A stretch of DNA of 64,000 nt from Streptomyces canus. GTDB taxonomy: Bacteria > Actinomycetota > Actinomycetes > Streptomycetales > Streptomycetaceae. Location: contig NZ_CP107989.1 of the NCBI RefSeq assembly GCF_041435015.1, positions 9,300,001-9,364,000 on the forward strand, written 5' to 3'. This document shows, piece after piece, positions 1 through 64,000 of the stretch. The translations under genes were made by a program, and so were the position numbers. Below the pieces are notes generated by a model. That model was given only the letters and a program-made list of their open reading frames with translations. It had not been told where the DNA came from and did no database searches. Position 1 is the stretch's first letter, and each line of letters opens with the position of its first letter.

Positions 1-1
1 A

Positions 2-94
2 CGCACCGGCGCGCCGCTCAACACCCCCGACCCCGCCACCTTCTACGGCGGCGGCGAGGCCGGCTACACCGACTACCCGACCCACACCGCCTGA
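2..94 (+). CDS. C-terminal end of a CDS, possibly NmrA/SDR-type NAD(P)-binding protein (partial)
   Basis: An open frame enters from the left edge and stops at TGA 92-94, giving 30 residues that end in a Gly-rich FYGGGEAGYTDYP segment. The tail resembles the C-terminus of NmrA-like NAD(P)H-binding oxidoreductases, but that is recall from a short piece. Only the open frame and stop are seen directly. The rest of the gene lies outside the window. Confidence 0.45.
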   Translation, partial: RTGAPLNTPDPATFYGGGEAGYTDYPTHTA

Positions 95-156
95 CCAACC
101 CGCCATACCGGTCCTGGCCGGCCGGTATGGCCGCAATGGCCCCACGGAGGTGCCAC

Positions 157-1074
157 GTGTCTGAGCAGACTGCTGTTGAACTGAGCCCGGAAGCCCTCGA
201 GTTCGCGAACTTCATGGCCGGGCTGGCCATTCCCGAGTCCGAGTTGGACGCGATGCGCATCGTGTCGGAGAGTGTCCATCTCACGGCCCGGGAGCCGGAA
301 GGCGTCACCTATCGCGAGGTGGACGCAGGTGGCGTTCTGGGAATCTGGTGCGAACCCGTCGGCGCCAACACCGACTACGTCCTCCTGCACGGTCACGCCG
401 GGGGCTCCGTTCTGTCGTCGGCGTTCGTCGACCGAAAGCTTGCGGGTCATATCGCCAAGGCCGCCGGGGCCCCCGTACTGGTCCTGGACTTCCGGCGGGC
501 GCCGGAACACAAGTACCCGGCACAGGTGGACGACGCCGAGGCGGCCTTCAACTGGCTGCTGTCCAAAGGGTATGAGCCGGGGAACATCATCACGATCGGC
601 CACTCGATCGGCGGGTTCATCGCCGTCGCCCTGGCGCTGCGCCTGCGCGACAAGAAGCTGCCACTGCCCGGCGCCATCGTGTCGATCTCTCCCTGGTGTG
701 ACCTGGAGATCGCCAACGAGACCATGGTGACCAAGGCCGAGACGGACAAGATCCTCAGCAGGGAACTCCTGCAGTTCTTCCGGGACGCCTGGATCGGCGG
801 CACGGGCATCGAGGTCACGGACACCCGGATCAACCTGAACCGGGCGGACCTGAACGGGCTGCCCCCGACCCTCGTCTCATGGGGAACGTACGAGGTCCTG
901 GCCGGCGAGGACGAGGAGTTCGCCGCCCGCCTCAAGGACGCCGGAATCGACACGGCGACCGTGGTGGTCCCCGGAGGCCAGCACTCGTACGTCTACGGCG
1001 CAGGCCGGGTTCCGGAAGTCGACGCCGCCCTCGCCCGGATCGGAGCGTGGGTCCGGGAGAAGGCGAAGATCTGA
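157..1074 (+). CDS. alpha/beta hydrolase fold-3 (HSL family) esterase
   Basis: A 305-residue cytoplasmic hydrolase of the hormone-sensitive-lipase/acetyl-esterase group, expected to cleave small acyl esters. Visible are the oxyanion-hole motif HGHAGG (78-83), a DFRRAPEHKYPA block (111-122), the nucleophile elbow GHSIGG (Ser150) and the catalytic His in GGQHSY (His276). The HSL motif is normally HGGG, so HGHAGG is a mild variant. The start is GTG 157 because ACGGAGG (144-150) lies six bases upstream; the in-frame ATG at 127 has no such site. No operon partner: the next item downstream is a decayed ligase fragment. The substrate cannot be predicted. Confidence 0.85.
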   Translation: MSEQTAVELSPEALEFANFMAGLAIPESELDAMRIVSESVHLTAREPEGVTYREVDAGGVLGIWCEPVGANTDYVLLHGHAGGSVLSSAFVDRKLAGHIAKAAGAPVLVLDFRRAPEHKYPAQVDDAEAAFNWLLSKGYEPGNIITIGHSIGGFIAVALALRLRDKKLPLPGAIVSISPWCDLEIANETMVTKAETDKILSRELLQFFRDAWIGGTGIEVTDTRINLNRADLNGLPPTLVSWGTYEVLAGEDEEFAARLKDAGIDTATVVVPGGQHSYVYGAGRVPEVDAALARIGAWVREKAKI

Positions 1075-1282
1075 CCGAGCGGTAAGGGCGCGGCAGTCGC
1101 ACGATCCGCGCGCTGCCGGACCGGATCAGGGATCGGACGCGCTCGTGACCTGCGGCGGCGCGCAGATCTCACGTTCGCCGCTCTGCCGCGACCGGGAAGT
1201 CGACCGCTTCGTACGGCCTCCGGACGTCGTCCCCACGTGACCTGCCCCGTCTTCGGCCACGCCGAGAATCAGGAGAACGACG

Positions 1283-1476
1283 ATGGGCAGCCCGACCCGC
1301 AACTTGTCACGTGTACTGACGGATTCCGTGTCCCGGTACCCGCAGCGCACCGCGATCGTCTTCGGCGACGACCGCATCACGTACGGCGCCCTCGACGCCG
1401 CGGCCAACCGGCTCGCGAACCCGCTCGTCTCGCGCGGCATCCAGCCGGGGGCAAGGTCGCGCTGTCCCTCGGCTGA
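1283..1476 (+). pseudogene. N-terminal remnant of an AMP-dependent acyl-CoA ligase
   Basis: ATG 1283 has a ribosome site (AGGAGAA) and opens a good ligase N-terminus (NLSRVLTDSVSRYPQRTAIV, then ITYGALDAAANRLA) for about 55 residues. The frame then slips near 1445-1455: the expected continuation GKVALSL is in the next frame and meets a stop at 1474-1476. No AMP-binding core follows, so the gene is truncated as well as frameshifted. The C-terminal end of a similar ligase lies on the other strand at 10596-10876; whether the two belonged to one gene is unknown. Confidence 0.75.
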
Positions 1477-1523
1477 TGGCCGACCGCTGTCCTGCCTACG
1501 ACCGTGACCGCGAGGTCGATGAC

Positions 1524-1991
1524 TCAGGACCGGAGGCGGGCGCCCCTTCCCGGTCGGGCGGTGACGTCGCGGGGAGTGAGGGCGGAGTGGTCCGCGGAGC
1601 ATTCGACGACGACCCGGACCGGGGCGTCGCAGTCGGTGTGGCGGACGTCCAGGACAGGCCCCTCGGGGCCGAGCGCGTATGCCTCGCCCCACTGGGTCAG
1701 CGCCATCAGAACGGGCCACAGGTCCCAGCCCTTGCGGGTCAGGCGGTATTCGTTGCGGGGGCGGCTGCCGGGCTCCCGATAGGGGACGGTCTTCAGGATG
1801 CCGGCCGCGGTCAACTTGCGGAGGCGGTCGCTGAGCACGGCTTCCGAGAGGCCGATGTGGCGGTGGAAGTCGTCGAAGCGACGGACGCCGTTGACGGCGT
1901 CACGCAGGATCAGCAGCGTCCATTTCTCCCCGATCACATCGAGCGTGCGCTGGACGGGGCAGTTCTCGGTGCTCGCCTCAAGCCACTCCAT
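1524..1991 (-). CDS. HxlR-family winged-helix transcriptional regulator
   Basis: A 155-residue DNA-binding protein with the HxlR signature: N-terminal Cys (residue 11, NCPVQRTLDVIGEKW), a helix-turn-helix around residues 35-65 (GLSEAVLSDRLRKL) and a wing (YREPGSRPRNEYRLT). The N-terminal Cys of this family often acts as a redox or electrophile sensor. The gene is divergent from the thioesterase at 2096, with 104 bp between them, and is a paralogue of the HxlR protein at 6622. The divergent arrangement suggests it controls the thioesterase promoter and its own. Confidence 0.9.
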   Translation of the reverse strand: MEWLEASTENCPVQRTLDVIGEKWTLLILRDAVNGVRRFDDFHRHIGLSEAVLSDRLRKLTAAGILKTVPYREPGSRPRNEYRLTRKGWDLWPVLMALTQWGEAYALGPEGPVLDVRHTDCDAPVRVVVECSADHSALTPRDVTARPGRGARLRS

Positions 1992-2021
1992 CCCGCCATC
2001 GTAAGGGACCTGGCTTCTCCA

Positions 2022-2078
2022 TTGACAGTCAGGCGAACAAAAGCCTAGCTTCGCTTGGGATAGTCAGCTGGCAGTCAG
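2022..2078. promoter_or_regulatory. divergent promoter region with three AGTCAG repeats
   Basis: Between the HxlR gene and the thioesterase there is TTGACA (2022-2027) and three copies of AGTCAG at 2027-2032, 2062-2067 and 2073-2078. The last two are exactly 11 bp apart, about one helical turn. The first overlaps the possible -35 box and the last abuts the thioesterase ribosome site. This fits an operator for the adjacent HxlR protein, but that is inference. Confidence 0.4.
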
Positions 2079-2095
2079 AGGAAGGACGCTGGACC

Positions 2096-2596
2096 GTGGG
2101 GCGAACGCGTACGTATCAATGGGAGGATCCCGCGATCTCGGCGGAGGCCGCCGGGCGTATGGCCGGGATCGACTTCCTGCGCGAGGTGCAGGCGGGCCGG
2201 CTTCCACCGGCGCCGATCAGTCGCACCGTCGACTTCGCCTTGGACGAGGTGGAGCCCGGTAGGGCGGTCTTCTCGCTGACGCCGGGGGAGGAGCACTACA
2301 ACCCCATCGGGAGCATGCACGGCGGTGTCTTCGCCACGCTGCTCGACTCGGCGGCGGGCTGCGCCGTCCAGTCGCTTCTCCCGCAGGGGATGGCATACAC
2401 CTCGCTCGATCTGACGGTGAAGTTCCTGCGACGGGTCACCGTGGACACCGGCCCGGTGCGCGCCATCGGCACGGTCGTCAACAAGGGCCGTCAAACCGCC
2501 CTCGCCCAGGCTCAGTTGGTCGACGCGAAGGACCGTCTCCTCGCCCACGCCACCAGCAGCTGCATGCTCTTCCCGGTACCCGCCCCTCGGGTGTGA
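2096..2596 (+). CDS. PaaI-type hotdog-fold thioesterase
   Basis: A 166-residue acyl-CoA thioesterase of the PaaI group, which hydrolyses aromatic or medium-chain acyl-CoA in the cytosol. The hotdog core shows NPIGSMHGGVFATLLDSAAG (about residues 65-84), with the HGG motif typical of the active-site helix, then YTSLDLTVKFLR and the VRAIGTVV beta strands. GTG 2096 is the start, with GAGGAAGGA about 10 bases upstream. A decayed second copy lies at about 3830-4092, showing that this gene was duplicated locally. Likely controlled by the divergent HxlR regulator. Confidence 0.88.
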   Translation: MGRTRTYQWEDPAISAEAAGRMAGIDFLREVQAGRLPPAPISRTVDFALDEVEPGRAVFSLTPGEEHYNPIGSMHGGVFATLLDSAAGCAVQSLLPQGMAYTSLDLTVKFLRRVTVDTGPVRAIGTVVNKGRQTALAQAQLVDAKDRLLAHATSSCMLFPVPAPRV

Positions 2597-2645
2597 CTCC
2601 GGACAACGCCTTCGTTCCGCCGGGGGAGGGTGGCAGCTGGTACTT

Positions 2646-2957
2646 CTCACCCAACAGCGCGACGACATCGAGGACGGCTGTCCCAACGCCGCCCTCCTCG
2701 ACGAGATCGCCCGCTCCACGGACACCACCCGGCCGGCCTGCACCGACGGCGCGCTGACCCTCATCGACGGCTTCGCCGCCCGCCTGGCACCCCACGACCC
2801 GCCCTCGGCACGCCTGAAGTCCCTCAGCCTCCTCGGCATGCCGGCCGGCACCCTGCAACTCTCCCGCGCCCTGACCGACCGGCAACTCGCCGACCAACTC
2901 CTCGAACAAGGCGTCCACACCGCCCTCGCCCTGATAGACGCCGAACAGCACAACTGA
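2646..2957 (+). pseudogene. C-terminal fragment of a TetR-family regulator
   Basis: About 103 codons ending at TGA 2955-2957 encode only the ligand-binding C-terminal half of a TetR protein (GCPNAALLDEIARSTDTT ... ALALIDAEQHN). No DNA-binding domain and no credible start precede it. By hand count 64 of 88 aligned residues match the intact TetR protein at 3110-3700, so this is a truncated paralogue. It lies 50 bp behind the thioesterase, so a thioesterase-regulator unit was probably duplicated and partly lost. Confidence 0.8.
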
Positions 2958-3027
2958 TACGAAGATCCGCCGCCGAGTGCCCGCACTGAGGAAAGCCCCA
3001 CGCTCGCCCGTCGCCGCTGCCGAATCT

Positions 3028-3050
3028 TTGGATTACGTTTGCAATACCAT
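3028..3050. promoter_or_regulatory. possible TetR operator/promoter upstream of 3110
   Basis: The sequence GGATTACGTTTGCAATACC (3031-3049) is an imperfect inverted repeat (GG-ATT ... AAT-CC) in an otherwise GC-rich surround, 60 bp before the TetR start. ATTACG also occurs in the dyad before the paralogous TetR gene (6506-6525) and in the dyad at 10248. The assignment is weak. Confidence 0.3.
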
Positions 3051-3109
3051 AGACTGGGTGAGTCGGTGAAGGGCAAACGGTCCTTCCGGCCGGCGAAGGA
3101 GTGTGTGGC

Positions 3110-3700
3110 GTGGTGCGGTACGGCAAAGAGCACAAGTCGGAGACGAGGCGGCGGATCATCGAGACGGCGGGCCGCCGGTTCAAGCAAGACGGTATCGACG
3201 GCTCCGGGGTCTCGACGCTCATGAAGGACGCGGGGCTGACCAATGGCGCCTTCTACGCTCACTTCGCATCCAAGGATGACCTCGTCACCACGGCCATCGC
3301 CGACCAGTTGAAGGTGCAGGCCGAGAGCGTCGTCGCGCTGGCCGAGCCTGGCCGTGCCGGGCTCGAGCAGATAGTGCGGGGTTACCTTTCGCCCCAGCAC
3401 CGGGAAATGCTTGGCGACGGCTGCCCCAACGCCGCTCTGCTCGACGAGATCGGGCGCTGCACCGAGACGACCAGGCAGGCGTACACCGACGGTGTGCTGA
3501 TCCTGGTCGAGGGCATTGCCGCCCGTATGGCGCCCGAGTCCCCGTCCTCCGCACGTGTGAAGGCACTCAGCCTCCTCGGCCTGATGGCCGGGACGCTGCA
3601 GCTTTCCCGCGCCTTGACCGACAGCCGGCTCGCCGACGAGCTCCTCGAACAGGGCGTCGACAACGCCCTCGCCCTGCTGGACTCCTGGCAGCGCGCCTGA
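3110..3700 (+). CDS. TetR-family transcriptional regulator (paralogue of 5871-6443)
   Basis: A 196-residue repressor. The N-terminal helix-turn-helix (about residues 10-58) reads ETAGRRFKQDG ... VSTLMKDAGLTNGAFYAHF followed by SKDDLV, the usual TetR pattern; the C-terminal half carries GCPNAALLDEIGRC. The start is set at GTG 3110, with AAGGAG at 3096-3101 eight bases upstream and an N-terminus (MVRYGKEHK) matching its paralogue (MARYAKEHK). GTG 3101 is in frame but overlaps the ribosome site. An AT-richer stretch (3023-3050) with an imperfect dyad is upstream. Downstream lies a ruined thioesterase copy, the probable former target. Confidence 0.88.
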   Translation: MVRYGKEHKSETRRRIIETAGRRFKQDGIDGSGVSTLMKDAGLTNGAFYAHFASKDDLVTTAIADQLKVQAESVVALAEPGRAGLEQIVRGYLSPQHREMLGDGCPNAALLDEIGRCTETTRQAYTDGVLILVEGIAARMAPESPSSARVKALSLLGLMAGTLQLSRALTDSRLADELLEQGVDNALALLDSWQRA

Positions 3701-3829
3701 CGCACTCGCGCGCGGACCGCCCGCATGGCTTCATCGTTGACGGTCAGGTGCGCCATGGCCAGGTCCATTTCTCGCACCCAGACGCAGAGGCGGAGGCGTG
3801 GGACGGGCGTGTGGAGGAGGGACGCGTGG

Positions 3830-4092
3830 CTTCTCGCTGATGCCGGGTGAGGAGCACTGCACTCCCTCGGCAGTGTGCACGGAGGGGTCTACGCGACTTT
3901 TACAGCTCGCTTGATCCGACCGTGAAGGTTCTCCGGCGGATCACCGTGGACACCGGCAAGGTCCGAGCCATCGGTACGGTCGTCATCAACAGAGGACGCC
4001 GAACCGCCCTGGCGCAGGCCCATTTGGTCGACGACTCGGACCGCCTGCTGGCCCACGCCACCAGCGGTCGGGAGAGCTGCCCGGTGCCAACC
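3830..4092 (+). pseudogene. decayed second copy of the PaaI thioesterase
   Basis: Three segments in different frames match the thioesterase at 2096-2596: FSLMPGEEH, then (one base lost) HGGVYAT, then after a deletion of about 20 codons SSLDPTVKVLRRITVDTGKVRAIGTVV through LLAHATS. There is no stop at the family end point, and the frame runs on to 4206. The copy is inactive. It follows the intact TetR gene at 3110-3700, mirroring the thioesterase/TetR-fragment pair at 2096-2957. Confidence 0.8.
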
Positions 4093-4128
4093 GCATCCGG
4101 CGGACCATCGGACGTACGGCCTCGGACA

Positions 4129-4148
4129 GGTGCCTTCCAGCAGGCACC
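4129..4148 (+). terminator. possible small hairpin
   Basis: GGTGCCT (4129-4135) pairs with AGGCACC (4142-4148) across a six-base loop, between the thioesterase remnant and the phosphotransferase-like gene. There is no T tract. It could be a weak terminator. Confidence 0.3.
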
Positions 4149-4202
4149 GTCGCACGACAGAAATGGGTTGCGGCTGAAGATCGTGACGCGAATGCTTCGC
4201 CC

Positions 4203-5108
4203 ATGAAGATGCACGCCAACCAGCTGACCGTGTCACCTGAGACGGTGCGCATATTGGTAGAGCAGCAGTTTCCCGAGTGGCGGAACCTGCCGGTCAGGAG
4301 CATCGCGGCGCAGGGCACGGTCAACGCCGTCTTCCGTATCGGCGACCGGTTCGCAGCCCGATTCCCTCTTGAGTCCGCGGACGTCGAGTCGACGCGGCAC
4401 TGGCTGGAGTCCGAAGCGGAAGCGGCTCGCGAGCTGGCAGGTCGCACGCGTTTCCCGACGCCCGAGCCGGTCGCGCTCGGTGAACCTGGGGCAGGTTACC
4501 CGCTTCCGTGGTCGGTGCAGACGTGGCTGCCCGGCGTCGTGGCCGCCCACGAGGACCCAGGCGAATCGTCAGCGTTTGCCGGTGACTTGGCCGATCTCAT
4601 CGGCGAACTGCGAGCCATCGACACGCGTGGCCGCACGTTCGCCGGCACGGGCCGAGGGGGGGACCTGCGGTCCCATGACGCGTGGATGGAGACCTGTTTC
4701 CGACACAGTGAGCAACTCCTGGACGTCCCTCGGCTGCGCCGTATCTGGGCAACTCTGCGTGATCTGCCGCGAGGTGCCGCTGAGGACGCCATGGCCCATT
4801 GCGATCTGATTCCTGGCAACGTGCTCGTGTCCGCCGGCCGGCTTGCGGGAGTTCTCGACGTCGGCGGCTTCGGGCCGGCCGACCCTTCGCTGGACCTTGT
4901 GAGTGCGTGGCATTTGCTCGAGGCCGGGCCGCGGCAGGTGCTCCGTGATCACCTGGGCAGCGACGACCTTGAATGGGAGCGAGGCAAGGCGTGGGCTTTC
5001 GTTCAGGCGATGGGGTTGGTCTGGTACTACGTCAAGAGCAACCCGGTCATGAGGCGGACGGGTCAACGATCCTTGGAACGCATCCTGGCGGACGAGGCGC
5101 TCGCGTGA
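4203..5108 (+). CDS. aminoglycoside phosphotransferase (APH)-family kinase-like protein
   Basis: A 301-residue protein with the APH/choline-kinase fold, which phosphorylates small hydroxylated substrates with ATP in the cytosol. The catalytic loop HCDLIPGNVLV (about residues 199-209) replaces the usual HGD with HCD but keeps the Asp and Asn; the Mg-binding segment follows as GVLDVGGFGPADPSLDLV. ATG 4203 lacks a strong ribosome site. It stands alone between two decayed regions. Many such proteins in Streptomyces do not confer resistance, so no antibiotic substrate is claimed. Confidence 0.82.
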   Translation: MKMHANQLTVSPETVRILVEQQFPEWRNLPVRSIAAQGTVNAVFRIGDRFAARFPLESADVESTRHWLESEAEAARELAGRTRFPTPEPVALGEPGAGYPLPWSVQTWLPGVVAAHEDPGESSAFAGDLADLIGELRAIDTRGRTFAGTGRGGDLRSHDAWMETCFRHSEQLLDVPRLRRIWATLRDLPRGAAEDAMAHCDLIPGNVLVSAGRLAGVLDVGGFGPADPSLDLVSAWHLLEAGPRQVLRDHLGSDDLEWERGKAWAFVQAMGLVWYYVKSNPVMRRTGQRSLERILADEALA

Positions 5109-5204
5109 CGTGAGGCAGCCGCTGGTCCCGGGTGCGGACATCCTGATGGGGCCTCATCGCGGCCTCATCGCGGCCTTGGCGGAGCCGGAGCTGCGCGGTC
5201 GTGC

Positions 5205-5324
5205 TCAGTGTGCCGGGGACAGGGCGCCGCGGAAGGTGCGCCGGTAGGCGAGCGGTGAGATGCCGATGGCGGCATGCAGGTGTTCTCGCAGTGATGTGCC
5301 GCGCGCGAAGCCGACTTGGCCGGC
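5205..5324 (-). pseudogene. C-terminal tail of an AraC/GlxA-type regulator
   Basis: On the minus strand, about 39 codons read AGQVGFARGTSLREHLHA then GISPLAYRRTFRG and stop at 5205. This is the second helix-turn-helix of an AraC-family regulator (usual form VGFGSxxxLRHHFRRxxGxSPxxYRRxF). Nothing of the rest of the gene is present. It begins exactly where the amidase fragment at 5325-5801 breaks off. Confidence 0.75.
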
Positions 5325-5801
5325 GAGCCGAAGTCGAGAGCCGTCAGCCCTGCGGCTGCGGCCACGGCGCCACCACCTGCGGAGCCTCCGGACGTGCGTG
5401 CGGTGTTCCACGGGTTCAGCGTCGGTCCGAACATCGGGTTGCCCGCCTGGACGTCCTGGTTCCCCGCGGGCATGTTGGTCTTGCCGATGATCACCGCACC
5501 TGCGGAACGCAGTCGTCGTACCGCCTCGGCGTCCTGGCCGGGCACGTGGTCCTCGAGATCGGTCCGACCACAGACGGTCCGCAGGGCGGTCTCGTAGCTG
5601 TCCTTCAGCGTGATCGGCAGGCCGTGCAGCGGGCCGAGGTCCGCCCCGCTCGCGCGCTGCGCGTCGGCATCCCTGGCCGCGCTCCGCCTGCTCGACGTGG
5701 AGGGTGACGATCGCGTTGAGCGTCTCGTTGTGGGACTCGATGCGGCCCAGGTGGACCTCGAGGAGTTCCTCACTCGACACCTTCCCCGAGGCAGCGCGCT
5801 C
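5325..5801 (-). pseudogene. N-terminal half of an amidase-signature hydrolase, frameshifted
   Basis: The minus strand carries VSSEELLEVHLGRIESHN (start of the amidase domain), a frameshift near 5672, then GPLHGLPITLKD (catalytic Lys), SAGAVIIGKTNMP and NPWNTARTSGGSAGGGAVA (the Gly/Ser signature). The homology stops after LDFGS, where the second catalytic Ser segment should follow, and the sequence passes straight into an AraC tail. The gene is therefore both frameshifted and truncated by a deletion or recombination junction near 5324. Confidence 0.82.
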
Positions 5802-5870
5802 AGCCTTCGCGCACCGCTCGCCCGAGGCCGACGGCGAACCGCTGCCATCGTTGCGGCGCGGTCGCGCCCC

Positions 5871-6443
5871 TCAGTCGATGAACGTGCGGGCGTTCTCGAC
5901 TCCCCGCTCGAGGACCTCGTCGGCGAACTTGCGGTCGGCGAGGGCGCGGGACAGCTGCAGCGTCCCCACCATCATGGTGAAGAGCCCGATGGCTCGGCCG
6001 CGAGCGGACTGTGGATCCGCGGGCGCCAGACGGACGGCGATCTCTTCCACGATGGCCGTCGCGCCCTCGGTGTACGCCTGCTTGGTGCCGTCCGCGCAGC
6101 GGCCGATCTCGTCGAGCAGAGCGGCGGAGGGGCATCCGGTGCCGGGCCGGTCACGGTGCTCGGGCGACAGATAGCCGCGAACGAAGTCCTCAAGTCCCTC
6201 TCGGCCGGGCCGCAGCGTGTCGCACTGATCCGCCAGTGTGTGCAGTTCATGGGCGACGACGTGGGCGACGAGGTCCTCCTTGGAGGCGAAGTGGGCGTAG
6301 AACGCTCCATTGGTGAGCCCGGCGTCCGCCATCAGTGTGGAGATACCCGAACCGTCGATGCCGTCCTGTTTGAATCGTTGGCCGGCCTTCTCGATGATTC
6401 GCTGCCGCGTCACCTGCTTGTGCTCCTTGGCGTAGCGCGCCAC
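5871..6443 (-). CDS. TetR-family transcriptional regulator (paralogue of 3110-3700)
   Basis: A 190-residue repressor closely related to the TetR protein at 3110 (shared RYxKEHK, GQRFKQDGIDGSGISTL, GLTNGAFYAHFASKEDLV, GCPSAALLDEIGRC). GTG 6443 is the start because AAGGGGAG lies about eight bases upstream; the longer reading from 6536 adds 31 residues without a ribosome site. A clean dyad (6506-6525) sits in the promoter and is the likely self-operator. It is divergent from the HxlR gene at 6622. Downstream is the amidase remnant, possibly its former target. Confidence 0.88.
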   Translation of the reverse strand: MARYAKEHKQVTRQRIIEKAGQRFKQDGIDGSGISTLMADAGLTNGAFYAHFASKEDLVAHVVAHELHTLADQCDTLRPGREGLEDFVRGYLSPEHRDRPGTGCPSAALLDEIGRCADGTKQAYTEGATAIVEEIAVRLAPADPQSARGRAIGLFTMMVGTLQLSRALADRKFADEVLERGVENARTFID

Positions 6444-6505
6444 AGGCCTACTCCCCTTCGCAAGGTGAGGCCGTCGCCATGCAGGCCGAGCCTCAGTCGA
6501 TGGTC

Positions 6506-6525
6506 TGACGTTCATAATATTACGT
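6506..6525. promoter_or_regulatory. TetR-type operator dyad GACGT-N10-ACGTC
   Basis: GACGT (6506-6510) and ACGTC (6521-6525) are perfect inverted arms around the AT-rich TCATAATATT, in the 178-bp divergent region between the TetR gene (start 6443) and the HxlR gene (start 6622). Length and position suit a TetR dimer site. Regulation of one or both flanking genes is inferred. Confidence 0.55.
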
Positions 6526-6608
6526 CCGTGAGGCAATGTGTGTGGCTTGTGGACCCGCCGTGATGCCCCCCGGGCCCGGCTGAGTCTCTGAAAGTAAACT
6601 CAAACGGT

Positions 6609-6622
6609 TAGAATCGCTCGCA
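6609..6622 (+). promoter_or_regulatory. -10 box placed for a leaderless HxlR transcript
   Basis: TAGAAT (6609-6614) is a good -10 hexamer ending seven bases before ATG 6622, so transcription would begin at or within a base of the start codon. No Shine-Dalgarno sequence is present. Leaderless mRNAs are common in Streptomyces. The -35 is poorly defined. Confidence 0.4.
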
Positions 6623-7131
6623 TGGATGCGTGGACCGATGGTCTCCAAGGCACCGGCATGGATCCCCGGCTCGACCGGGACACGTCGAACTGCTCGATCG
6701 CGCGGACCCTTGAGGTCGTGGGGGAGAAGTGGACGATCCTGATCTTGCGTGAGGTCTGGTACGGCTCGTCCCGCTTCAGTGAGTTCGAACGGGTCCTCGG
6801 CTGTCCTCGTAACCTGCTCGCGGCACGGCTTCGGATGCTGGTGGAGGAAGGGATCCTGGCGACCGAGACCTACAAGGAGCCGGGCTCGCGGAGTCGGCCG
6901 AAGTACGTGATCACGTCCAAGGGGATGGATCTGGTGCCGGCCGTGATGGGGCTGCTGCAGTGGGGCGACCGCTACCGTGCCGACCCGGAGGGGCCGGCGG
7001 TCCTGACACGGCATCGCGAGTGCGGTGCCCGCGTCGACGTCCAGATCCGCTGCGAACAAGGCCATCCGGTGCAGGCGAAGGACATCGAGAGCGTCCCCGG
7101 GCCGGCCTTTCGCGTGAGGTCGCCCGAGTGA
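6622..7131 (+). CDS. HxlR-family winged-helix transcriptional regulator
   Basis: A 169-residue HxlR protein with the conserved sensor Cys in TSNCSIARTLEVVGEKWTIL, the recognition region GCPRNLLAARLRMLVEEGIL and the wing YKEPGSRSRPKYVIT. It resembles the HxlR protein at 1524-1991 along its whole length. The C-terminal third (HRECGARVDVQIRCEQGHPV) has three further Cys residues and could bind a metal, which is inference. The start may be ATG 6622 (leaderless) or ATG 6658. No intact target lies beside it. Confidence 0.88.
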   Translation: MDAWTDGLQGTGMDPRLDRDTSNCSIARTLEVVGEKWTILILREVWYGSSRFSEFERVLGCPRNLLAARLRMLVEEGILATETYKEPGSRSRPKYVITSKGMDLVPAVMGLLQWGDRYRADPEGPAVLTRHRECGARVDVQIRCEQGHPVQAKDIESVPGPAFRVRSPE

Positions 7132-7147
7132 ACTGAGAACTTCTCGG

Positions 7148-7734
7148 TCAGTGTCGAGTCGTAGGGCCGCTCTGTCGTGAACGCGCCTGAAGGAGGCGGA
7201 CCTTGGTGCGGTTTCCGCAGCGGGACATGGAGCACCATCGGCGATTGCGGGCCGGGGAGCGGTCCGGGAAACGCAGGGCGCAGCGATCGGCTCCACAGAC
7301 GCGTACGCGCCCGATCTCGGCGGACAGAAGCAGGTCGACGGCGTCCTGGGAGATGAGCGCCAGGGCGAGTGCGGGGTCGGCGGCGAGGGGCGTGGGGCCG
7401 GCGGGTTCCAGGCGATCGCCGGTGATGACGAGTTGCAGCGCGGGTCTGGGGGCCGCCGCTGCCGACCGGTTGAGCAGCGTCACGCGCCGGGGGTACTCGG
7501 CTGTCGGCGACCGCCAGTACGGCCCGGTCGACGCTCTCACGCAGCCGCCGGGAGGTCATGAGAACGGCTGCCGTGGCGGGCGGTGGTCCCCGGTGTGAGC
7601 GGAAGGGTCTCCCGGAGCCGGCCCGTCAGGTCGTCCGGTTCCCGGAGGGCCTCCACCGCAGTGGTTCTCCACCGGCTTCGGGGAGTATGGGCGAAGTCCG
7701 GGCAGACCCGTCCGCCGTCCCAGATCTTCGACAC
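7148..7734 (-). pseudogene. frameshifted CGNR zinc-finger / ABATE-domain protein
   Basis: The minus strand starts with an ABATE-like N-terminus (WDGGRVCPDFAHTPRSRWRT), shifts frame near 7550 (SRRLRESVDRAVLAVAD), shifts again near 7500 and ends with RVCGADRCALRFPD ... RRWCSMSRCGNRTKVR, the CGNR zinc finger. The parts are in the right order, so at least two frameshifts inactivate an ordinary stress or transcriptional regulator. Sequencing error cannot be excluded. An intact relative is at 36662-37321. Confidence 0.7.
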
Positions 7735-7765
7735 CCGAGATCGACTCCGGAAAGCTCCGGAGATC

Positions 7766-7894
7766 TGGCGTGACTACGCGGACGTCGTCACCGGTGCCGA
7801 GATCCCGGAGTGCGGCCACTCCATCCCGGAGGAGCAGCCGGAGGCGCTGTTGGCGCATCTGCGGCCATTCCTGGCCGGTGCGACGACGGGCTGA
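7766..7894 (+). pseudogene. C-terminal tail of an alpha/beta hydrolase
   Basis: About 42 codons read IWRDYADVVTGAEIPECGHS then IPEEQPEALLAHLRPFL and stop at 7894. This is the last part of a haloalkane/haloacetate-dehalogenase-like hydrolase, including the catalytic His (CGHSIPEE). The rest is missing; upstream sequence is the start of the CGNR pseudogene on the other strand. Confidence 0.65.
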
Positions 7895-7928
7895 GGGGCG
7901 GCCCCGCCGTAACCGGCTGGGCCGCCCC
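7895..7928. terminator. strong bidirectional terminator hairpin
   Basis: GGGGCGGCCC (7895-7904) pairs perfectly with GGGCCGCCCC (7919-7928) across a 14-base loop, directly after the stop of the hydrolase tail and before the end of the converging DHA2 exporter gene. A GGGTTTTGG stretch follows on the plus strand. Confidence 0.75.
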
Positions 7929-7940
7929 TGGGTTTTGGGG

Positions 7941-9392
7941 TCAGGTAGCGACCGTGACACCAGGCGGAGTATCTCCCAGGGCAAGGCCGGCAGCAGGGTC
8001 GTCGGCCTTGCGCCGGCGGGGCATCAGCAACGCCACAGCCGCTGCCAGGGCCACCGCACCGCCCCCGACCCACAGCGCGGGGATCAGTCCGTCCACGAAC
8101 AGTGACGCGGATCCGTAGCCACCCTGGGCGGAGAAGACCGCGGCCAGTGACGCCACACCGACGGCGCCGCCGACCTCACGGATGGCGTTGTTGGCGCCGG
8201 AGGCGATGCCCTGCTCCTCCGGACGGACCGTGCTCATGACGAGGTTCGCGCTGGGAGCGAAGAACATGCCCAGGCCGATGCCGCAGACGATGAGCGCGGG
8301 CAGCATGTGGGGGTAGGCGACGTGGGGCTCGACGGTGATGGCCCAGAGCCCGAGGCCGACGGCGTTCAGGGCCATGCCCGCCGTGACGACGGGTGCGCCG
8401 CCGATGCGGTCGGACAGTGCCCCGGCCAGCGGCCCGGCGATCATGGGCATGGCGGTCCAGGGCAGCATGCGCACGCCGGCCTGCATCGGCGAGTAGCCGC
8501 CGACGGTCTGCAGGTACTGGCTGAGCAGGAAGATCGACCCGAACATGCCGAGCAGCATCAGCAGGCTGGCGGCGTTGATGGCGCTGAAGGAGCGGTGACG
8601 GAACAGGCGCATCGGCAGCATCGGGTGCTTGGCGCGCAGTTCGTACAGGATGAACCCGACGAGCAGGGCGGCACCGGCGAAGAAGCCGCCGAGCACCGTG
8701 GTGCTGCTCCAGCCGTCGGCGTTGCCGCGGACCAGGGCATAGACGATGCCGAACAGTCCGCCGCTGGCCAGAACGGTGCCCACGAGGTCGAGGGTCGGGT
8801 TCGGGCCGTGGCTCTCGTTCAGCCGCAGCAGGGCGAAGGGGATCAGCGCCAGACCGAGGGGTACGTTCACCCAGAAGATCCACTGCCAGGAGAGGTTTTC
8901 GGTGAGTGCGCCGCCGATGAGCGGTCCGGTGGCGACGGCGATGCCGCTGGCCGCGCCCCAGACACCCAGGGCCGCGCCGCGCCGTTCGGCAGGGACGGCG
9001 GCCGACAGCAGGGTGAGCGTCAGCGGCGTGACGATCGCGGACCCGACGCCCTGCGCCGCACGCGCGGCGATCAGTTCACCCATCCCCGGTGCGAGGGCGG
9101 CGGCTGCCGAGGCCGTGGTGAAGATCCCGAGCCCGATGGCGAACAGCCTCCGCCGGCCGAAGCGGTCACCCAGCGAAGCGCCGAACATCAGCAGGACCGC
9201 GAAGGTGAGGGTGTAGGCGCTGACCGTCCATTCGAGGTCCTCAAGGCCGCCGCCGAGGTCTTCGCGGATGGAGGGGAGGGCGGTGGTGACGATCAGGTTG
9301 TCGAGCGCGGTGATGAATCCGGCCGCGCTGGTGATGACCACGGCCCAGACGGCGCTGCCGCCCCGAACCGATTGCTTGCTGTGCTGTTTCAT
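7941..9392 (-). CDS. DHA2-family (EmrB/QacA-type) MFS drug exporter
   Basis: A 483-residue inner-membrane proton antiporter with about 14 transmembrane helices. Motifs include LDNLIVTTALPSIREDL (DHA2 motif D1 in helix 1), GDRFGRRR (motif A, loop 2-3) and SGIAVATGPLIGG (motif C, helix 5). RBS AGGGAAC lies before ATG 9392. It follows the SDR gene on the same strand with a 128-bp gap, so the two may be co-transcribed. Substrates are not predictable. Confidence 0.93.
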   Translation of the reverse strand: MKQHSKQSVRGGSAVWAVVITSAAGFITALDNLIVTTALPSIREDLGGGLEDLEWTVSAYTLTFAVLLMFGASLGDRFGRRRLFAIGLGIFTTASAAAALAPGMGELIAARAAQGVGSAIVTPLTLTLLSAAVPAERRGAALGVWGAASGIAVATGPLIGGALTENLSWQWIFWVNVPLGLALIPFALLRLNESHGPNPTLDLVGTVLASGGLFGIVYALVRGNADGWSSTTVLGGFFAGAALLVGFILYELRAKHPMLPMRLFRHRSFSAINAASLLMLLGMFGSIFLLSQYLQTVGGYSPMQAGVRMLPWTAMPMIAGPLAGALSDRIGGAPVVTAGMALNAVGLGLWAITVEPHVAYPHMLPALIVCGIGLGMFFAPSANLVMSTVRPEEQGIASGANNAIREVGGAVGVASLAAVFSAQGGYGSASLFVDGLIPALWVGGGAVALAAAVALLMPRRRKADDPAAGLALGDTPPGVTVAT

Positions 9393-9520
9393 GGCGTTCC
9401 CTGGGCAGACGTACGGGGTGATGGATCAATGACGTGAAGGCCGGCGGCCGACGGCACGGGGGAAGCGACAGCGAGCACCGGCATCCGCCGGACTCGGGGT
9501 GGATCGCCGGGCGGCTGGTC

Positions 9521-10219
9521 TCAGGGGAGCTGCGGGTACAGCACGGAGACGCCTCCGGCCAGTGCGGCCTGCGCCTGGCGCGAGGCGTCGTCCGCGACGA
9601 TCTCGTAGGCGCCGTCGGCGATGCCGTCGACGGCGATCCGGGCGATGTCGGTGGGATCGGACTTGGGCGCGTCGACGCCTCGGACCATGTCGGTGTCCAT
9701 GTAGCCGACGTGCAGGCCGGCCACGCGGATGCCCTGGTCGGCGAGTTGGAGGCGCAGGGCGTTGGTGAGCGACCACTGGGCGGACTTGGCGGCGCAGTAG
9801 GCGCCGAAGTCCGGGAAGCTGACCCAGGACAGGCCGGACAGGACGTTCAGGATCGCCCCACCGCCGTTGGCCGCTATCTGGGGTGCGAAGGCGCGGGTCA
9901 CCGCGAGGGTGCCGAAGTAGTGGGTGTCCATTTCCAGGCGGACGGCGTCCAGGTCGGCGGTCAGCAGGTCGGCGCCGGTGGACGACCCCGCGTTGTTGAC
10001 CAGGACCGTGACATCGCCGGTGACCTCGGCGGCCGCGGCGACGGAGGCGGGGTCGGTGATGTCGAGCGCGATCGGCTTGGCGCCGGGCAGGTCGACCTGG
10101 TCGGGGTTGCGGGCGCCGGCGTAGACGGTGGCGCCGCGGCTGAGCAGTTCGGCGGCGAGGGCTCGGCCGAATCCCCGGTTGGCTCCGGTGACAAGGACAG
10201 TGCTGGTGGAGAGGTCCAT
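9521..10219 (-). CDS. short-chain dehydrogenase/reductase
   Basis: A 232-residue classical SDR that reduces or oxidises a carbonyl/alcohol with NAD(P)(H). Visible are TGANRGFG (11-18), NNAG in VLVNNAGSS (about 73-81), the catalytic Ser in NVLSGLSW and YCAAK (Tyr and Lys of the active site). The cofactor helix lacks the usual Arg immediately after the Gly motif. It is upstream of the DHA2 exporter on the same strand. The region before it holds an AT-rich dyad (10248-10261). Confidence 0.9.
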   Translation of the reverse strand: MDLSTSTVLVTGANRGFGRALAAELLSRGATVYAGARNPDQVDLPGAKPIALDITDPASVAAAAEVTGDVTVLVNNAGSSTGADLLTADLDAVRLEMDTHYFGTLAVTRAFAPQIAANGGGAILNVLSGLSWVSFPDFGAYCAAKSAQWSLTNALRLQLADQGIRVAGLHVGYMDTDMVRGVDAPKSDPTDIARIAVDGIADGAYEIVADDASRQAQAALAGGVSVLYPQLP

Positions 10220-10247
10220 GGAGGGTCCTGGTGCAGTGAGTCATTGA

Positions 10248-10261
10248 ATTACGACCATAAT
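10248..10261. promoter_or_regulatory. AT-rich dyad in the SDR promoter
   Basis: ATTACG (10248-10253) and CATAAT (10256-10261) form an inverted repeat with one mismatch around a two-base centre, 30-40 bp upstream of the SDR start on its minus strand. It stands out in AT content. A MarR/HxlR/TetR-type operator is likely; the regulator is not adjacent. Confidence 0.4.
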
Positions 10262-10346
10262 CTAAATGTGCATGGGTGATGATCGCAAGCGCTCTGCGCG
10301 GAGAGGTTGCGCCTGGCGTCTGGCGCGCGACCGGCCCACACATGAC

Positions 10347-10385
10347 GCGAGAGGGGCCCGCCCTGCGTGGGCGGGCCCCTCTCGC
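10347..10385. terminator. perfect 17-bp terminator hairpin
   Basis: GCGAGAGGGGCCCGCCC (10347-10363) pairs without mismatch with 10369-10385 around a TGCGT loop. It stands just downstream of the oxidoreductase tail on the minus strand and ahead of the SDR promoter, so it probably ended the now-ruined minus-strand transcription unit. Confidence 0.8.
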
Positions 10386-10403
10386 GGTCCGTCAAAGGCG
10401 GAC

Positions 10404-10523
10404 TCAGAGCTTGACGATCATCTTTCCGACGGGTTCGCGGTAGTGGAGCCTGCCCTCGGCCGGCCGGCCGCCGGCCTCGCGGACGAAGTCCGGCTGGAGG
10501 TCCACCTCTTCGCTGTACGACGA
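10404..10523 (-). pseudogene. C-terminal tail of an MDR/quinone-oxidoreductase-type enzyme
   Basis: The minus strand reads LHYREPVGKMIVKL and stops at 10404. The EP-VGKMIV ending is typical of NADP-dependent zinc-type medium-chain oxidoreductases. Only about 37 residues are plausible, and upstream frames are broken. It directly follows the ligase C-terminal remnant. Confidence 0.55.
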
Positions 10524-10595
10524 GAGCGGCAGCGGCCTCCTCGCTCCTGGCGGGTGACGTTCGGGACGCTGTGGGCTGCTCTGGAACCACGTTGA

Positions 10596-10876
10596 TCAGG
10601 ATCGGGCGGCGAGTGCAGCGTGGGCGGCACGCAGCGAGGCCTTGTCGATCTTGCCGACCGCGTTCTTCGCGATGGCTTCCACCACGAAGAACGCGGTCGG
10701 GCGCGTGTAGCCGGTGAGGCTGCGCGCACAGAGGGCTTTCAGGGCCGACGGATCGACGGTCGCCCCCGGTCGCGGCTGGACGTAGGCGACGACCACCTCT
10801 CCCCACTGCTCGTCGTGTGCGCCGATCACGGCGGCCTCGAGCACCGCCGGGTCGCCGGCGAGCACGTCCTCGATAG
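10596..10876 (-). pseudogene. C-terminal remnant of an AMP-dependent acyl-CoA ligase
   Basis: About 92 codons give IEDVLAGDPAVLEAAVIGAH through EQWGEVVVAYVQPRPGATVD to KNAVGKIDKASLRAAH, the ligase C-terminal subdomain with its catalytic Lys (GKIDK). Homology starts abruptly at the hinge (YPAEIEDVL expected, ASIEDVL seen). The sequence further upstream is unrelated. It matches the missing end of genes such as the fragment at 1283-1476, which lies about 9 kb away on the opposite strand. Confidence 0.75.
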
Positions 10877-10895
10877 ACGCTGGTCGCCGCCGCGG

Positions 10896-11380
10896 CCGAG
10901 GGCGTTCGACGAGCGCGCCGCCAAGCGGGTGCGTACCTTCCCCTACGGCGACGCGAAACGTGCCGCCACGACAGCCCCCGGCACGGCCCATCTCGGTTGG
11001 CCGGAGGCCTTTCCCCCCGCTGGAGCGTCGAGGCGGGCCTGGGCCCGGCTCGGACGGTGGACGCGCCCGGTGCGAATCGCCGCCACGATCCAGGCACCCT
11101 TGCTGCGCTCGGCGAAGGCGTCGGCTGCTCTGGCCGGGTGGTCCGAGCGGCTCCCGGGATCACCGCGTGATCCGGACCCCGATGGCAGGTCCCTCGTGAT
11201 CGCGGTCGCGCGCGACGGCCAAGGCCGGCCCCTGGCCCACGGAGGCCCTCTTCGGACCCTATCCGTACGGGATGACGGGTCCCTTGTGACGTGGGCGCCG
11301 CCCGCGCGGCACAGCCCGATGCCGTCCTCGAGCCCGGTGCGTACGGCCCGTTCGCCGCCGTCGGCCTCGACGCCGCTCGG
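10896..11380 (+). pseudogene. possible remnant of a saccharopine-dehydrogenase-like oxidoreductase
   Basis: In broken plus-strand frames one reads RTFPYGDAKRAA, RSLVIAVARDGQGR, GPYPYGMTGPL, then VTWA/AARAAQPDAVLEPGAYG and PFAAVGLDA. The order and wording resemble the C-terminal half of NADP-binding saccharopine-dehydrogenase-like proteins. At least two frameshifts are needed and no start exists. This is pattern recall, not an alignment. Confidence 0.4.
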
Positions 11381-11609
11381 ACTCGGTGCCGCCGACGCAG
11401 GAGTACACGGAGTCGACGGGGCGTCGCTCCGCCGTCGATGATGGCGGAGCGGGCATAGATCACGGCGCCGGGGCGCTGAAGCGGAGGTCCGGGGAACTGC
11501 TGCCGAGGTGGTGCACCATGTGGTCGCCTCACTCGTCGTCCACCGATTCCCCGGCGGCGGGCGGTGGCGGATGCCGCCGCTGTCGAGCTGATGACCAGGT
11601 TGTTCGATC
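11381..11609. other. intergenic stretch before lpd, no gene seen
   Basis: No convincing reading frame. It holds the presumed lpd promoter, but no clear -35/-10 pair was picked out. Confidence 0.4.
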
Positions 11610-11624
11610 GGAAGGAAGCCGTCC

Positions 11625-13037
11625 ATGGACGAGCAGGGTGAGCGCTTCGACGTCGTCGTACTCGGCGCGGGGCCCGGCGGATACGTAGCCGCCATCCGGG
11701 CCGCCCAACTGGGCAAGCGCGTCGCGGTCGTCGAGGAGAAGTACTGGGGCGGCGTCTGTCTGAACGTGGGCTGTATCCCCACCAAGGCCCTGCTGCGCAA
11801 TGCCGAGCTCGCGCACCTCTTCACGCGCGAGGCGAAGACCTTCGGCATCAAGGTGGACGGTGAGGTCTCCTTCGACTACGGGGAGGCCTTCCGTCGCAGC
11901 CGGAAGGTCGCGGACGGCCGGGTCAAGGGTGTCCACTACCTGATGAAGAAGAACAAGATCACGGAGATCAGCGGTCGCGGTACGTTCCTCGACCCGCACA
12001 CGCTCCAGGTGGCCGACTACGACGGCAACACCCGCACCATCGGCTTCGATCACTGCATCATCGCCGCCGGGGCGAGCCCCAAGCTGCTGCCCGGCACCCG
12101 CCGTACGTCGCGCGTGGTGACGTTCGAGGAGCAGATCCTGGCCGAGGACCTGCCGCAGTCCATCGTGATCGCGGGCGCCGGCGCGATCGGTGTCGAGTTC
12201 GCGTACGTGCTGCACAACTATGGCGTGAAGGTGACGATCGTCGAGTTCCTGGACCGGGTCGCACCGCTGGAGGACGCCGAGGTCTCCGCCGAACTGGCCA
12301 AGCAGTACCGAAAGTTGGGCATCGACGTCCTCACGTCGACCCGCGTCGAGTCGATCGACGAGTCCGGCCCGCAGGTCCGTGTCACGGTCACCGGCAAGGA
12401 CGGCTCCCAGCAGGTCCTGGAGGCGGACAAGGTCCTGCAGGCGATCGGCTTCGCCCCTAACGTCACCGGATACGGCCTGGAGAACACCGGCGTGCGCGTC
12501 ACCGAGCGCGGCGCGATCGACGTCGACGGCCGTTGCCGCACCTCCGTCCCGCACATCTACGCCATCGGCGACGTCACCGCGAAGCTGATGCTCGCGCACG
12601 CCGCCGAGGCGATGGGCGTGGTCGCCGCCGAGACGATCGCGGACGCGGAGACCATGGAGCTGGACTACGTGATGATCCCGCGGGCCACGTTCTGCCAGCC
12701 GCAGATCGCCAGCTTCGGCTACACCGAGGCACAGGCGAGGGAGAAGGGCTTCGACGTCCAGGTCGCCAAGTTCCCCTTCACCGCGAACGCCAAGGCGCAC
12801 GGTCTGGGCGACGCGACCGGCTTCGTGAAGCTGATCAGCGACGGCAAGTACGGCGAGCTCCTCGGCGGTCACCTGATCGGCCCGGACGTCACCGAACTGC
12901 TCCCCGAGCTGACCCTGGCCCAGCAGTGGGACCTCACCGTCCACGAGGTCGCCCGCAACGTCCACGCCCACCCGACCCTGGGCGAGGCGGTCAAGGAAGC
13001 CGTCCACGGCCTCGCCGGCCACATGATCAACATGTAG
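11625..13037 (+). CDS. lpdA: dihydrolipoamide dehydrogenase (E3)
   Basis: A 470-residue cytosolic flavoenzyme that reoxidises dihydrolipoamide in 2-oxoacid dehydrogenase complexes, passing electrons to NAD. Motifs in order: FAD site GAGPGG (14-19), redox disulfide CLNVGC (Cys45/Cys50), NAD-binding [14 protein letters not shown] near 190, FAD signature HIYAIGDVT near 310 and the dimer-interface acid-base pair in HAHPTLGE (His449). GGAAGGA (11610-11616) precedes ATG 11625. The length is normal for the family. It stands apart from any E1/E2 genes, as is common for lpd in Streptomyces. Confidence 0.95.
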
Positions 13038-13078
13038 CTCGGGGGAATGACCCGGCAGTGTCAAGGGAACGATCCGGA

Positions 13079-14014
13079 GTGACCTCGGGTGCGGGGATCG
13101 GTGTGATGCTCTGGAGACAGGCGGAGGCTGTGGCCACACCTGGGCGTACGGCAGGCGCAGCCGGCTTCGGGGCCGGCGATCCCGGGCTGTTCACCCCGGA
13201 CTCGGTGACCTGGCAGATGCACGGCGACCCGATGATGTGGGTCGCCGGCATCCGCGCGCTCTACCTCCAGGCCCTGCACCCGCGCGCGCTGCGCGGGGTC
13301 ATGCAGAACTCCGACTTCCGGCGCGAGGCCTGGGGCCGGCTGATGCGCACCGCCAACTTCGTCGGCACGACGACGTACGGCACCACGGAGGCCGCCGAGA
13401 AGGCCGGCGCCCGGGTCCGGAAGATCCACAGCATGCTCGGCGCGACCGACCCCGAGACCGGCGAACGCTACGGCGTCGACGAACCCGGACTGCTGCTGTG
13501 GGTGCACTGCGCCGAGATCGACTCCTACCTCCAGGTCGCCCGCCGCTCCGGCTTCCGCCTCACCGACGAACAGGCGGACCGGTACATATCCGAGCACCGG
13601 GTCTCCGCTCGCCTGGTGGGCCTGGACCCCGACGCCGTACCGGCGAGCCAGTCGGAGATGGCCGCCTACTTCGAGAAGATGCTCCCCGAACTCGCCGCTA
13701 CGCCCGAGGCCCGGGAAGTGGACGACTTCCTGCTCCGCCCGCCGACGCACCCCCTCCTCGTCCCGGCGCGCGAGGTGCTGTGGCGGCGCGTGGCCCAGCT
13801 GGCGTACGCCGCCCTGCCGCCCTACGCCCACGAGCTGTACGGCAGGAAAGCGCCCGAACCCATCACCGTCACCCGCCAGTTGCGTGCCACCGGAACCCTG
13901 CTGCGCCGCGTTCCCGCCCGTCTGCGCTGGCAACTCCCGCCCAAACACATCCTCCGCGCCATGGCCCGCCTCGGCCCGGGCTCCCGGCCCGCCCCGTACA
14001 AACGCGGACGATAG
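13079..14014 (+). CDS. MpaB/DUF2236-family oxygenase-like protein
   Basis: About 311 residues of the DUF2236 family (relatives include MpaB and latex-clearing protein, which are heme b-containing). The family core is seen in WQMHGDPMMWVAGIRALYLQ, ALHPRALRGVMQNSDFR and LLLWVHCAEIDSY. The start is uncertain: GTG 13079 has AGGGAA nine bases upstream, and GTG 13058 is an alternative. It begins about 40 bp after lpdA and may be co-transcribed. The substrate is unknown, and the family name is the only functional statement possible. Confidence 0.8.
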   Translation: MTSGAGIGVMLWRQAEAVATPGRTAGAAGFGAGDPGLFTPDSVTWQMHGDPMMWVAGIRALYLQALHPRALRGVMQNSDFRREAWGRLMRTANFVGTTTYGTTEAAEKAGARVRKIHSMLGATDPETGERYGVDEPGLLLWVHCAEIDSYLQVARRSGFRLTDEQADRYISEHRVSARLVGLDPDAVPASQSEMAAYFEKMLPELAATPEAREVDDFLLRPPTHPLLVPAREVLWRRVAQLAYAALPPYAHELYGRKAPEPITVTRQLRATGTLLRRVPARLRWQLPPKHILRAMARLGPGSRPAPYKRGR

Positions 14015-14075
14015 GTCGCCATACTGGACGAGCCAGGGGAGGGCGGGGCGAACTTTACGGGGGCGGTCGCAGGAG

Positions 14076-16322
14076 ATGGGGGACAGCAGGCTCATCCAGG
14101 GGCGGTACCGGCTGCTCGATCCGATCGGGCGCGGCGGCATGGGCGAGGTGTGGCGGGCGCGCGACGAGTCGCTGGGCCGCCATGTCGCCGTGAAGTGTCT
14201 CAAGCCGCTGGGCGGACACCACGACCAGACCTTCACCCGGGTCCTGAGGGAGCGGTTCCGGCGCGAGGCGCGCGTGGCCGCCGCCCTCAGCCACCGCGGC
14301 ATCACGGTCGTCCATGACTTCGGCGAGTCCGACGGCGTCCTCTACCTGGTGATGGAGCTCCTGGACGGCCGCAACCTCAGCCAGCTCCTGGAGGACAACA
14401 AACAGCACCCGCTGCCCGTCGCCGATGTCGTCGAGATCGCCGACCAGGTCGCGGCCGCCCTCGCCTACACCCACCAGCAGGGCATCGTGCACCGGGACCT
14501 GAAGCCCGCGAACATCGTCCGGCTCACCGACGGCACGGTGAAGATCTGCGACTTCGGCATCGCCCGCCTCGGCCACGACGTGGACTTCACCTCCCGGCTG
14601 ACCGGCACCGGCATCGCGATGGGCACCCCGCACTACATGTCGCCGGAGCAGATAGGGGGTTCCGAGGTCGACCAGCGCAGCGACCTGTACTCCCTGGGAT
14701 GCGTGCTGTACGAGATCGCCACCGGGGCACCGCCGTTCGACCTGGAGGACGCGTGGGCGATCCTCGTCGGCCACCGCGACACCCCACCCCGGCCGCCGCG
14801 CAGCCATCGCGCCGAACTCCCGGAGTACCTCGAGAAGGTCATCCTCGACCTGCTGGCCAAGCAGCCCGAACAACGCCCGCACGACGCCCGTGAGCTGGGC
14901 CGCCGGATCGCCCTGGGCCGCACCACCCCGGCGTACGTACCCACGGTGGTGACCCCGCGGCCCGACTTCCGGCCGCAGGAGTCCGCCGAACCCGCCCGCC
15001 CCCGCGAGACCCGGCTGCCGTCCTGGACCCGTGGCATGACCACCGGCCACAAGGCCACCGGCGCCGGCCTCGTCACCACACCGCCGGACGCCGGAGCCGG
15101 TCTCACCGGCGAGTGGATAGCCCGACCCGCCTCCGGCCGCACCGAGGAACCCGTGCCGGAGGAGCCGCCCCTGGCCTCCGCGCAGGCCCTCGCGGCACTC
15201 GCCGGACGGCACAACGCGGGACTCAGCCTCGGGCGCCTGGGCCGCTGGGCCGAGGCCGGCGAGGTGCACCGCGCGGTCGCCGCCGAGCGCGAGCACCTGC
15301 TCGGCCCCGACCACCCCGACACCCTCGCCAGCCGCTACGAGGTCGCTTTCACCCTCAGCCGCACCGGCCGCGCCGCCGACGCGCTGCGCGAGTACAAGCA
15401 CGTGGCCGCGAGCAGGACCCGCGCCCTGGGTGCCGATCACCCCGACACCCTCGCCGCGCGCCAGGAAATGGCGTACGTCCTCGGCCAGTTGGGCCGCCAC
15501 TTCGACGCCCACCAGGTCTACAACTCGGTGCTCACCGCACGGGAGCGCGGTATGGGCCCCGACCACCCCGACACCCTCCGCTGCCGCCACAACCTCGCCT
15601 TCAACCTCAGCAGGCTCGGCCGTCTGGAGGACTCGTACCGCATGGCGTGCGAGGTGGCCGCCGCCCGCACCCGGGTACTGGGCCCCCACCACCCCGACAC
15701 GCTGGTCACCCGCTACGAAGTCGCCTACGCGCTCGGCCAGTTGGGGCGCTGGGTGGAAGCCCTGCAGACTTACCACGAGGTCGCCGAAGCCCGCGCCCGG
15801 GCCCTCGGCCCCGACCACCCCGACACCCTCGCCGCCCGCTACGAGGTCGGCATCAGCCTCGGGCGCCTCGGCCGCAGCACGGACGCACTCCAGCTCTACC
15901 GCGATCTGATCGAGGACCGTACCCGCATCCACGGCCCCACCCACCCCGAGACCCTGCGCGCCCGGCACGGCCTCGGCGTCAACCTCGGCCGCCTCGGCCG
16001 CTGGGAAGAGGCCCTCGCCGAGTCCCGTGACGTGTGCGCGATCCGTGAACGTGTCCTCGGGGCCGACCACCCGGACACCCTGGTCAGCCGTCGCGAGGTC
16101 GCTGTGGGCCTGGGCTGGCTGGGGCGCTGGTCGGATGCCCTCACCGAGTACCGCAGGGTGGCCACCGCCCGCGAACGCGTCCTCGGCGCCGACCACCCCG
16201 ACACCCTCGCCAGCCGCAACGACGAGGCCCACTGCCTGGAGCAGCTGGGGCGGGGCCCGGAGGCGGTGGAGCTGTACCGCCGGGTGGCGGTCCTGCGGCA
16301 GCAGCGGGCGTCGGGGGAGTAG
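14076..16322 (+). CDS. Ser/Thr protein kinase with eight 42-residue TPR-like repeats
   Basis: A 748-residue cytoplasmic Hanks-type kinase. The kinase domain spans about residues 10-275: Gly loop IGRGGMGEVW, VAVK lysine, HRDLKPAN catalytic loop, DFG in ICDFGIARL, and the activation segment ending GTPHYMSPEQ. A Pro-rich linker follows, with no transmembrane segment. The C-terminus holds eight consecutive 42-residue units, each with G-x-x-HP(D/E)TL and LG-LGR-x-x-(D/E)A, as in kinesin-light-chain/NB-ARC TPRs that bind partner proteins. AGGAG abuts ATG 14076, an unusually short spacing, so a slightly different start is possible. Confidence 0.92.
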   Translation: MGDSRLIQGRYRLLDPIGRGGMGEVWRARDESLGRHVAVKCLKPLGGHHDQTFTRVLRERFRREARVAAALSHRGITVVHDFGESDGVLYLVMELLDGRNLSQLLEDNKQHPLPVADVVEIADQVAAALAYTHQQGIVHRDLKPANIVRLTDGTVKICDFGIARLGHDVDFTSRLTGTGIAMGTPHYMSPEQIGGSEVDQRSDLYSLGCVLYEIATGAPPFDLEDAWAILVGHRDTPPRPPRSHRAELPEYLEKVILDLLAKQPEQRPHDARELGRRIALGRTTPAYVPTVVTPRPDFRPQESAEPARPRETRLPSWTRGMTTGHKATGAGLVTTPPDAGAGLTGEWIARPASGRTEEPVPEEPPLASAQALAALAGRHNAGLSLGRLGRWAEAGEVHRAVAAEREHLLGPDHPDTLASRYEVAFTLSRTGRAADALREYKHVAASRTRALGADHPDTLAARQEMAYVLGQLGRHFDAHQVYNSVLTARERGMGPDHPDTLRCRHNLAFNLSRLGRLEDSYRMACEVAAARTRVLGPHHPDTLVTRYEVAYALGQLGRWVEALQTYHEVAEARARALGPDHPDTLAARYEVGISLGRLGRSTDALQLYRDLIEDRTRIHGPTHPETLRARHGLGVNLGRLGRWEEALAESRDVCAIRERVLGADHPDTLVSRREVAVGLGWLGRWSDALTEYRRVATARERVLGADHPDTLASRNDEAHCLEQLGRGPEAVELYRRVAVLRQQRASGE
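15297..16304 (+). repeat. coding tandem repeat, 8 x 126 bp
   Basis: The 3' part of the kinase gene is eight head-to-tail copies of a 126-bp unit, each carrying the block GACCACCCCGACACCCT or a close variant. Conservation is strongest around HPDTL and weaker in the helices between. Copy number could vary between strains by unequal crossing-over. Confidence 0.85.
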
Positions 16323-16398
16323 TGACCCGACACCAGCGCTGTGGGCCGGCTGCGGTCCACCTCTGGCCGACCTAGATCACCACGTGTTACGAAGAACC

Positions 16399-17970
16399 AT
16401 GCCTGCACACGAGGGACACCACCGCAGTTACGACGCCGTCATCGTCGGCGGGGGCCACAACGGACTGGTCGCCGCCGCCTATCTGGCCCGGGCCGGGCGG
16501 TCCGTACTGGTGCTCGAGCGGCTGGGGAACACCGGGGGCGCTGCGGTTTCCACGCGGCCGTTCGCGGGGGTGGACGCCCGGCTGTCGCGCTACTCGTACC
16601 TGGTCAGCCTGCTGCCCAGGAAGATCGTCCGTGACCTCGGCCTGGACTTCCGCGTCCGCACGCGCAATGTCTCGTCGTACACCCCCGTGGAACGCGACGG
16701 GAGGCCGACCGGTCTGCTCGTCGGCGGCGGCGGGCGCCGCACCAGGGAGGCCTTCGCCCGGCTCACCGGCGGCGAGCGCGAGTACCAGGCCTGGCAGCGG
16801 TTCTACGACATGACGGGCCGCGTGGCGCAGAGGATCTTCCCCACGCTCACCGAGCCCCTGCCCAGCCGGGACGAACTGCGCCTGCGGGTGGACGACGAGG
16901 AGGCGTGGCGGGTCCTGTTCGAGGAACCGATCGGCGCGGCCGTGGAGGATCGTTTCGCCGATGACCTGGTCCGGGGTGTCGTCCTGACCGACGCGCTCAT
17001 CGGCACCTTCGCCGACGCCCACGACCCCTCCCTCAAGCAGAACCGCTGCTTCCTCTACCACGTGATCGGCGGCGGGACCGGCGCCTGGGACGTCCCCGTC
17101 GGCGGCATGGGCGCCCTCACCGACGCCCTGGCCACGGCGGCACGGGACGCGGGCGCGGTGCTCGCCACCGGGCACGAGGCCGTACGGATCGACACGGACG
17201 GCAGCGCGGCGGAGATCACCTATCGCACGGCGGACGGAGAGGGCGCCGTCGCGGCCCGGCACGTCCTGGTGAACGCCTCACCGCAGCAACTCGCCGTGCT
17301 CACCGGCGACCAGCCGCCCACGCCCGCCGAGGGTGCCCAGCTCAAGGTCAACATGCTGCTCAAGCGCCTCCCGCGGCTGCGCGACAGCGAGGTCGACCCG
17401 CGCGAGGCGTTCTCCGGCACCTTCCACATCGCCGAGGGCTACCAGGAGCTGGCCACCGCCCACGCCCAGGCCGCCGCCGGCCGGCTTCCAACCGCGCCGC
17501 CCTCCGAGATCTACTGCCACTCCCTCACCGACCCGACGATCCTCGGCCCGGACCTCGTCGAGCAGGGCTACCAGACCCTCACCCTGTTCGGCCTGCACAC
17601 CCCGGCCCGACTGTTCGACCGGGACAACGACGCCGTACGCGAGGAACTCCTCAAGTCGACCCTCGACCAGCTCGACGCCCACCTCGCCGAGCCGCTGGCC
17701 GACTGCCTGGCCACGGACGCGGACGGCCGGCCCTGCATCGAGGCCAAGACCCCGCTCGACCTGGAGCGGGACCTGCGGCTGCCCGGCGGCAACATCTTCC
17801 ACCGGGAGCTGTCCTGGCCGTACGCCCAGGAGGGCACCGGCCGCTGGGGCGTGGAGACCCGGCACGCGAACGTGCTGCTGTGCGGGGCGGGCGCCGTGCG
17901 CGGCGGCGGGGTGAGCGGCGTGCCGGGACACAACGCGGCGATGGCCGTGCTGGAGGAACTCGGCGACTGA
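16399..17970 (+). CDS. FAD-dependent oxidoreductase of the phytoene-desaturase type
   Basis: A 523-residue flavoprotein with the dinucleotide-binding motif VIVGGGHNGLVAAAYLARAG (about 14-33), a Glu at the end of the second strand (VLVLERLGNTGGAA) and the C-terminal FAD-contact segment LLCGAGAVRGGGVSGVPGHN. This is the layout of phytoene desaturase/PYROXD2-like proteins. No crtB, crtE or other carotenoid genes are nearby, so a carotenoid role is not supported. ATG 16399 follows the kinase stop by 76 bp. Confidence 0.85.
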   Translation: MPAHEGHHRSYDAVIVGGGHNGLVAAAYLARAGRSVLVLERLGNTGGAAVSTRPFAGVDARLSRYSYLVSLLPRKIVRDLGLDFRVRTRNVSSYTPVERDGRPTGLLVGGGGRRTREAFARLTGGEREYQAWQRFYDMTGRVAQRIFPTLTEPLPSRDELRLRVDDEEAWRVLFEEPIGAAVEDRFADDLVRGVVLTDALIGTFADAHDPSLKQNRCFLYHVIGGGTGAWDVPVGGMGALTDALATAARDAGAVLATGHEAVRIDTDGSAAEITYRTADGEGAVAARHVLVNASPQQLAVLTGDQPPTPAEGAQLKVNMLLKRLPRLRDSEVDPREAFSGTFHIAEGYQELATAHAQAAAGRLPTAPPSEIYCHSLTDPTILGPDLVEQGYQTLTLFGLHTPARLFDRDNDAVREELLKSTLDQLDAHLAEPLADCLATDADGRPCIEAKTPLDLERDLRLPGGNIFHRELSWPYAQEGTGRWGVETRHANVLLCGAGAVRGGGVSGVPGHNAAMAVLEELGD

Positions 17971-17989
17971 CACCCACTGCAGCGTGTCC

Positions 17990-18475
17990 TGCCTTCGGAC
18001 ACGGCTGCTGTGTCCCGTTCGTGTGCGGGTGTCTTCGGGCTCTGTTGCGGTGCGCCGTTCGTGTGCGCCTGCGCTCGGGCTGGGTGTGGTGTCCCGTTTG
18101 TGGCCGCTCGCCCCTCTCGGCCGGCTGCCGTGTTCCGTTCGTGTGCGGGTGTCGTCAGGGCTGCTCGGTTGCCGGGAGCCGCTCGTGTGCGGCTGCCCGC
18201 GGGCTGGTTGCCGTGTCCGGCTCGTGGCCGCTCGCCCCTCATGCTCGGTTGCCGTGTCCCGTTCGTGTGCGGGTGTCTTCGGGCTCGGCCGCCGTGCACT
18301 GCTCGTGTGCGCCCGCGGGCTGGTTGCCGTGTCCGGCTCGTGGCCGCTCGCCCCTCATGCTCGGTTGCCGTGTTCCGTTCGTGTGCGGGTGTCTTCGGGT
18401 ACGGCCGCCGTGCACTGCTCGTGTGCGCCTGCCCCCGGGCCGGTTGCCGTGTCCGGCTCGCGGCGCCCATCCCTC
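17990..18475. repeat. tandem repeat tract (four ~120-bp units), adenine-depleted on the plus strand
   Basis: The element CGTTCGTGTGCGGGTGTC recurs at about 18016, 18136, 18260 and 18376 (periods 120, 124 and 116). Each unit contains three ~39-bp sub-units sharing GCCGTG(T/C)-(C/A)C-G-(T/C)TCGTG. Counting by eye, 18001-18480 has only 10 A in 480 plus-strand bases, with T at roughly a quarter or more. Several frames stay open simply because stops need A. It lies between the converging flavoprotein and SDR genes. No protein is recognised. Confidence 0.88.
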
Positions 18476-19250
18476 ACGCCCGGCTGCCGCCGTCGACCCG
18501 GAGCACCACTCCGGTGACGTACGAGGCCCGGTCGCTCAGGAGCCAGGCCGCGGCCTCGGCGATCTCGGCCGGGTCGGCGCCCCGGCCCAGCGGTGTCTGC
18601 GCGACGAGTTGCTCGACGATGCCCGGGGAGTTCGCCTCCCATGCGTCGATCATCTCGGTCAGCGTGGTGCCCGGGGCGATGGCGTTGACGCGGATGCCTT
18701 CCGGCCCGTAGGTGGCGGCGGCCGAGGCGGTCAGGCTGTTGACCGCCCGCTTCGCGGCGCCGTACGCGGGCAGCCAGGGGTTGGCCATCAGGCTGCCGAC
18801 ACTGGAGTTGTTGACGATCGCGCCGGTGCCCGAGGTGGCCCGGATCGCAGCGATCTCGGCTTTCATCGCCAGCCACGGACCCTTGAGGTTGACGGAGATG
18901 ACGTGGTCGAAGTCGGCCTCGGACAGCCGGTCCATCGGGCCGGGCTGCTGGATGGTCGCACCGTTGTTGAAGGCGATGTCCAGTCTGCCGTACAGCTCGA
19001 CGGCCCGATCCACGGCGGCTTGGACGCTCACCGGGTCGGCCAGGTCGCACAGGACGTAGTCGGCGGTGCCGCCGGCCGCCCGGATCTCCTCGGTCACGGC
19101 CTTGAGCTGGGTCTCGGTGCGGGCGGCGAGCAGGACGCGGGCACCCTCCCGGGCGAACAGCCGTGCGGCCGCCGCGCCGATGCCACGTCCGGCACCGGTG
19201 ATGAAGGCGACCTTGTCGGCGAGCAGGGGTGTGATCGTGGTGTTGGTCAT
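18474..19250 (-). CDS. short-chain dehydrogenase/reductase
   Basis: A 258-residue classical SDR oxidoreductase: TGAGRGIG cofactor motif (about 19-26), NNGA in place of NNAG, catalytic Ser in NNSSVGSL, YGAAK active-site pair, and the C-terminal VTGVVLRVDGGSRA common in FabG-like enzymes. ATG 19250 is the start. It is divergent from the MmyB-type regulator at 19338 across an 87-bp promoter containing a 21-bp dyad. Such regulator-SDR pairs are frequent in Streptomyces, with the regulator controlling the SDR. Confidence 0.92.
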   Translation of the reverse strand: MTNTTITPLLADKVAFITGAGRGIGAAAARLFAREGARVLLAARTETQLKAVTEEIRAAGGTADYVLCDLADPVSVQAAVDRAVELYGRLDIAFNNGATIQQPGPMDRLSEADFDHVISVNLKGPWLAMKAEIAAIRATSGTGAIVNNSSVGSLMANPWLPAYGAAKRAVNSLTASAAATYGPEGIRVNAIAPGTTLTEMIDAWEANSPGIVEQLVAQTPLGRGADPAEIAEAAAWLLSDRASYVTGVVLRVDGGSRA

Positions 19251-19283
19251 GCCGACGACCCTCCCCCCGGCCGCGATCCTCAT

Positions 19284-19304
19284 CCAGGCACCAGTGGTAC
19301 CTGG
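19284..19304. promoter_or_regulatory. 21-bp operator dyad between SDR and MmyB-type regulator
   Basis: CCAGG-c-ACCA-g-TGGT-a-CCTGG: CCAGG 19284-19288, ACCA 19290-19293, TGGT 19295-19298, CCTGG 19300-19304. The arms are perfect apart from one mismatched pair. It is the only strong dyad in the 87-bp divergent region, so it is the best candidate site for the regulator at 19338. Confidence 0.65.
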
Positions 19305-19337
19305 CTGGGCGGCCTGGAACCCGCGCACACTGGGCAC

Positions 19338-20189
19338 GTGGACCGACGAGAACTGGCCGACTTCCTGCGCAGCCGACGCGCGCGCATCACCCCCGCCGAC
19401 GTGGGCCTGCCCGCCGGACCGCGCCGCCGCACCCCGGGCCTGCGCCGCGAGGAGGTGGCGCAACTGGCGTACATCTCCACCGAGTACTACACCCGGCTGG
19501 AGCAGGCGCGCGCACCCCGTCCCTCCCTCGAGGTCCTGGCCCAGGTCGCCCGCGCACTGCGCCTGTCGGATGCCGAACGCGATCACCTCCACCATCTCGC
19601 CGGCACTCCGCCGGGCCCGCTGCCGGGCCCCTCCCGCGAGGTGCGCCAGAGCATCGTCGACCTGCTGCACCGGCTGCCGCAGGCCGCCGCGATCGTGCTG
19701 TCGGCGACGTACGAGGTCATCGCCTGGAACGACCTGGCGGCCGCCCTCATGGAGGACTTTTCCGCCCTGCCCCGCCGCGACCGCAACCTCGTCCGGCGGA
19801 GGTTCCTGGAACCGCGTCGCGGTGGCCGGTGGCTGTCCAGCGTGTCGGACGCCGACGAGTTCGCCCGGAGCGCCGCCCAGCACCTTCGCGCCGCAGCGGC
19901 CCGCTACCCCGACGACCCGGAAATGACCGGCCTGGTCGAGGAGCTCCTCGCCGGCAGTGAGGAGTTCGCACGGCTGTGGGCCGCCCACGAGGTGGCCGCG
20001 CGCCCCACCCTCCGCAAGACCTTCGAGCATCCCGTCGTCGGCCCTGTCACCGTCAACTGCGACGTTCTGGACATCACCGACCGCGACCAGCGCGTGATCA
20101 TCTACACCGTCGCTCCGGGGTCGCCGTCCGAGGAGGCGTTCCGGCTGCTGTCGGTCGTCGGTACGCGGCGCATGGACATCCCCGGCTGA
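19338..20189 (+). CDS. XRE-type regulator with MmyB-like ligand-binding domain
   Basis: A 283-residue DNA-binding protein. The N-terminus (about 1-80) has the actinobacterial form LADFLRSRRARITPADVGL ... RRTPGLRREEVAQLAYIS ... YYTRLEQAR, an XRE helix-turn-helix. The C-terminal half (about 110-280) is the MmyB-like PAS-fold domain thought to bind a fatty acid or other small ligand. GTG 19338 is the start. It is divergent from the SDR gene and presumably represses it until a ligand appears. Confidence 0.9.
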   Translation: MDRRELADFLRSRRARITPADVGLPAGPRRRTPGLRREEVAQLAYISTEYYTRLEQARAPRPSLEVLAQVARALRLSDAERDHLHHLAGTPPGPLPGPSREVRQSIVDLLHRLPQAAAIVLSATYEVIAWNDLAAALMEDFSALPRRDRNLVRRRFLEPRRGGRWLSSVSDADEFARSAAQHLRAAAARYPDDPEMTGLVEELLAGSEEFARLWAAHEVAARPTLRKTFEHPVVGPVTVNCDVLDITDRDQRVIIYTVAPGSPSEEAFRLLSVVGTRRMDIPG

Positions 20190-20305
20190 GTGATCAGTCC
20201 GCGCAGGCAGGACGCCGTACGCCCTCTCCACGCGCAGCCCGTCGACGTACGCGCCCCGGCCGGCGTGCAGCCGGCAACAGGTCCGACCCGATCCGGCGAC
20301 CTGAA

Positions 20306-20328
20306 TCTGACGGAGCATCAGAAAACCC
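20306..20328 (+). promoter_or_regulatory. operator TCTGAC-N5-ATCAGA, matching the one at 32071
   Basis: TCTGAC (20306-20311) and ATCAGA (20317-20322) are inverted arms followed by AAACCCC. The site is 43 bp upstream of ATG 20365. The same arms, spacing and AAACCC flank occur at 32071-32093. A TetR-type dimer site is inferred. Confidence 0.6.
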
Positions 20329-20364
20329 CTTCCGTCGTCCGGTGGTCTGCGGCATCCTGCGGCC

Positions 20365-21474
20365 ATGCAGACGGAGCTGAGCAAGAAACTGGGAGTCGAG
20401 CACGCCGTCTTCGGCTTCACGCCGTTCCCCGCCGTCGCCGCGGCCATCAGCCGGGCCGGCGGTTTCGGAGTGCTCGGCGCGGTCCGTTACACGGCCCCTG
20501 ACGAACTCAAACGCGACCTCGACTGGATCGAGGCGAACGTCGACGGCAAGCCGTACGGCCTGGACGTCGTGATGCCCGCCAAGAAGGTCGAGGGGGTGAC
20601 CGAGGCGGACGTCGAGGCCATGATCCCCGAGGGGCACCGGCAGTTCGTCAAGGACACCCTCGCCAAGTACGGCGTGCCCGAACTGGCGGAGGGCGAGGCG
20701 TCGGGGTGGCGTATCACGGGCTGGATGGAGCAGGTCGCCCGCAACCAGCTGGACGTCGCCTTCGACTATCCGATCCGGCTGCTCGCCAACGCCCTCGGCT
20801 CCCCGCCCGCCGACGTGGTGGCCCGCGCGCACGATCAGGACGTCCTCGTCGCGGCCCTCGCGGGCAGCGCCCGGCACGCGGTCAAGCACAAGGAGGGCGG
20901 CATCGACATCGTGGTCGCGCAGGGCTACGAGGCCGGCGGCCACACCGGAGACATCGCCTCCATGGTCCTCACGCCCGAGGTCGTCGACGCCGTGGACCCG
21001 CTGCCCGTGCTGGCGGCGGGCGGCATCGGCAGCGGACAGCAGGTGGCGGCCGCGCTGGCACTCGGGGCTCAGGGTGTGTGGCTGGGCTCCCTGTGGCTGA
21101 CCACCACGGAGGCCGAACTGCCCTCGCCCAGACTCATCGAGAAGCTGCTGGCGGCCGGCTCCGGCGACACCGTCCGCTCCCGTGCGCTGACCGGGAAACC
21201 CGCGCGCCAGCTCCGTACGGAATGGACCGACGCCTGGGACTCCGCCGACGGACCCGGCACCCTCCCGATGCCCCTGCAGGGCCTGCTGGTCGCCGATGCG
21301 GTGTCCCGCATCCAGAAGTACGAGGTGGAGCCACTGCTGGGCACGCCCGTCGGCCAGATCGTCGGACGGATGACCAGCGAACGCAGCGTCCAGGCCGTCT
21401 TCGACGACCTCACCCGCGGCTTCGAGAAAGCCGTCGACCGTATCAACCGCATCGCCGGAAGGAGCGGCCAGTGA
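20365..21474 (+). CDS. NAD(P)H-dependent flavin oxidoreductase (nitronate monooxygenase family)
   Basis: A 369-residue TIM-barrel FMN enzyme. Family marks are GGFGVLGAVRYT near the N-terminus, DIVVAQGYEAGGHTGDIASM in the middle (phosphate-binding and catalytic His region) and PVLAAGGIGSGQQVAAALALGAQGVWLGS. The family includes nitronate monooxygenases and also CoA-thioester reductases such as mycobacterial IpdC in steroid ring degradation. It overlaps the downstream acyl-CoA ligase by four bases (GTGA), so the two act together, which favours a CoA-ester role over nitronate detoxification. The promoter carries the operator at 20306. Confidence 0.88.
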   Translation: MQTELSKKLGVEHAVFGFTPFPAVAAAISRAGGFGVLGAVRYTAPDELKRDLDWIEANVDGKPYGLDVVMPAKKVEGVTEADVEAMIPEGHRQFVKDTLAKYGVPELAEGEASGWRITGWMEQVARNQLDVAFDYPIRLLANALGSPPADVVARAHDQDVLVAALAGSARHAVKHKEGGIDIVVAQGYEAGGHTGDIASMVLTPEVVDAVDPLPVLAAGGIGSGQQVAAALALGAQGVWLGSLWLTTTEAELPSPRLIEKLLAAGSGDTVRSRALTGKPARQLRTEWTDAWDSADGPGTLPMPLQGLLVADAVSRIQKYEVEPLLGTPVGQIVGRMTSERSVQAVFDDLTRGFEKAVDRINRIAGRSGQ

Positions 21475-23024
21475 CGAGCACACCTCCCGCGGGATTCTGG
21501 GCCCAGGCCACCCAAGACCCTTCGCGTACGGTCCTCATCGCCCCGGACGGCTCGCCCTGGACCGCCGGCCGCCTCCACGCCGCCGCCAACCAGCTCGTGC
21601 ACGGCCTGCGCGCCGCCGGACTCGAACGCGGTGACGCCTTCGCCGTCGTCCTGCCGAACAGCGCCGAGTTCTTCACCGCGCACCTCGCCGCCAGCCAGGC
21701 CGGCTTCTATCTGGTCCCGATCAACCACCACTTCGTCGCCCCCGAGATCGCCTGGATCGTCGCCGACTCCGGCGCCAAGGTACTCATCGCGGACGAACGC
21801 TTCGCCGCCGCGGCACGGCAGGCGGCCGACGAGGCGGGCCTCCCGGCGAGCCACCGCTACGCCGTCGGCGAGATCGACGGCTTCCGGCCGTACGCCGAAC
21901 TCCTCGACGGGCAACCGGAGTCGGCGCCTGCCGACCGCGAACTCGGCTGGGTCATGAACTACACCTCGGGTACGACGGGCCGCCCGCGCGGAATCCGCCG
22001 GCCCCTGCCCGGCAAGCGGCCGGAGGAGGCGTACCTCGGGGGCTTCCTCGGCATCTTCGGCATCCAGCCCTTCGGCGACAACGTCCACCTGGTCTGCTCG
22101 CCGCTCTACCACACGGCCGTCCTCCAGTTCGCGGCCGCTTCCCTGCACATCGGGCACCGGCTGGTCCTGATGGACAAGTGGACACCCGAGGAGATGCTGC
22201 GGCTGATCGACGCACACCGGTGCACCCACACCCACATGGTCCCGACCCAGTTCCACCGCCTGCTGGCCCTGCCGGAGGAGGTCCGGGCGCGCTACGACGT
22301 CTCGTCCATGCGGCACGCCATCCACGGAGCCGCCCCCTGCCCCGACCATGTGAAGCGGGCGATGCTCGACTGGTGGGGGCCCTGTGTGGAGGAGTACTAC
22401 GCGGCCAGCGAGGGCGGCGGAGCCTTCGCGACCGCCGAGGACTGGCTGAAGAAGCCCGGCACGGTCGGCAAGGCCTGGCCCATCAGCGAACTCGCGATCT
22501 TCGACGACGACGGCAACCGGCTGCCGCCAGGCGAACTCGGCACCGTGTACCTGAAGATGAACACGGGCGGCTTCGCGTACCACAAGGACGAGGCCAAGAC
22601 GAAGAAGAACCGCATCGGAGACTTCTTCACCGTGGGCGACCTGGGTCTGCTGGACGAGGACGGTTACCTCTTCCTCCGCGACCGCAAGATCGACATGATC
22701 ATCTCCGGCGGGGTGAACATCTACCCCGCCGAGATCGAGTCCGTCCTGCTCCAGCACCCCGCAGTGGCCGACGCCGCCGCCTTCGGCATCCCGCACGACG
22801 ACTGGGGCGAGGAGGTCAAGGCCGTGGTGGAACCGGCCCCGGGCCGCGCGCCCGGGCCGGACCTGGCCGAAGACCTCCTCGCCCACTGCGCCGCACAACT
22901 CGCCGGCTACAAGCGCCCGAAGAGCGTCGACTTCATCACCGAGATGCCCCGCGATCCCAACGGCAAGCTGTACAAGCGACGCCTGCGGGATCCGTACTGG
23001 CAGGGGCGCTCGCGACCGGTGTGA
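21471..23024 (+). CDS. AMP-dependent acyl-CoA ligase (FadD type)
   Basis: A 517-residue adenylating enzyme that joins a carboxylic acid to CoA. The P-loop is MNYTSGTTGRPRGIRRP, the adenine-binding block is EEYYAASEGG, the hinge is RDRKIDMIISGGVNIYPAEI and the catalytic C-terminal Lys is in NGKLYKRRLRD. GTG 21471 overlaps the preceding stop, so it is translationally coupled to the flavin oxidoreductase. It converges with the penicillin acylase gene, with three bases between the stops. The acid substrate is unknown. Confidence 0.92.
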   Translation: MTSTPPAGFWAQATQDPSRTVLIAPDGSPWTAGRLHAAANQLVHGLRAAGLERGDAFAVVLPNSAEFFTAHLAASQAGFYLVPINHHFVAPEIAWIVADSGAKVLIADERFAAAARQAADEAGLPASHRYAVGEIDGFRPYAELLDGQPESAPADRELGWVMNYTSGTTGRPRGIRRPLPGKRPEEAYLGGFLGIFGIQPFGDNVHLVCSPLYHTAVLQFAAASLHIGHRLVLMDKWTPEEMLRLIDAHRCTHTHMVPTQFHRLLALPEEVRARYDVSSMRHAIHGAAPCPDHVKRAMLDWWGPCVEEYYAASEGGGAFATAEDWLKKPGTVGKAWPISELAIFDDDGNRLPPGELGTVYLKMNTGGFAYHKDEAKTKKNRIGDFFTVGDLGLLDEDGYLFLRDRKIDMIISGGVNIYPAEIESVLLQHPAVADAAAFGIPHDDWGEEVKAVVEPAPGRAPGPDLAEDLLAHCAAQLAGYKRPKSVDFITEMPRDPNGKLYKRRLRDPYWQGRSRPV

Positions 23025-23027
23025 GCC

Positions 23028-25424
23028 TCAGGAACGGACCCGGACGACCCGCAGCGCCGGCGACGACAGGATGTCCTTCTCGCAGAACCGGGACGTCACC
23101 CACTTCTCCGCCGAGAACAGCCGCGTCTGGTCGCTGAAGTGCGGTGAGTTCGGGTTCGAGGACTGGGAGTACGTCAGCAGGGTCCGGGCCACCGGGCAGC
23201 GACCGCCGTCCCAGCCCACCGCCTGGATGTAGCTGGACCCGGTCGTTACCTCCGTGTATCCGCCGCCCGCCGGGTCCCACACCGGCTCGACCTTGTTCCA
23301 CACCCCCAGCGACTCGGTACCGCCCGGAACGGCGATGCGCTTGCCGTTCCGTACGACGAACTGGTGCTCCCCGAGCCGCGAGTCCAGCGGGACACCGGCC
23401 GCCCCGAGCTCGGTCACCGTGTCCGCGAGGGCCGTGGCGAAGGCCGGCGCGTCGGTGTTGAGCGTGTTCGGGGTGCCCACCGGGTCGGCCGCCGAGAACG
23501 GCACCTTCCACAGCGAGGAAGTGGGCAGTTTCCGCCAGAGCCGGTCGAAGAGCAGCGCACCCCGGCTGTCGGTGTTCGCGGTGCGGTCCCAGGCCGCGAG
23601 CACCCCGCAGGCCTCGCGGACGTCAACCGAGGCGCCGTCACTGCCTGTTGCCGTGCCACCAGGAAGCGCGGCACATGCCTTCGCCGCGTCCGCCGCCGCG
23701 AGGCCGCCCCCGGTCACCCGGTTGGCGAACTGCTGCGCCTGAAGGTCCCGTACGGTCAGCCGCCCGCGCGCGGCCATCGCGGACACGTCCTGGAGAGCAC
23801 CACGGGTGCGCATCGAGCGCTGTGTGCCCACGGTGCCGAAGACCCGCTCGTACCCGGTGATCGGCCGCTCGGCGTTGGCCAGCCAGGCGCTGTCGTTGGA
23901 GTTCTCCGCGTACGGCGCGTCCTTGAGGACCGGCATCTTCGCGGGCCCGAAGATCCCCGGCTGCACGGCGTCCGGATCACTGCCGAGGGCACAGTCGCCG
24001 CGCGAGCCGTCGAGGATCGCCACGCCCGAGGCGGGGTAGGTGACCCTGCCCAGGGGAGTGGAGCAGCGCTGGGCCAGCTCGTCGGTGATCCGGGGGAGCA
24101 CCTGGGACTGGGTGAACAGCGTGTGCCCCTGTGCGTCGGCGGCGATCGTGTTGACCCACGGCAGACCCTGGGTGCGCTTCAACGCGCCCAGAACGTCACC
24201 GGTACTGCGGGCCTTGCTGAAGCCGAGGGCCGTGTCGGAAGCGCGCAGGTTGGTGGCGTTCGGGTCATTGAGGGCGTACGCCGTCGTGGTCGTCCAGGGC
24301 AGGGGCAGCGAGGCGCCGAGCGAGGTGACGACCGGGCCGTACCGCGTCCACCACTGGGTCTTCGTCACCGGTTCGCCGCCCTGGACGGCGACGGTCACCC
24401 GGCGCTCGGTCATCCGCTCCGGTTTGCCGTCGACGAGGTACGTCGTCGGGTCGGCGGGGTCCAGGGTGAGCTGGTGCAGGTTGAGGGTGACGCCCGTGGC
24501 CACGGTGTGGCTCCAGGCCACCTGCGCGTTGTGGCCTATGGAGATGGTCGCCGAGCCGAGCAGCGAGCCGCCCGCGATGTTCAGTTCGCCGGGGATGGTC
24601 TGCTGCGACTGCCAGAAGCGGCGGCCGCCCTGCCAGGGGTAGTGCGGATTGCCGAGGAGCAGCCCGCGGCCGTTCGCCGTCGTGGCCCCGCTGAAGGCGA
24701 CCGCGTTGGAGCCCATGTCGGCGGAGTCGGCGGCGAAGAGTTCCCGGGCCGCGCGGGCGGTGTCCCGGGCGTCGGGCGCGCCGGATGCGCCGGTGGTGGA
24801 CGCGGGCGGCTGCGCGGCCGTGATGCCGTCCACGGCCCGGCCCTGACCGCCGAGCACGGCCAGCGCGAAGTTGCGCGCGGCCACGTCCTGGACCGTCACC
24901 GGGCGCACCCAGCCGGCACCCTTGCACGCCGGGTCGGTGATCGGGTTCTTCCGCAGCCAGGCGTTGTAGCCCGCCGCGAAGCCCCGCATCAGCTCCTTCA
25001 CCGCACGGCTCGGACCGCGCGGCGCAGGCGTGGCCATCAGCTTCTCCACCGTCCCCGCCTCCCGCACCCCGCGGAAGTACAGGTCGCTGGAGAGGTTCCT
25101 GGTGGCCGAGGAGAGCGCGGTGTCGGAGGCCGCGTCGGCCCCGAAGAAGCGCGAACGCTCGCCGCGCACGGTCACGAAACCGTCGGCGAGCGTGCACACC
25201 TGGTCGGTGGCCTGCGCCCACCCGGTGCCGAAACCGAGGTCCGCGTAGTTCTTCGCGAGGATGTGCGGGATGCCGTACTCGGTGTAGCGGATGGTGGCGG
25301 ACAGACCGCCGTGGGACGGATGTTCCTGTTTCTGCTGGTTCTGCGCGGCTGCGGCCGGCAGCGTGCCGACGGCGGTGAACAGGGCCACGGCCGCGACGAC
25401 GGCGTGTCTGAGACGGGTGCGCAT
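23028..25424 (-). CDS. secreted penicillin-acylase-family N-terminal-nucleophile hydrolase
   Basis: A 798-residue exported amidase of the Ntn group (penicillin G acylases, acyl-homoserine-lactone acylases such as AhlM). A signal peptide (positively charged MRTRLRH, then AAVALFTAVGTLPAAAA, cleavage near residue 27) precedes the alpha subunit. The nucleophile Ser239 follows the processing Gly in ADMGSNAVAF; maturation would remove a spacer just before it. ATG 25424 has GGGAGG upstream. It is divergent from the ligase at 25488, sharing a 63-bp promoter with a dyad. The substrate could be a lipid amide, N-acyl lactone or beta-lactam. Confidence 0.9.
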   Translation of the reverse strand: MRTRLRHAVVAAVALFTAVGTLPAAAAQNQQKQEHPSHGGLSATIRYTEYGIPHILAKNYADLGFGTGWAQATDQVCTLADGFVTVRGERSRFFGADAASDTALSSATRNLSSDLYFRGVREAGTVEKLMATPAPRGPSRAVKELMRGFAAGYNAWLRKNPITDPACKGAGWVRPVTVQDVAARNFALAVLGGQGRAVDGITAAQPPASTTGASGAPDARDTARAARELFAADSADMGSNAVAFSGATTANGRGLLLGNPHYPWQGGRRFWQSQQTIPGELNIAGGSLLGSATISIGHNAQVAWSHTVATGVTLNLHQLTLDPADPTTYLVDGKPERMTERRVTVAVQGGEPVTKTQWWTRYGPVVTSLGASLPLPWTTTTAYALNDPNATNLRASDTALGFSKARSTGDVLGALKRTQGLPWVNTIAADAQGHTLFTQSQVLPRITDELAQRCSTPLGRVTYPASGVAILDGSRGDCALGSDPDAVQPGIFGPAKMPVLKDAPYAENSNDSAWLANAERPITGYERVFGTVGTQRSMRTRGALQDVSAMAARGRLTVRDLQAQQFANRVTGGGLAAADAAKACAALPGGTATGSDGASVDVREACGVLAAWDRTANTDSRGALLFDRLWRKLPTSSLWKVPFSAADPVGTPNTLNTDAPAFATALADTVTELGAAGVPLDSRLGEHQFVVRNGKRIAVPGGTESLGVWNKVEPVWDPAGGGYTEVTTGSSYIQAVGWDGGRCPVARTLLTYSQSSNPNSPHFSDQTRLFSAEKWVTSRFCEKDILSSPALRVVRVRS

Positions 25425-25465
25425 CGTGCCTCCCAACGTCGTTGAGGGAAGGAGCGGTTGAGCGT

Positions 25466-25479
25466 ACCAACCGGTAGGT
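25466..25479. promoter_or_regulatory. operator dyad ACC-A-ACCGGT-A-GGT
   Basis: A 14-bp palindrome with a single mismatched pair (25469/25476), placed in the 63-bp gap between the acylase start (25424) and the ligase start (25488). This form is common for TetR regulators of lipid genes in actinobacteria. It differs from the TCTGAC-type site at 20306 and 32071. Confidence 0.5.
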
Positions 25480-25487
25480 TGTCCCGT

Positions 25488-26984
25488 ATGACGCCTGGAC
25501 ACGGCAGTACGGTTGACGGGGTGCTGCGGCGCAGCGCCCGGCGCACCCCGGCGCGCGTCGCGGTGGAGTACGGCGAGCGATCGTGGACCTACGAGGAACT
25601 CGACGACGCCGTCTCACGGGCGGCGCGCGTTCTCCTCGACCAGGGCCTGGACCGCGGTGACCGGGTCGGCGCCTACGGCCACAACTCGGACGCGTATCTG
25701 ATCGGCTTCCTCGCGTGCGCCCGCGCGGGACTGGTCCACGTGCCGGTCAACCAGAACCTCACCGGCGACGATCTCGCGTACCTCGTCGGCCAGTCGGGCA
25801 GCACGCTCGTCCTCGCCGATCCCAACCTCGCGGGGCGGCTGCCGGAGGGTGTGCGCACGGTGCCCCTGCGGGACGCCGACTCGTCGCTGCTGGCCCGCCT
25901 GGCCACGGCGTCGCCGTACGACGGCCCCGAACCGCGCAGCGAGGACCTCGTCCAGCTGCTGTACACCTCGGGGACGACGGCCCTGCCCAAGGGCGCGATG
26001 ATGACCCACCGGGCCCTGGTCCACGAGTACCTGAGCGCGATCACCGCCTGCGATCTCAGTGCGGGTGACCGGCCCGTGCACTCGCTGCCGCTCTACCACT
26101 CGGCCCAGATGCACGTCTTCCTGCTGCCGTATCTCGCGGTCGGCGCGACGAACATCATCCTCGACGCGCCCGACGGCGACCGCCTCTTCGACCTGATCGA
26201 GCAGGGCCGCGCGGACAGCCTGTTCGCGCCGCCCACGGTGTGGATCGGACTGTCCAACCGTCCCGACTTCGCCACGCGTGACCTCGGCGGGCTGCGCAAG
26301 GCGTACTACGGCGCCTCGATCATGCCGGTGCCCGTCCTGGAACGACTCCGCGAGCGCCTGCCGAAGCTGGCCTTCTACAACTGTTTCGGCCAGAGCGAGA
26401 TCGGTCCGCTCGCCACCGTCCTCGCGCCCGACGAGCACAAGGGGCGGATGGACTCCTGCGGCCGTACCGTCCTGTTCGTCGACGCGCGGGTCGTGGACGA
26501 GAACGGCAAGGACGTGCCGGACGGAACGCCCGGCGAGATCGTCTACAAGTCGCCGCAGTTGTGCGAGGGCTACTGGGACAAGCCCGAGGAGACCGAAGCG
26601 GCCTTCCGGGACGGCTGGTTCCACTCCGGTGACCTCGCGGTGCGGGACGCGCACGGTTACTTCACGATCGTCGACCGGGTGAAGGACGTCATCAACTCCG
26701 GTGGCGTGCTGGTCGCCTCACGCCAGGTCGAGGACGCGCTGTACACGCACGACGCCGTGGCAGAGGTCGCCGTGATCGGCCTGCCCGACGAGCGGTGGAT
26801 CGAGGCCGTCACGGCGGTCGTCGTCCCGCGCGGCGAGGTCACCGAGACCGAGCTCCTCGACCACGCCCGGGAGAAGCTCGCCCACTTCAAGGCACCCAAG
26901 CGGGTGGTGTTCGTGGACGAGCTGCCGAGGAATGCGAGTGGGAAGATCCTGAAGCGGGAGCTGCGGGACCGGTTCGCGGGCTAG
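25488..26984 (+). CDS. AMP-dependent acyl-CoA ligase (FadD type)
   Basis: A 498-residue acyl-CoA synthetase. Visible are LLYTSGTTALPKGAMMTHRA (P-loop), the adenine-binding YNCFGQSEIGP, GWFHSGDLAVRDAHGYF, the hinge DRVKDVINSGGVLVASRQVE and the catalytic Lys in NASGKILKREL. ATG 25488 is chosen because it follows the palindrome and gives the family length. It is divergent from the penicillin acylase: an acid released by that secreted enzyme could be activated here, which is inference. It ends tail-to-tail with paaK, sharing the CTAG stop. Confidence 0.92.
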   Translation: MTPGHGSTVDGVLRRSARRTPARVAVEYGERSWTYEELDDAVSRAARVLLDQGLDRGDRVGAYGHNSDAYLIGFLACARAGLVHVPVNQNLTGDDLAYLVGQSGSTLVLADPNLAGRLPEGVRTVPLRDADSSLLARLATASPYDGPEPRSEDLVQLLYTSGTTALPKGAMMTHRALVHEYLSAITACDLSAGDRPVHSLPLYHSAQMHVFLLPYLAVGATNIILDAPDGDRLFDLIEQGRADSLFAPPTVWIGLSNRPDFATRDLGGLRKAYYGASIMPVPVLERLRERLPKLAFYNCFGQSEIGPLATVLAPDEHKGRMDSCGRTVLFVDARVVDENGKDVPDGTPGEIVYKSPQLCEGYWDKPEETEAAFRDGWFHSGDLAVRDAHGYFTIVDRVKDVINSGGVLVASRQVEDALYTHDAVAEVAVIGLPDERWIEAVTAVVVPRGEVTETELLDHAREKLAHFKAPKRVVFVDELPRNASGKILKRELRDRFAG

Positions 26985-28276
26985 CGGGGGCGCAGGTCGA
27001 CGATCCGGCGGATCTTTCCGACGGACCGCTCCAGGGACTCCGGTTCGACGATCTCGACGACGACCGACACCCCGATGCCGTCCTTGACGGCCGTCGCGAT
27101 GGTCCGTGCGGCCGCGTCCCGGGTCTCGGGTGTGGCGCCCGGCCGGGCCTCCGCGCGCACGGTGAGGGCGTCGAGGCGGCCCTCGCGGGTGAGGCGGAGC
27201 TGGAAGTGCGGTGCGACGCCCGGGGTGCGCAGGACGATCTCCTCGATCTGCGTGGGGAAGAGGTTCACCCCGCGCAGGATCACCATGTCGTCGCTGCGGC
27301 CGGTGACCTTCTCCATCCGCCGGAACACGCGGGCCGTGCCCGGCAGCAGCCGGGTCAGATCCCGGGTCCGGTAGCGGATGACGGGCATCGCCTCCTTGGT
27401 GAGCGAGGTGAACACCAGCTCACCCCTCTCGCCGTCCGGCAGCACCTCGCCGGTGATCGGGTCGACGATCTCGGGGTAGAAGTGGTCCTCCCACACATGG
27501 AGCCCGTCCTTGGTCTCCACGCACTCCTGCGCGACGCCCGGGCCGATCACCTCCGACAGCCCGTATATGTCCACGGCGTCGATCGCGAACCGCTCCTCGA
27601 TCTCCCGGCGCATCTCCTCGGTCCAGGGCTCGGCACCGAAGACGCCCACGCGCAGGGACGTGCCGCGCGGATCGACACCCTGCCGCTCGAACTCGTCGAG
27701 AAGCGTGAGCATGTACGACGGGGTCACCATGATGATGCGGGGTTCCAGGTCCTGGATGAGCTGGACCTGGCGTGCCGTCATGCCGCCGGACGCGGGGACG
27801 ACCGTACAGCCGAGCCGTTCGGCGCCATAGTGAGCGCCGAGTCCACCGGTGAACAGCCCATAGCCGTACGCCACATGCACCACGTCCCCGGGCCTGCCGC
27901 CGGCCGCCCGGATGGAACGCGCCACCATGTCGGCCCACAGGTCCAGATCGTTGTCGGTGTAGCCGACGACCGTGGGGCGCCCGGTGGTGCCGCTGGAGGC
28001 ATGGATGCGCCGCACATGGTCCCGGGGCACGGCGAACATCCCGTACGGATAGTGCTCGCGCAGGTCCGCCTTGGTGGTGAACGGGAACCGGGCCAGGTCG
28101 GTCAGGGAGCGGCAGTCGTCAGGCCGGACACCCGCCTTGTCGAAGGACTCCCGATAGAACGGCACGTGCTCGTACGCGTGCCGCAGCGACGCCCGCATGC
28201 GCTCCAGCTGCACCGCCCGCAACGCCCCGGCATCCAGCCGTTCCCCCGAGTCCAGCAGCTCCGCCGCATCCGCCAT
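26981..28276 (-). CDS. paaK: phenylacetate-CoA ligase
   Basis: A 431-residue PaaK-type ligase, shorter than FadD enzymes, that activates phenylacetate or a related arylacetate with ATP and CoA. The N-terminal LRHAYEHVPFYRESFDKAGV, the P-loop IHASSGTTGRPTVVGYT, DIYGLSEVIGPGV, and the C-terminal GRSDDMVILRGVNLFPTQIEE and SVGKIRRIVD are all diagnostic. None of the paaABCDE oxygenase genes are nearby, so it probably feeds a dispersed pathway. A perfect dyad (28312-28329) lies 36 bp upstream. Confidence 0.95.
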   Translation of the reverse strand: MADAAELLDSGERLDAGALRAVQLERMRASLRHAYEHVPFYRESFDKAGVRPDDCRSLTDLARFPFTTKADLREHYPYGMFAVPRDHVRRIHASSGTTGRPTVVGYTDNDLDLWADMVARSIRAAGGRPGDVVHVAYGYGLFTGGLGAHYGAERLGCTVVPASGGMTARQVQLIQDLEPRIIMVTPSYMLTLLDEFERQGVDPRGTSLRVGVFGAEPWTEEMRREIEERFAIDAVDIYGLSEVIGPGVAQECVETKDGLHVWEDHFYPEIVDPITGEVLPDGERGELVFTSLTKEAMPVIRYRTRDLTRLLPGTARVFRRMEKVTGRSDDMVILRGVNLFPTQIEEIVLRTPGVAPHFQLRLTREGRLDALTVRAEARPGATPETRDAAARTIATAVKDGIGVSVVVEIVEPESLERSVGKIRRIVDLRPR

Positions 28277-28311
28277 CGGAACGTCCCTTTCGCCAACCGC
28301 GTCATCACGGG

Positions 28312-28329
28312 CGACCGATCATTCGGTCG
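28312..28329. promoter_or_regulatory. perfect operator dyad CGACCGA-N4-TCGGTCG before paaK
   Basis: CGACCGA (28312-28318) and TCGGTCG (28323-28329) are exact inverted arms around TCAT, upstream of paaK on its coding strand. ACCGA/TCGGT arms recall TetR-type repressors that respond to acyl-CoA or aryl-CoA. No regulator gene is adjacent, so the repressor would act from elsewhere. Confidence 0.6.
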
Positions 28330-28370
28330 TGGTGGGGATCAGTAATCCAGGCGATCGGCGCGGAGGCAAG

Positions 28371-30218
28371 TCACTTCGCGAACGCCGTCATGAAGCGGTC
28401 GCGGAACTTGTCCATGCCCCACTCGGGCGCGTTGTCGGCGGGCTTGAGGCCGTCCGTCCAGTTCCAGTCGTCGACCCGGTCCAGCACCTTCGGGTCCTTG
28501 GCGACGATCGTGATCGGCACGTCCATGCTGGTCGATCCCTTGGTGACGGTCGGGACGGGCTGGTGGTCGCCGAGGAAGACCAGAACCGTGTTCTCGTCGC
28601 CGTAGCGCTGCATCCACTGGGTCAGGCTGTCCACGGAGTACTGGATGGCCTTGCGGTACTCGGTGCGCACCCGCTCCTGACTCTTCCAGACCTCCGTCGG
28701 GTTCGTGCCCTCCTTCTTGATCTGCTCGAAGACGGAGCCGTCACCGAGGTCGTTCCAGTCGATCGTGTGGGCGATCGGCGACCAGGGGTTGTGACTGGAC
28801 GCCAGGATGATCTCCGCCATGATCGGGTCACGGTTCTTCTTGCCGTGCTCCAGCTTCTGGAAGGCCTCCAGGCTGAACTGGTCCGGCACGGGGGTCCAGC
28901 TGAAGTACGGACCCTTGTAGCCGAGGTGCGTGGAGTCGTAGATGTGGTCGAGGCCGAAGTACTTGCCCTCGGGCCAGGACTTGCGCACCCCCGGCACGAT
29001 GCCGACCGTGCGCCAGTCACCGGTCTTCTGGAAGTAGCTGGTGAGGGTCGCGCGCTTGCTGGAGGTGAGGTTCAGGTACCGCTGCTGGTTCTTGACCCAC
29101 AGGCCGGACAGGAAGGTGGAGTGCGCCATCCAGCTGCCGGCGCCCGTCACGGGGGACTTCAGCCAGCCGCTGCGCGACGCGAACCCGGCCGACTTGAGCG
29201 TCGCGTCGCCCTTCTTGAGGGTCGCGTCGATCTCGGGTGCCATCGCCGGGTCGTCGATCGCCACGCGGCCGTAGCTCTCGATGAAGGTGAACATGACGTC
29301 CTTGCCGTGCAGCCCGGTCAGGAGCTGGTCGGGAGGCGTGGCGGCGAAGGCGTCGACGGCGGACTGCTTCTCGAAGACCTTGGCGTCGCCCAGTCCGTTG
29401 CGGACGTGCTGCACCCGGTTGGCGAGGAACTCGGTGTTGCCCTTGGTGGCGAACGCGACCCCGCCGAACTGCACGCCCACCGTGAAGCAGGTGACCCAGA
29501 CCGTGCCGAGGACGAGGGTGGTGCCGACGGCCGTCTGACGGTGCCGGGACATCACGTTCGCCAGCCGTACCACCGCCCACGTGCACAGCGCGAGCACGGC
29601 GATGAACAGGACGATCACCCCGGTCACCGCGAGCACCTCGCCGGTGCGGCCGAACGACTCCCTGAGCCAGTCCGTCGCGTTGCCCAGCATGATCCAGTCG
29701 AAGACCAGGTCGAACGGCCTGGCCAGGGTCTGGTAGAAGCCCATGTCCATGAACTTCAGGACGGTGAACAGCCCGAGGAACACCCCGGAGAGGACGGCCG
29801 CGATCCGGCGCGCCTTCGGCGGCAGCACGAGAAGGACGGCCGTGAGGACGATCGCCTCGACGGGGAGACGGAAGAACGACCGGAGGTTCATGTGGTCGAG
29901 CCGGTTGGGGAAGAGCAGCACGAGCAGCACCAGCAGACCGGCCAGCACGCTCGTCCCCACGGACACGCCATGGGCCTTACGGGGGTAGCGGCGGCGCCAG
30001 CCGAACCAGCCGGGGCGTGGGGAGTCGTTCCGCGCGGGACCGCTCTCGTCACCGGTTTCCGAGGACTCCGCCGTCTCCGTGGCCTCGGCGGTCTCGGCTG
30101 CCCCAGCCTCCGCTACGGCCTCCTCCGTCAGGTCTTCCCGCGTCGCACCCCCACCTTCCGCTTCCGCCTCGCCCCCAGTGGTACCCGGCAGTTGGCGAGA
30201 ACGAGTGAAGAGCGACAC
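28371..30218 (-). CDS. LtaS-like membrane sulfatase / phosphoglycerol transferase
   Basis: A 615-residue membrane enzyme. An acidic, Glu/Ala/Thr-rich cytoplasmic N-terminus (about 1-75) precedes five hydrophobic helices (about 85-250), followed by a large extracytoplasmic sulfatase-fold domain with FIESYGRVAIDD, GSWMAHSTFLSGL and the metal-binding LVFLGDHQPVP. This matches the LtaS/alkaline-phosphatase superfamily that moves phosphoglycerol-type groups onto cell-surface polymers. GTG 30218 is the start, with GGAAGGA about eight bases upstream; an earlier in-frame ATG at 30308 lacks one. Confidence 0.87.
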   Translation of the reverse strand: MSLFTRSRQLPGTTGGEAEAEGGGATREDLTEEAVAEAGAAETAEATETAESSETGDESGPARNDSPRPGWFGWRRRYPRKAHGVSVGTSVLAGLLVLLVLLFPNRLDHMNLRSFFRLPVEAIVLTAVLLVLPPKARRIAAVLSGVFLGLFTVLKFMDMGFYQTLARPFDLVFDWIMLGNATDWLRESFGRTGEVLAVTGVIVLFIAVLALCTWAVVRLANVMSRHRQTAVGTTLVLGTVWVTCFTVGVQFGGVAFATKGNTEFLANRVQHVRNGLGDAKVFEKQSAVDAFAATPPDQLLTGLHGKDVMFTFIESYGRVAIDDPAMAPEIDATLKKGDATLKSAGFASRSGWLKSPVTGAGSWMAHSTFLSGLWVKNQQRYLNLTSSKRATLTSYFQKTGDWRTVGIVPGVRKSWPEGKYFGLDHIYDSTHLGYKGPYFSWTPVPDQFSLEAFQKLEHGKKNRDPIMAEIILASSHNPWSPIAHTIDWNDLGDGSVFEQIKKEGTNPTEVWKSQERVRTEYRKAIQYSVDSLTQWMQRYGDENTVLVFLGDHQPVPTVTKGSTSMDVPITIVAKDPKVLDRVDDWNWTDGLKPADNAPEWGMDKFRDRFMTAFAK

Positions 30219-30362
30219 CCGGTGGTCCTTCCGTGCGGTCTTGCTGTGACGTGCGGTCGTGCAGCGACGGCATGACGAACAGGGCCCAATGACCGAGCCT
30301 GCCACCACCAGTACGTTCGCACGTCACGTTCGGTTCAATCGCACGGGGTCGGGATTCGACCG

Positions 30363-31976
30363 TCACCCGTCCGCCGCCACCGCCACCTTCTGCGCCCACC
30401 GATAGTCCGCCTTGCCGCTCGGGGACCGGCGGATGGACTGAGCGAGCACCAGCTGGCGCGGCACCTTGTACCCCGCGAGCCGCTCCCGGCAGTGGGTCTG
30501 GAGGTCGTCCAGGGACATCCGCGCCGCGCCCTCGCGCAACTGCACGACGGCCGCCACATGGTGCCCCCACCTCACGTCCGGCACCCCGGCCACGAGCGCG
30601 TCGTACACGTCGGGATGCGCCTTGAGCGCCTGCTCGACCTCCTCCGGGTACACCTTCTCGCCGCCCGTGTTGATGCACTGCGAGCCCCTCCCGAGGACGG
30701 TGACGACCCCCTCCTCGTCGACGGTGGCCATGTCCCCGAGCAGCACCCAGCGCTCGCCGTCCTTCTCGAAGAAGGTGTCGGCGGTTTTCCGCGGGTCGTT
30801 GTAGTAGCCGAGCGGCACATGGCCGCACTGGGCGACCCGGCCCACCTCGCCCACGGCCACCGGTTCGTGCGTGGCCGGATCGACCACCTGGGTACGGGAG
30901 TTCACCCGGACACGGAAGCCACGCTCAGGGCCGGAGTCCTCGGTCGCCGTCCCGTTGAAGCCGGACTCGGAGGAGCCGAAGTTGTCGAGCAGCATGGCGT
31001 TCGGGACGAGTGCCCGGAACTGCCGGCTCACCGTGTCCGACATGATCGCGCCGGACGAGGACACGCTGAACACCGACGACATGTCGGTGCCCTTCATCGG
31101 GCCCTCCAGCGCGTCGATGAGCGGCCGCAGCATCGCGTCACCCACCAGCGACATGGCGCTGACCTTCTCCCGCTCCACGGTCCGCAGCACTTCCTCGGGT
31201 ACGAACCTGCGATGCAGTACGACCCGTTGGCCGAAGTTGAAGCCGATGAGGGTGGTCAGTGTGGAGGTGCCGTGCATCAGCGGCGGTGTGGGGAAGAAGG
31301 TGATCCCCGCCCCGCCCGCGGCGACCCGCTCGGCGAGTTCCTCGGGCCGCTTGACCGGCTCACCGGTGGGTGCGCCCCCGCCCAGCCCCGAGAAGAACAG
31401 GTCCTCCTGACGCCACATGACACCCTTGGGCATCCCGGTGGTACCGCCGGTGTAGATGATGAACTGGTCGTCGGCCGAGCGCGCCGGGAATCCGCGCTCC
31501 GGCGACCCGCCGGCCTCGGCGTCCGTGAAGTCCACCGCCGGCAGCCGACCCGGTTCCCCGTCCCCGGCCCGCACCAGGTGCCGCAGCCGTTCCGCCTGCG
31601 GCAGCGCGGCCGCGACCCGGTCCGTGAACTCGGCGTCGAAGACGAGCGCCACCAGATCCGCGTCCCGGTAGAGGTATACCAACTCCTCTTCCACGTATCG
31701 GTAATTGACGTTGACCGGGACGATCCGTGCCTTCAGGCAGCCCAGCAATGTCTGCACGTACTCCACCCCGTTGTAGAGGTGCAGCCCGACGTGCTCACCG
31801 GGCCGTACTCCGCTGTCGAGCAGATGGTGGCCGATGCGATTGGCCGCGGCGTCCAGTTCCGCGTACGTCAGCCTGCGCTCCGCGCCCGTACCGGGAATGT
31901 CGAGGTACGCGAGCGCCTCACGGTCCGGCACCACGTCGACGACGGACTCGAACAGGTCGGCAAGGTTGTACTCCAC
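30363..31976 (-). CDS. acyl-CoA ligase, FadD19-like (sterol side-chain type)
   Basis: A 537-residue ligase whose wording follows mycobacterial FadD19: VNVNYRYVEEELVYL, FIIYTGGTTGMPKGVMWRQE, LVGDAMLRPLIDAL, DNFGSSESGFNG, GRGSQCINTGGEKVYPEEVE and RSPSGKADYRWA. FadD19 activates branched C26/C27 sterol side chains in Mycobacterium; the same chemistry on a related substrate is inferred here. It is divergent from the crotonase gene, an arrangement also found for fadD19/echA19, with the TCTGAC-type operator between them. Confidence 0.9.
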   Translation of the reverse strand: MEYNLADLFESVVDVVPDREALAYLDIPGTGAERRLTYAELDAAANRIGHHLLDSGVRPGEHVGLHLYNGVEYVQTLLGCLKARIVPVNVNYRYVEEELVYLYRDADLVALVFDAEFTDRVAAALPQAERLRHLVRAGDGEPGRLPAVDFTDAEAGGSPERGFPARSADDQFIIYTGGTTGMPKGVMWRQEDLFFSGLGGGAPTGEPVKRPEELAERVAAGGAGITFFPTPPLMHGTSTLTTLIGFNFGQRVVLHRRFVPEEVLRTVEREKVSAMSLVGDAMLRPLIDALEGPMKGTDMSSVFSVSSSGAIMSDTVSRQFRALVPNAMLLDNFGSSESGFNGTATEDSGPERGFRVRVNSRTQVVDPATHEPVAVGEVGRVAQCGHVPLGYYNDPRKTADTFFEKDGERWVLLGDMATVDEEGVVTVLGRGSQCINTGGEKVYPEEVEQALKAHPDVYDALVAGVPDVRWGHHVAAVVQLREGAARMSLDDLQTHCRERLAGYKVPRQLVLAQSIRRSPSGKADYRWAQKVAVAADG

Positions 31977-32070
31977 CGCTCCTCCTGACCCAACACGGCC
32001 TGCTTCTCCGACGGTTCGCCGGTCATCAGAGCAAAGGGCGGCGTGACTGTGAAGGGTTCGCGCGAATAAA

Positions 32071-32093
32071 TCTGACTGACTGTCAGAAAACCC
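32071..32093. promoter_or_regulatory. operator TCTGAC-N5-GTCAGA in the ligase/crotonase promoter
   Basis: TCTGAC (32071-32076) and GTCAGA (32082-32087) are perfect inverted arms followed by AAACCC. The site is 66 bp before the crotonase start and 95 bp before the ligase start. Arms, spacing and flank repeat those at 20306. Outer AAGGGTT (32052-32058) and AACCCTT (32089-32095) could extend the dyad. Confidence 0.65.
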
Positions 32094-32152
32094 TTGAAGT
32101 GCGTCGGCACCTCCTGCAACCTGTTCTCGTTCTGGCAGAGGGGAGACGGGCG

Positions 32153-32953
32153 ATGAGTGGGACGGAACACCTCAACATCCAGCGTGAGGGCGCCACACTG
32201 GTGCTCACGCTCAACAGGCCGGAGGCGAAGAACGCGCTCTCGTTGCCGATGCTGGTCGGCCTCTACGACGGCTGGCTGGAAGCGGACGCGGACGACTCGA
32301 TCCGCTCGGTCGTCTTCACCGGCGCGGGCGACTCGTTCTGTGCCGGCATGGACCTCAAGGCCCTCGCGGGCAAGGGCACCGGCGGCGAGCAGTACCGGGA
32401 CCGGCTGACCGCCGACCCGGACCTGCACTGGAAGGCGATGCTGCGGCACCACCGCCCCCGCAAGCCGGTGATCGCGGCGGTCGAGGGCTACTGCGTCGCG
32501 GGCGGCACGGAGATGCTCCAGGGCACCGACATCCGGGTCGCCGGCGAGTCCGCGACCTTCGGCCTCTTCGAGGTCAGGCGCGGCCTGTTCCCGATCGGCG
32601 GCTCCACGGTCCGGCTGCAACGCCAGATCCCGCGCACCCACGCGCTGGAGATGCTGCTCACCGGCCGCCCGTACACCGCACGCGAGGCCGCCGACATCGG
32701 CCTGATCGGTCACGTCGTCCCGGACGGCACGGCGCTCACCAAGGCCCTGGAGATCGCCGAACTGATCAACGCCTGCGGTCCGTTGGCGGTGGAGGCGGTG
32801 AAGGCCTCGGTCTACGAGACGGCCGAGACGACCGAGACCGAGGGCCTGGCCGCCGAGCTCAAGCGGGGCTGGCCGATCTTCGACACCGCCGACGCGAAGG
32901 AGGGTGCCCGCGCCTTCGCGGAGAAGCGGCAGCCCGTTTACCGGCGCGCGTGA
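32153..32953 (+). CDS. enoyl-CoA hydratase (crotonase family), EchA19-like position
   Basis: A 266-residue crotonase that hydrates 2-enoyl-CoA in beta-oxidation. Oxyanion-hole segments are SFCAGMDLKAL (about 61-71) and AVEGYCVAGGTEM (about 109-121). The position of the first catalytic Glu holds FGLFEVRRGLFP, the usual place. GAGGGGAGA precedes ATG 32153. It heads a plus-strand unit with the DUF35 and thiolase-fold genes and is divergent from the FadD19-like ligase. Confidence 0.93.
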   Translation: MSGTEHLNIQREGATLVLTLNRPEAKNALSLPMLVGLYDGWLEADADDSIRSVVFTGAGDSFCAGMDLKALAGKGTGGEQYRDRLTADPDLHWKAMLRHHRPRKPVIAAVEGYCVAGGTEMLQGTDIRVAGESATFGLFEVRRGLFPIGGSTVRLQRQIPRTHALEMLLTGRPYTAREAADIGLIGHVVPDGTALTKALEIAELINACGPLAVEAVKASVYETAETTETEGLAAELKRGWPIFDTADAKEGARAFAEKRQPVYRRA

Positions 32954-33093
32954 GCGATGTCGTCGCAGGTGCGTCGGACACTGCGGGCCGTCGGTGGCCG
33001 GCCGCGCAGTTCCCCGCGCCCCTCGGGCGTCGCACCGCCGAGCCACCGTCCGCCCACCCACGCGCGTCCGTCCTCGAAGGAGGCACGCCCTCG

Positions 33094-34035
33094 ATGCCCG
33101 AAGTACTCAAAGCCCCTCTGGTCGTCGAATTCCCCTTCACCCGCTCCCTCGGCCCCGTCCAGAGCGCCTTCCTGACCGGCCTGCGCGAGCGTGTCGTCCT
33201 CGGCGTGACGACCCGCGACGGCCGCACCCTGGTCCCGCCCGTCGAGTACGACCCCGTCACCGCCGAGGAGATCAGCGACCTCGTCCACGTGGGCACCACC
33301 GGCACCGTCACCACCTGGGCCTGGAACCACGAACCCCGTCGCGGTCAGCCGCTGGACACGCCCTTCGCCTGGGCCCTGGTGAAGCTCGACGGCGCCGACA
33401 CCGCCCTGCTGCACGCCCTCGACGCCCCCGGGCCCGACGCCGTCCGCACCGGCATGCGCGTGCGGATCCGCTGGGCCGAGGAACGCCGCGGCGCCATCAC
33501 CGACATCGCCTGCTTCGAGCCGTACGACGGAGACGATTCCACCGTCACCGTCCACGCGGGCGAGTTCGAGGACCCCGTCCACGGCATCGTCGCCCAGGCC
33601 CGCCTCGACTACACCTACTCACCGGGCCGCGCCCAGACCGCGTACATCAACGCCCTCGCCGAACACCGGGCCGTCGGCGAGCGCTGCCCGGCCTGCCGCA
33701 AGGTGTACGTCCCGCCGAGGGGTGCATGCCCCACATGTGGCGTGGCCACAGCGGAACAGGTGGAAGTAGGTCCTGCCGGCACGGTGACCACCTTCTGCAT
33801 CGTCAACATCAAGGCGAAGAACCTCGACATCGAAGTCCCGTACGTCTACGCCCACATCGCCCTCGACGGCGCCGACCTCGCGCTGCACGGCCGGATCGGC
33901 GGCATCCCGTACGACCAGGTGCGCATGGGCCTCAGGGTCGAGCCGGTGTGGAGCGAGGGCGGCCGCTACCCGGACCACTACCGGCCGACCGGCGAACCCG
34001 ACGCGGACTACGAGACGTACAAGGAGCTCCTGTGA
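33094..34035 (+). CDS. tandem OB-fold DUF35 protein with one zinc ribbon
   Basis: A 313-residue partner protein. Two DUF35 OB-fold halves are visible: the N-terminal one (about 1-165) has no Cys-x-x-Cys pair, and the C-terminal one (about 185-313) starts with a rubredoxin-like ribbon (ERCPACRKVYVPPRGACPTC) followed by an OB fold. Such proteins bind thiolase-like Ltp proteins to form aldolase or thiolase complexes. GAAGGAGG precedes ATG 33094. Length and place match mycobacterial Rv3521. The next gene overlaps by four bases. Confidence 0.88.
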   Translation: MPEVLKAPLVVEFPFTRSLGPVQSAFLTGLRERVVLGVTTRDGRTLVPPVEYDPVTAEEISDLVHVGTTGTVTTWAWNHEPRRGQPLDTPFAWALVKLDGADTALLHALDAPGPDAVRTGMRVRIRWAEERRGAITDIACFEPYDGDDSTVTVHAGEFEDPVHGIVAQARLDYTYSPGRAQTAYINALAEHRAVGERCPACRKVYVPPRGACPTCGVATAEQVEVGPAGTVTTFCIVNIKAKNLDIEVPYVYAHIALDGADLALHGRIGGIPYDQVRMGLRVEPVWSEGGRYPDHYRPTGEPDADYETYKELL

Positions 34036-35096
34036 CCAGCGACGCAGCCCCGGAGCCCCGCGACATCGCCGTCGTGGCCTTCGCCCAGTCCGACACCCTG
34101 CGCTCCACCGCCGAAGTCTCCGAGGTGGAGATGCTCATGCCGGTCCTGCACGACGTCATCGCGCAGACCGGTCTGAAGACCGCAGACATCGGCTTCACCT
34201 GCTCCGGTTCCTGTGACTACCTCGCGGGGCGGGCCTTCTCCTTCACCCTGGCCCTCGACGGCGTGGGCGCCTGGCCGCCCATCTCCGAGTCGCACGTCGA
34301 GATGGACGGGGCCTGGGCCCTGTACGAGGCGTGGACGAAGCTGCTGTCCGGGGACGCCGACACCGCCCTGGTGTACGCGTACGGCAAGTCCTCACCCGGA
34401 TCCCTGCGCGACGTGCTCACCCGGCAGCTGGACCCGTACTACGTCGCCCCCCTGTGGCCCGACTCCGTCGCCCTCGCCGCCCTCCAGGCCCAGGCGCTGA
34501 TCGACGCGGGCGCCACGGACGAACCCGAGCTGGCGGCCATCGGCGCCCGGAGCCGCGCGACCGACAACCCGCGCGCACAGCTCAAAGGCCCTGTACCGCA
34601 GGGCGATTACCTCGTACGACCACTCCGCACCGGAGACTGCCCGCCCGTCGGAGACGGGGCTGCCGCCGTGGTCCTCGCGGCGGGGGAGCGGGCCAGGGAG
34701 CTGTGCGAGCGCCCCGCCTGGATCCGCGGGATCGACCACCGCATCGAGGCGCACTCGCTCGGCGTCCGTGACCTCACCGACTCTCCCTCCACCCGCCTGG
34801 CGGCCGAGCGGGCCGGGGCCTTCGAACGGCCCGTGGACACCGCCGAGTTGCACGCGTCGTTCACCTCGCAGGAAGTCGTCCTGCGCAAGGCGCTGCGGCT
34901 CGGTGACGAAGTCGCCGTCAATCCGTCCGGCGGTGCCCTCGCCGCCAACCCGATGATGGCCGCCGGGCTCGCCCGTATCGGCGAGGCCGCCGCCCGGATC
35001 CACCGGGGCGAGTCCGACCGGGCCCTCGCCCACGCCACCTCCGGGCCCTGTCTCCAGCAGAACCTGGTCGCCGTACTCGAAGGGGATCCGCGATGA
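34032..35096 (+). CDS. thiolase-fold protein (Ltp4-like), catalytic Cys absent
   Basis: A 354-residue thiolase-superfamily protein. Where thiolases read CaSGsaAl, this one has VEMDGAWALYEA (about residues 88-99), so the nucleophilic Cys is replaced, apparently by Glu. The C-terminal VNPSGGALAANPM keeps the thiolase Gly loop. GTG 34032 overlaps the DUF35 stop (GTGA). Homologues such as Ltp2 work with DUF35 proteins as retro-aldolases rather than thiolases. Place and length match Rv3522 (Ltp4). The reaction is inferred. Confidence 0.87.
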   Translation: MTSDAAPEPRDIAVVAFAQSDTLRSTAEVSEVEMLMPVLHDVIAQTGLKTADIGFTCSGSCDYLAGRAFSFTLALDGVGAWPPISESHVEMDGAWALYEAWTKLLSGDADTALVYAYGKSSPGSLRDVLTRQLDPYYVAPLWPDSVALAALQAQALIDAGATDEPELAAIGARSRATDNPRAQLKGPVPQGDYLVRPLRTGDCPPVGDGAAAVVLAAGERARELCERPAWIRGIDHRIEAHSLGVRDLTDSPSTRLAAERAGAFERPVDTAELHASFTSQEVVLRKALRLGDEVAVNPSGGALAANPMMAAGLARIGEAAARIHRGESDRALAHATSGPCLQQNLVAVLEGDPR

Positions 35097-36259
35097 GCAA
35101 GGAGCCCGTGGCCGTCGTAGGGATCGGCCAGACCAAGCATGTCGCGGCCCGCCGGGACGTGTCGATCGCCGGGCTCGTCCGCGAGGCGGCCGTGCGGGCG
35201 CTCGACGACGCCGAGTTGACCTGGGCCGACATCGACGCCGTGGTGATCGGCAAGGCGCCCGACTTCTTCGAGGGCGTCATGATGCCGGAGCTGTACCTGG
35301 CCGACGCGCTCGGCGCGGTGGGCAAGCCGATGCTGCGGGTGCACACGGCGGGCAGCGTCGGCGGCTCCACGGCGCTGGTCGCCGCGAACCTGGTGGCGGC
35401 CCGGGTGCACTCCACCGTCCTCACCCTCGCCTTCGAGAAACAGTCCGAGTCCAACGCCATGTGGGGCCTGTCCCTGCCGATCCCCTTCCAGCAACCCCTG
35501 CTGGCCGGAGCCGGCGGCTTCTTCGCACCGCACGTGCGCGCCTACATGCGGCGCACCGGCGCGCCCGACACGGTCGGGTCGCTGGTGGCGTACAAGGACC
35601 GACGTAACGCGCTCAAGAACCCGTACGCGCATCTGCACGAGCACGACATCACCCTGGAGAAGGTCCAGGCCTCGCCCATGCTCTGGGACCCGATCCGCTA
35701 CTCCGAGACCTGCCCCTCCTCGGACGGCGCCTGCGCGATGGTGCTCACCGACCGGGCGGGCGCCGCGCGGGCGCCCCGGCCGCCGGCCTGGATGCTGGGC
35801 GGTGCCATGCGCAGCGAGCCGACGCTCTTCGCGGGCAAGGACGCCGTGTCGCCCCAGGCGGGCAAGGACTGCGCGGCCGACGTGTACCGGCAGGCCGGGA
35901 TCGCCGACCCGCGCCGGGACATCGACGCCGTCGAGATGTACGTGCCGTTCTCCTGGTACGAGCCCATGTGGCTGGAGAACCTCGGCTTCGCCGACGAGGG
36001 CGAGGGGTGGAAGCTCACCGAGGCCGGCGTCACCGAACTGGACGGGGATCTGCCCGTCAACATGTCGGGCGGCGTGCTGTCCACCAATCCGATCGGCGCC
36101 TCCGGCATGATCCGCTTCGCCGAGGCCGCCCTCCAGGCCCGCGGACAGGCCGGGGAACACCAGGTGGAGGGCGCCCGCAGGGTCCTGGGGCACGCCTATG
36201 GCGGCGGATCCCAGTTCTTCTCCATGTGGCTCGTGGGGTCTGAGCCCCCTGACGCGTGA
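35093..36259 (+). CDS. thiolase-fold lipid-transfer protein (Ltp3-like), catalytic Cys absent
   Basis: A 388-residue SCP-x/Ltp-type protein that starts ATGA on the stop of the preceding gene. The active-site loop reads RVHTAGSVGGSTALVAAN, with Ser where thiolases carry Cys. The C-terminal VNMSGGVLSTNPIGASGMIRFAEA and GHAYGGGSQFFSMWL are typical of the Ltp group. With the Ltp4-like and DUF35 proteins it forms a translationally coupled trio, so a hetero-oligomeric complex that cleaves a C-C bond in a branched acyl-CoA is likely, by analogy to mycobacterial sterol catabolism. Confidence 0.88.
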   Translation: MSKEPVAVVGIGQTKHVAARRDVSIAGLVREAAVRALDDAELTWADIDAVVIGKAPDFFEGVMMPELYLADALGAVGKPMLRVHTAGSVGGSTALVAANLVAARVHSTVLTLAFEKQSESNAMWGLSLPIPFQQPLLAGAGGFFAPHVRAYMRRTGAPDTVGSLVAYKDRRNALKNPYAHLHEHDITLEKVQASPMLWDPIRYSETCPSSDGACAMVLTDRAGAARAPRPPAWMLGGAMRSEPTLFAGKDAVSPQAGKDCAADVYRQAGIADPRRDIDAVEMYVPFSWYEPMWLENLGFADEGEGWKLTEAGVTELDGDLPVNMSGGVLSTNPIGASGMIRFAEAALQARGQAGEHQVEGARRVLGHAYGGGSQFFSMWLVGSEPPDA

Positions 36260-36354
36260 ATTGCCTCCTGAAAGGTCCCCCTCACGTGGCCTGTCGGCGG
36301 TCGGGGTCGATCGCTAGGCTGGCCGCGGACGACGCAATCGGGAGGAGCACGGAC

Positions 36355-36597
36355 GTGGCCGAGACCACCATCCAGCAGCAGCCGCTCATGGGCTGGGAGA
36401 AGCCGGAGCTGGACCTGAGCAACGCCGACTGGCACTCGAGCAGCCGCGGTCGGGGGGATGTCCAGATCGCCTTCGTCGAGGGGTTCATCGCGATGCGCAA
36501 CAGCGGCCGCCCGGAGAGCCCTTCCCTGATCTTCACCCCCGCGGAATGGGGGGCGTTCGTGTCAGGGGCACGGGAAGGAGAGTTCGACCTCACCTGA
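36355..36597 (+). CDS. DUF397 small protein
   Basis: An 80-residue DUF397 protein: WHSSSRGRGDVQIAFVEGFIAMRNSG, then LIFTPAEWGAFVSGAREGEF. GTG 36355 is the start, with GGAGGA (36341-36346) eight bases upstream. DUF397 proteins usually sit next to an XRE/WhiJ-type regulator and modulate it in development or antibiotic control; here no such regulator is adjacent, so this is a solitary copy. The molecular role is not known. Confidence 0.88.
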   Translation: MAETTIQQQPLMGWEKPELDLSNADWHSSSRGRGDVQIAFVEGFIAMRNSGRPESPSLIFTPAEWGAFVSGAREGEFDLT

Positions 36598-36661
36598 GGG
36601 TGAGCGAAAAGGGGCCCTGGCCCACGTGTTAATGGATGCGGCGGAACCTATCATTAGCCGT

Positions 36662-37321
36662 ATGCAGGACACGATCGACAGGGACGCCCGTCTCACCCTG
36701 GACCTGGCCCTCACCATCCGGCACGACGGACACGGCGGCGTCGCCGACGACCTGGCCGACCCCGTGGGTCTCACCGCCTGGGTCCGGGACCATGCCGAGA
36801 CGCTGCCGGACGCCTCGCACTTCGTCGCCGACGAGGGGACCCTCGCGGCGGTCCGTGACCTGCGGGCCGCCGTCCGAGCCCTCTTCGCCCGCGCCGTGCG
36901 TCCCGGCGAGCCCAGCCCCGCCGACGCGGCACGCCTGCTGCCCGTGCCCGAAGCCGTCGCCCGCCTCAACGCGGCCGCCGCCCGCACCCCGACCGTCCCG
37001 GTGCTGCACTGGACCGACGACGCCGAACCCGTCGTACACCGGCAGCCGGTGCCGCGGGGGACCGACCTCACGGCCGTACTCGCGCAGGCCGCGATCGCCT
37101 TTCTCGCCGGAGCGGACCGGCACCGGCTGCGCGCCTGCCATGCCCCGCGCTGCGTCCGCTACTTCCTGAAGGATCATCCGCGGCAGGAGTGGTGCAAGTC
37201 CTCCTGCGGCAACCGGGCGCGGGTGGCACGGCATCATGAGCGCCACCGGGGGCAGGGGAGGGGCCGTGACGTCGAAGGCGGGCAGACGGCGGTTCAGGAA
37301 GCGGGGAAAGCGGCGGGGTGA
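36662..37321 (+). CDS. CGNR zinc-finger / ABATE-domain protein
   Basis: A 219-residue probable regulator. The N-terminal ABATE region (about 1-150) is followed by the CGNR finger: CHAPRCVRYFL starting at about Cys159 and WCKSSCGNRARV with CGNR at 182-185. The four Cys residues would bind zinc and the finger probably contacts DNA. The tail is basic. A frameshifted relative is at 7148-7734. Targets are unknown. Confidence 0.85.
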   Translation: MQDTIDRDARLTLDLALTIRHDGHGGVADDLADPVGLTAWVRDHAETLPDASHFVADEGTLAAVRDLRAAVRALFARAVRPGEPSPADAARLLPVPEAVARLNAAAARTPTVPVLHWTDDAEPVVHRQPVPRGTDLTAVLAQAAIAFLAGADRHRLRACHAPRCVRYFLKDHPRQEWCKSSCGNRARVARHHERHRGQGRGRDVEGGQTAVQEAGKAAG

Positions 37322-37526
37322 GCGGTTCCGTTCGGCCGCAGCCGCCGGCGTCGGGGGGCTGATCCACGTTCTCGCCGTGCTGTACGAACATGTCTTCCAG
37401 CCATGACCCGAGTGGGTCGACACGGGCCCGTACCGCACCACGCAGGCGTACGCTGAGGTGCCTGTAGGTGGTCACGGTGTGCGCCCGCTCCCCGCGCGGG
37501 TGTGCCGCCGTGACGGGGGGTGCGCC

Positions 37527-40409
37527 ATGGTGCAGCGCAGTGTGCGGAGCAGAAGGACTCTCCTGGAGCGGGAGAGTGAACTTGCCGCCGTCGACGAGGC
37601 GTTGGCAGAGCTCACCGGGCTGCGCACGGACGGTGCCGAAGCGCGCGGGCGCTCCCGCGGCGCTGTGCTCGCCGTCGCCGGCCGGGCCGGCATCGGCAAG
37701 ACGACCCTGCTCACCGAGGTCCGTCGCCGTGCCGCCGCCCGGGGCTGCACGGTGCTGGCCGCCCGCGGCGGCGACCAGGAGCAGCGGGTCGCCTTCCATG
37801 TCGCCCGGCAGCTGCTGCAGCCGCAGTTCGCCGGCGCGGGCGAAGCCGATCTCCGTGCCCAGCTGGGGAGTTGGTTCGACATCGTCGGCCCCGCACTCGG
37901 CCTGTGCGCTCCGACCGACGGGGCGCCGCCCGACCCGCAGGGCCTGCGGGACGGACTCGACTGGGTGCTCACCCATCTCGCCGTCCTGCGCTCCCCGATG
38001 GTGCTGGTGCTCGACGACGCCCACTGGGCCGACCCCGAATCGCTGGGCTGGCTGGCCGCGTTCGCACCCCGTGCCGAGGAACTCCCGCTGCTGGTGGTCG
38101 TCGCCTACCGGCCCGACGAACTCCCCGACCACGCCGAGTCGTTCAGGGCACTGCCCGGCCGGGCCGGCGGACGCCCGCTCGACCTGGAACCGCTGAGCGC
38201 CGTCGCCGTCGCCCGTCTCGTACGGGAGACGCTCGGTGCGCACGCCGACGACGCGTTCTGCCGGGAATGCTGGGCCGTCACCGCGGGCAACCCCTTCGAG
38301 ACGGTCGAGCTGACCGCCAAGGTGCACGACCGCGGCGTCACCCCGACCGAGGACGCGGCGCACCTCCTGCGTGATCTCGCGGCCGCGGTCAAGGGCAGCG
38401 GGCTGGTCGCCCGCCTCGAACGCCTCGGCACCTCGACCGTCCGCTTCGCCTGGGCCTGCGCGGTCCTCGGCACCGAGATCCATCCCCACCTCGCCGCCGC
38501 CGTCGCCGGACTCGGCCACGAAGAGGCCGCCGACGCGGCCGACGCCCTGCGCGGCGCCCGCATCCTCACCGGCGGCGAATCCCTGGAGTTCGTCCACCCA
38601 CTCATCGCCACCGCCGTCTACCGGGCCATCCCGGCCGGGTTCCGCGTCGCGCTGCACGGCCAGGCCGCCTGGTGCGTGGTCGACGACGGACGGGGCCCTG
38701 CCGCCGCCGCCCGCCACCTCCTGGAGACGCATCCCGACGGCGACCCCTGGGTCGTCCAGCAACTGCGCGCCGCCGCGGCCGAGACCCTGCGCTCCGGCGC
38801 TCCCGACGCGGCCCGCAGCTATCTCGCCCGCGCCCTGCGCGAAGCTCCGCCTTCCGAGGACCGGGCCGCCGTCCTGTACGAACTGGGCAGTGCCTCCCTG
38901 CTCACCGAACCGGCCACCACGGTCAACCACCTGCGCGCCGCCCTCGAGGAGCCCATCGCCGACTCCGCTCTGCGCCACCGCATCGTCTACCGGCTCTCCC
39001 AGGTCCTCGCCCACAGCGACCGCCTCGCCGAGGCCTCCGACACCCTCGCCCGCGAGATCAGGGTCACCGGCGACGCCCGCGTCAAGCTGCGCATGGTGGC
39101 CGAACAGTTCATGTGGGACGCCTTCCGCGCCGACGAACCCGACCACCCCTCCCGCTCCCGCCGCATGGCGCGGCTCGCCGACCGTCTCACCGGCCGCGAC
39201 CTCACCGAGCGGTACATCATCGGCCTGCGCACCTGGGACGCCGTCCTGCGCGGCGAACCCGCCCACATCGCCCTCCACCACGCCGAGCGCGCCCTCGTCG
39301 GCGGCCTCGGCTGGGCCGATCCCGACCGCGGCTTCGAGGTGCCCGTCCTGGTCGCCCTCGCCTTCACCTACGCCGACCGCCCGGGCCGCACGGAGGAGCT
39401 CTTCGCCGCCGGGATCGCCGACTTCGAACGGCAGGGCTGGCGCGGCGCCCACCTCTCCTTCGCCTACACCCTGCTCGCCTACGTCCGTTTCCGCCGCGGA
39501 CGCCTGGCCGAGGCCGAGGACTTCGTCCGCGCGGGACTGCGCCTCGCCGAGCGCGTCGGGCCGGGCACCCCGGCCCAGTGGTACGCCGTGGGCATCCTCA
39601 TCGAGGTCCTGCTCGCCCGTGGCCGGGTCCACGAGGCCGCGCAGACCGCCGAGGACCACTCCTTCGGCCCCCCTTTCCCGGCCGTGGTGGTCTTCCCCGA
39701 CGCCCAGACCGTGTACGGCGAGCTGCTGCTGGCGCGCGGCCTCACCAAGGACGCGGCCGCCGAGCTGGCAGCCGCCGGCCGCCGCCTGGAACCGCGCGGC
39801 ATGCGCAACCCCGCGTGGTGCCCCTGGCAGCTCCACCTGGCCCGCGCCGAGAGCCACGACGCCCCGGAGCGGGCGGTCACGACGGCCCTCGAAGCGGTGG
39901 CACGAGCCCGCCAGTTCGGGACCCCTTCGGCGGTGGGCCAGGCACTCCGGCTGGCTGCCGAGGTCTCACCGGACTCGGCCCGAGTGAAGCTCCTGGAGGA
40001 GTCGGTCGCCCACCTGGAACGTTCTCCGGCCGCGTACGAGCTCGCCTGCGCGCTGGTGGCGCTGGGCACGGAACTCCGTCGCACGGGTCGTGCCCGGGAG
40101 GCGGCGGAACACCTCTACCGGGGTCTCGACACAGCCGTCCAGTGCGGCGCCGACGGTCTGATCGAGACCGCCCGCGACGAACTGACCGCCGCGGGCCTCC
40201 GTCCCCGCCGGCTGCACAGCACGGAGACGGACACGCTCACGGCGCGCGAACGTACGGTGGCGAACCTGGCGGCGCAGGGACACACCGAGGAGGAGATCGC
40301 GAAGGAGCTGAACGCCGATGAGCAGACGACGACACGGTTGCTGTCGGCCGTATGTCGCAAGCTGGGAACGGACAGTGCAGGCCTGCGAACGGTGAGTGGT
40401 CCCCCGTAG
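37527..40409 (+). CDS. LAL-type ATPase/LuxR transcriptional regulator
   Basis: A 960-residue large ATP-binding LuxR regulator (MalT-like). Walker A is AGRAGIGKTT (51-60), Walker B is MVLVLDDAHWAD (about 155-166), the centre is a long helical repeat region, and the extreme C-terminus is a LuxR helix-turn-helix (LTARERTVANLAAQGHTEEE then NADEQTTTRLLSAVCRKLG). GGGGGG lies seven bases before ATG 37527. LALs are often pathway activators, but no biosynthetic cluster is adjacent here. The HTH is less canonical than in most LALs (TTTRLL instead of TVxxHL). Confidence 0.9.
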   Translation: MVQRSVRSRRTLLERESELAAVDEALAELTGLRTDGAEARGRSRGAVLAVAGRAGIGKTTLLTEVRRRAAARGCTVLAARGGDQEQRVAFHVARQLLQPQFAGAGEADLRAQLGSWFDIVGPALGLCAPTDGAPPDPQGLRDGLDWVLTHLAVLRSPMVLVLDDAHWADPESLGWLAAFAPRAEELPLLVVVAYRPDELPDHAESFRALPGRAGGRPLDLEPLSAVAVARLVRETLGAHADDAFCRECWAVTAGNPFETVELTAKVHDRGVTPTEDAAHLLRDLAAAVKGSGLVARLERLGTSTVRFAWACAVLGTEIHPHLAAAVAGLGHEEAADAADALRGARILTGGESLEFVHPLIATAVYRAIPAGFRVALHGQAAWCVVDDGRGPAAAARHLLETHPDGDPWVVQQLRAAAAETLRSGAPDAARSYLARALREAPPSEDRAAVLYELGSASLLTEPATTVNHLRAALEEPIADSALRHRIVYRLSQVLAHSDRLAEASDTLAREIRVTGDARVKLRMVAEQFMWDAFRADEPDHPSRSRRMARLADRLTGRDLTERYIIGLRTWDAVLRGEPAHIALHHAERALVGGLGWADPDRGFEVPVLVALAFTYADRPGRTEELFAAGIADFERQGWRGAHLSFAYTLLAYVRFRRGRLAEAEDFVRAGLRLAERVGPGTPAQWYAVGILIEVLLARGRVHEAAQTAEDHSFGPPFPAVVVFPDAQTVYGELLLARGLTKDAAAELAAAGRRLEPRGMRNPAWCPWQLHLARAESHDAPERAVTTALEAVARARQFGTPSAVGQALRLAAEVSPDSARVKLLEESVAHLERSPAAYELACALVALGTELRRTGRAREAAEHLYRGLDTAVQCGADGLIETARDELTAAGLRPRRLHSTETDTLTARERTVANLAAQGHTEEEIAKELNADEQTTTRLLSAVCRKLGTDSAGLRTVSGPP

Positions 40410-40484
40410 GGGCGCGGAATCGCGCGGCAGGTCCCCACCCACCTGCACCCGCACGACCACGTGACTGCCCATTACCATTGGCGC

Positions 40485-40982
40485 ATGTCGTTTCTCCGCC
40501 GCCGTAGTGCCACCCCCGCCGGTCCAGACTTCGATGTCCTGGCCATGGACCCGGGCGACTGGCCCGGCAACCTCGGCGCGGGGCTCCTGCCCGCCCCCGA
40601 CGGCACCTGTCAGGGCGTTTTCCTGCGCTACGACCTCTTCGGCGGCCGCGGCCCCGCGATGATCATCGGTAACCTCCCCGAGGGCTCCCCGGCCCGCGAG
40701 GTCCCCGACGGGCAGGTCCCCTTCGAGGTGGCGCAGCTGCTGATCGCGCTGGAGAACGACGAGGAGGTGACCGTCACCGACACCGAGGAGATGCCGGTGA
40801 TGCAGGGCGACAACCTCCTGATCGTGCGCCGCCTCAAGCTCTCCGAGAGCCGCATCTCCTGCGTCCAGTTCGATCGCAGCGACAACGTCCTGGTGACCAT
40901 CGCCGCCTGGGACCGACCGATCACGGACGACCTGTACGCCCTCCTCAAGCCCTTGCCGGCGGAGCTCTTCCAGCAGGCCTGA
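40485..40982 (+). CDS. conserved hypothetical protein
   Basis: A 165-residue soluble, acidic protein starting MSFLRRRSATPAG. No domain is recognised. It has no signal peptide, no membrane segment and a single Cys pair too far apart for a metal site. Coding is supported by Streptomyces-like codon use and by a hairpin just after the stop. It converges with the secreted amidase gene. Confidence 0.7.
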   Translation: MSFLRRRSATPAGPDFDVLAMDPGDWPGNLGAGLLPAPDGTCQGVFLRYDLFGGRGPAMIIGNLPEGSPAREVPDGQVPFEVAQLLIALENDEEVTVTDTEEMPVMQGDNLLIVRRLKLSESRISCVQFDRSDNVLVTIAAWDRPITDDLYALLKPLPAELFQQA

Positions 40983-40998
40983 ACGTGTGGTGAGCGTC

Positions 40999-41045
40999 CG
41001 GCGGGTGGCGGCCCCACCCCGGAGGAGTGGAGCTTCCACCCGCCG
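40999..41045. terminator. hairpin between converging genes
   Basis: CGGCGGGTGG (40999-41008) pairs perfectly with CCACCCGCCG (41036-41045); the 27-base loop is long. It lies between the stops at 40982 and 41054 and could terminate both. Confidence 0.5.
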
Positions 41046-41053
41046 AACGCCCC

Positions 41054-43012
41054 CTACCGGCGCCGGCCCGAGGGCTTCACCTCGACGTCCGCCGCCCGCA
41101 CGAACTCCACCCGGTGGCCGTACTGGATCTCGTAGTACAGGTCCTGGCCGACCACGACCTTGTGCGAGTCCGTCGTGAAGGTGACCGCGTAGTAGTACTC
41201 GCCGGGCACCTTGTCACCGATCACGTACGTCTGGCCCTTGAGCAGCTTGTACGGCAGCGGCGACACCGCCTGTGCGGGGACCCCCGTCGGATAGGCGGAG
41301 GCCTCGGGGTAGGCGCGGCCGTACACCGGGACGCTGTCGAGGCCCTCCTTGGGGGTGACGACGAGACCGGCGGTACTCACCGCGGTCGGGTTGCTCCTGG
41401 GGTTCTTGAACCACGCCTTCTGGCCCAGGTACCAGATCGCCGTCCAGTCACCGTCCCGGTCCGCGACTGCATACTGCTGGCCGGTGGAGACCCGCGACGA
41501 GAGGTCGTTCACGTCGGTCGTCGGAGCCCGGCCGCCCATACCGATGTCCGTGATGAGAGCGGAGTTCTCGTCGGGGGACGAGTGGAGCCGTACCTCGCTC
41601 GAACCGTGGGACGCGCAGGGCTCGCCCTTGGCGACGCAGCCCGTGTACTGCGGCTGGTTGGTCGCGTAGTCGGGCCGGATCGTCACCAGGCCGCCCCGCT
41701 TGGCGGAGGTCGCCTTGAACGGGTGGCCCAGCAGCTCGAAGTAGTGCCGCCAGTCCCAGTACGGGCCGGGGTCGGTGTGCATGCCCGAGACGGTGGAGGT
41801 CGTCGGGCCCGGCACGTTGTCATGGCCGAGGATGTGCTGCCGGTCCAGCGGGATGCCGTACTTCGCGGAGAGGTACTTCACCAGCCGCGCCGAGGACCGG
41901 TACATCGCCTCCGTGTACCAGGCGTCCGGATTCGCCAGGAAGCCCTCGTGCTCCAGACCGATCGACTTCGCGTTGATGTACCAGTTGCCCGCGTGCCAGG
42001 CCACGTCCTTCGCCTTCACATGCTGGGCGATGTGACCGTCGGTCGAGCGCAGGGTGTAGTTCCACGACACATAGGTGGGGTCCTGCACCAGGTTGAGGAC
42101 ACCCTCCCAGGCGCCCTCCGTGTCGTGGATGACGATGTATTTGATGCTCTGCGAGGCCGGACGGTTCCCCAGGTCGTGGTTGCCGTAGTCGTTGTCCCCG
42201 AACTCCTCGTAAGGTGCCGGGATCCACTCGCAGGACACGCTCTTCGGGCACTCGGTGTTGCCGCTGCCGAGCGTGCGCAGCCCCGTCCGGGCGAGCTGCG
42301 CGGTGTCGGGGGCGAGCGTCGGCTGCGCGGTCAGTGCGATCCGCTGACCGGCGTCCGTGGTGCGCTCCTCGCCGGTGCGCAGCACGTCGAAGACGTCGTT
42401 CGCGTACGCTGCCGCCGTCGCGCTGTCGTCCGCGCCGGAGAAGCGGGCCACCGCGCCGTACCAGTCCGCCGGGTCCTGGCTCAGCGGCTCGCCCAGGTCC
42501 TTCTGTGCGGCGGCCAGCAACGCGGCACCGCCGGCGATGTTCGCCGCGGGGTCGGCGCGCAGGTCCCCGGCGCTCAGACCGCTCAGCTCGGCCGCCTTCG
42601 GCAAGGTCTCCAGCCGGGCCGGGAGCTCGGTGGGCGTCGGCACCTTCGTCTCCGGGAGCAGCGCCGGGCGGGCGCTGTCGCCACGGGCGTCCTCCGTGCC
42701 CTCGCTGTGGTGCGGTCCCGAGGCGAGTGCGGTGCGGGCGTCGGTCAGGTGCATCGGGCCGTAGCCACCGGTCACACTCGGCGCTCCGGCGTGGCCGTCC
42801 CAGCGGGACTGGAGATAGGAGACGCCGAGGAGGACGCTCTGCGGGACGTGGTACTCGGCGGCCGCCGAGGCGAAGGCCTGCTGGAGGCCGGCCGAGGAGT
42901 CTTCGGCCTGCGACGGGGCCGCGCCGAGCAGGGGCAGCAGCAGGGCGGTGCCGGCCAGCGTGCCGATCACCCTCCGGGTGGCTCTGTTGGGGTCGGTCGT
43001 GGATCCTCGCAA
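41054..43012 (-). CDS. secreted N-acetylmuramoyl-L-alanine amidase
   Basis: A 652-residue exported peptidoglycan hydrolase. Signal peptide 1-36 (GTLAGTALLLPLLGAAPSQA). Residues about 40-215 resemble a transglycosylase-like helical domain (SVLLGVSYLQSRWD, YGAVARFSG). Residues about 285-450 form the Amidase_2/PGRP domain, with zinc ligands in YIVIHDTEG, ILGHDNVPG and HTDPGPYWDW. The C-terminus (about 460-652) looks like two SH3-like wall-binding parts. It cuts the bond between MurNAc and L-Ala in wall remodelling. The length exceeds simple Amidase_2 enzymes because of the extra N-terminal domain. Confidence 0.92.
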   Translation of the reverse strand: MRGSTTDPNRATRRVIGTLAGTALLLPLLGAAPSQAEDSSAGLQQAFASAAAEYHVPQSVLLGVSYLQSRWDGHAGAPSVTGGYGPMHLTDARTALASGPHHSEGTEDARGDSARPALLPETKVPTPTELPARLETLPKAAELSGLSAGDLRADPAANIAGGAALLAAAQKDLGEPLSQDPADWYGAVARFSGADDSATAAAYANDVFDVLRTGEERTTDAGQRIALTAQPTLAPDTAQLARTGLRTLGSGNTECPKSVSCEWIPAPYEEFGDNDYGNHDLGNRPASQSIKYIVIHDTEGAWEGVLNLVQDPTYVSWNYTLRSTDGHIAQHVKAKDVAWHAGNWYINAKSIGLEHEGFLANPDAWYTEAMYRSSARLVKYLSAKYGIPLDRQHILGHDNVPGPTTSTVSGMHTDPGPYWDWRHYFELLGHPFKATSAKRGGLVTIRPDYATNQPQYTGCVAKGEPCASHGSSEVRLHSSPDENSALITDIGMGGRAPTTDVNDLSSRVSTGQQYAVADRDGDWTAIWYLGQKAWFKNPRSNPTAVSTAGLVVTPKEGLDSVPVYGRAYPEASAYPTGVPAQAVSPLPYKLLKGQTYVIGDKVPGEYYYAVTFTTDSHKVVVGQDLYYEIQYGHRVEFVRAADVEVKPSGRRR

Positions 43013-43222
43013 TGCAGCCTCCTGGGACGGTCGGGCGCGATGAGCCGTGCGGGGCCGGGCGTGCGTCAGTGGTACCGGCTTGCCGACGATCCGTCAATCA
43101 TGCCCAGGGGCAGACGATTTCCCATGTCAATGAGGGGTGCCGGGAGTTTCGTGGCTGATGCATCCAGGCCTGCGGGGCGTCAGTGGCGTACACCAATGTC
43201 CCCTGGCGAGGAGCCGCACATA

Positions 43223-43271
43223 CGAAGGTCCGCGGTGCGCCCAAGTCTTCGGGGCGCACCGCGGACCTTCG
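43223..43271. terminator. perfect 20-bp terminator hairpin
   Basis: Bases 43223-43242 (CGAAGGTCCGCGGTGCGCCC) pair exactly with 43252-43271 across a nine-base loop, seven bases beyond the stop of the minus-strand phosphotransferase gene. It is the strongest hairpin in the window. Confidence 0.85.
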
Positions 43272-43277
43272 TCCCCG

Positions 43278-44417
43278 TCAGCGAGTGCCGACCGCCGCGC
43301 GCACGGCCCGACGGGCCAGCTGGCAGTCGTCGTGCAGCCGCCTCAGCAGCAGCCGCTGTTCCTCGCCGGACGGCGCAGCACCCGGGTGGGCCGCGCCCGG
43401 TGCCGCCGGGGTCGCGTCGTGCATCGAACGCTGCACGGCCGTCTCGTAGGTACGGATCTCACGAGTCAGGACGAGCATCAGGTTCACCAGGAAGGCGTCC
43501 CGCGAGGCGGGGCCCGCCGACTGGGCGATCTGGCTGATCTGACGGCGGGCCACCGGGGCGTCGCCGAGGACCGACCACAGCGTCGCCAGATCGTAGCCCG
43601 GCAGATACCAGCCCGCGTGCTCCCAGTCCACCAGCACTGGACCGGCCGGTGAGAGCAGGATGTTCGAGAGCAGCGCATCGCCGTGGCAGAACTGGCCCAT
43701 GCCCTGTCGGCCCCCCGAGTGGGCGATGCCGTGCAGCAGCTTCTGCAGGTCGCCCATGTCCCGGTCGGTCAGCAGTCCCAGCTCGTGGTAGCGGGAGATG
43801 CGGGCCGCGTAGTCGAGGGGGGCGTTGAAGGTGCCCGCGGGCGGACGCCAGGCGTTGAGCCGGCACACCGCGCCGAGCGCCGCCCTGATGTCCGCGCGCG
43901 GCGGGGCTTCGGCCGGATGCCGGTGCAGAGCCGCCACCCGGCCGGGCATCCGCTCGATGACCAGGGTGCAGTTGTCCGGGTCCGCCGCGATCAGCCGCGG
44001 GACGCGCACCGGGGGCCGGTGCCGGACGAACGAACGGTATGCGGCTATTTCGTGCCGGATCCGCTCGGCCCATACGGGGGAGTGGTCGAGTAAGCACTTG
44101 GCGACAGCCGTGCTGCGTCCCGTCGTACCGACCAGGAGCACGGAGCGTCCGCTGCGGCGCAGCACCTGCACCGGGGCGAACTCCGGGCAGATCCGGTGCA
44201 CCGACGCGATCGCCGTGCGCAGCTGGGCGCCCTGGGGGCCGGACAAGTCGAGTCTCCCGCTGAGCGGTTGGGTGCCGAGCCCCGGAACGCGCCGCGTCCT
44301 GCCCGTACCCGGTACGGGGGCCGTCGGACGCGCGGGGTCGAGGTAGGGGCCACCGCCCGCCGGGCGGAGATGCGGCGACCGGGGCGGGGCGGACACAGAG
44401 GACGATGCTGCGTACAT
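43278..44417 (-). CDS. APH-family phosphotransferase-like protein with a TTA codon
   Basis: A 379-residue APH/choline-kinase-fold protein. The catalytic loop is [13 protein letters not shown] and the metal segment [20 protein letters not shown]. About 70 residues of Pro/Gly-rich sequence precede the domain, so the start could lie further in. Codon 109 is TTA (plus-strand TAA at 44091-44093, in KCLLDH), which needs the bldA tRNA, so expression should be limited to development. It is divergent from the NsdA-like regulator and ends in a strong terminator. The substrate is unknown. Confidence 0.85.
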
Positions 44418-44580
44418 GGGCGAGACAGATCCCTTCGTGTGCCTGCTGTGCCTGGAGAAGCAGTGCGCTGCCCGACCCGGAACACGGGGTGCACCCTGGG
44501 GAATGTCCCAGTGAGGTCCGGGTCGGGGTGGCGCGTTCCTACCTCACCGCAGACGCGCACTGGCACACCATCTGGCGCAC

Positions 44581-44633
44581 CCTGGCGAACCCTGGCGAAT
44601 AGTCCCGGAGCAACTGACACGGGGCTACTGTCA
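44581..44633. promoter_or_regulatory. direct and inverted repeats upstream of the NsdA-like gene
   Basis: CCTGGCGAA is repeated at 44581-44589 and 44591-44599 (10-bp period), followed by TGACA (44615-44619) and TGTCA (44629-44633), an inverted pair nine bases apart. They lie 28-80 bp before GTG 44661. Regulatory use is inferred from position only. Confidence 0.35.
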
Positions 44634-44660
44634 ACTCAGCCGAGTACCTGGGGGCTTGAT

Positions 44661-46154
44661 GTGAGCGGACAACCCAACACCCGACTTTCGGACCTGTTCG
44701 GCCTCGCCGGCTGGTCCAAGGGTGAACTCGCGAGGCTGGTCAACCGGCAGGCGGCGGCCATGGGCCATCCGCAGCTCTCGACCGACACCTCGCGGGTGCG
44801 GCGGTGGATCGACATGGGAGAGATCCCGCGCGATCCGGTGCCGCGGGTGCTGGCGGCTCTGTTCACCGAGCGTCTCGGCCGTGTCGTGACCATTGAGGAC
44901 CTCGGTCTGGTCCGGCACGGGCGTACGGGGAAACGGCAGGGCGACGGGAGCGTGGAACATCCCGACGGCATGCCGTGGGCGCCCGACCGAACCGCCGCGG
45001 TCCTCACCGAATTCACGGGAATGGACCTCATGCTCAACCGACGCGGCTTGGTGGGCGCGGGTGCCGCGCTCACCGCGGGATCCGTACTCAGCAGTGCCAT
45101 GCACGACTGGCTGCACACCGATCCGGCCCTCACCGCCGATGCCCCCCAGTTCGACGACCCCCTGCACGCCGACCCCGCTGGGTTCGACCGCTACGAGGCC
45201 GCCCCCATCGGGTCGCAGGAGATCGAGGAACTGGAGCGCTCGGTCGAGGTGTTCCGGGCCTGGGACGCGGCCCGCGGCGGCGGGCTGCAACGCAAGGCGG
45301 TCGTGGGCCAGCTCAACGAGGTGGGCGGCATGCTCGCCTACCGGCAGCCCGACCATCTCCAGCGGCGCCTGTGGGGCGTCGCCGCCAACCTGGCCGTCCT
45401 CGCGGGCTGGATGTCCCACGACGTGGGCCTCGAACCGACGGCTCAGAAGTACTTCGTCATCGCCGCCCATGCCGCGAGAGAGGGCGGTGACCGGCCCCGC
45501 GCCGGCGAGGCGCTCTCCCGTGCGGCCCGCCAGATGGTGCACCTGGGCCGGCCCGACGACGCACTCGACCTGATGAAGCTCGCCCGGTCCGGCTCCGGCG
45601 AACAGGTGCTGCCCCGCACCAGGGCGATGCTCTACACCATCGAGGCCTGGGCACAGGCTTCCATGGGCAAGGGCCAGGCGATGCGCCGCACCCTCGGACA
45701 GGCGGAGGACCTCTTCGTCTCCGACAAGAGCGACGTGCCACCGCCGAGCTGGATGCAGACCTTCAAGGAGGAGGACCTGTACGGCATGCAGGCCCTGGCC
45801 TACCGCACGCTGGCGGAGCACGATCCGAGTGCGGCCGCGCACGCCCAGCACTACGCGGAGAAGGCCCTCGCCCTGCGGGTCGACGGACGGCAGCGGTCGA
45901 AGATCTTCGACTTCCTGTCGATGGCCTCGGCCTGCTTCATCGCCGACGACCCCGAACAGGCGGACCGCTATGCGCGGCTGGCGCTGGTGTCGATGGGCTC
46001 CAACTCCTCGCACCGCACCTGGGACCGGCTGCGTCAGATGTACCGGCTCACCGCCGAGTACTCCAGCTACCCGAAGATCAACGAGCTGCGCGAGGAGATC
46101 AGGCAGGCACTGCCGAAGCCGAAGGGAAGGGGTGGCAACAGCGCTCGGGCGTGA
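44661..46154 (+). CDS. NsdA-like TPR regulator of development
   Basis: A 497-residue protein matching the Streptomyces NsdA/sporulation-associated family. The N-terminal XRE-like region contains SDLFGLAGWSKGELARLVNR and TDTSRVRRWIDMGEIPRDPV; a Gly/Ala-rich segment sits near 130-145; the remainder is TPR-like helices (AQKYFVIAAHAAREGGDRPR, AQHYAEKALALRVDG). NsdA in S. coelicolor represses sporulation and antibiotic production. Whether this is the orthologue or a paralogue cannot be settled, as the usual nsdA neighbours are absent. It converges with the PP2C gene, with five bases between. Confidence 0.85.
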   Translation: MSGQPNTRLSDLFGLAGWSKGELARLVNRQAAAMGHPQLSTDTSRVRRWIDMGEIPRDPVPRVLAALFTERLGRVVTIEDLGLVRHGRTGKRQGDGSVEHPDGMPWAPDRTAAVLTEFTGMDLMLNRRGLVGAGAALTAGSVLSSAMHDWLHTDPALTADAPQFDDPLHADPAGFDRYEAAPIGSQEIEELERSVEVFRAWDAARGGGLQRKAVVGQLNEVGGMLAYRQPDHLQRRLWGVAANLAVLAGWMSHDVGLEPTAQKYFVIAAHAAREGGDRPRAGEALSRAARQMVHLGRPDDALDLMKLARSGSGEQVLPRTRAMLYTIEAWAQASMGKGQAMRRTLGQAEDLFVSDKSDVPPPSWMQTFKEEDLYGMQALAYRTLAEHDPSAAAHAQHYAEKALALRVDGRQRSKIFDFLSMASACFIADDPEQADRYARLALVSMGSNSSHRTWDRLRQMYRLTAEYSSYPKINELREEIRQALPKPKGRGGNSARA

Positions 46155-46159
46155 GCTTG

Positions 46160-47590
46160 TTATGCAGTCACCTTCGCGATGAGCACGCAGGCGTCGTCCT
46201 CGCGCTCGGTCTCGCCGAACTCCTCCATGACCATGCGCACACAGTCCTGTGCGGTGCGCGCCCCGTCGAAACGGGGGGCCAGGTCGAGGAGCCGGTTCAC
46301 GGCAGCCGTACTGCTGCGCCCGGGTACCAGTCCGTCCGTGTGCAGCAGGAGCAGGTCGCCCGGTTCGAGGGTCTCCTCGGCCTGCGCGTAGACGGCTCCG
46401 GAGGTCGCGCCGAGGAGCACGCCGTCGGGTGAGTTCAGCCTGCGCCCCGTCCCGCTCCGGAACAGCAGCGGGGCGGGGTGCCCGGCCTGCGCCCAGACCA
46501 GGGTGCGGGTCTTGGGACGGTAGCGGCAGCAGACCGCGCTGCCGAGAGCCGGCTGCACGGTGGCGTCGAGCAACTGGTTGAGCAGCGACATCAGTTGGCC
46601 GGGTTGGGTGCCCGCCATCGCCATGCCGCGCACGGCGCCGAGGAGGGTCGCCATGCCGGAGGCCACGGCGACTCCGTGCCCGGTGAGGTCGCCGACGCTC
46701 AGCAGGGTCTCGCCGTCGGCCAGTTCGAGTGCGTCGTACCAGTCGCCGCCGATCAGGGCGCTGGCCGACGACGGTAGATAGTGGGCGGCCAGGTCCAGGG
46801 TCTCGGTGCCCTGGTGCGGGAGCCGCAGGGAGCCACGCCACGGCGGCAGCACGGCCTCCTGCAGCTCGACCGCGAGCCGGTGCTCGCTCTGCGCGCGCTG
46901 CCTCTGGCGTTGTAACGAGTCACGGGTCTCGCTCACCGCCCGTTCACTGCGCCGCAGTTCGCTGACGTCCCGCAGCACGGCCCACATCGAGGCGGTGCTG
47001 TCGTCGGCGCCGAGCACGGGCTCGCCCATCATGTGGACGGTGCGCACCTCGCCGTCCGGGCGCACGACACGGAACTCGCCGTCTATGCGTTTGGCATCGA
47101 CCAGACAGTCCGTGACCATGCCCGTCAGTGTCGGCCGGTCCTCGTCGAGCACCAGGGAAGGGAGTTCGTCGAGGGTGAGCGGGGGAGCTGTGCGGTCGCG
47201 GCCGAGTATCTCGTACAGCTCCCCGGACCAACTCGCCTCGTCCGTAAGGAGGTTCCACTCCGCGCTGCCGACCCGGCTGAGCAGCGAGCCGCGCCGGGGA
47301 GCGGGCGGCGCGGTTCGCGCGGCGGACTGTGCCCCGGGTACCGACGGCACGGGCGGCGGGCCTTCCCGCAGCTGCGCCAAGTGCTCGTCCAGATCGGTGA
47401 GTTGGTGAAGTGCGAGGTCGTACAGCGCGCGCTGCCAGCGCTCCTGGGGGTCCGAACCGTCACTGGGCGCGTCCCGTCGTACGGCGTCCACATCGCCCTT
47501 GAGCCGCCGTGTCTGCGAAATCAGCGCGTCGACCGAGCCGCGTCCTGGCGGCTGGGCGGCGGGGTGGTCCGCGGAGAGGTGGGACGGCAT
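46160..47590 (-). CDS. PAS-domain PP2C/SpoIIE-type phosphatase with a TTA codon
   Basis: A 476-residue cytoplasmic signalling phosphatase. A PAS domain (about 120-245; SAEWNLLTDEASWSGELYEI ... FRVVRPDGEVRTVHMMGEPV) is followed by a short coiled linker and a SpoIIE-like PP2C domain (about 275-475; GGDWYDALELADGETLLSVG, AGHPAPLLF, EREDDACVLIAKV). Such enzymes dephosphorylate anti-anti-sigma proteins and so free sigma factors. Codon 226 is TTA (plus-strand TAA at 46913-46915), implying bldA control. ATG 47590 has GGAG six bases upstream. A perfect TGGCATATGCCA palindrome is about 120 bp upstream. Confidence 0.9.
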   Translation of the reverse strand: MPSHLSADHPAAQPPGRGSVDALISQTRRLKGDVDAVRRDAPSDGSDPQERWQRALYDLALHQLTDLDEHLAQLREGPPPVPSVPGAQSAARTAPPAPRRGSLLSRVGSAEWNLLTDEASWSGELYEILGRDRTAPPLTLDELPSLVLDEDRPTLTGMVTDCLVDAKRIDGEFRVVRPDGEVRTVHMMGEPVLGADDSTASMWAVLRDVSELRRSERAVSETRDSLQRQRQRAQSEHRLAVELQEAVLPPWRGSLRLPHQGTETLDLAAHYLPSSASALIGGDWYDALELADGETLLSVGDLTGHGVAVASGMATLLGAVRGMAMAGTQPGQLMSLLNQLLDATVQPALGSAVCCRYRPKTRTLVWAQAGHPAPLLFRSGTGRRLNSPDGVLLGATSGAVYAQAEETLEPGDLLLLHTDGLVPGRSSTAAVNRLLDLAPRFDGARTAQDCVRMVMEEFGETEREDDACVLIAKVTA

Positions 47591-48018
47591 GACGCACTCC
47601 GATGCGGGGACGGTTCGGCCTGGGCGGGGCGGAGGGACCGTTACGACTGTTGCACAGGGCGCGACGCGCTGTAAGGGATTTGGCAGCACACGATACGGTG
47701 GTGCTTCTGGCATATGCCACAGTCTTCGCAGAGGGATCGGGCGGAGCGTGTCGTCTACGCCCTTTGATGGTGCAAGTCGTAGGCGCTGTACGCGACTTGG
47801 TGGGTCGGTGGGGTGTCCGATCCGGTGTTCATCTGCGTGTTCGACGGTCCTTTGTTCTAAGGAGTCTGGCAAGACCTCGTGGTGAAGTCGAGGAATCTTG
47901 CCATGTGACGCAGGTCACATTAATTCACCCCCGTTCAGGCGTAATGCAAACGCCACTTGCGAGGTCGTAAGTACACATCGGCACAACCGGCCGACCTCTC
48001 GCCCGCAGTGGAGACCGT
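47591..48018. promoter_or_regulatory. 428-bp divergent regulatory region with Crp-type and palindromic sites
   Basis: Between the PP2C gene and the SsgA-like gene no reading frame is convincing. It contains the palindrome TGGCATATGCCA (47708-47719) nearer the phosphatase and a consensus Crp site (47903-47920) nearer the SsgA-like gene. The size suits two separately regulated promoters. Confidence 0.6.
47903..47920. promoter_or_regulatory. consensus Crp (cAMP receptor) site
   Basis: ATGTGA-CGCAGG-TCACAT: the TGTGA (47904-47908) and TCACA (47915-47919) arms with N6 match the enterobacterial consensus, and GTG-N6-G-N-CAC matches the Streptomyces Crp motif. It lies 99 bp before ATG 48019. Streptomyces Crp governs germination, development and antibiotic genes. 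Confidence 0.7.
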
Positions 48019-48432
48019 ATGGACACGACCCTCGAGCAGCCCGCCCCTGCCCGGCTGATCACCGCGGAGAACCAGGAACTGCCCGTCCCCGCCATCCTGC
48101 GCTACGACTCCACCGACCCGCTGGCCGTCTGTGTCGACTTCCCGCCCGAGGTCTCCCTGGACGGACAGGCAGTGACCTGGACCTTCGCCCGTACCCTGCT
48201 GGAGGAGGGGCTGCGGGGGCCGGCCGGCGGCGGGGACGTGCACCTCTGGCCGTGCGGCCGGAGCACGACGGTCGTGGAGTTCCACTCGCCGTATGGTCTC
48301 GCCCTCCTCCAGTTCGGCACGCCCGCCCTGCGAAGCTTCCTGCTCCGCACCTATGCGGTGGTCGACGCAGGGCAGGAGGACCTCGGCGAGGCCGTCGAAC
48401 AGGGGCTCAGCGCGCTCTTCGGGGGTGTCTGA
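48019..48432 (+). CDS. SsgA-like sporulation/cell-division protein (SALP)
   Basis: A 137-residue SALP, a family confined to morphologically complex actinomycetes that guides septum placement and wall remodelling during sporulation. Family features are PVPAILRYDSTDPLAVCVDF near the start, WTFARTLLEEGLRGPAGGGD and VHLWPCGRSTTVVEF, then an LL-F-LL-T tail. The length equals that of SsgB, but the sequence is not SsgB itself, so no symbol is given. A Crp site stands upstream. It converges with the baeRF gene 16 bp away. Confidence 0.88.
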   Translation: MDTTLEQPAPARLITAENQELPVPAILRYDSTDPLAVCVDFPPEVSLDGQAVTWTFARTLLEEGLRGPAGGGDVHLWPCGRSTTVVEFHSPYGLALLQFGTPALRSFLLRTYAVVDAGQEDLGEAVEQGLSALFGGV

Positions 48433-48448
48433 GTGGCGTAGGGCGGTC

Positions 48449-49546
48449 TCAGTACCGCAGCACCCCCGCGATGCCGTCGGATCCTCCCAGCGTGCCGTCC
48501 GGTACGAAACGGACCTCGGCACCGGTCTCCAGGCATTGTTCGACGATCTCGTCCACGATGTCCTCGCGGGCGTCGAGGTCGCCGCTCTCGGCCGGCATCA
48601 GATGGTCGCCGCCCGCATCGCGGACCGTGACCCGGTAGTTCTCCTCGACGGCCAGCAATCGCAGTCGACCCTCCCGGGCGCTCTGCCAGATCTCGTCGAC
48701 ACCGGCCGCGAACGCCCTCCGTCCGCGCGCCGCTTCGAGCTCCAGGGTCACCGCGTCGGTGCTCCTGCGGGCTTCCGCGGCGACCAGTGGCCGGACCGCA
48801 TGCCAGACCGCGTCCGGGGTGCCGTGCGCGAGACCGCCGTGCGGGACGTGCACCGCGTCCTTGGTGACGCTGCCGACGTCGTCCAGCGCGGACAGTGCCG
48901 CGGTCTCGCCGGTGATGTACAGCGGCCGCGGGTCCTCGCGCAGGAGCTTGGCCAGCGCCGTGTCGGTGTCCCGCAGGAAGTGCCGCGTGTCCTCGTCCCG
49001 GAACGTGCTCGGCATGTCACCGATCCGCTCCAGGCGCTCGGAGTCGAAATTCTCGCGGGTCCTGGTCAGCGGAAAGCCGCCGGCCCGGTGCTCGGTGACA
49101 CGGTCGACGCCGCCGTTCCACAGTGTGGCGCGGTCGGCCGAGACCGACAGGACCCAGAACGGGCGCTCCGAGGCCTGGGCGGAGACGAGGTTGCGGGTCA
49201 GGAAGGTGTCCGAGAGCACCACGCGCTCCGGTACGGCACGGGACAGGGACCACACCTGGTGCTCGCCCGGAGCGGCGAAGATCACCAGACCGTCCTCGGT
49301 ATGGGAAAGATCGATCTCGGCGAGGGCCAGGTCGAGCTGCCGGACGACATCGGCGCGCCGCTCCCGGGGGACCGCCGGGTCGGCCTCCAGCTGTTTCTTG
49401 GCCTCGGCCACCACATTGCGCAGCCGGACCGGGTCCTGGGCGTTCTCGGGTTCACGGCGGTGGGTCGGCGTGAGTACGGACACCGCCGGATAGGCGCGCG
49501 GTCGGCGCAGTTCGGAGAGGGTCGCAGGGCTGAGTGCGTGCTCCAT
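48449..49546 (-). CDS. bacterial eRF1-like (baeRF) family protein
   Basis: A 365-residue cytoplasmic protein of the bacterial archaeo-eukaryotic release-factor group (PAVSVLTPTHRREPENAQDP at the N-terminus; ALSALDDVGSVTKDAVHVPH and EARGRRAFAAGVDEI later). The C-terminal DLDAREDIVDEIVEQCLETG and VRFVPDGTLGGSDGIAGVLR are like the eRF1/Pelota domain-3 fold. The family is predicted to act on ribosomes or stalled translation; no catalytic residue can be named. ATG 49546 is the start. Confidence 0.75.
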   Translation of the reverse strand: MEHALSPATLSELRRPRAYPAVSVLTPTHRREPENAQDPVRLRNVVAEAKKQLEADPAVPRERRADVVRQLDLALAEIDLSHTEDGLVIFAAPGEHQVWSLSRAVPERVVLSDTFLTRNLVSAQASERPFWVLSVSADRATLWNGGVDRVTEHRAGGFPLTRTRENFDSERLERIGDMPSTFRDEDTRHFLRDTDTALAKLLREDPRPLYITGETAALSALDDVGSVTKDAVHVPHGGLAHGTPDAVWHAVRPLVAAEARRSTDAVTLELEAARGRRAFAAGVDEIWQSAREGRLRLLAVEENYRVTVRDAGGDHLMPAESGDLDAREDIVDEIVEQCLETGAEVRFVPDGTLGGSDGIAGVLRY

Positions 49547-49913
49547 AACAGCACCATAGGGCCGATCGGCCGATCAGGCATTTGGGGCAACTTGATCGGG
49601 CACTCAGGGCATTCCTCGGGCTGCCGGCGCTGCCGGCGCTGCGGGTCGTCGGGACCGGCGGGGATGTGTACGCCTCCGAACGCCAACGCTGCTGCGCAAG
49701 GCCGGCATGGGCGTCATCACCATCGTCGGTGCCGAACCGGGGCGCGGCCGGGGCGGCGGGCACCGTACGACCTGCCCGATCGTGCGGATCCGGTGGAGTT
49801 CTGACCACGTCGATGCGGCTTCGGCCGGGCGCGGCAGCCACCGTCGGGTGGTCTTCAACTCCTCGGCCGTCTCGCTCCGTTCACTCATGCCGGGATCGCG
49901 GACGGAGTGGATC
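49547..49913. other. 367-bp intergenic stretch, no gene recognised
   Basis: Lies between two minus-strand genes. A minus-strand frame from 49888 to 49604 is open (starts [17 protein letters not shown]) but becomes Arg/Pro-rich and matches nothing recognised. Presumably holds the promoter of the baeRF gene. Confidence 0.4.
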
Positions 49914-51500
49914 TCAGTCGTCGCGTTCGGGCCCGCAGGAGCTGCCGTCGGGCGGGAGACTGCCGTACAGCAGGAAGTCGTCGACCTTGCGGTGCACGCA
50001 CGTGGAGGAGCCGTAACCTGTGTGGCCCTCGCCCTTGTTGTCGAGGACCACGGCCGAGTCGCCGAGGCGCTTGGCGGTCTCCACGGTCCAGCGGTACGGC
50101 GTCGCGGGGTCGCCGCGGGTGCCGACGAGGAGCATCTTCGGGGCGTGGACGTCGCGCACCTTCTCGCGGATGAAGTCGGTGCCCTTCGGGCGGCCGTAGC
50201 AGATCAGGTACTCGGTGAGCCGGTAGCGGCCGAAGACCGGCGACGCCTGATCGTAGGCGGCGCGCAGCCGGGCCAGGTCCTTGGTGATCCGGTCGGCGCC
50301 GGGGCGGTCGGGATCGTCCGCGCAGTTGACCGCCATCAGCGCCGCCGGAAGATTGTCGAGCGGTACGTCCTCCACGTCGGTGAGGGTGCTGTGCGTCGGG
50401 TCGTCGGAGGGAGCGTGCGCGCGGGTGAGGACATCGGAGCCGCCGCCCGTGAAGCCGAGGACGCCCGCCGTGTCGCCCTGCTCCACCAGCTCGGCGAGCG
50501 CCCGCTCCAGCGAGGGCCACAGATCCTTGCTGTAGAGGGCCTGGCCGATGGCGCCCACCAGGTCCTGTCCGGTGAAGTCGGGGCCGAAGCCCGTCGGCAC
50601 CGGATCCTCGTCCAGCGATGCCACGAGCTGCAGGACCTGTTGCCGGGCGCCGCGCGCGTCGGTGCCGAACGGACAGGCGATGTCCTTCACGCACCAGTCG
50701 ACGAAGTCCTCCAGCGCCGTCTGCTGCCCGGCGGCGCCCGCCACGCCCTGTTCGGCCAGCGGCTCGGTGAGGGTGTCCACGCCGTCCAGCACCAGCCGGC
50801 CCACCTTCTTGGGGAACTGGGCCGCGTAGACCGCGCCGAGCCGGCTGCCGTACGAGAAGCCGAGGTAGTTGAGCTTCTTGTCGCCGAGGGCCTGGCGCAT
50901 GACGTCCAGATCGCGGGAGACGTTCACCGTGCCGATGTGCGGGAGCACGGGCCCGGAGTGCTTGGTGCACTGGTCGGCGGCCTTCCGCAACGTCCCGAGC
51001 ACGGCCTGCGGGTCCTGGTCGAAGGCGGTGTCGTCGTCGGTGGCCGCGAGCGCCTGGTCGGTGCCGTTGCCACAACTGACCGGGGAGGACCTGCCGACAC
51101 CGCGCGGATCGAAGGACACCACGTCGTACTCGTCCGTGAGGGCCATGAAGTCGTCGCCGTCGGCCGCGAGGGCGGGCACGCCCGCGCCGCCCGGGCCGCC
51201 GAAGTTCAGCAGCACCGAGCCACGCTTGTGCTTGGTCGTGGCCCGGTAGCGGGCGAGTGCCAGTTCGAGGGTGCCCGCGCGGGGCTTGGCGTAGTCGAGG
51301 GGAACAGTGACCTTTCCGCACTGCAGGTCCTTCGGGGCCTCCATGCCCACGCACTTCGACCACTTGATCTTCTGGCGGTAGAAGCGCGACAGGTCCGGTC
51401 CGGAGCCGTCCGTGACCATGGACGGCAGTCCGGCGCCGAGCAGGGCCAGCCCCACGGCTCCGGAGAGAGCGCATCGCCGCCTCGTCACCTTGGCGAGCAT
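49914..51500 (-). CDS. secreted TAP-family alpha/beta-hydrolase peptidase
   Basis: A 528-residue exported serine peptidase of the tripeptidyl-aminopeptidase group (Streptomyces Tap/Slp relatives). A signal-like N-terminus ([20 protein letters not shown]) is followed by the oxyanion motif [21 protein letters not shown], the nucleophile elbow GFSYGS, the acid in [13 protein letters not shown] and the catalytic His in [11 protein letters not shown] 51500 is preferred to ATG 51512 because GGAGG lies five bases before it. It removes short peptides from N-termini outside the cell. Confidence 0.9.
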
Positions 51501-51589
51501 CCATGCCTCCAAGGACGCCCATCGGCGCCCTCGATCACGATAAGCGGCCGTTCTACGGGCCGCCTCCGGGGAGCGCGATCACGGAATGT

Positions 51590-52005
51590 GCCCGGCTCTG
51601 TGCTCGCTCGATGCGCCTGAGCCGGCCTATGCCGGACCTGTCCAGCTCGCCGCGCGATGCTGCGCTCGCCCGCGGCCCTTCGGGGTACGGCGACCGGTTC
51701 ACCCCCGCTCGCGCGCCGGGCGATGTCCCGCTCGCCTGCGGTGTCGGCCGTGCGGTGCGGTGCTTATGCCCGGTCGTTCGTCGGCCTGTCCCGCTCGCTC
51801 TCGGCTGTCCCGCGCGAGACGCCATGCTCACGCCGGGTCGTCCCCATGGGTCTGTCCCGCTTGGCCTCGGCTGTCGGCTGCGCGGTGCCGCGTCCGTCCT
51901 GTGCCCTCCGCTGTACGGTCACCCCGGCCTCCGCCGTACAACCGCCCCCGTCCTCCTCCGCGCGGCTCTGCGCTCGCCCCCGGCCCTTCGCCGTGCGACA
52001 ACCCG
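51590..52005. repeat. degenerate repeat tract, adenine-poor on the plus strand
   Basis: TGCGCTCGCCCGCGGCCCTT (51661) recurs diverged at 51969, and TGTCCCGCT(C/T)G followed by CTCGGCTGTC recurs near 51725, 51787 and 51853 (about 62-66 bp). By eye, A makes up about 6% of the plus strand at 51601-51960. It begins just past the stop of the minus-strand methyltransferase, like the stronger tract at 17990-18475 past the minus-strand SDR gene. No coding function is seen. Confidence 0.6.
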
Positions 52006-52006
52006 C

Positions 52007-52747
52007 TCACGCCCTCCCTCCCGTCGCCACCGCCGTGAGCAGCACCATCCCGGAGTCCCCGTGGGCCGGCAGGGGCGGGTCGGGGTCGACGTGGGTGATC
52101 GACAAGTCCCGGGTGAGGGGGGTGAACACCTCCGTGACGGTCTCCGGGTTCACCGGACAGCCCGGCCAGCGCGAGGTCGGTCCGATGCGGTGGGTCGGCA
52201 TGTTCTCCATGAACGCGGCCACCAGATGTCCGCCCGGCACCACACAGCGGGCGAACGCCCGGCAGAAGTCAGTGAATTCGGCGATGTCCTCCGTGGCGCC
52301 CTCGGCGACGAAGTGCATGGACGCCAGCTCGTACCCACCCCGCTCCAGGTCCCGGACGTCCGCGTGGACGACGTGCACCTGCGCCAGCGACCCCGCGAGC
52401 GTCCTCGGCACCGCGGGGTTGAGGTGCCGGCACAGCGCGTGGAAGGGCAGCCAGCTCGCGTCGGGCCCGCAGACGATCTGCCGTTGCAGATAGGCCACAT
52501 TGCCCGCGCCGGCCTCGACGGCATCCACACGGCGGCTCGCCGCGGACGCGAGGATCAGCGGGTAGAGGTTGGGCCCGGCACCGAACTCCACCGAGCGGGC
52601 GACCCCGCCCGGTGCCAGACGCCGGTAGAACGCGGAGTGGTGGGTGATCACTTCGGCGTCCGAGGGATGCAACTCCCGGTAGTTCTCGGCGAGATAGTCG
52701 GCGACCGGCCAACGGTCCCAGTCCACGTCGTCGTTGTGCGTCATCAT
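52007..52747 (-). CDS. SAM-dependent methyltransferase (NNMT/PNMT-like)
   Basis: A 246-residue class I methyltransferase with VADYLAENYRELHPSDAEVI (family N-terminus), the SAM motif SVEFGAGPNLYPLILAS (about 50-66), VDAVEAGAGN and HVVHADVRDLERGGYELASMHFVAE. The start is ATG 52747 (or the adjacent ATG 52744), with GGAGG eleven bases upstream. The frame stays open back to ATG 52993, giving a possible 82-residue hydrophobic/basic extension; the shorter form fits the family. The substrate is unknown; the type often methylates N in small molecules. Confidence 0.8.
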   Translation of the reverse strand: MMTHNDDVDWDRWPVADYLAENYRELHPSDAEVITHHSAFYRRLAPGGVARSVEFGAGPNLYPLILASAASRRVDAVEAGAGNVAYLQRQIVCGPDASWLPFHALCRHLNPAVPRTLAGSLAQVHVVHADVRDLERGGYELASMHFVAEGATEDIAEFTDFCRAFARCVVPGGHLVAAFMENMPTHRIGPTSRWPGCPVNPETVTEVFTPLTRDLSITHVDPDPPLPAHGDSGMVLLTAVATGGRA

Positions 52748-53055
52748 CGCCGCATCCACCTCCTCAGTCCCTCGGGCACGGCCGGAAGCGTCCCGCCGGC
52801 GCGGTCGGTGTGGCGAGATGGTCCCAGCACCCGCCCGGTCTTGCGGTACACGCGCCCACCAGGGCCGGCGGTGCGCGGGCCGGTGCACCCGGGTACCGGT
52901 GAGTGCGGTGACGGCCCACAGAGACGTACGCGCAGCGAGGACCGTCACGCAGGCGACCGTGCTGACAGCGACCGGAGTGACGTGAGCGGCCATGAGCCGA
53001 CGATCTTTTTCGATCGTAGGCACCGGGGCGCGGGGCTGCATCCCGGCAGAGCGCG
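52748..53055. other. 308-bp region upstream of the methyltransferase, with one dyad
   Basis: The minus-strand frame from 52993 is open into the methyltransferase (MAAHVTPVAVSTVACVTVLA at its start) but lacks a ribosome site, so it is probably leader sequence. ACGATC (53000-53005) and GATCGT (53012-53017) form a perfect dyad around TTTTTC, a likely operator or promoter element for the minus strand. Confidence 0.4.
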
Positions 53056-53529
53056 TCAGCTCTGATGGAACCGGCCGTGCAACTGCCGTACACGCTCCGT
53101 CAGCTCGGGCACCGGCCCCTCCACGATCACGCCGGGGGCGACCTCGTTGACCGGCAGTGTCCGCACCGGGGGTGCCGGGACGCCCAACTGGGTGAGCCAC
53201 TGGGTCAGTTGCTGGGACGAGGCGACGTACACGATGCGTCCGAGGCCCACCCAGGCGTGCGCGGCCGCGCACATCGGACAGTGCTCGCCGGAGGTGTACA
53301 CGGTGGCCGCCGCCCGGTCCTCGGGCGTCATGTGCGCCGCCGCCCAGCGGGCCAGCTCGAACTCGGGATGCCGGGTGCGGTCCCCTGAGGCCACGCGGTT
53401 GTGGTCCTCGGCGAGGATCTCGCCGTCGGCGCTCACCAGGACCGAGCCGAACGGTTCGTCCCCGGCCTCCAGCGCCTCGGTGGCCAGCTCGACGCAGCGG
53501 CGCAGATACGGCAGTTCGGTTTCCTTCAC
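53056..53529 (-). CDS. nucleoside/guanine-type deaminase
   Basis: A 157-residue zinc-dependent deaminase of the cytidine/deoxycytidylate superfamily. The zinc and proton-shuttle motifs are HPEFELARWAA (His and Glu) and SGEHCPMCAAAHAW (two Cys). HPE with EHCPMC suggests the guanine-deaminase/nucleoside-deaminase branch rather than TadA (HAE...PCxxC). GTG 53529 with AAGGA upstream gives the family length; the longer reading from 53574 adds a basic stretch without support. It lies just downstream of the MFS exporter on the same strand. Confidence 0.85.
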   Translation of the reverse strand: MKETELPYLRRCVELATEALEAGDEPFGSVLVSADGEILAEDHNRVASGDRTRHPEFELARWAAAHMTPEDRAAATVYTSGEHCPMCAAAHAWVGLGRIVYVASSQQLTQWLTQLGVPAPPVRTLPVNEVAPGVIVEGPVPELTERVRQLHGRFHQS

Positions 53530-53584
53530 GATTCTGTGTCCTTCGCGACCATGGAATACGGCCCTCCTCGCCACGAGCCTAAGG

Positions 53585-54781
53585 TCATCGCCGCGTCGCC
53601 GGGAACGCGTTTCGGGCCACGGTGACCACCCCGAGGGCCACCGCGACCAACGGCAACGCGGTCCACGGCAGCGCCCCGGCGCCCCAGCCGTCCAGTGCCA
53701 GACCCCCGGTCAGCGAACCCACCGCGATCCCGGCGTTGTACACCGTGGTCTGCAACGACGTGGCCACGTCCGCCCGCTCCGGACCCGACGCGTCGATCAG
53801 CGCCGTCTGGATCAGCGTCGGCGCACCCCCGAAGGCGACGCCCCACAGGGCGACCGAGATCAGCAGTACACCAGGGACCCCGGCGGCCGGCCCCAGCGCG
53901 AGCATCACGGCCGCGCACAGCGCCAGCGCGCCGATGAGCGTCGGCCGCAGATGCCGGTCCACCAGCACCCCGGTGATCCAGATCCCCACCACCGTCGCCG
54001 CCCCGAACACCAGAAGCACCAGTCCCGTACGGCCGAAACCGGCATGCGCCGCGAACGGGGCGACGTACGTGTACATCACCTGGTGTCCCACCAGCAGGAA
54101 CAGCGTGACGGACAGGACGGCCGGGATGCCCGGCAGCGCGGCGACCCGGGCGAGCGGCACGCGCGCGTGCGCCGTCTCGCCCGGGAAACCGGGCACCCGC
54201 CACCGCACCCAGCCCACCAGCAGCACCGCGAGCCCGGACAGCAGCCCGAACGCCGTGCGCCAGCCCACCGTCCCGGCCAGCGCGGTCCCGGCCGGGATGC
54301 CCAGGGCCAGGGCGAGGGTGATCCCGGCGAGGACGATCGCGATCGCCCGGCCGCGCCGCTCGGCCGGCACCATCCGTGCCGCGTACCCGGCGAGCATCGC
54401 CCAGAGCGTCCCGCCCATGGCCCCGGCCACCAGCCGTGCCCCGAAGGTGAGGGCGTACGACGAGGACATCGCCACCACCGCGTTGCTCACCGCGAAGCCG
54501 AGCAGTGCCCCGACGAGCACCGGCCGGCGTGGCAGCCCGCGCAGCATCGCCGTGAGCGGGATCGCGGCGGCGAAGGACGCGAGCGCGTACCCGGTGACGA
54601 GGAAGCCGATCCGGGCTTCGGAGACGCCCAGATCCGGGGCCATGCGGGGCAGCAGACCCGCGGGCAGCAGCTCGGTCAGCGCAGCGGTGAAGGCGGCCGT
54701 CGACAGGGCGAGGAGCCCGGACCACGGAAGCGGGACGGAACTGGGCGGGGCTGTGCCCTTGGCCGGGCAGGTGGTGGACAT
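53585..54781 (-). CDS. MFS exporter, DHA1 (Cmx/AraJ-like)
   Basis: A 398-residue inner-membrane transporter with 12 predicted helices. Helix 1-2 features are FTAALTELLPAGLLPRMAPD and GFLVTGYALASFAAAIPLTA; motif A-like LRGLPRRP and the GRLVAG-type motif in ARLVAGAMGGTLWAM are seen. Members export chloramphenicol-like drugs or sugars/arabinose analogues. It is divergent from the MerR regulator, with a perfect dyad (54797-54816) 15 bp upstream of its start, so it is probably drug-inducible through MerR. Confidence 0.9.
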   Translation of the reverse strand: MSTTCPAKGTAPPSSVPLPWSGLLALSTAAFTAALTELLPAGLLPRMAPDLGVSEARIGFLVTGYALASFAAAIPLTAMLRGLPRRPVLVGALLGFAVSNAVVAMSSSYALTFGARLVAGAMGGTLWAMLAGYAARMVPAERRGRAIAIVLAGITLALALGIPAGTALAGTVGWRTAFGLLSGLAVLLVGWVRWRVPGFPGETAHARVPLARVAALPGIPAVLSVTLFLLVGHQVMYTYVAPFAAHAGFGRTGLVLLVFGAATVVGIWITGVLVDRHLRPTLIGALALCAAVMLALGPAAGVPGVLLISVALWGVAFGGAPTLIQTALIDASGPERADVATSLQTTVYNAGIAVGSLTGGLALDGWGAGALPWTALPLVAVALGVVTVARNAFPATRR

Positions 54782-54796
54782 GCGACCATGATCGGA

Positions 54797-54816
54797 CCTT
54801 CACATCAGTGTGAAGG
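54797..54816. promoter_or_regulatory. perfect 20-bp MerR operator
   Basis: CCTTCACA (54797-54804) and TGTGAAGG (54809-54816) are exact inverted arms around TCAG, in the 58-bp gap between the exporter start (54781) and the MerR start (54840). MerR activators bind such dyads within a lengthened -35/-10 spacer. Confidence 0.75.
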
Positions 54817-54839
54817 CAAGGGCGACCCGGGAGTACGCG

Positions 54840-55217
54840 ATGAAGATCGGTGAACTGTCCCGACGCACCGGAGTCCCCACCCGGCTGCTGCGCTACTACG
54901 AGGAGCAGGGCCTGCTCCACCCCGAGCGCACCGACAACGGCTACCGCGCCTTCGGAGAGGCCGCGGTCCGCGACGTCCAGCAGATCCGCGGGCTGCTGGA
55001 CTCGGGCCTGACCACGGAGATGATCCGCGTGATCCTGCCGTACCTTTCGGGGCCGGAGGAGATCCTGTTGCCGCCCGAGCACCTGACACCTCGGACCGCG
55101 GCTCTCCTGGAGGCCCACGTCGATCGCATCCAGGCCCGGATCGACTGTCTTGCCCGCAACCGCGACCGGCTCAGCGCCTACCTGGCGGCGGTCCGCGCGG
55201 AGGCCGGGCGGCCGTAA
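54840..55217 (+). CDS. MerR-family transcriptional regulator
   Basis: A 125-residue MerR protein. The winged helix-turn-helix is the classic MKIGELSRRTGVPTRLLRYY followed by EEQGLLHPERTDNGYR, then a dimerisation coiled coil (about 75-115). No Cys residues are present in metal-sensor positions (single Cys in the coil), so it is of the drug- or effector-sensing type rather than a metal sensor. It is divergent from the MFS exporter and most likely regulates it through the dyad between them. Confidence 0.92.
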   Translation: MKIGELSRRTGVPTRLLRYYEEQGLLHPERTDNGYRAFGEAAVRDVQQIRGLLDSGLTTEMIRVILPYLSGPEEILLPPEHLTPRTAALLEAHVDRIQARIDCLARNRDRLSAYLAAVRAEAGRP

Positions 55218-55258
55218 TCGCCATTGCCGCAAAGGCGTCCGGGTGATGAAGTGAGCCC

Positions 55259-56032
55259 ATGGATCATGTAGCGGTACTCGCCCTCTTCGACCGGGACATG
55301 CGCGAAGGCGCACAGCCGGACGGTCCCGGTGCCCATGTCGAGCGGGTCGGCGGGGTGGTCCGCCAGGTCGCCGCCGAGCACGGCTGGAACGGCGTCGTCT
55401 GGTCCGACCTGGACGCGTCGAGCGCCGACAAGGCGATCGCCGAGCAGATCGCGTACTACACCGGGCTCGGCCGCGAGTTCGAGTGGAAGCTGTACGGCCA
55501 CGACCTGCCGTTCGACCTCGGACAGCGGCTCAGGGCAGCCGGATTCACTCCCGAGCCCGAGGAGACGCTGATGATCGCCGAGGTCGCCGACCTCACCCTG
55601 GACGTCGAACCGCCCGAGGGGATCCGTTTCCTTCCGGTCACCGACCGGGCGGGCGTCAACCTCGTGGCGGATGTGCACGAGAAGGCCTTCGGCACCGACA
55701 GCTCCCGGCTGCGGCACCAGCTGCTCGCCCGGCTGGACGACCCCGACAGCGTGGTCGCCGTCGTCGCGCTCGCCGGAGACGAGCCGGTCAGCGCCGCCCG
55801 CATGGAGCTCGTGCCCGGCACCCGCTTCGCCGGCCTGTGGGGCGGCGGCACCGTCGAGAGCTGGCGCGGCCGCGGGATCTACCGCGCCCTGGTCGCGCAC
55901 CGGGCCCGCGCCGCCGTGGAGCGTGGATACCGCTACCTCCAGGTCGACGCGCTGGCCACGAGCCGGCCGATCCTGGAACGCCTCGGGTTCGAGCCGCTGA
56001 CGATCACGCAGCCGCACGTGTACCAGCCGTAG
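55259..56032 (+). CDS. GNAT-family N-acetyltransferase
   Basis: A 257-residue acetyl-CoA-dependent acyltransferase. The GNAT domain occupies about residues 120-257, with the acetyl-CoA loop VESWRGRGIYRALVAHRARA and the C-terminal ATSRPILERLGFEPL. The N-terminal 115 residues (FEWKLYGHDLPFDLGQRLRA, EETLMIAE) are a second, degenerate-looking half often seen in such Streptomyces proteins. It is 41 bp downstream of merR on the same strand. The substrate is unknown. Confidence 0.87.
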   Translation: MDHVAVLALFDRDMREGAQPDGPGAHVERVGGVVRQVAAEHGWNGVVWSDLDASSADKAIAEQIAYYTGLGREFEWKLYGHDLPFDLGQRLRAAGFTPEPEETLMIAEVADLTLDVEPPEGIRFLPVTDRAGVNLVADVHEKAFGTDSSRLRHQLLARLDDPDSVVAVVALAGDEPVSAARMELVPGTRFAGLWGGGTVESWRGRGIYRALVAHRARAAVERGYRYLQVDALATSRPILERLGFEPLTITQPHVYQP

Positions 56033-56132
56033 CACCCGGCGGCCGGGACAGCTGTGGTCAGGTGGCGGGGACGGCTGTAGAGGCCGGCGGCCGCGATGTC
56101 ACATCCGGGCCCGCCCGATCCGTCGCACCGGT

Positions 56133-57056
56133 ATGACGACGAACCAGAACCAGAGCATCCTCCTCGCCGGCGCGAGCGGCGTCCTCGGCCGCCACGTCGC
56201 CAGGGCCCTGACCGACGCGGGCCACAAGGTCACCGGACTCGGCCGGAGCGAGGGCAACGGCGTCCGGGCCGACCTCATGGACCGCGAGGCCCTGCTGCGG
56301 GCCGTGGACGGACAGCACTTCGACACGGTCGTCCACGCGGCGACCGCCCTGCGCAAGCCGCCCATGCGCCACCGCGACATGTACGCCACCGACGCGCTGC
56401 GCATCGAGGGCACCGCCCACCTCGTCGAGGCCGCCCGGGCCACCGGCGCCCGCCGTTTCGTCACCGAGTCGATGGTCTTCGGATACGGGTACGGCGACTT
56501 CGGCGACCGACCGGTCACGGAGGACGACGAGTTCGCGCCGCGCGGCACCGACCCGGAGCTGGAGCGGCACCTCGCCGGGATGCGTACGAAGGAACAACTC
56601 ACCTTCGAGGCGGCCGGGTTGGAGGGCATCGCACTGCGCTTCGGCCTCTTCTACGGCCCCGGCGGCACCGACAACGTCCTGGCCCTGCTGCGCAAGCGGC
56701 AACTGCCCGCCCCCGCCGACCACGGCCGGGTCCTGCCGTGGGTCGAACTCACCGACGCGGCCCGCGCGGTGGCCGCGGCGGTCGTACACGGGCGCCCGGG
56801 GCAGGCGTACAACGTCGTGGACCGCGCACCGCTCGGCTTCCGCGCCCATCTGCTGTGCGTGGCCGAGGAGTTCGGACTGCCGAAGCCGATGAGCGTACCG
56901 CTGTGGCTCACGAGGCCGATGAGCTACGCGCACACGATGTTCTCGGCGAACCTGAGGGTGTCGGCGGAGAAGGCCGAGCGGGAACTGGGCTGGACGCCCG
57001 CGTACCCGTCCAGTCGCGACGGTCTGGCCGCACTGCGGGCCGCGACGGCCCGGTGA
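56133..57056 (+). CDS. NAD-dependent epimerase/dehydratase family protein
   Basis: A 307-residue extended SDR. The cofactor motif is LLAGASGVLGRHVARAL (about 10-26), with an unusual SMVFGYGYGDFGD where the active-site Tyr-x-x-x-Lys would lie; the acceptor domain ends WTPAYPSSRDGLAAL. The canonical YxxxK is not evident, so it may be an atypical reductase or non-catalytic. It lies 100 bp after the GNAT gene and ends base-to-base against the converging gene at 57057. Confidence 0.83.
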   Translation: MTTNQNQSILLAGASGVLGRHVARALTDAGHKVTGLGRSEGNGVRADLMDREALLRAVDGQHFDTVVHAATALRKPPMRHRDMYATDALRIEGTAHLVEAARATGARRFVTESMVFGYGYGDFGDRPVTEDDEFAPRGTDPELERHLAGMRTKEQLTFEAAGLEGIALRFGLFYGPGGTDNVLALLRKRQLPAPADHGRVLPWVELTDAARAVAAAVVHGRPGQAYNVVDRAPLGFRAHLLCVAEEFGLPKPMSVPLWLTRPMSYAHTMFSANLRVSAEKAERELGWTPAYPSSRDGLAALRAATAR

Positions 57057-57938
57057 TCACAGATCGAGCTGGTACTCCACGGACCTGTGCGTCGGCAGGT
57101 ATCCGAGTGAGTCGTTGACGGCCAGCATCGGCTTGTTGCTCTCCGCGGTGTCGGTGCACAACCCGGACAGTCTCGGGTACCGTTCGAGCGCGTGGCAGAC
57201 GGCCGCGGCCTTCATCCAGCGGGCGAGGCCCTTCCCGCGGTGCTCGGGCAGCACAGCGGTGCCGTAGTGCTGTCCGTCCCCTGATCCGTCGCCCGGCACG
57301 ACCAGTTCGGAGAAGCCGACCACGCTGCCGTCCGTCGCGTCCACGGCGGCGACGGTGTGCAGCAGCTCTCCGCGTCGCGCGATCGCCTCCGCGGCCGCGA
57401 TCACGCGCTCCACGTCCCAGACGACCCTGCCGAAGTCCGTGCCCTCCATCGGCATGTCGTCCATCGCCCGCCGCGAGTCGGCGAAGGACCGCGCCAGCGC
57501 GTCCGGCACGGTGCCCTCCCACTCGGCCAACCGGTAACCGGGGTGCGGCAGTTCGACGAGCGCGTCGATCGCGGCACGATCGACGTCGGCCAGCGGGAGC
57601 CGGGCGTAGGTGAGCGCCAGGACCTGCCGGAAGCCCCGCGCGGCCAGAAACTGATCGGCGGGGGAGCCCTGTACGGCCTGCGCGATCACAGACCGCCGCC
57701 CCTCCGCCTTCGCGGCGCCCACGGCGGCCTTCAGCAGCCGGCTTCCGACGCCCTGCCGCCGCTCGGCGCCGTGCACGGCGAGGTGTAGTTCGGCGAGGTG
57801 CTCCTGCCCCTCCTTCGTGAACAGCCGTAGGAAGGCGGACCCGAGCGGGACCCCGTCGTCCCCGGAGGCCAGCCAGGCCAGACGGCGGCTGGAGGCGGTG
57901 GGTTCGAGGTCGGCGAGCGGGGTGATGGGGAAGCGCAA
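57057..57938 (-). CDS. double-domain GNAT acetyltransferase
   Basis: A 293-residue protein with two GNAT halves: the first has ERRQGVGSRLLKAAVGAAKA with ARGFRQV, the second LPEHRGKGLARWMKAAAVCH with AVNDSLGYLPTHRSVEYQL. This is the arrangement of mycothiol-synthase-like and related enzymes. The start is taken as TTG 57938 because GGAG lies six bases upstream and the N-terminus (MRFPITPLADLEPT) fits; no ATG or GTG suits. The stop abuts that of the epimerase gene with no spacer. Confidence 0.85.
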   Translation of the reverse strand: MRFPITPLADLEPTASSRRLAWLASGDDGVPLGSAFLRLFTKEGQEHLAELHLAVHGAERRQGVGSRLLKAAVGAAKAEGRRSVIAQAVQGSPADQFLAARGFRQVLALTYARLPLADVDRAAIDALVELPHPGYRLAEWEGTVPDALARSFADSRRAMDDMPMEGTDFGRVVWDVERVIAAAEAIARRGELLHTVAAVDATDGSVVGFSELVVPGDGSGDGQHYGTAVLPEHRGKGLARWMKAAAVCHALERYPRLSGLCTDTAESNKPMLAVNDSLGYLPTHRSVEYQLDL

Positions 57939-58138
57939 GCGAGTCTCCGTCAGGGAGGGGGCGGCGGGCGCTTGAAGCCTGCCGTCGCACTCCGGCGGGC
58001 GCAACGGGATTTGACGTCGGGGCACCCCCACGCGTCGGAGCACCCACACTCAGGGCACTCACGTGCGGCGGCGCGCCGGAGTCTCCGGCGCGCCGCGTTC
58101 TCGCGTGTGCTGGTGTGGTGCCCTGTGCCGTACGACCG

Positions 58139-58402
58139 TCAGCGGCGCGCCTTCGACCGGTCCAGCGCCGCCACGCCGAGCGCGGCGAGACCGATCTGGA
58201 TGAGCCACTCGACCCAGTCGATGCCCTTGGTGTCGGCCACGTCGAAGGCCCCGGCGATCGCCGAGCCGATCAGTGCGGCCACGATGCCGACCAGAATGGT
58301 CCACAGAATTCCGATGCGCTGACGGCCCGGAACCACGAGCCGGCCCAGGACACCGATGACTATGCCGATCACGATGGCACTGATGATGCCGTCGACTTCC
58401 AT
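58139..58402 (-). CDS. GlsB/YeaQ/YmgE-family small membrane protein
   Basis: An 87-residue inner-membrane protein with three hydrophobic helices (IISAIVIGIVIGVLGRLVVP, IGILWTILVGIVAALIGSAI, WLIQIGLAALGVAAL). It belongs to the transglycosylase-associated/GlsB stress family, whose exact function is unsettled. ATG 58402 has AGGGG five bases upstream. Confidence 0.88.
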   Translation of the reverse strand: MEVDGIISAIVIGIVIGVLGRLVVPGRQRIGILWTILVGIVAALIGSAIAGAFDVADTKGIDWVEWLIQIGLAALGVAALDRSKARR

Positions 58403-58632
58403 CTCCGCCCCTTTTCTGATGAGCCCCGATGTAGTCCGGATGCCCGCTGGGGGCGGCGTCAGTCCGGCTCCGTCCCAACCGTCGGTCAACACCCGGTCAA
58501 TCCTGGTCCGGAGTAGCGGACGATTCTGTTCAGCCTTCTTCGTGTCATGTACCGTTCAAATTAATCGCATATCTATGCGCGTAGTTCCCTTCCCGCATCA
58601 CCCTTCCCCCACTCCTCACGGAGGTATGCCGG

Positions 58633-60066
58633 ATGCTCGGACTTACCGTTCCCCGCCACAGACTCGGCGCGGTCCTCGCCGGATTCAGCCTCATCGCCGC
58701 GGGTGTCGCCGTGCAGGTCGCCGCCACCCCCGCCGCCGCTGCCACCCCGCACCGGATCCTCTTCGACAACGCCCACGCCGAGACGGCCGGCAACGCGGAC
58801 TGGATCATCTCCACCGGTCAGCCCGACCCCCTGGGGGAGGACTCCTCGCCCTCCGCCGAGACCGACTGGACCGGCGCCCTCTCCTCCTGGGGTGTCGCCC
58901 TCCAGAAAACCGGCGACTACAGCCTCAGGACCGCGACGAGCGCCCTCACTTACGGCGGCTCCGCGGCCACCGACCTGTCGAACTTCGACACCCTGGTCCT
59001 GCCCGAGCCCAACACGCTCTTCACCACCGCCGAGAAGACGGCGATCATGACCTTCGTGAAGAACGGCGGCGGCCTCTTCATGATCTCGGACCACACCGGC
59101 GCCGACCGCAACAACGACGGCGAGGACGCGGTCGAGATCCTCAACGACCTGATGACCAACAACAGTGTCGACTCGACCGACCCGTTCGGCTTCTCGATCG
59201 ACTCGCTGAGCATCGGCTCGGACTACCCGAGCGCCATCAGCGACAGCAGCAACCCCGTCCTGCACGGCTCCTTCGGCACCGTGACCAAGAGCCTGATCGC
59301 CAGCGGCACCACGGCCACCCTCAAGCCCGCCGACAACTCCGCCGTCAAGGGCCTGCTCTACCGCACGGGTTACTCGGGCAACACCGGGGCCTTCTTCGCG
59401 ACCAGCACCTTCGGCAGCGGCCGCGTCGCCTTCTGGGGCGACAGCTCACCCATGGACGACGGCACCGGCCAGTCCGGCAACACCCTCTACGACGGCTGGA
59501 ACGACTCCGGCGCCACCAACGCGGCCCTCGCCCTGAACGCCACGGAATGGCTGGCGGGCGGCAGCGGCAGCGGTGGTGGCGGCGGTTCCACCTGCACGCC
59601 CGCCCAACTCCTCGGCAACAACGGCTTCGAGTCGGGCAGCAGCGCCTGGAGTGGCACCAGCGGCGTGATCACCAACTCAGGCGACGAGTCCGCCCGCACC
59701 GGCTCGTACTACGCCTGGCTCGCCGGCTACGGCTCCGCGCACACCGACACCCTGTCCCAGTCGGTGACCGTCCCGGCCGCGTGCACCACGGCCACGCTCA
59801 GCTTCTACCTGCACGTCGACACCGCCGAGACCACCACCAGCACCGCCTACGACACCCTCAAGGTGCAGGTCCTGAACGGCTCGGGCACGGTACTGGGCAC
59901 GCCGGCCACGTACTCGAACCTCAACGCGGCCTCCGGCTACACCCAGCGCAGCTTCAGCCTGGCGGGTTACGCCGGCCAGACCGTCACCCTCAAGTTCACC
60001 GGCACGGAGGGCTCCACCCTCCAGACGTCGTTCGTCATCGACGACACGGCACTGAACGTCAGCTGA
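58633..60066 (+). CDS. secreted modular protein, GATase-like domain plus C-terminal beta-sandwich
   Basis: A 477-residue exported protein. Signal peptide 1-37 ([20 protein letters not shown], cleavage at AAA-ATP). Residues about 40-310 form a DUF4350/GATase-like hydrolase domain ([57 protein letters not shown]). A Gly/Ser linker ([10 protein letters not shown]) leads to a jelly-roll domain (about 325-477) with Cys at both sides, like the carbohydrate- or protein-binding domains of Streptomyces proteases. The activity is not known. Confidence 0.8.
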
Positions 60067-60604
60067 CCCGCTCGGGGACCCACCCGGTCACGGCCGTCAC
60101 CTCGGCCGCGATGTCGATCACCGTACGCCCGTCGGTCACCACGCGCAGCGTGCCGGCGGGCGCACGCTCGTCCAGCATCCGAGCCTTGCGGGCGCTGCCC
60201 CGCAGCTCCCGCTCCAGCTCGGAGCCGAGCTCCCGCCCGGCCAGCCGCCGCTCGGTCGTCTCGTCGCTCGCGGTGAGCAGGACCCGTACGATCCGGACGC
60301 CGACGCCCATCGCCCGCCGGAACACGCCCGTCGACTCCTCCAGCACGCTCACGGTGTGGGTGTAGACGAGGCGCCGGTAGCCGAGTTCGGCGTAGTTCCC
60401 CCACACGGCTGTCAGATTGCGCTCAGCGACGGCGGCCCGGTGCGGATCGCCCCCGGGCGCCGGATGCACCTGCCCCATGAAGTCACCGTCGATCACCGCA
60501 TGGGCGACCCGAGCGGCCCGCAACCTCGCCGAGATCTCCCAGCCCACGGTCGTCTTGCCGACTCCGGCACGTCCTCCGAGGAGCAGAACCTCCGCGTGAT
60601 CCAT
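60059..60604 (-). CDS. P-loop nucleoside-kinase-like ATPase
   Basis: A 181-residue small kinase-like protein with Walker [21 protein letters not shown] (about 7-26), a DGDFMG motif after the second strand and an Arg-rich lid ([20 protein letters not shown]). This is the adenylylsulfate-/shikimate-kinase-like architecture used for small-molecule phosphorylation. The substrate is unknown. Its stop overlaps that of the secreted protein gene inside the palindrome GTCAGCTGAC. Confidence 0.85.
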
Positions 60605-60647
60605 ACGGCGAGAGTGGCACGCCAAGTCTCCGCAGGGCCACGGAGTT

Positions 60648-61199
60648 TCAGGCACGCAGGCGCCACGTGCGCAGGACGACCTCCCGGCCGCGCGACACCC
60701 TCCGGACCGGCGGCTCGTCCGTGAGCTCGAACGCACAGGACCGGGCGACCGCCTCACTCGCCGCGTTGGCGGCGTCGATGCACAGCACCACCCGACGGGG
60801 CCGGATCTCCCGGACGGCGTACTCGGCCGCGAGGCCCACCGCCCGCCCGGCGAGCCCTTGGCCGCGGTGTGCGGGCCCGATGCCATAGGCGAGTTCCAGG
60901 TCACGCTCGTCCGACCCGCTGCGGAACAGCAGCACCTCCCCGCGGGGGAGGAGCCCGTCCGTGGTGACGGCCAACTGGATCCTCCGTCCCTCGGCCTGGC
61001 CCTCCCGCGCGCCGGCGAGATAGGCGCGCGCCGCGTCCAGGTCGAACGGCGAGGCCACCGGCGTCCAGCGGGCCATCTCCGGATCGTCGTAGAGCGCGAC
61101 CAGGTCGGCGAGGTCGGCGTCCGCCCACTCGCGCAGCCGGACGCCGTAGCCTTCGAGAGGTGCGGGCGGGACAAGGGTGAAGGTCTTGTTCGTGTCCAT
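60648..61199 (-). CDS. RimJ/RimL-type GNAT acetyltransferase
   Basis: A 183-residue N-acetyltransferase. The N-terminal GYGVRLREWADADLADLVAL and the acetyl-CoA loop GIGPAHRGQGLAGRAVGLAA, followed by CIDAANAASEAVARSCAFEL, are typical of the RimJ/RimL ribosomal-protein or amino-acid-acetylating group. ATG 61199 is the start. It is upstream of the P-loop kinase on the same strand and divergent, 28 bp away, from the phosphotransferase. Confidence 0.9.
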   Translation of the reverse strand: MDTNKTFTLVPPAPLEGYGVRLREWADADLADLVALYDDPEMARWTPVASPFDLDAARAYLAGAREGQAEGRRIQLAVTTDGLLPRGEVLLFRSGSDERDLELAYGIGPAHRGQGLAGRAVGLAAEYAVREIRPRRVVLCIDAANAASEAVARSCAFELTDEPPVRRVSRGREVVLRTWRLRA

Positions 61200-61227
61200 G
61201 GGTCGATCCTGCCCCGGGAGGCGGTCG

Positions 61228-61965
61228 GTGGAGGAGTCGGTGCTCGGCGGCGGCGCGGTCAACGAGGTCGTCCGCGTCGGAGAGACCGTGCGGCGCACAC
61301 CGTCGCAACGGTCGCCGTTCGTACGGGAGTTGCTCGCGCTGTTCGAGAGCGCCCACTGGCGTGGCGCGCCCCGGTTCCTCGGCATCGACGAACACGGCCG
61401 GGAGACGTTCGGCTACCTCGAGGGGAGGGCCGGGGTGACCTTGTCCGAGCGCGTCGCCGCCCGTGACGACGAAGCCCTCGTGGAGGTCGCCCGACTCGTC
61501 CGGTCCTTCCACGACCTGACCCACGGGACGCCGCTCGCCGGCCATCGGGACGTCGTCTGCCACAACGACCTCGCGCCGAAGAACACCGTCTACGCCGTGG
61601 CGGACGGCGCATGGCGCCCTTCGGCCTTCATCGACTGGGACCTGGCCGCCCCGGGCGCCCGGATCCACGACGTCGCCCACGTGTGCTGGCAGTACCTCGA
61701 CCTGGGTCCGGCCGTCACCGACGTGGCGGAGGCCGCTCGCCGGATCCGGCTGATCTGCGACGCCTACGGCCTCGACGGGCGGGACCGGCTGCTGGACACG
61801 GTGCTGTGGTGGCAGGACCGGTGCCGGCGAGGAATCGAGGCCGGGGCGCTGCGCGGCGAGCCGGCCATGGTCGGGCTGCGGGAACGGGGGGCCGTGGACG
61901 AGGTACGGGCCGCCTGGGAGTGGGTCGCCGGTCACCGGCGCGAGCTGGGCTCCCTCCTGGGGTGA
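61228..61965 (+). CDS. APH-family phosphotransferase-like protein
   Basis: A 245-residue APH-fold protein. The catalytic loop is VCHNDLAPKNTVY (HND instead of HGD, Asp and Asn retained) and the metal segment FIDWDLAAPGARIHDVAHV. The N-terminal ATP-binding lobe is short (ETVRRTPSQRSPFVRELLAL), shorter than in true aminoglycoside kinases. GTG 61228 has GGGAGG six bases upstream, preferable to ATG 61198. The substrate is unknown. Confidence 0.85.
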   Translation: MEESVLGGGAVNEVVRVGETVRRTPSQRSPFVRELLALFESAHWRGAPRFLGIDEHGRETFGYLEGRAGVTLSERVAARDDEALVEVARLVRSFHDLTHGTPLAGHRDVVCHNDLAPKNTVYAVADGAWRPSAFIDWDLAAPGARIHDVAHVCWQYLDLGPAVTDVAEAARRIRLICDAYGLDGRDRLLDTVLWWQDRCRRGIEAGALRGEPAMVGLRERGAVDEVRAAWEWVAGHRRELGSLLG

Positions 61966-61975
61966 CGCCATGCGG

Positions 61976-62010
61976 AGGGGGCCGGTCCACCGAGTGTGGA
62001 CCGGCCCCCT
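61976..62010. terminator. perfect 15-bp bidirectional terminator hairpin
   Basis: AGGGGGCCGGTCCAC (61976-61990) pairs exactly with 61996-62010 across a CGAGT loop, between the converging phosphotransferase (stop 61965) and SPW gene (stop 62031). Confidence 0.82.
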
Positions 62011-62030
62011 ACTCCTGGGTCGAGGATTCT

Positions 62031-62471
62031 CTACGGCTTGGGTGCGCTCTTCGCCGCCGTGACGGTGCACATCAGCCCCAGGATCACCGCGAGGGCGCCG
62101 ATGATGATGTTGTTCAGCGCCACACCGGCGTCGGGGCTCTCGCCGACGACCCAGGGGGCGATGATCATCCAGATGCCGACCGCGCAGAAGGCCCAGCTGA
62201 GGCCGTACATGCGCTCAGGGGTCTGGGTGAATCCGAGGGCCAGCAGACCGGTCGCTATGCCCACGATGAGGTTGTGGGTCACGAGGGCGGGCTGGCTCGT
62301 CGTGTAGTGGAGTATCCAGGGGGACACGGCGCAGTACAGACCGAGCAGGAACACCGGTCCGTCCACGAGCGCCACATCACGACCGCCGAGCATGCGGGCG
62401 TAGCGTTCCCGCATTTCTGGAGCGTCAGGGTGGCTGGTGATGTCACCTCTGGTGTGCGAGACGTTGGCCAT
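62031..62471 (-). CDS. SPW-repeat membrane protein
   Basis: A 146-residue inner-membrane protein with four hydrophobic helices. Two SPW repeats are visible (LLGLYCAVSPWILHYTTS and VGIWMIIAPWVVGESPD, each followed by a helix NLIVGIATGLLALGF or NNIIIGALAVILGL). The family is often found near stress- or vitamin-K-related genes, but no function is settled. An AT-rich promoter stretch (about 62535-62572) lies upstream. Confidence 0.88.
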   Translation of the reverse strand: MANVSHTRGDITSHPDAPEMRERYARMLGGRDVALVDGPVFLLGLYCAVSPWILHYTTSQPALVTHNLIVGIATGLLALGFTQTPERMYGLSWAFCAVGIWMIIAPWVVGESPDAGVALNNIIIGALAVILGLMCTVTAAKSAPKP

Positions 62472-62604
62472 GACTCGTCTCCTTTGACTTGCTGGCCTGA
62501 CCGCGTCTGGTGCGGTGTGCGGTAAGCGCCGCCTGCATACATTCTGCGCTTATTTTCCCTTTATGTGTAGAGGTGGCGGCCCGTCTCCCGGTTCCCGGCC
62601 GACC

Positions 62605-63978
62605 TCAGTCACGGCCCCGGGCCCGCTTGAAGCGGGCGAGTCCCTCGGGCAGCTCCACGATCGGATCCGGATAGTCGAGCGCGGCGCGGTCCAGACCCCG
62701 CAGCTTCCACGGCTCGTGCACCACGGGCCCCCGCAGCGCGGCCAGTTCGGGCACCCAGCGGCGGACGTAGGCGCCGTCGGGGTCGTAGCGCTTGGCCTGG
62801 GTGACGGGGTTGAGGACGCGGTGGGGCCGGGTGTCGGTGCCGGTACCCGCCATCCACTGCCAGTTGAGCTGGTTGTTGGCGAGGTCGCCGTCGACCAGCA
62901 GATCCAGGAAGTGCCGGGCACCGACGCGCCAGTCGACGTACAGCGTCTTGGTGAGGAAGCTCGCCGTCAGCAGCCGGCCACGGTTGTGCATCCACCCCTC
63001 GTGGCGCAGCTGGCGCATCGCCGCGTCGACGATCGGGTAGCCGGTGCGGCCTTCCTTCCACGCCGCGATGTCCTCGGCGGCGGCCCGCCCGGAGCGCCAA
63101 CGGTCGTGTCGGGTGCGGTAGTCGGTGGCGGCCGCGGCAGGGCGTGCCGCGAGCACCTGCCGGTTGAAGTCGCGCCAGGCGAGCTGCCGTACGAAGGCCT
63201 CGGCGCCCGGACCGCCTGCCCGGCGCGAGCGGTGGACGAGTTCGACGGGGGAGAGGGTGCCGAAGTGAAGGTGCGGGGAGAGCCGGGAGGTCGCGTCGCC
63301 GGCCAGGTCGTCATGGTGGTCCTCGTACGCGGTCACGCCCGCCCGCAGCCACGTGGTGAGCTGCTTGCGGCCCTCCGTCTCACCGCCGGCGGCGAGTCCT
63401 TCCGAGAGTCCGGACAGCTCGTCACGGGACGGCAGGAGCTCGGACCCGACGCCGTCAGGGACCCGCACGGTCCGCGGGGCGGCGAGCGGGTCCCGCAGCC
63501 GCTCCTGGGACCAGCGCCGGAAGTAGGGAGTGAAGACGGCGAAATGGTCCGAGGCTGCCGGGACCACCGAGCCGGGAGCGACGGCCGTGGTCACCGTGTC
63601 GTGAACGTGCAGCCGTACGCCCTCCGCCTCCAGGGCCCGGCGCAGCCGCTCCTCCCGCCGGTGGGCGTGGGCGCTGACGTCGGACGCCATGTGCACCTCG
63701 TCGGCGTCCGCCTCGGCGGCGACCTTGCACACCTCCTCGACGAGGCTGCCGTGGCGCACGACCAGCCGGCCGCCCCGCTCGCGCAGACCGGCGTCGAGGT
63801 CACGCAGACAGTCGGCCAGGAACGCCAGCCGGTTGGGGGCGGCGAATCCGGCGGCGTCCACGGCCTGGTCCCGCACGAACAGCGGGACGACCTGCTCGGT
63901 GCCGTCCAGGGCGGCTCGGAGCGGCGGGTGGTCGTGCAGGCGCAGGTCGCAGGTGAACAGGACGACCGAGATGCTCAT
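62605..63978 (-). CDS. phr: deoxyribodipyrimidine photo-lyase (class I CPD photolyase)
   Basis: A 457-residue flavoprotein that repairs cyclobutane pyrimidine dimers with blue light. The N-terminal antenna-binding Rossmann domain (MSISVVLFTCDLRLHDHPPL) and the C-terminal FAD/DNA domain with TSRLSPHLHFGTLSPVELVH, RQLAWRDFNRQVLA, GYPIVDAAMRQLRHEGWMHN and NNQLNWQWMAGTGTD are all present, including the Trp and Asn residues near FAD. The length is standard. The start lies 22 bp from the right edge of the window. Confidence 0.95.
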   Translation of the reverse strand: MSISVVLFTCDLRLHDHPPLRAALDGTEQVVPLFVRDQAVDAAGFAAPNRLAFLADCLRDLDAGLRERGGRLVVRHGSLVEEVCKVAAEADADEVHMASDVSAHAHRREERLRRALEAEGVRLHVHDTVTTAVAPGSVVPAASDHFAVFTPYFRRWSQERLRDPLAAPRTVRVPDGVGSELLPSRDELSGLSEGLAAGGETEGRKQLTTWLRAGVTAYEDHHDDLAGDATSRLSPHLHFGTLSPVELVHRSRRAGGPGAEAFVRQLAWRDFNRQVLAARPAAAATDYRTRHDRWRSGRAAAEDIAAWKEGRTGYPIVDAAMRQLRHEGWMHNRGRLLTASFLTKTLYVDWRVGARHFLDLLVDGDLANNQLNWQWMAGTGTDTRPHRVLNPVTQAKRYDPDGAYVRRWVPELAALRGPVVHEPWKLRGLDRAALDYPDPIVELPEGLARFKRARGRD

Positions 63979-64000
63979 GGTGCGTACTCCGGGATGCAGA

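Follow-up and report, generated by a model that had tools for sequence, protein, structure and literature searches.

Two gene units in the window (the whole 64,000-nucleotide stretch of Streptomyces DNA that was analysed) are preceded by the same operator-like sequence. The first unit, on the forward strand, comprises a gene for a nitronate-monooxygenase family flavoprotein (20365–21474; Pfam PF03060) and one for an AMP-binding acyl-CoA ligase (21471–23024), whose nearest NCBIfam models, PRK12406 and FadD4, score below their cut-offs. The second includes, on the reverse strand, an acyl-CoA ligase gene of the PRK07798 subfamily (30363–31976; 747.8 bits, cut-off 543), which, following the first-pass annotation, we take to be FadD19-like. 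On the forward strand it continues with an EchA19-like enoyl-CoA hydratase (32153–32953; 373 bits against an NCBIfam EchA19 cut-off of 400, the best PDB match being EchA19), a ChsH2-type OB-fold/zinc-ribbon protein (32950–34035, with the start uncertain between 32950 and 33094), a lipid-transfer protein/thiolase-like protein (34032–35096; PRK07937, 566.3 bits, cut-off 419) and a thiolase-domain protein (35093–36259; PRK08313, 711.5 bits, cut-off 514).

The first-pass annotation had reported a shared motif with an AAACCC flank in front of both units, and this holds: TCTGAC-N5-RTCAGA is present exactly, with AAACCC directly after it, as predicted operator 1, TCTGACGGAGCATCAGA (20306–20322), and as predicted operator 2, TCTGACTGACTGTCAGA (32071–32087, in the divergent promoter), neither carrying a strand and both supported by sequence search and same-genus comparison. 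The first site ends 42 bp 5′ of the ATG at 20365, not 43 bp as had been given. Conserved blocks in 30 aligned promoters predict a forward core promoter for the monooxygenase operon at 20330–20358 (TTCCGT at 20330–20335, 17 bp, CATCCT at 20353–20358), the transcript of which is probably leaderless, and conserved blocks likewise predict one for the echA19-like gene at 32094–32122, also forward (TTGAAG at 32094–32099, 17 bp, CAACCT at 32117–32122). At both promoters the site stops 6–7 bp short of the predicted −35-like block.

A search confined to the window at up to two mismatches is too weak to inform (5 matches against 6.0 expected from a shuffle test). Across the 10.7-Mb genome, the exact motif occurs in 12 places, one of them within a tRNA-Arg gene (C1:5316353), and a backward-read control occurs in none; allowing up to one mismatch to the GTCAGA form brings the count to 48, with 2 in the control, and allowing up to two brings it to 263, with 103 in the control. 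Promoter positions are occupied by 29 of the 48 one-mismatch sites, compared with 9% of sampled bases, genes in these script-based analyses having been called with a simple in-house gene finder. Many of the motif-bearing genes are CoA-related by Pfam (acyl-CoA ligases, dehydrogenases, thiolases, hydratases and OB-fold proteins). The first-pass annotation had named many genome matches unrelated to CoA metabolism as evidence that would count against its reading. Of the 48 sites, 15 fall within genes and resemble chance matches, and some promoter-position matches stand before genes without a CoA link. The predicted regulon is larger and genome-wide, and the two window sites account for little of it.

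Comparison within the genus, with our own genome included, answers the earlier concern that the two sites might not be kept in sister species: the arms are fixed, the spacer is variable, and both window sites are retained. Among 30 EchA19-like loci, one of which had no upstream DNA and was left out, all 29 testable upstream regions contain a site with at most one mismatch, 25 of them exact. For the monooxygenase gene, the upstream regions of 24 loci out of 30 are within one mismatch of TCTGAC-N5-GTCAGA, five have two mismatches and one has three, most of these being explained by the A of ATCAGA. The arms carry on average 1.94 and 1.83 bits per position and the spacer 1.04 and 0.78; in the flank, AAA is well conserved and the CCC after it only partly. 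The two units are also distributed together, both being found in 30 of 37 genomes of the genus and the same 7 lacking both at the E-value limits used.

Two tetR genes lie in the window, neither of them a candidate for this motif, in agreement with the first-pass annotation, which saw no regulator gene for it there. Our candidate, about 3.6 million bases away at C1:5742863–5743498, is a TetR protein with a TetR_C_38 (PF19352) ligand domain, and the genome holds one match to this cluster TetR at E ≤ 1e-20. Its gene is followed by one gene and then by a Ser/Thr kinase gene with a beta-propeller domain, a synteny that marks it as the predicted orthologue of SCO4421, beside afsK; two further genes nearby are presumably afsS and afsR, as sequence or domains support. 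In S. coelicolor, SCO4421, the same protein by this gene order, is described as close to afsK, developmentally regulated and lower in a whiA mutant (PMC3878966). Its published deletion showed no phenotype, which we count against the regulator assignment, and that report names no targets for it; here a candidate operator and regulon are proposed. The non-subscription literature searched contains no mention of TetR_C_38 or PF19352.

The surroundings of this tetR are rich in the motif. Together, the 80 named tetR loci of Streptomyces (1.32 Mb) yield 184 sites with at most one mismatch, where the control yields 1, and 72 of the 80 have at least one; 15 tetR loci outside the genus contain 18 against 0, although by a crude gene call a gene start is close by for only 9 of those 18. 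The 11 sites of the tetR cluster are all close to a start codon, the nearest one being only 4–54 bp away, as would suit a repressor. A site close to tetR itself occurs in 4 of 14 non-genus loci: at −34 (one mismatch) and 738 (exact) relative to the gene in L066, at −83 (two mismatches) in L062, and, exact, at −688 in L058 and 675 in L063. A good site is missing at the tetR of Streptomyces itself, which also counts against the assignment; in the 17 same-genus loci listed, only GCTGAC-N5-GACAGG, with three mismatches, overlaps the tetR start codon.

Co-occurrence over the phylum points to the same protein. Among 384 genomes outside the genus, the exact motif is present in all 15 that encode the TetR and in 46 of the 369 that do not, and all 10 genomes with at least three exact sites encode it (Fisher p of 2e-13 and 2e-16, respectively, uncorrected for kinship, over 9 families). 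Several observations weigh in the opposite direction. The 46 genomes without the TetR have one or two exact sites each, and one genome (G064, 62% complete) has two exact sites and no TetR match better than 5e-14. In another genome (G016), which encodes the TetR and contains a single exact site, one-mismatch sites are not in excess (9 against 7 in the control), and two that lack the TetR (G074 and G298) show 13 and 9 such sites, with 0 and 1 in the control. Within the genus, 3 of 12 TetR-encoding genomes (G171, G334 and G369) lack an exact site; their one-mismatch sites number 6, 8 and 13 against 2, 0 and 1.

Taken together, we consider it likely that the motif is the operator of the SCO4421-type TetR, a protein that would govern a scattered regulon of CoA-thioester catabolism including both window units. 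The dimer encoded at the candidate locus would bind (A)TCTGAC-N5-GTCAGA(T/A), the core of the regulon would lie around tetR itself in the afsK-afsS-afsR-like region, and the window units would represent two of its promoters. In the KstR family, a CoA thioester ligand releases the repressor from its operator; by analogy, a substrate CoA thioester would release this protein, and its action would be repression rather than activation. The proposal of the first-pass annotation that one TetR-type regulator joins both units fits the genome-wide motif set, in which many genes are CoA-related, the TetR co-occurrence and the joint presence and absence of the units, and gains further from their arrangement in a sister family described below.

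The sign of regulation at the window promoters deserves separate consideration. With the sites just upstream of the predicted −35 elements, activation may operate at the echA19 and monooxygenase promoters, and the regulator might be an activator there, in front of weak −35 elements, while acting as a repressor elsewhere, as the start-codon-proximal sites of the tetR cluster suggest by contrast. We regard this as rather unlikely: the promoter elements in question are predicted from conservation, the second site also faces the fadD19-like gene and could repress that gene, and most investigated TetR proteins are repressors (PMC3511530).

It is less probable still that the motif belongs to another TetR with CTGAC half-sites, or is shared by several TetRs. 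SAV151 of S. avermitilis, with its neighbouring sav152-sav153-sav154 cluster as the reported target, has one listed site, TCTGACATGGTGTCGTGTCAGA, with the same TCTGAC/GTCAGA arms (PMC10933834), and apart from this site the search of non-subscription literature for the operator sequence yielded nothing useful. The SAV151 arms are 10 bp apart, however, and those of both window sites 5 bp. AccR, a Streptomyces TetR repressor, resembles the present system in its link to acyl-CoA genes at several loci, but its operator is different, GTTAA-N6-TTAAC (PMC10933834). Sharing among TetRs would accommodate the sites in G074 and G298 and the abundance of the family, with at least 150 TetR_N matches in the genome (the PF00440 scan covered 150 of 435 candidates, the cluster tetR not among them, and the lack of a TetR near a site in its list is therefore meaningless), yet the co-occurrence over nine families, in a comparison that covered the TetR_C_38 protein alone, fits that protein. 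A TetR gene at C1:4055945, adjoining the exact site at 4054486, was set aside because two KstR-type palindromes (4054950 and 4054995) lie directly before the genes running into it.

In mycobacteria, fadD19 and echA19 are Rv3515c and Rv3516. The mycobacterial KstR regulon, in which fadD19 and echA19 are named and whose listed motifs at Rv3515c/Rv3516, Rv1894c/Rv1895 and Rv3520c/Rv3521 gave gel shifts, is similarly a set of scattered lipid and steroid operons with a short palindrome under a TetR (PMC1995591). The KstR operator, in contrast, is TnnAACnnGTTnnA, and the C-terminal domain differs too, being PF17925 in the KstR homologue of our genome and PF19352 in the candidate regulator. The genes at 30363–36259 resemble known KstR targets, and the genome encodes one full-length KstR-like protein (C1:7161601–7162236, presumably the counterpart of SCO2319; 201 bits, under the 280-bit cut-off; E of 4e-39 to the PDB KstR), about 5 kb from a one-mismatch TCTGAC site. 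That this homologue has changed its operator and binds the motif is nonetheless very improbable: an exact KstR-type site, TGAAACTTGTTCTA, persists upstream of its own gene, exact sites of this type also stand before a dehydrogenase-like operon and two genes for acyl-CoA dehydrogenases, and both site types occur together in the echA19 promoter and in loci of a sister family (f77). Chance recurrence of a common palindrome, or a DNA structure that needs no regulator, might explain the matches in the tRNA gene and inside other genes, but is refuted by the control counts and runs against the conservation of arms but not spacer and the phylum-wide co-occurrence.

Both operator types in fact stand side by side. 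The KstR-type site TGCAACCTGTTCTC (32115–32128, no strand), which carries one mismatch, overlaps the predicted −10 of the echA19-like gene; among 29 echA19 promoters of the genus, 10 match TNNAACNNGTTNNA exactly, 16, ours included, have one mismatch and 3 are worse. The monooxygenase promoter in the window has no such operator, its best match having two mismatches. In the sister family (f77), the monooxygenase, ligase, OB-fold, lipid-transfer and thiolase genes occupy one stretch, and because the genes of both units share it, the two window units belong together as a predicted single pathway, a steroid-side-chain-like block of acyl-CoA degradation. KstR-type sites precede the monooxygenase there and, elsewhere in that family, echA19 (where the counterpart is TAGAACGTGTTCTC), and a TCTGAC-type site precedes the ligase; in Streptomyces, TCTGAC precedes the monooxygenase-ligase operon and both types precede echA19. 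The idea that the new regulator simply replaced KstR was dropped, since the sister family has both operators within one stretch, and the near-KstR site kept beside TCTGAC in the Streptomyces echA19 promoter suggests that the window block is an overlap of two TetR regulons. Whether the SCO4421-type regulator is the master of an ancient actinobacterial CoA-thioester regulon, with the window block recording an operator hand-over with the KstR regulon, is to our minds evenly balanced.

If the assignment is true, SCO4421, a conserved protein beside the antibiotic-control gene afsK, gains a candidate operator, regulon and role, and development, antibiotic control and acyl-CoA supply would be linked. 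The steroid-side-chain-like block, whose mycobacterial kin are governed by KstR, is found here at an apparent overlap of two TetR regulons, and in a genus for which 55 of 57 genomes have been reported without a steroid pathway (PMC4810484). The published view places the origin of KstR and of its sites at the common ancestor of the mycobacteria-Rhodococcus group, with KstR paralogues mentioned in more distant organisms (PMC3388012); the KstR-type sites described here, lying outside that group, extend this view of KstR origin.

The first-pass annotation had placed one operator-like sequence before two acyl-CoA gene units, and both copies lie where it put them: TCTGACGGAGCATCAGA at 20306–20322, before the monooxygenase unit (a flavoprotein and an acyl-CoA ligase, 20365–23024), and TCTGACTGACTGTCAGA at 32071–32087, in the EchA19-like unit (30363–36259, including a divergent FadD19-like ligase), with AAACCC after each. 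The genome-wide check that it proposed, for TCTGAC-N5-RTCAGA in the 10.68-Mb host genome (the window being C1:9300001–9364000), found 12 places against 0 for the same pattern read backward, and allowing one mismatch to the GTCAGA form gave 48 against 2. Of these 48, 29 are in promoter position, meaning outside genes and either upstream of a gene start by no more than 250 bp or overlapping it by at most 20 bp; 15 are within genes and 4 are in neither setting. By comparison, 9.2% of the bases sampled are non-coding upstream DNA, a rough yardstick because the sampled stretches were picked for holding sites. All eight exact GTCAGA-form sites are in promoter position. One exact RTCAGA-form match, at C1:5316353, is within a tRNA-Arg gene; this match (TCTGACTACGGATCAGA) is also found in other genomes and slightly raises one-mismatch counts.

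The two sites are likewise conserved in sister species, whose lack of them had been named as grounds for doubt. The EchA19-like protein is found in 30 of 37 same-genus genomes (host included) and the monooxygenase in the same 30, both being missing from the same seven at the E-value limits used. Among the 29 testable EchA promoters (one contig ended), 25 carry the exact site and four a site with one mismatch; the 30 monooxygenase promoters, scored against the GTCAGA form, have at most one mismatch in 24, two in five and three in one, the A of ATCAGA being itself the common state there. The distance from site to start codon is mostly 60–65 bp (maximum 116) in the EchA promoters and 42–43 bp (53 in two) in the monooxygenase promoters, and two sister loci that were read through retain both sites and the gene order. 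Information per position in the two promoter sets is 1.94 and 1.83 bits in the arms and 1.04 and 0.78 bits in the spacers, a pattern of conserved arms and variable spacer that we read as the footprint of a protein-binding site. Judged from sequence, the window motif is best described as a genuine operator, belonging to a larger regulon of which the window shows only the tip.

The densest group comprises 11 one-mismatch sites at C1:5714325–5788021. Pfam was run on 20 proteins, 18 of them beside sites or in site-adjoining operons: three AMP-binding acyl-CoA ligases or ADP-forming synthetases, two acyl-CoA dehydrogenases, an enoyl-CoA hydratase, two ChsH2-type OB-fold proteins, two thiolases (one, at 8466142, 0.4 kb from its site), two amidohydrolases, two luciferase-like monooxygenases, a flavin reductase, a putative cyclase, a pyridoxamine-oxidase-like protein and a short-chain dehydrogenase. 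Many are CoA-related, but some promoter sites face genes of other kinds, which by sequence reading include a VOC-like gene, a ferredoxin-oxidoreductase-like operon, an ABC-transporter operon, a glycosyltransferase-like gene and a secreted-protein gene.

The candidate regulator is encoded in the middle of this cluster, at C1:5742863–5743498, with a site 1.8 kb off. Its ligand domain is TetR_C_38 (241.9 bits) and its TetR_N match is weak; a search for a close solved structure found none, with EthR matching at E 2e-6. Pairing of protein and motif was examined in one even draw of 396 phylum genomes, the same set for both and not chosen by result, with seven candidate proteins scored per genome and presence set at E ≤ 1e-20. 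Outside its own genus (384 genomes) the TetR occurs in 15, all 15 of which have an exact site, as against 46 of the 369 genomes that lack it, each with one or two and never more; all ten genomes with at least three exact sites carry the TetR. Fisher tests gave 2e-13 and 2e-16, uncorrected for kinship, with positives in nine families. In family f29 the TetR is confined to one genome, which carries five sites; another genome has a single site and the remaining eight have none. Around the tetR gene, 24 exact sites against 0 and 184 one-mismatch sites against 1 were counted in 80 named Streptomyces loci (1.32 Mb); the corresponding counts in 15 non-genus loci are 9 against 0 and 18 against 0, with a gene start near 9 of those 18 by a crude gene call. 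Four of 14 non-genus loci have a site close to the tetR gene, at −34, −83 (two mismatches), −688 and 675 bases relative to the gene's start. There is counter-evidence: three same-genus genomes have the TetR but no exact site (one-mismatch counts 6, 8 and 13 against 2, 0 and 1); in another TetR-positive genome one-mismatch sites are not in excess (9 against 7); and two TetR-negative genomes are rich in such sites (13 against 0, 9 against 1), these per-genome counts covering 40 chosen genomes. In families f15 and f50, many genomes have exactly one exact copy of the motif and no TetR. One tetR homologue elsewhere (contig G050 C74) has an in-frame TGA, with one exact site about 10 kb off. Within the window, two small TetR genes (3110–3700 and 5871–6443) resemble each other and differ from the candidate.

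One gene separates the candidate tetR from a downstream kinase that carries a PQQ/beta-propeller domain; this kinase and a BTAD/NB-ARC/TPR protein are the other two Pfam queries. Farther along lie the latter protein and a 62-residue protein with AfsS-kind repeats. We take this neighbourhood to be the afsK-afsS-afsR locus. Between C1:5741036 and 5759540, tetR and sites at 5741036, 5750823, 5756498 and 5759524 are interleaved with the afsK-, afsS- and afsR-like genes, which would place a catabolic regulon inside an antibiotic-control locus. According to PMC3878966, SCO4421 of S. coelicolor is a TetR regulator gene near afsK (SCO4423) that is under developmental regulation, with lower levels in a whiA mutant, and its deletion had no detected phenotype. 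Given that report and the gene order, SCO4421 and the candidate are very probably orthologues. As far as the literature searched shows, assigning an operator to SCO4421 is new; the kind of system, a TetR regulon of lipid catabolism, is known.

The ligase, EchA19-like hydratase, OB protein, lipid-transfer protein and thiolase of the window form a block that resembles the mycobacterial fadD19/echA19/ltp genes. Among the genes of the pairs Rv3515c/Rv3516, Rv1894c/Rv1895 and Rv3520c/Rv3521 are presumably fadD19, echA19 and a monooxygenase of the window's kind. Mycobacterial KstR motifs lie at these three pairs, and gel shifts were positive for all (PMC1995591). In f77, a sister family of the same order, the exact KstR-type site (TAGAACCTGTTGCA) is present in 10 of 10 monooxygenase promoters, and the EchA promoters match it exactly in 3 of 9, with one mismatch in 4 and less well in 2; these promoters are not independent, as all genomes are from one genus. 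The TCTGAC site was found in none of 19 upstream stretches (400 bp, monooxygenase and EchA), the best having three mismatches. In two f77 genomes that were read further, genes for ligase, OB and lipid-transfer proteins and thiolase come after the monooxygenase in the same orientation (in one with two extra genes interposed), so the two window units are one functional set in that lineage. Identities to the window proteins in one genome are 210/360 (monooxygenase), 285/510 (ligase), 142/301 (OB) and 185/309 (lipid-transfer). Downstream of the monooxygenase, ACTGAC-N5-ATCAGA (two mismatches) occurs in 8 of 9 genomes, beginning 38–47 bp before the ligase start in the six with a start called; the ninth reaches a recombinase-like gene and the contig end before any such site, and the tenth contig ends. 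In some f77 genomes the monooxygenase gene is separated from the TCTGAC-type site by a sigma-factor-like gene and a neighbour.

The Streptomyces EchA promoter has a counterpart of the f77 KstR-type site, TGCAACCTGTTCnn, and 29 such promoters match the KstR consensus exactly in 10, with one mismatch in 16 and less well in 3. Exact KstR-type sites also precede the gene of the Streptomyces KstR homologue (site C1:7162375; gene C1:7161601–7162236), acyl-CoA dehydrogenase genes at 5114325 (site 5114251; named by sequence reading) and 9290334 (site 9290276; Pfam-identified, 9.7 kb left of the window), and a dehydrogenase-like operon at 7178617 (site 7178506; named by sequence reading). Genome-wide the pattern shows only mild enrichment (38 against 11), several matches falling within genes. 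A 2012 paper (PMC3388012) traced KstR and its sites back to the Mycobacterium-Rhodococcus ancestor.

On the best explanation of the mechanism, a TetR dimer would sit on the 17-bp palindrome until a CoA thioester of the pathway releases it. In the tetR cluster all 11 sites are 4–54 bp from the nearest start codon, a distance that suits repression. At each of the two window promoters, 6–7 bp separate the end of the site from a conserved −35-like block, with CAACCT or CATCCT 17 bp on, so that activation is possible at these two. The echA19 KstR-type site overlaps the predicted −10, much as described for kstR itself in PMC1995591. The substrate need not be a steroid, since the steroid pathway is missing from 55 of 57 Streptomyces genomes according to PMC4810484. 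Elsewhere in the host genome, palindromes at C1:4054950 and 4054995 (TTGAACRCGTTCAA) precede a gene run ending in another tetR, at 4055945, and are possibly that gene's own operators.
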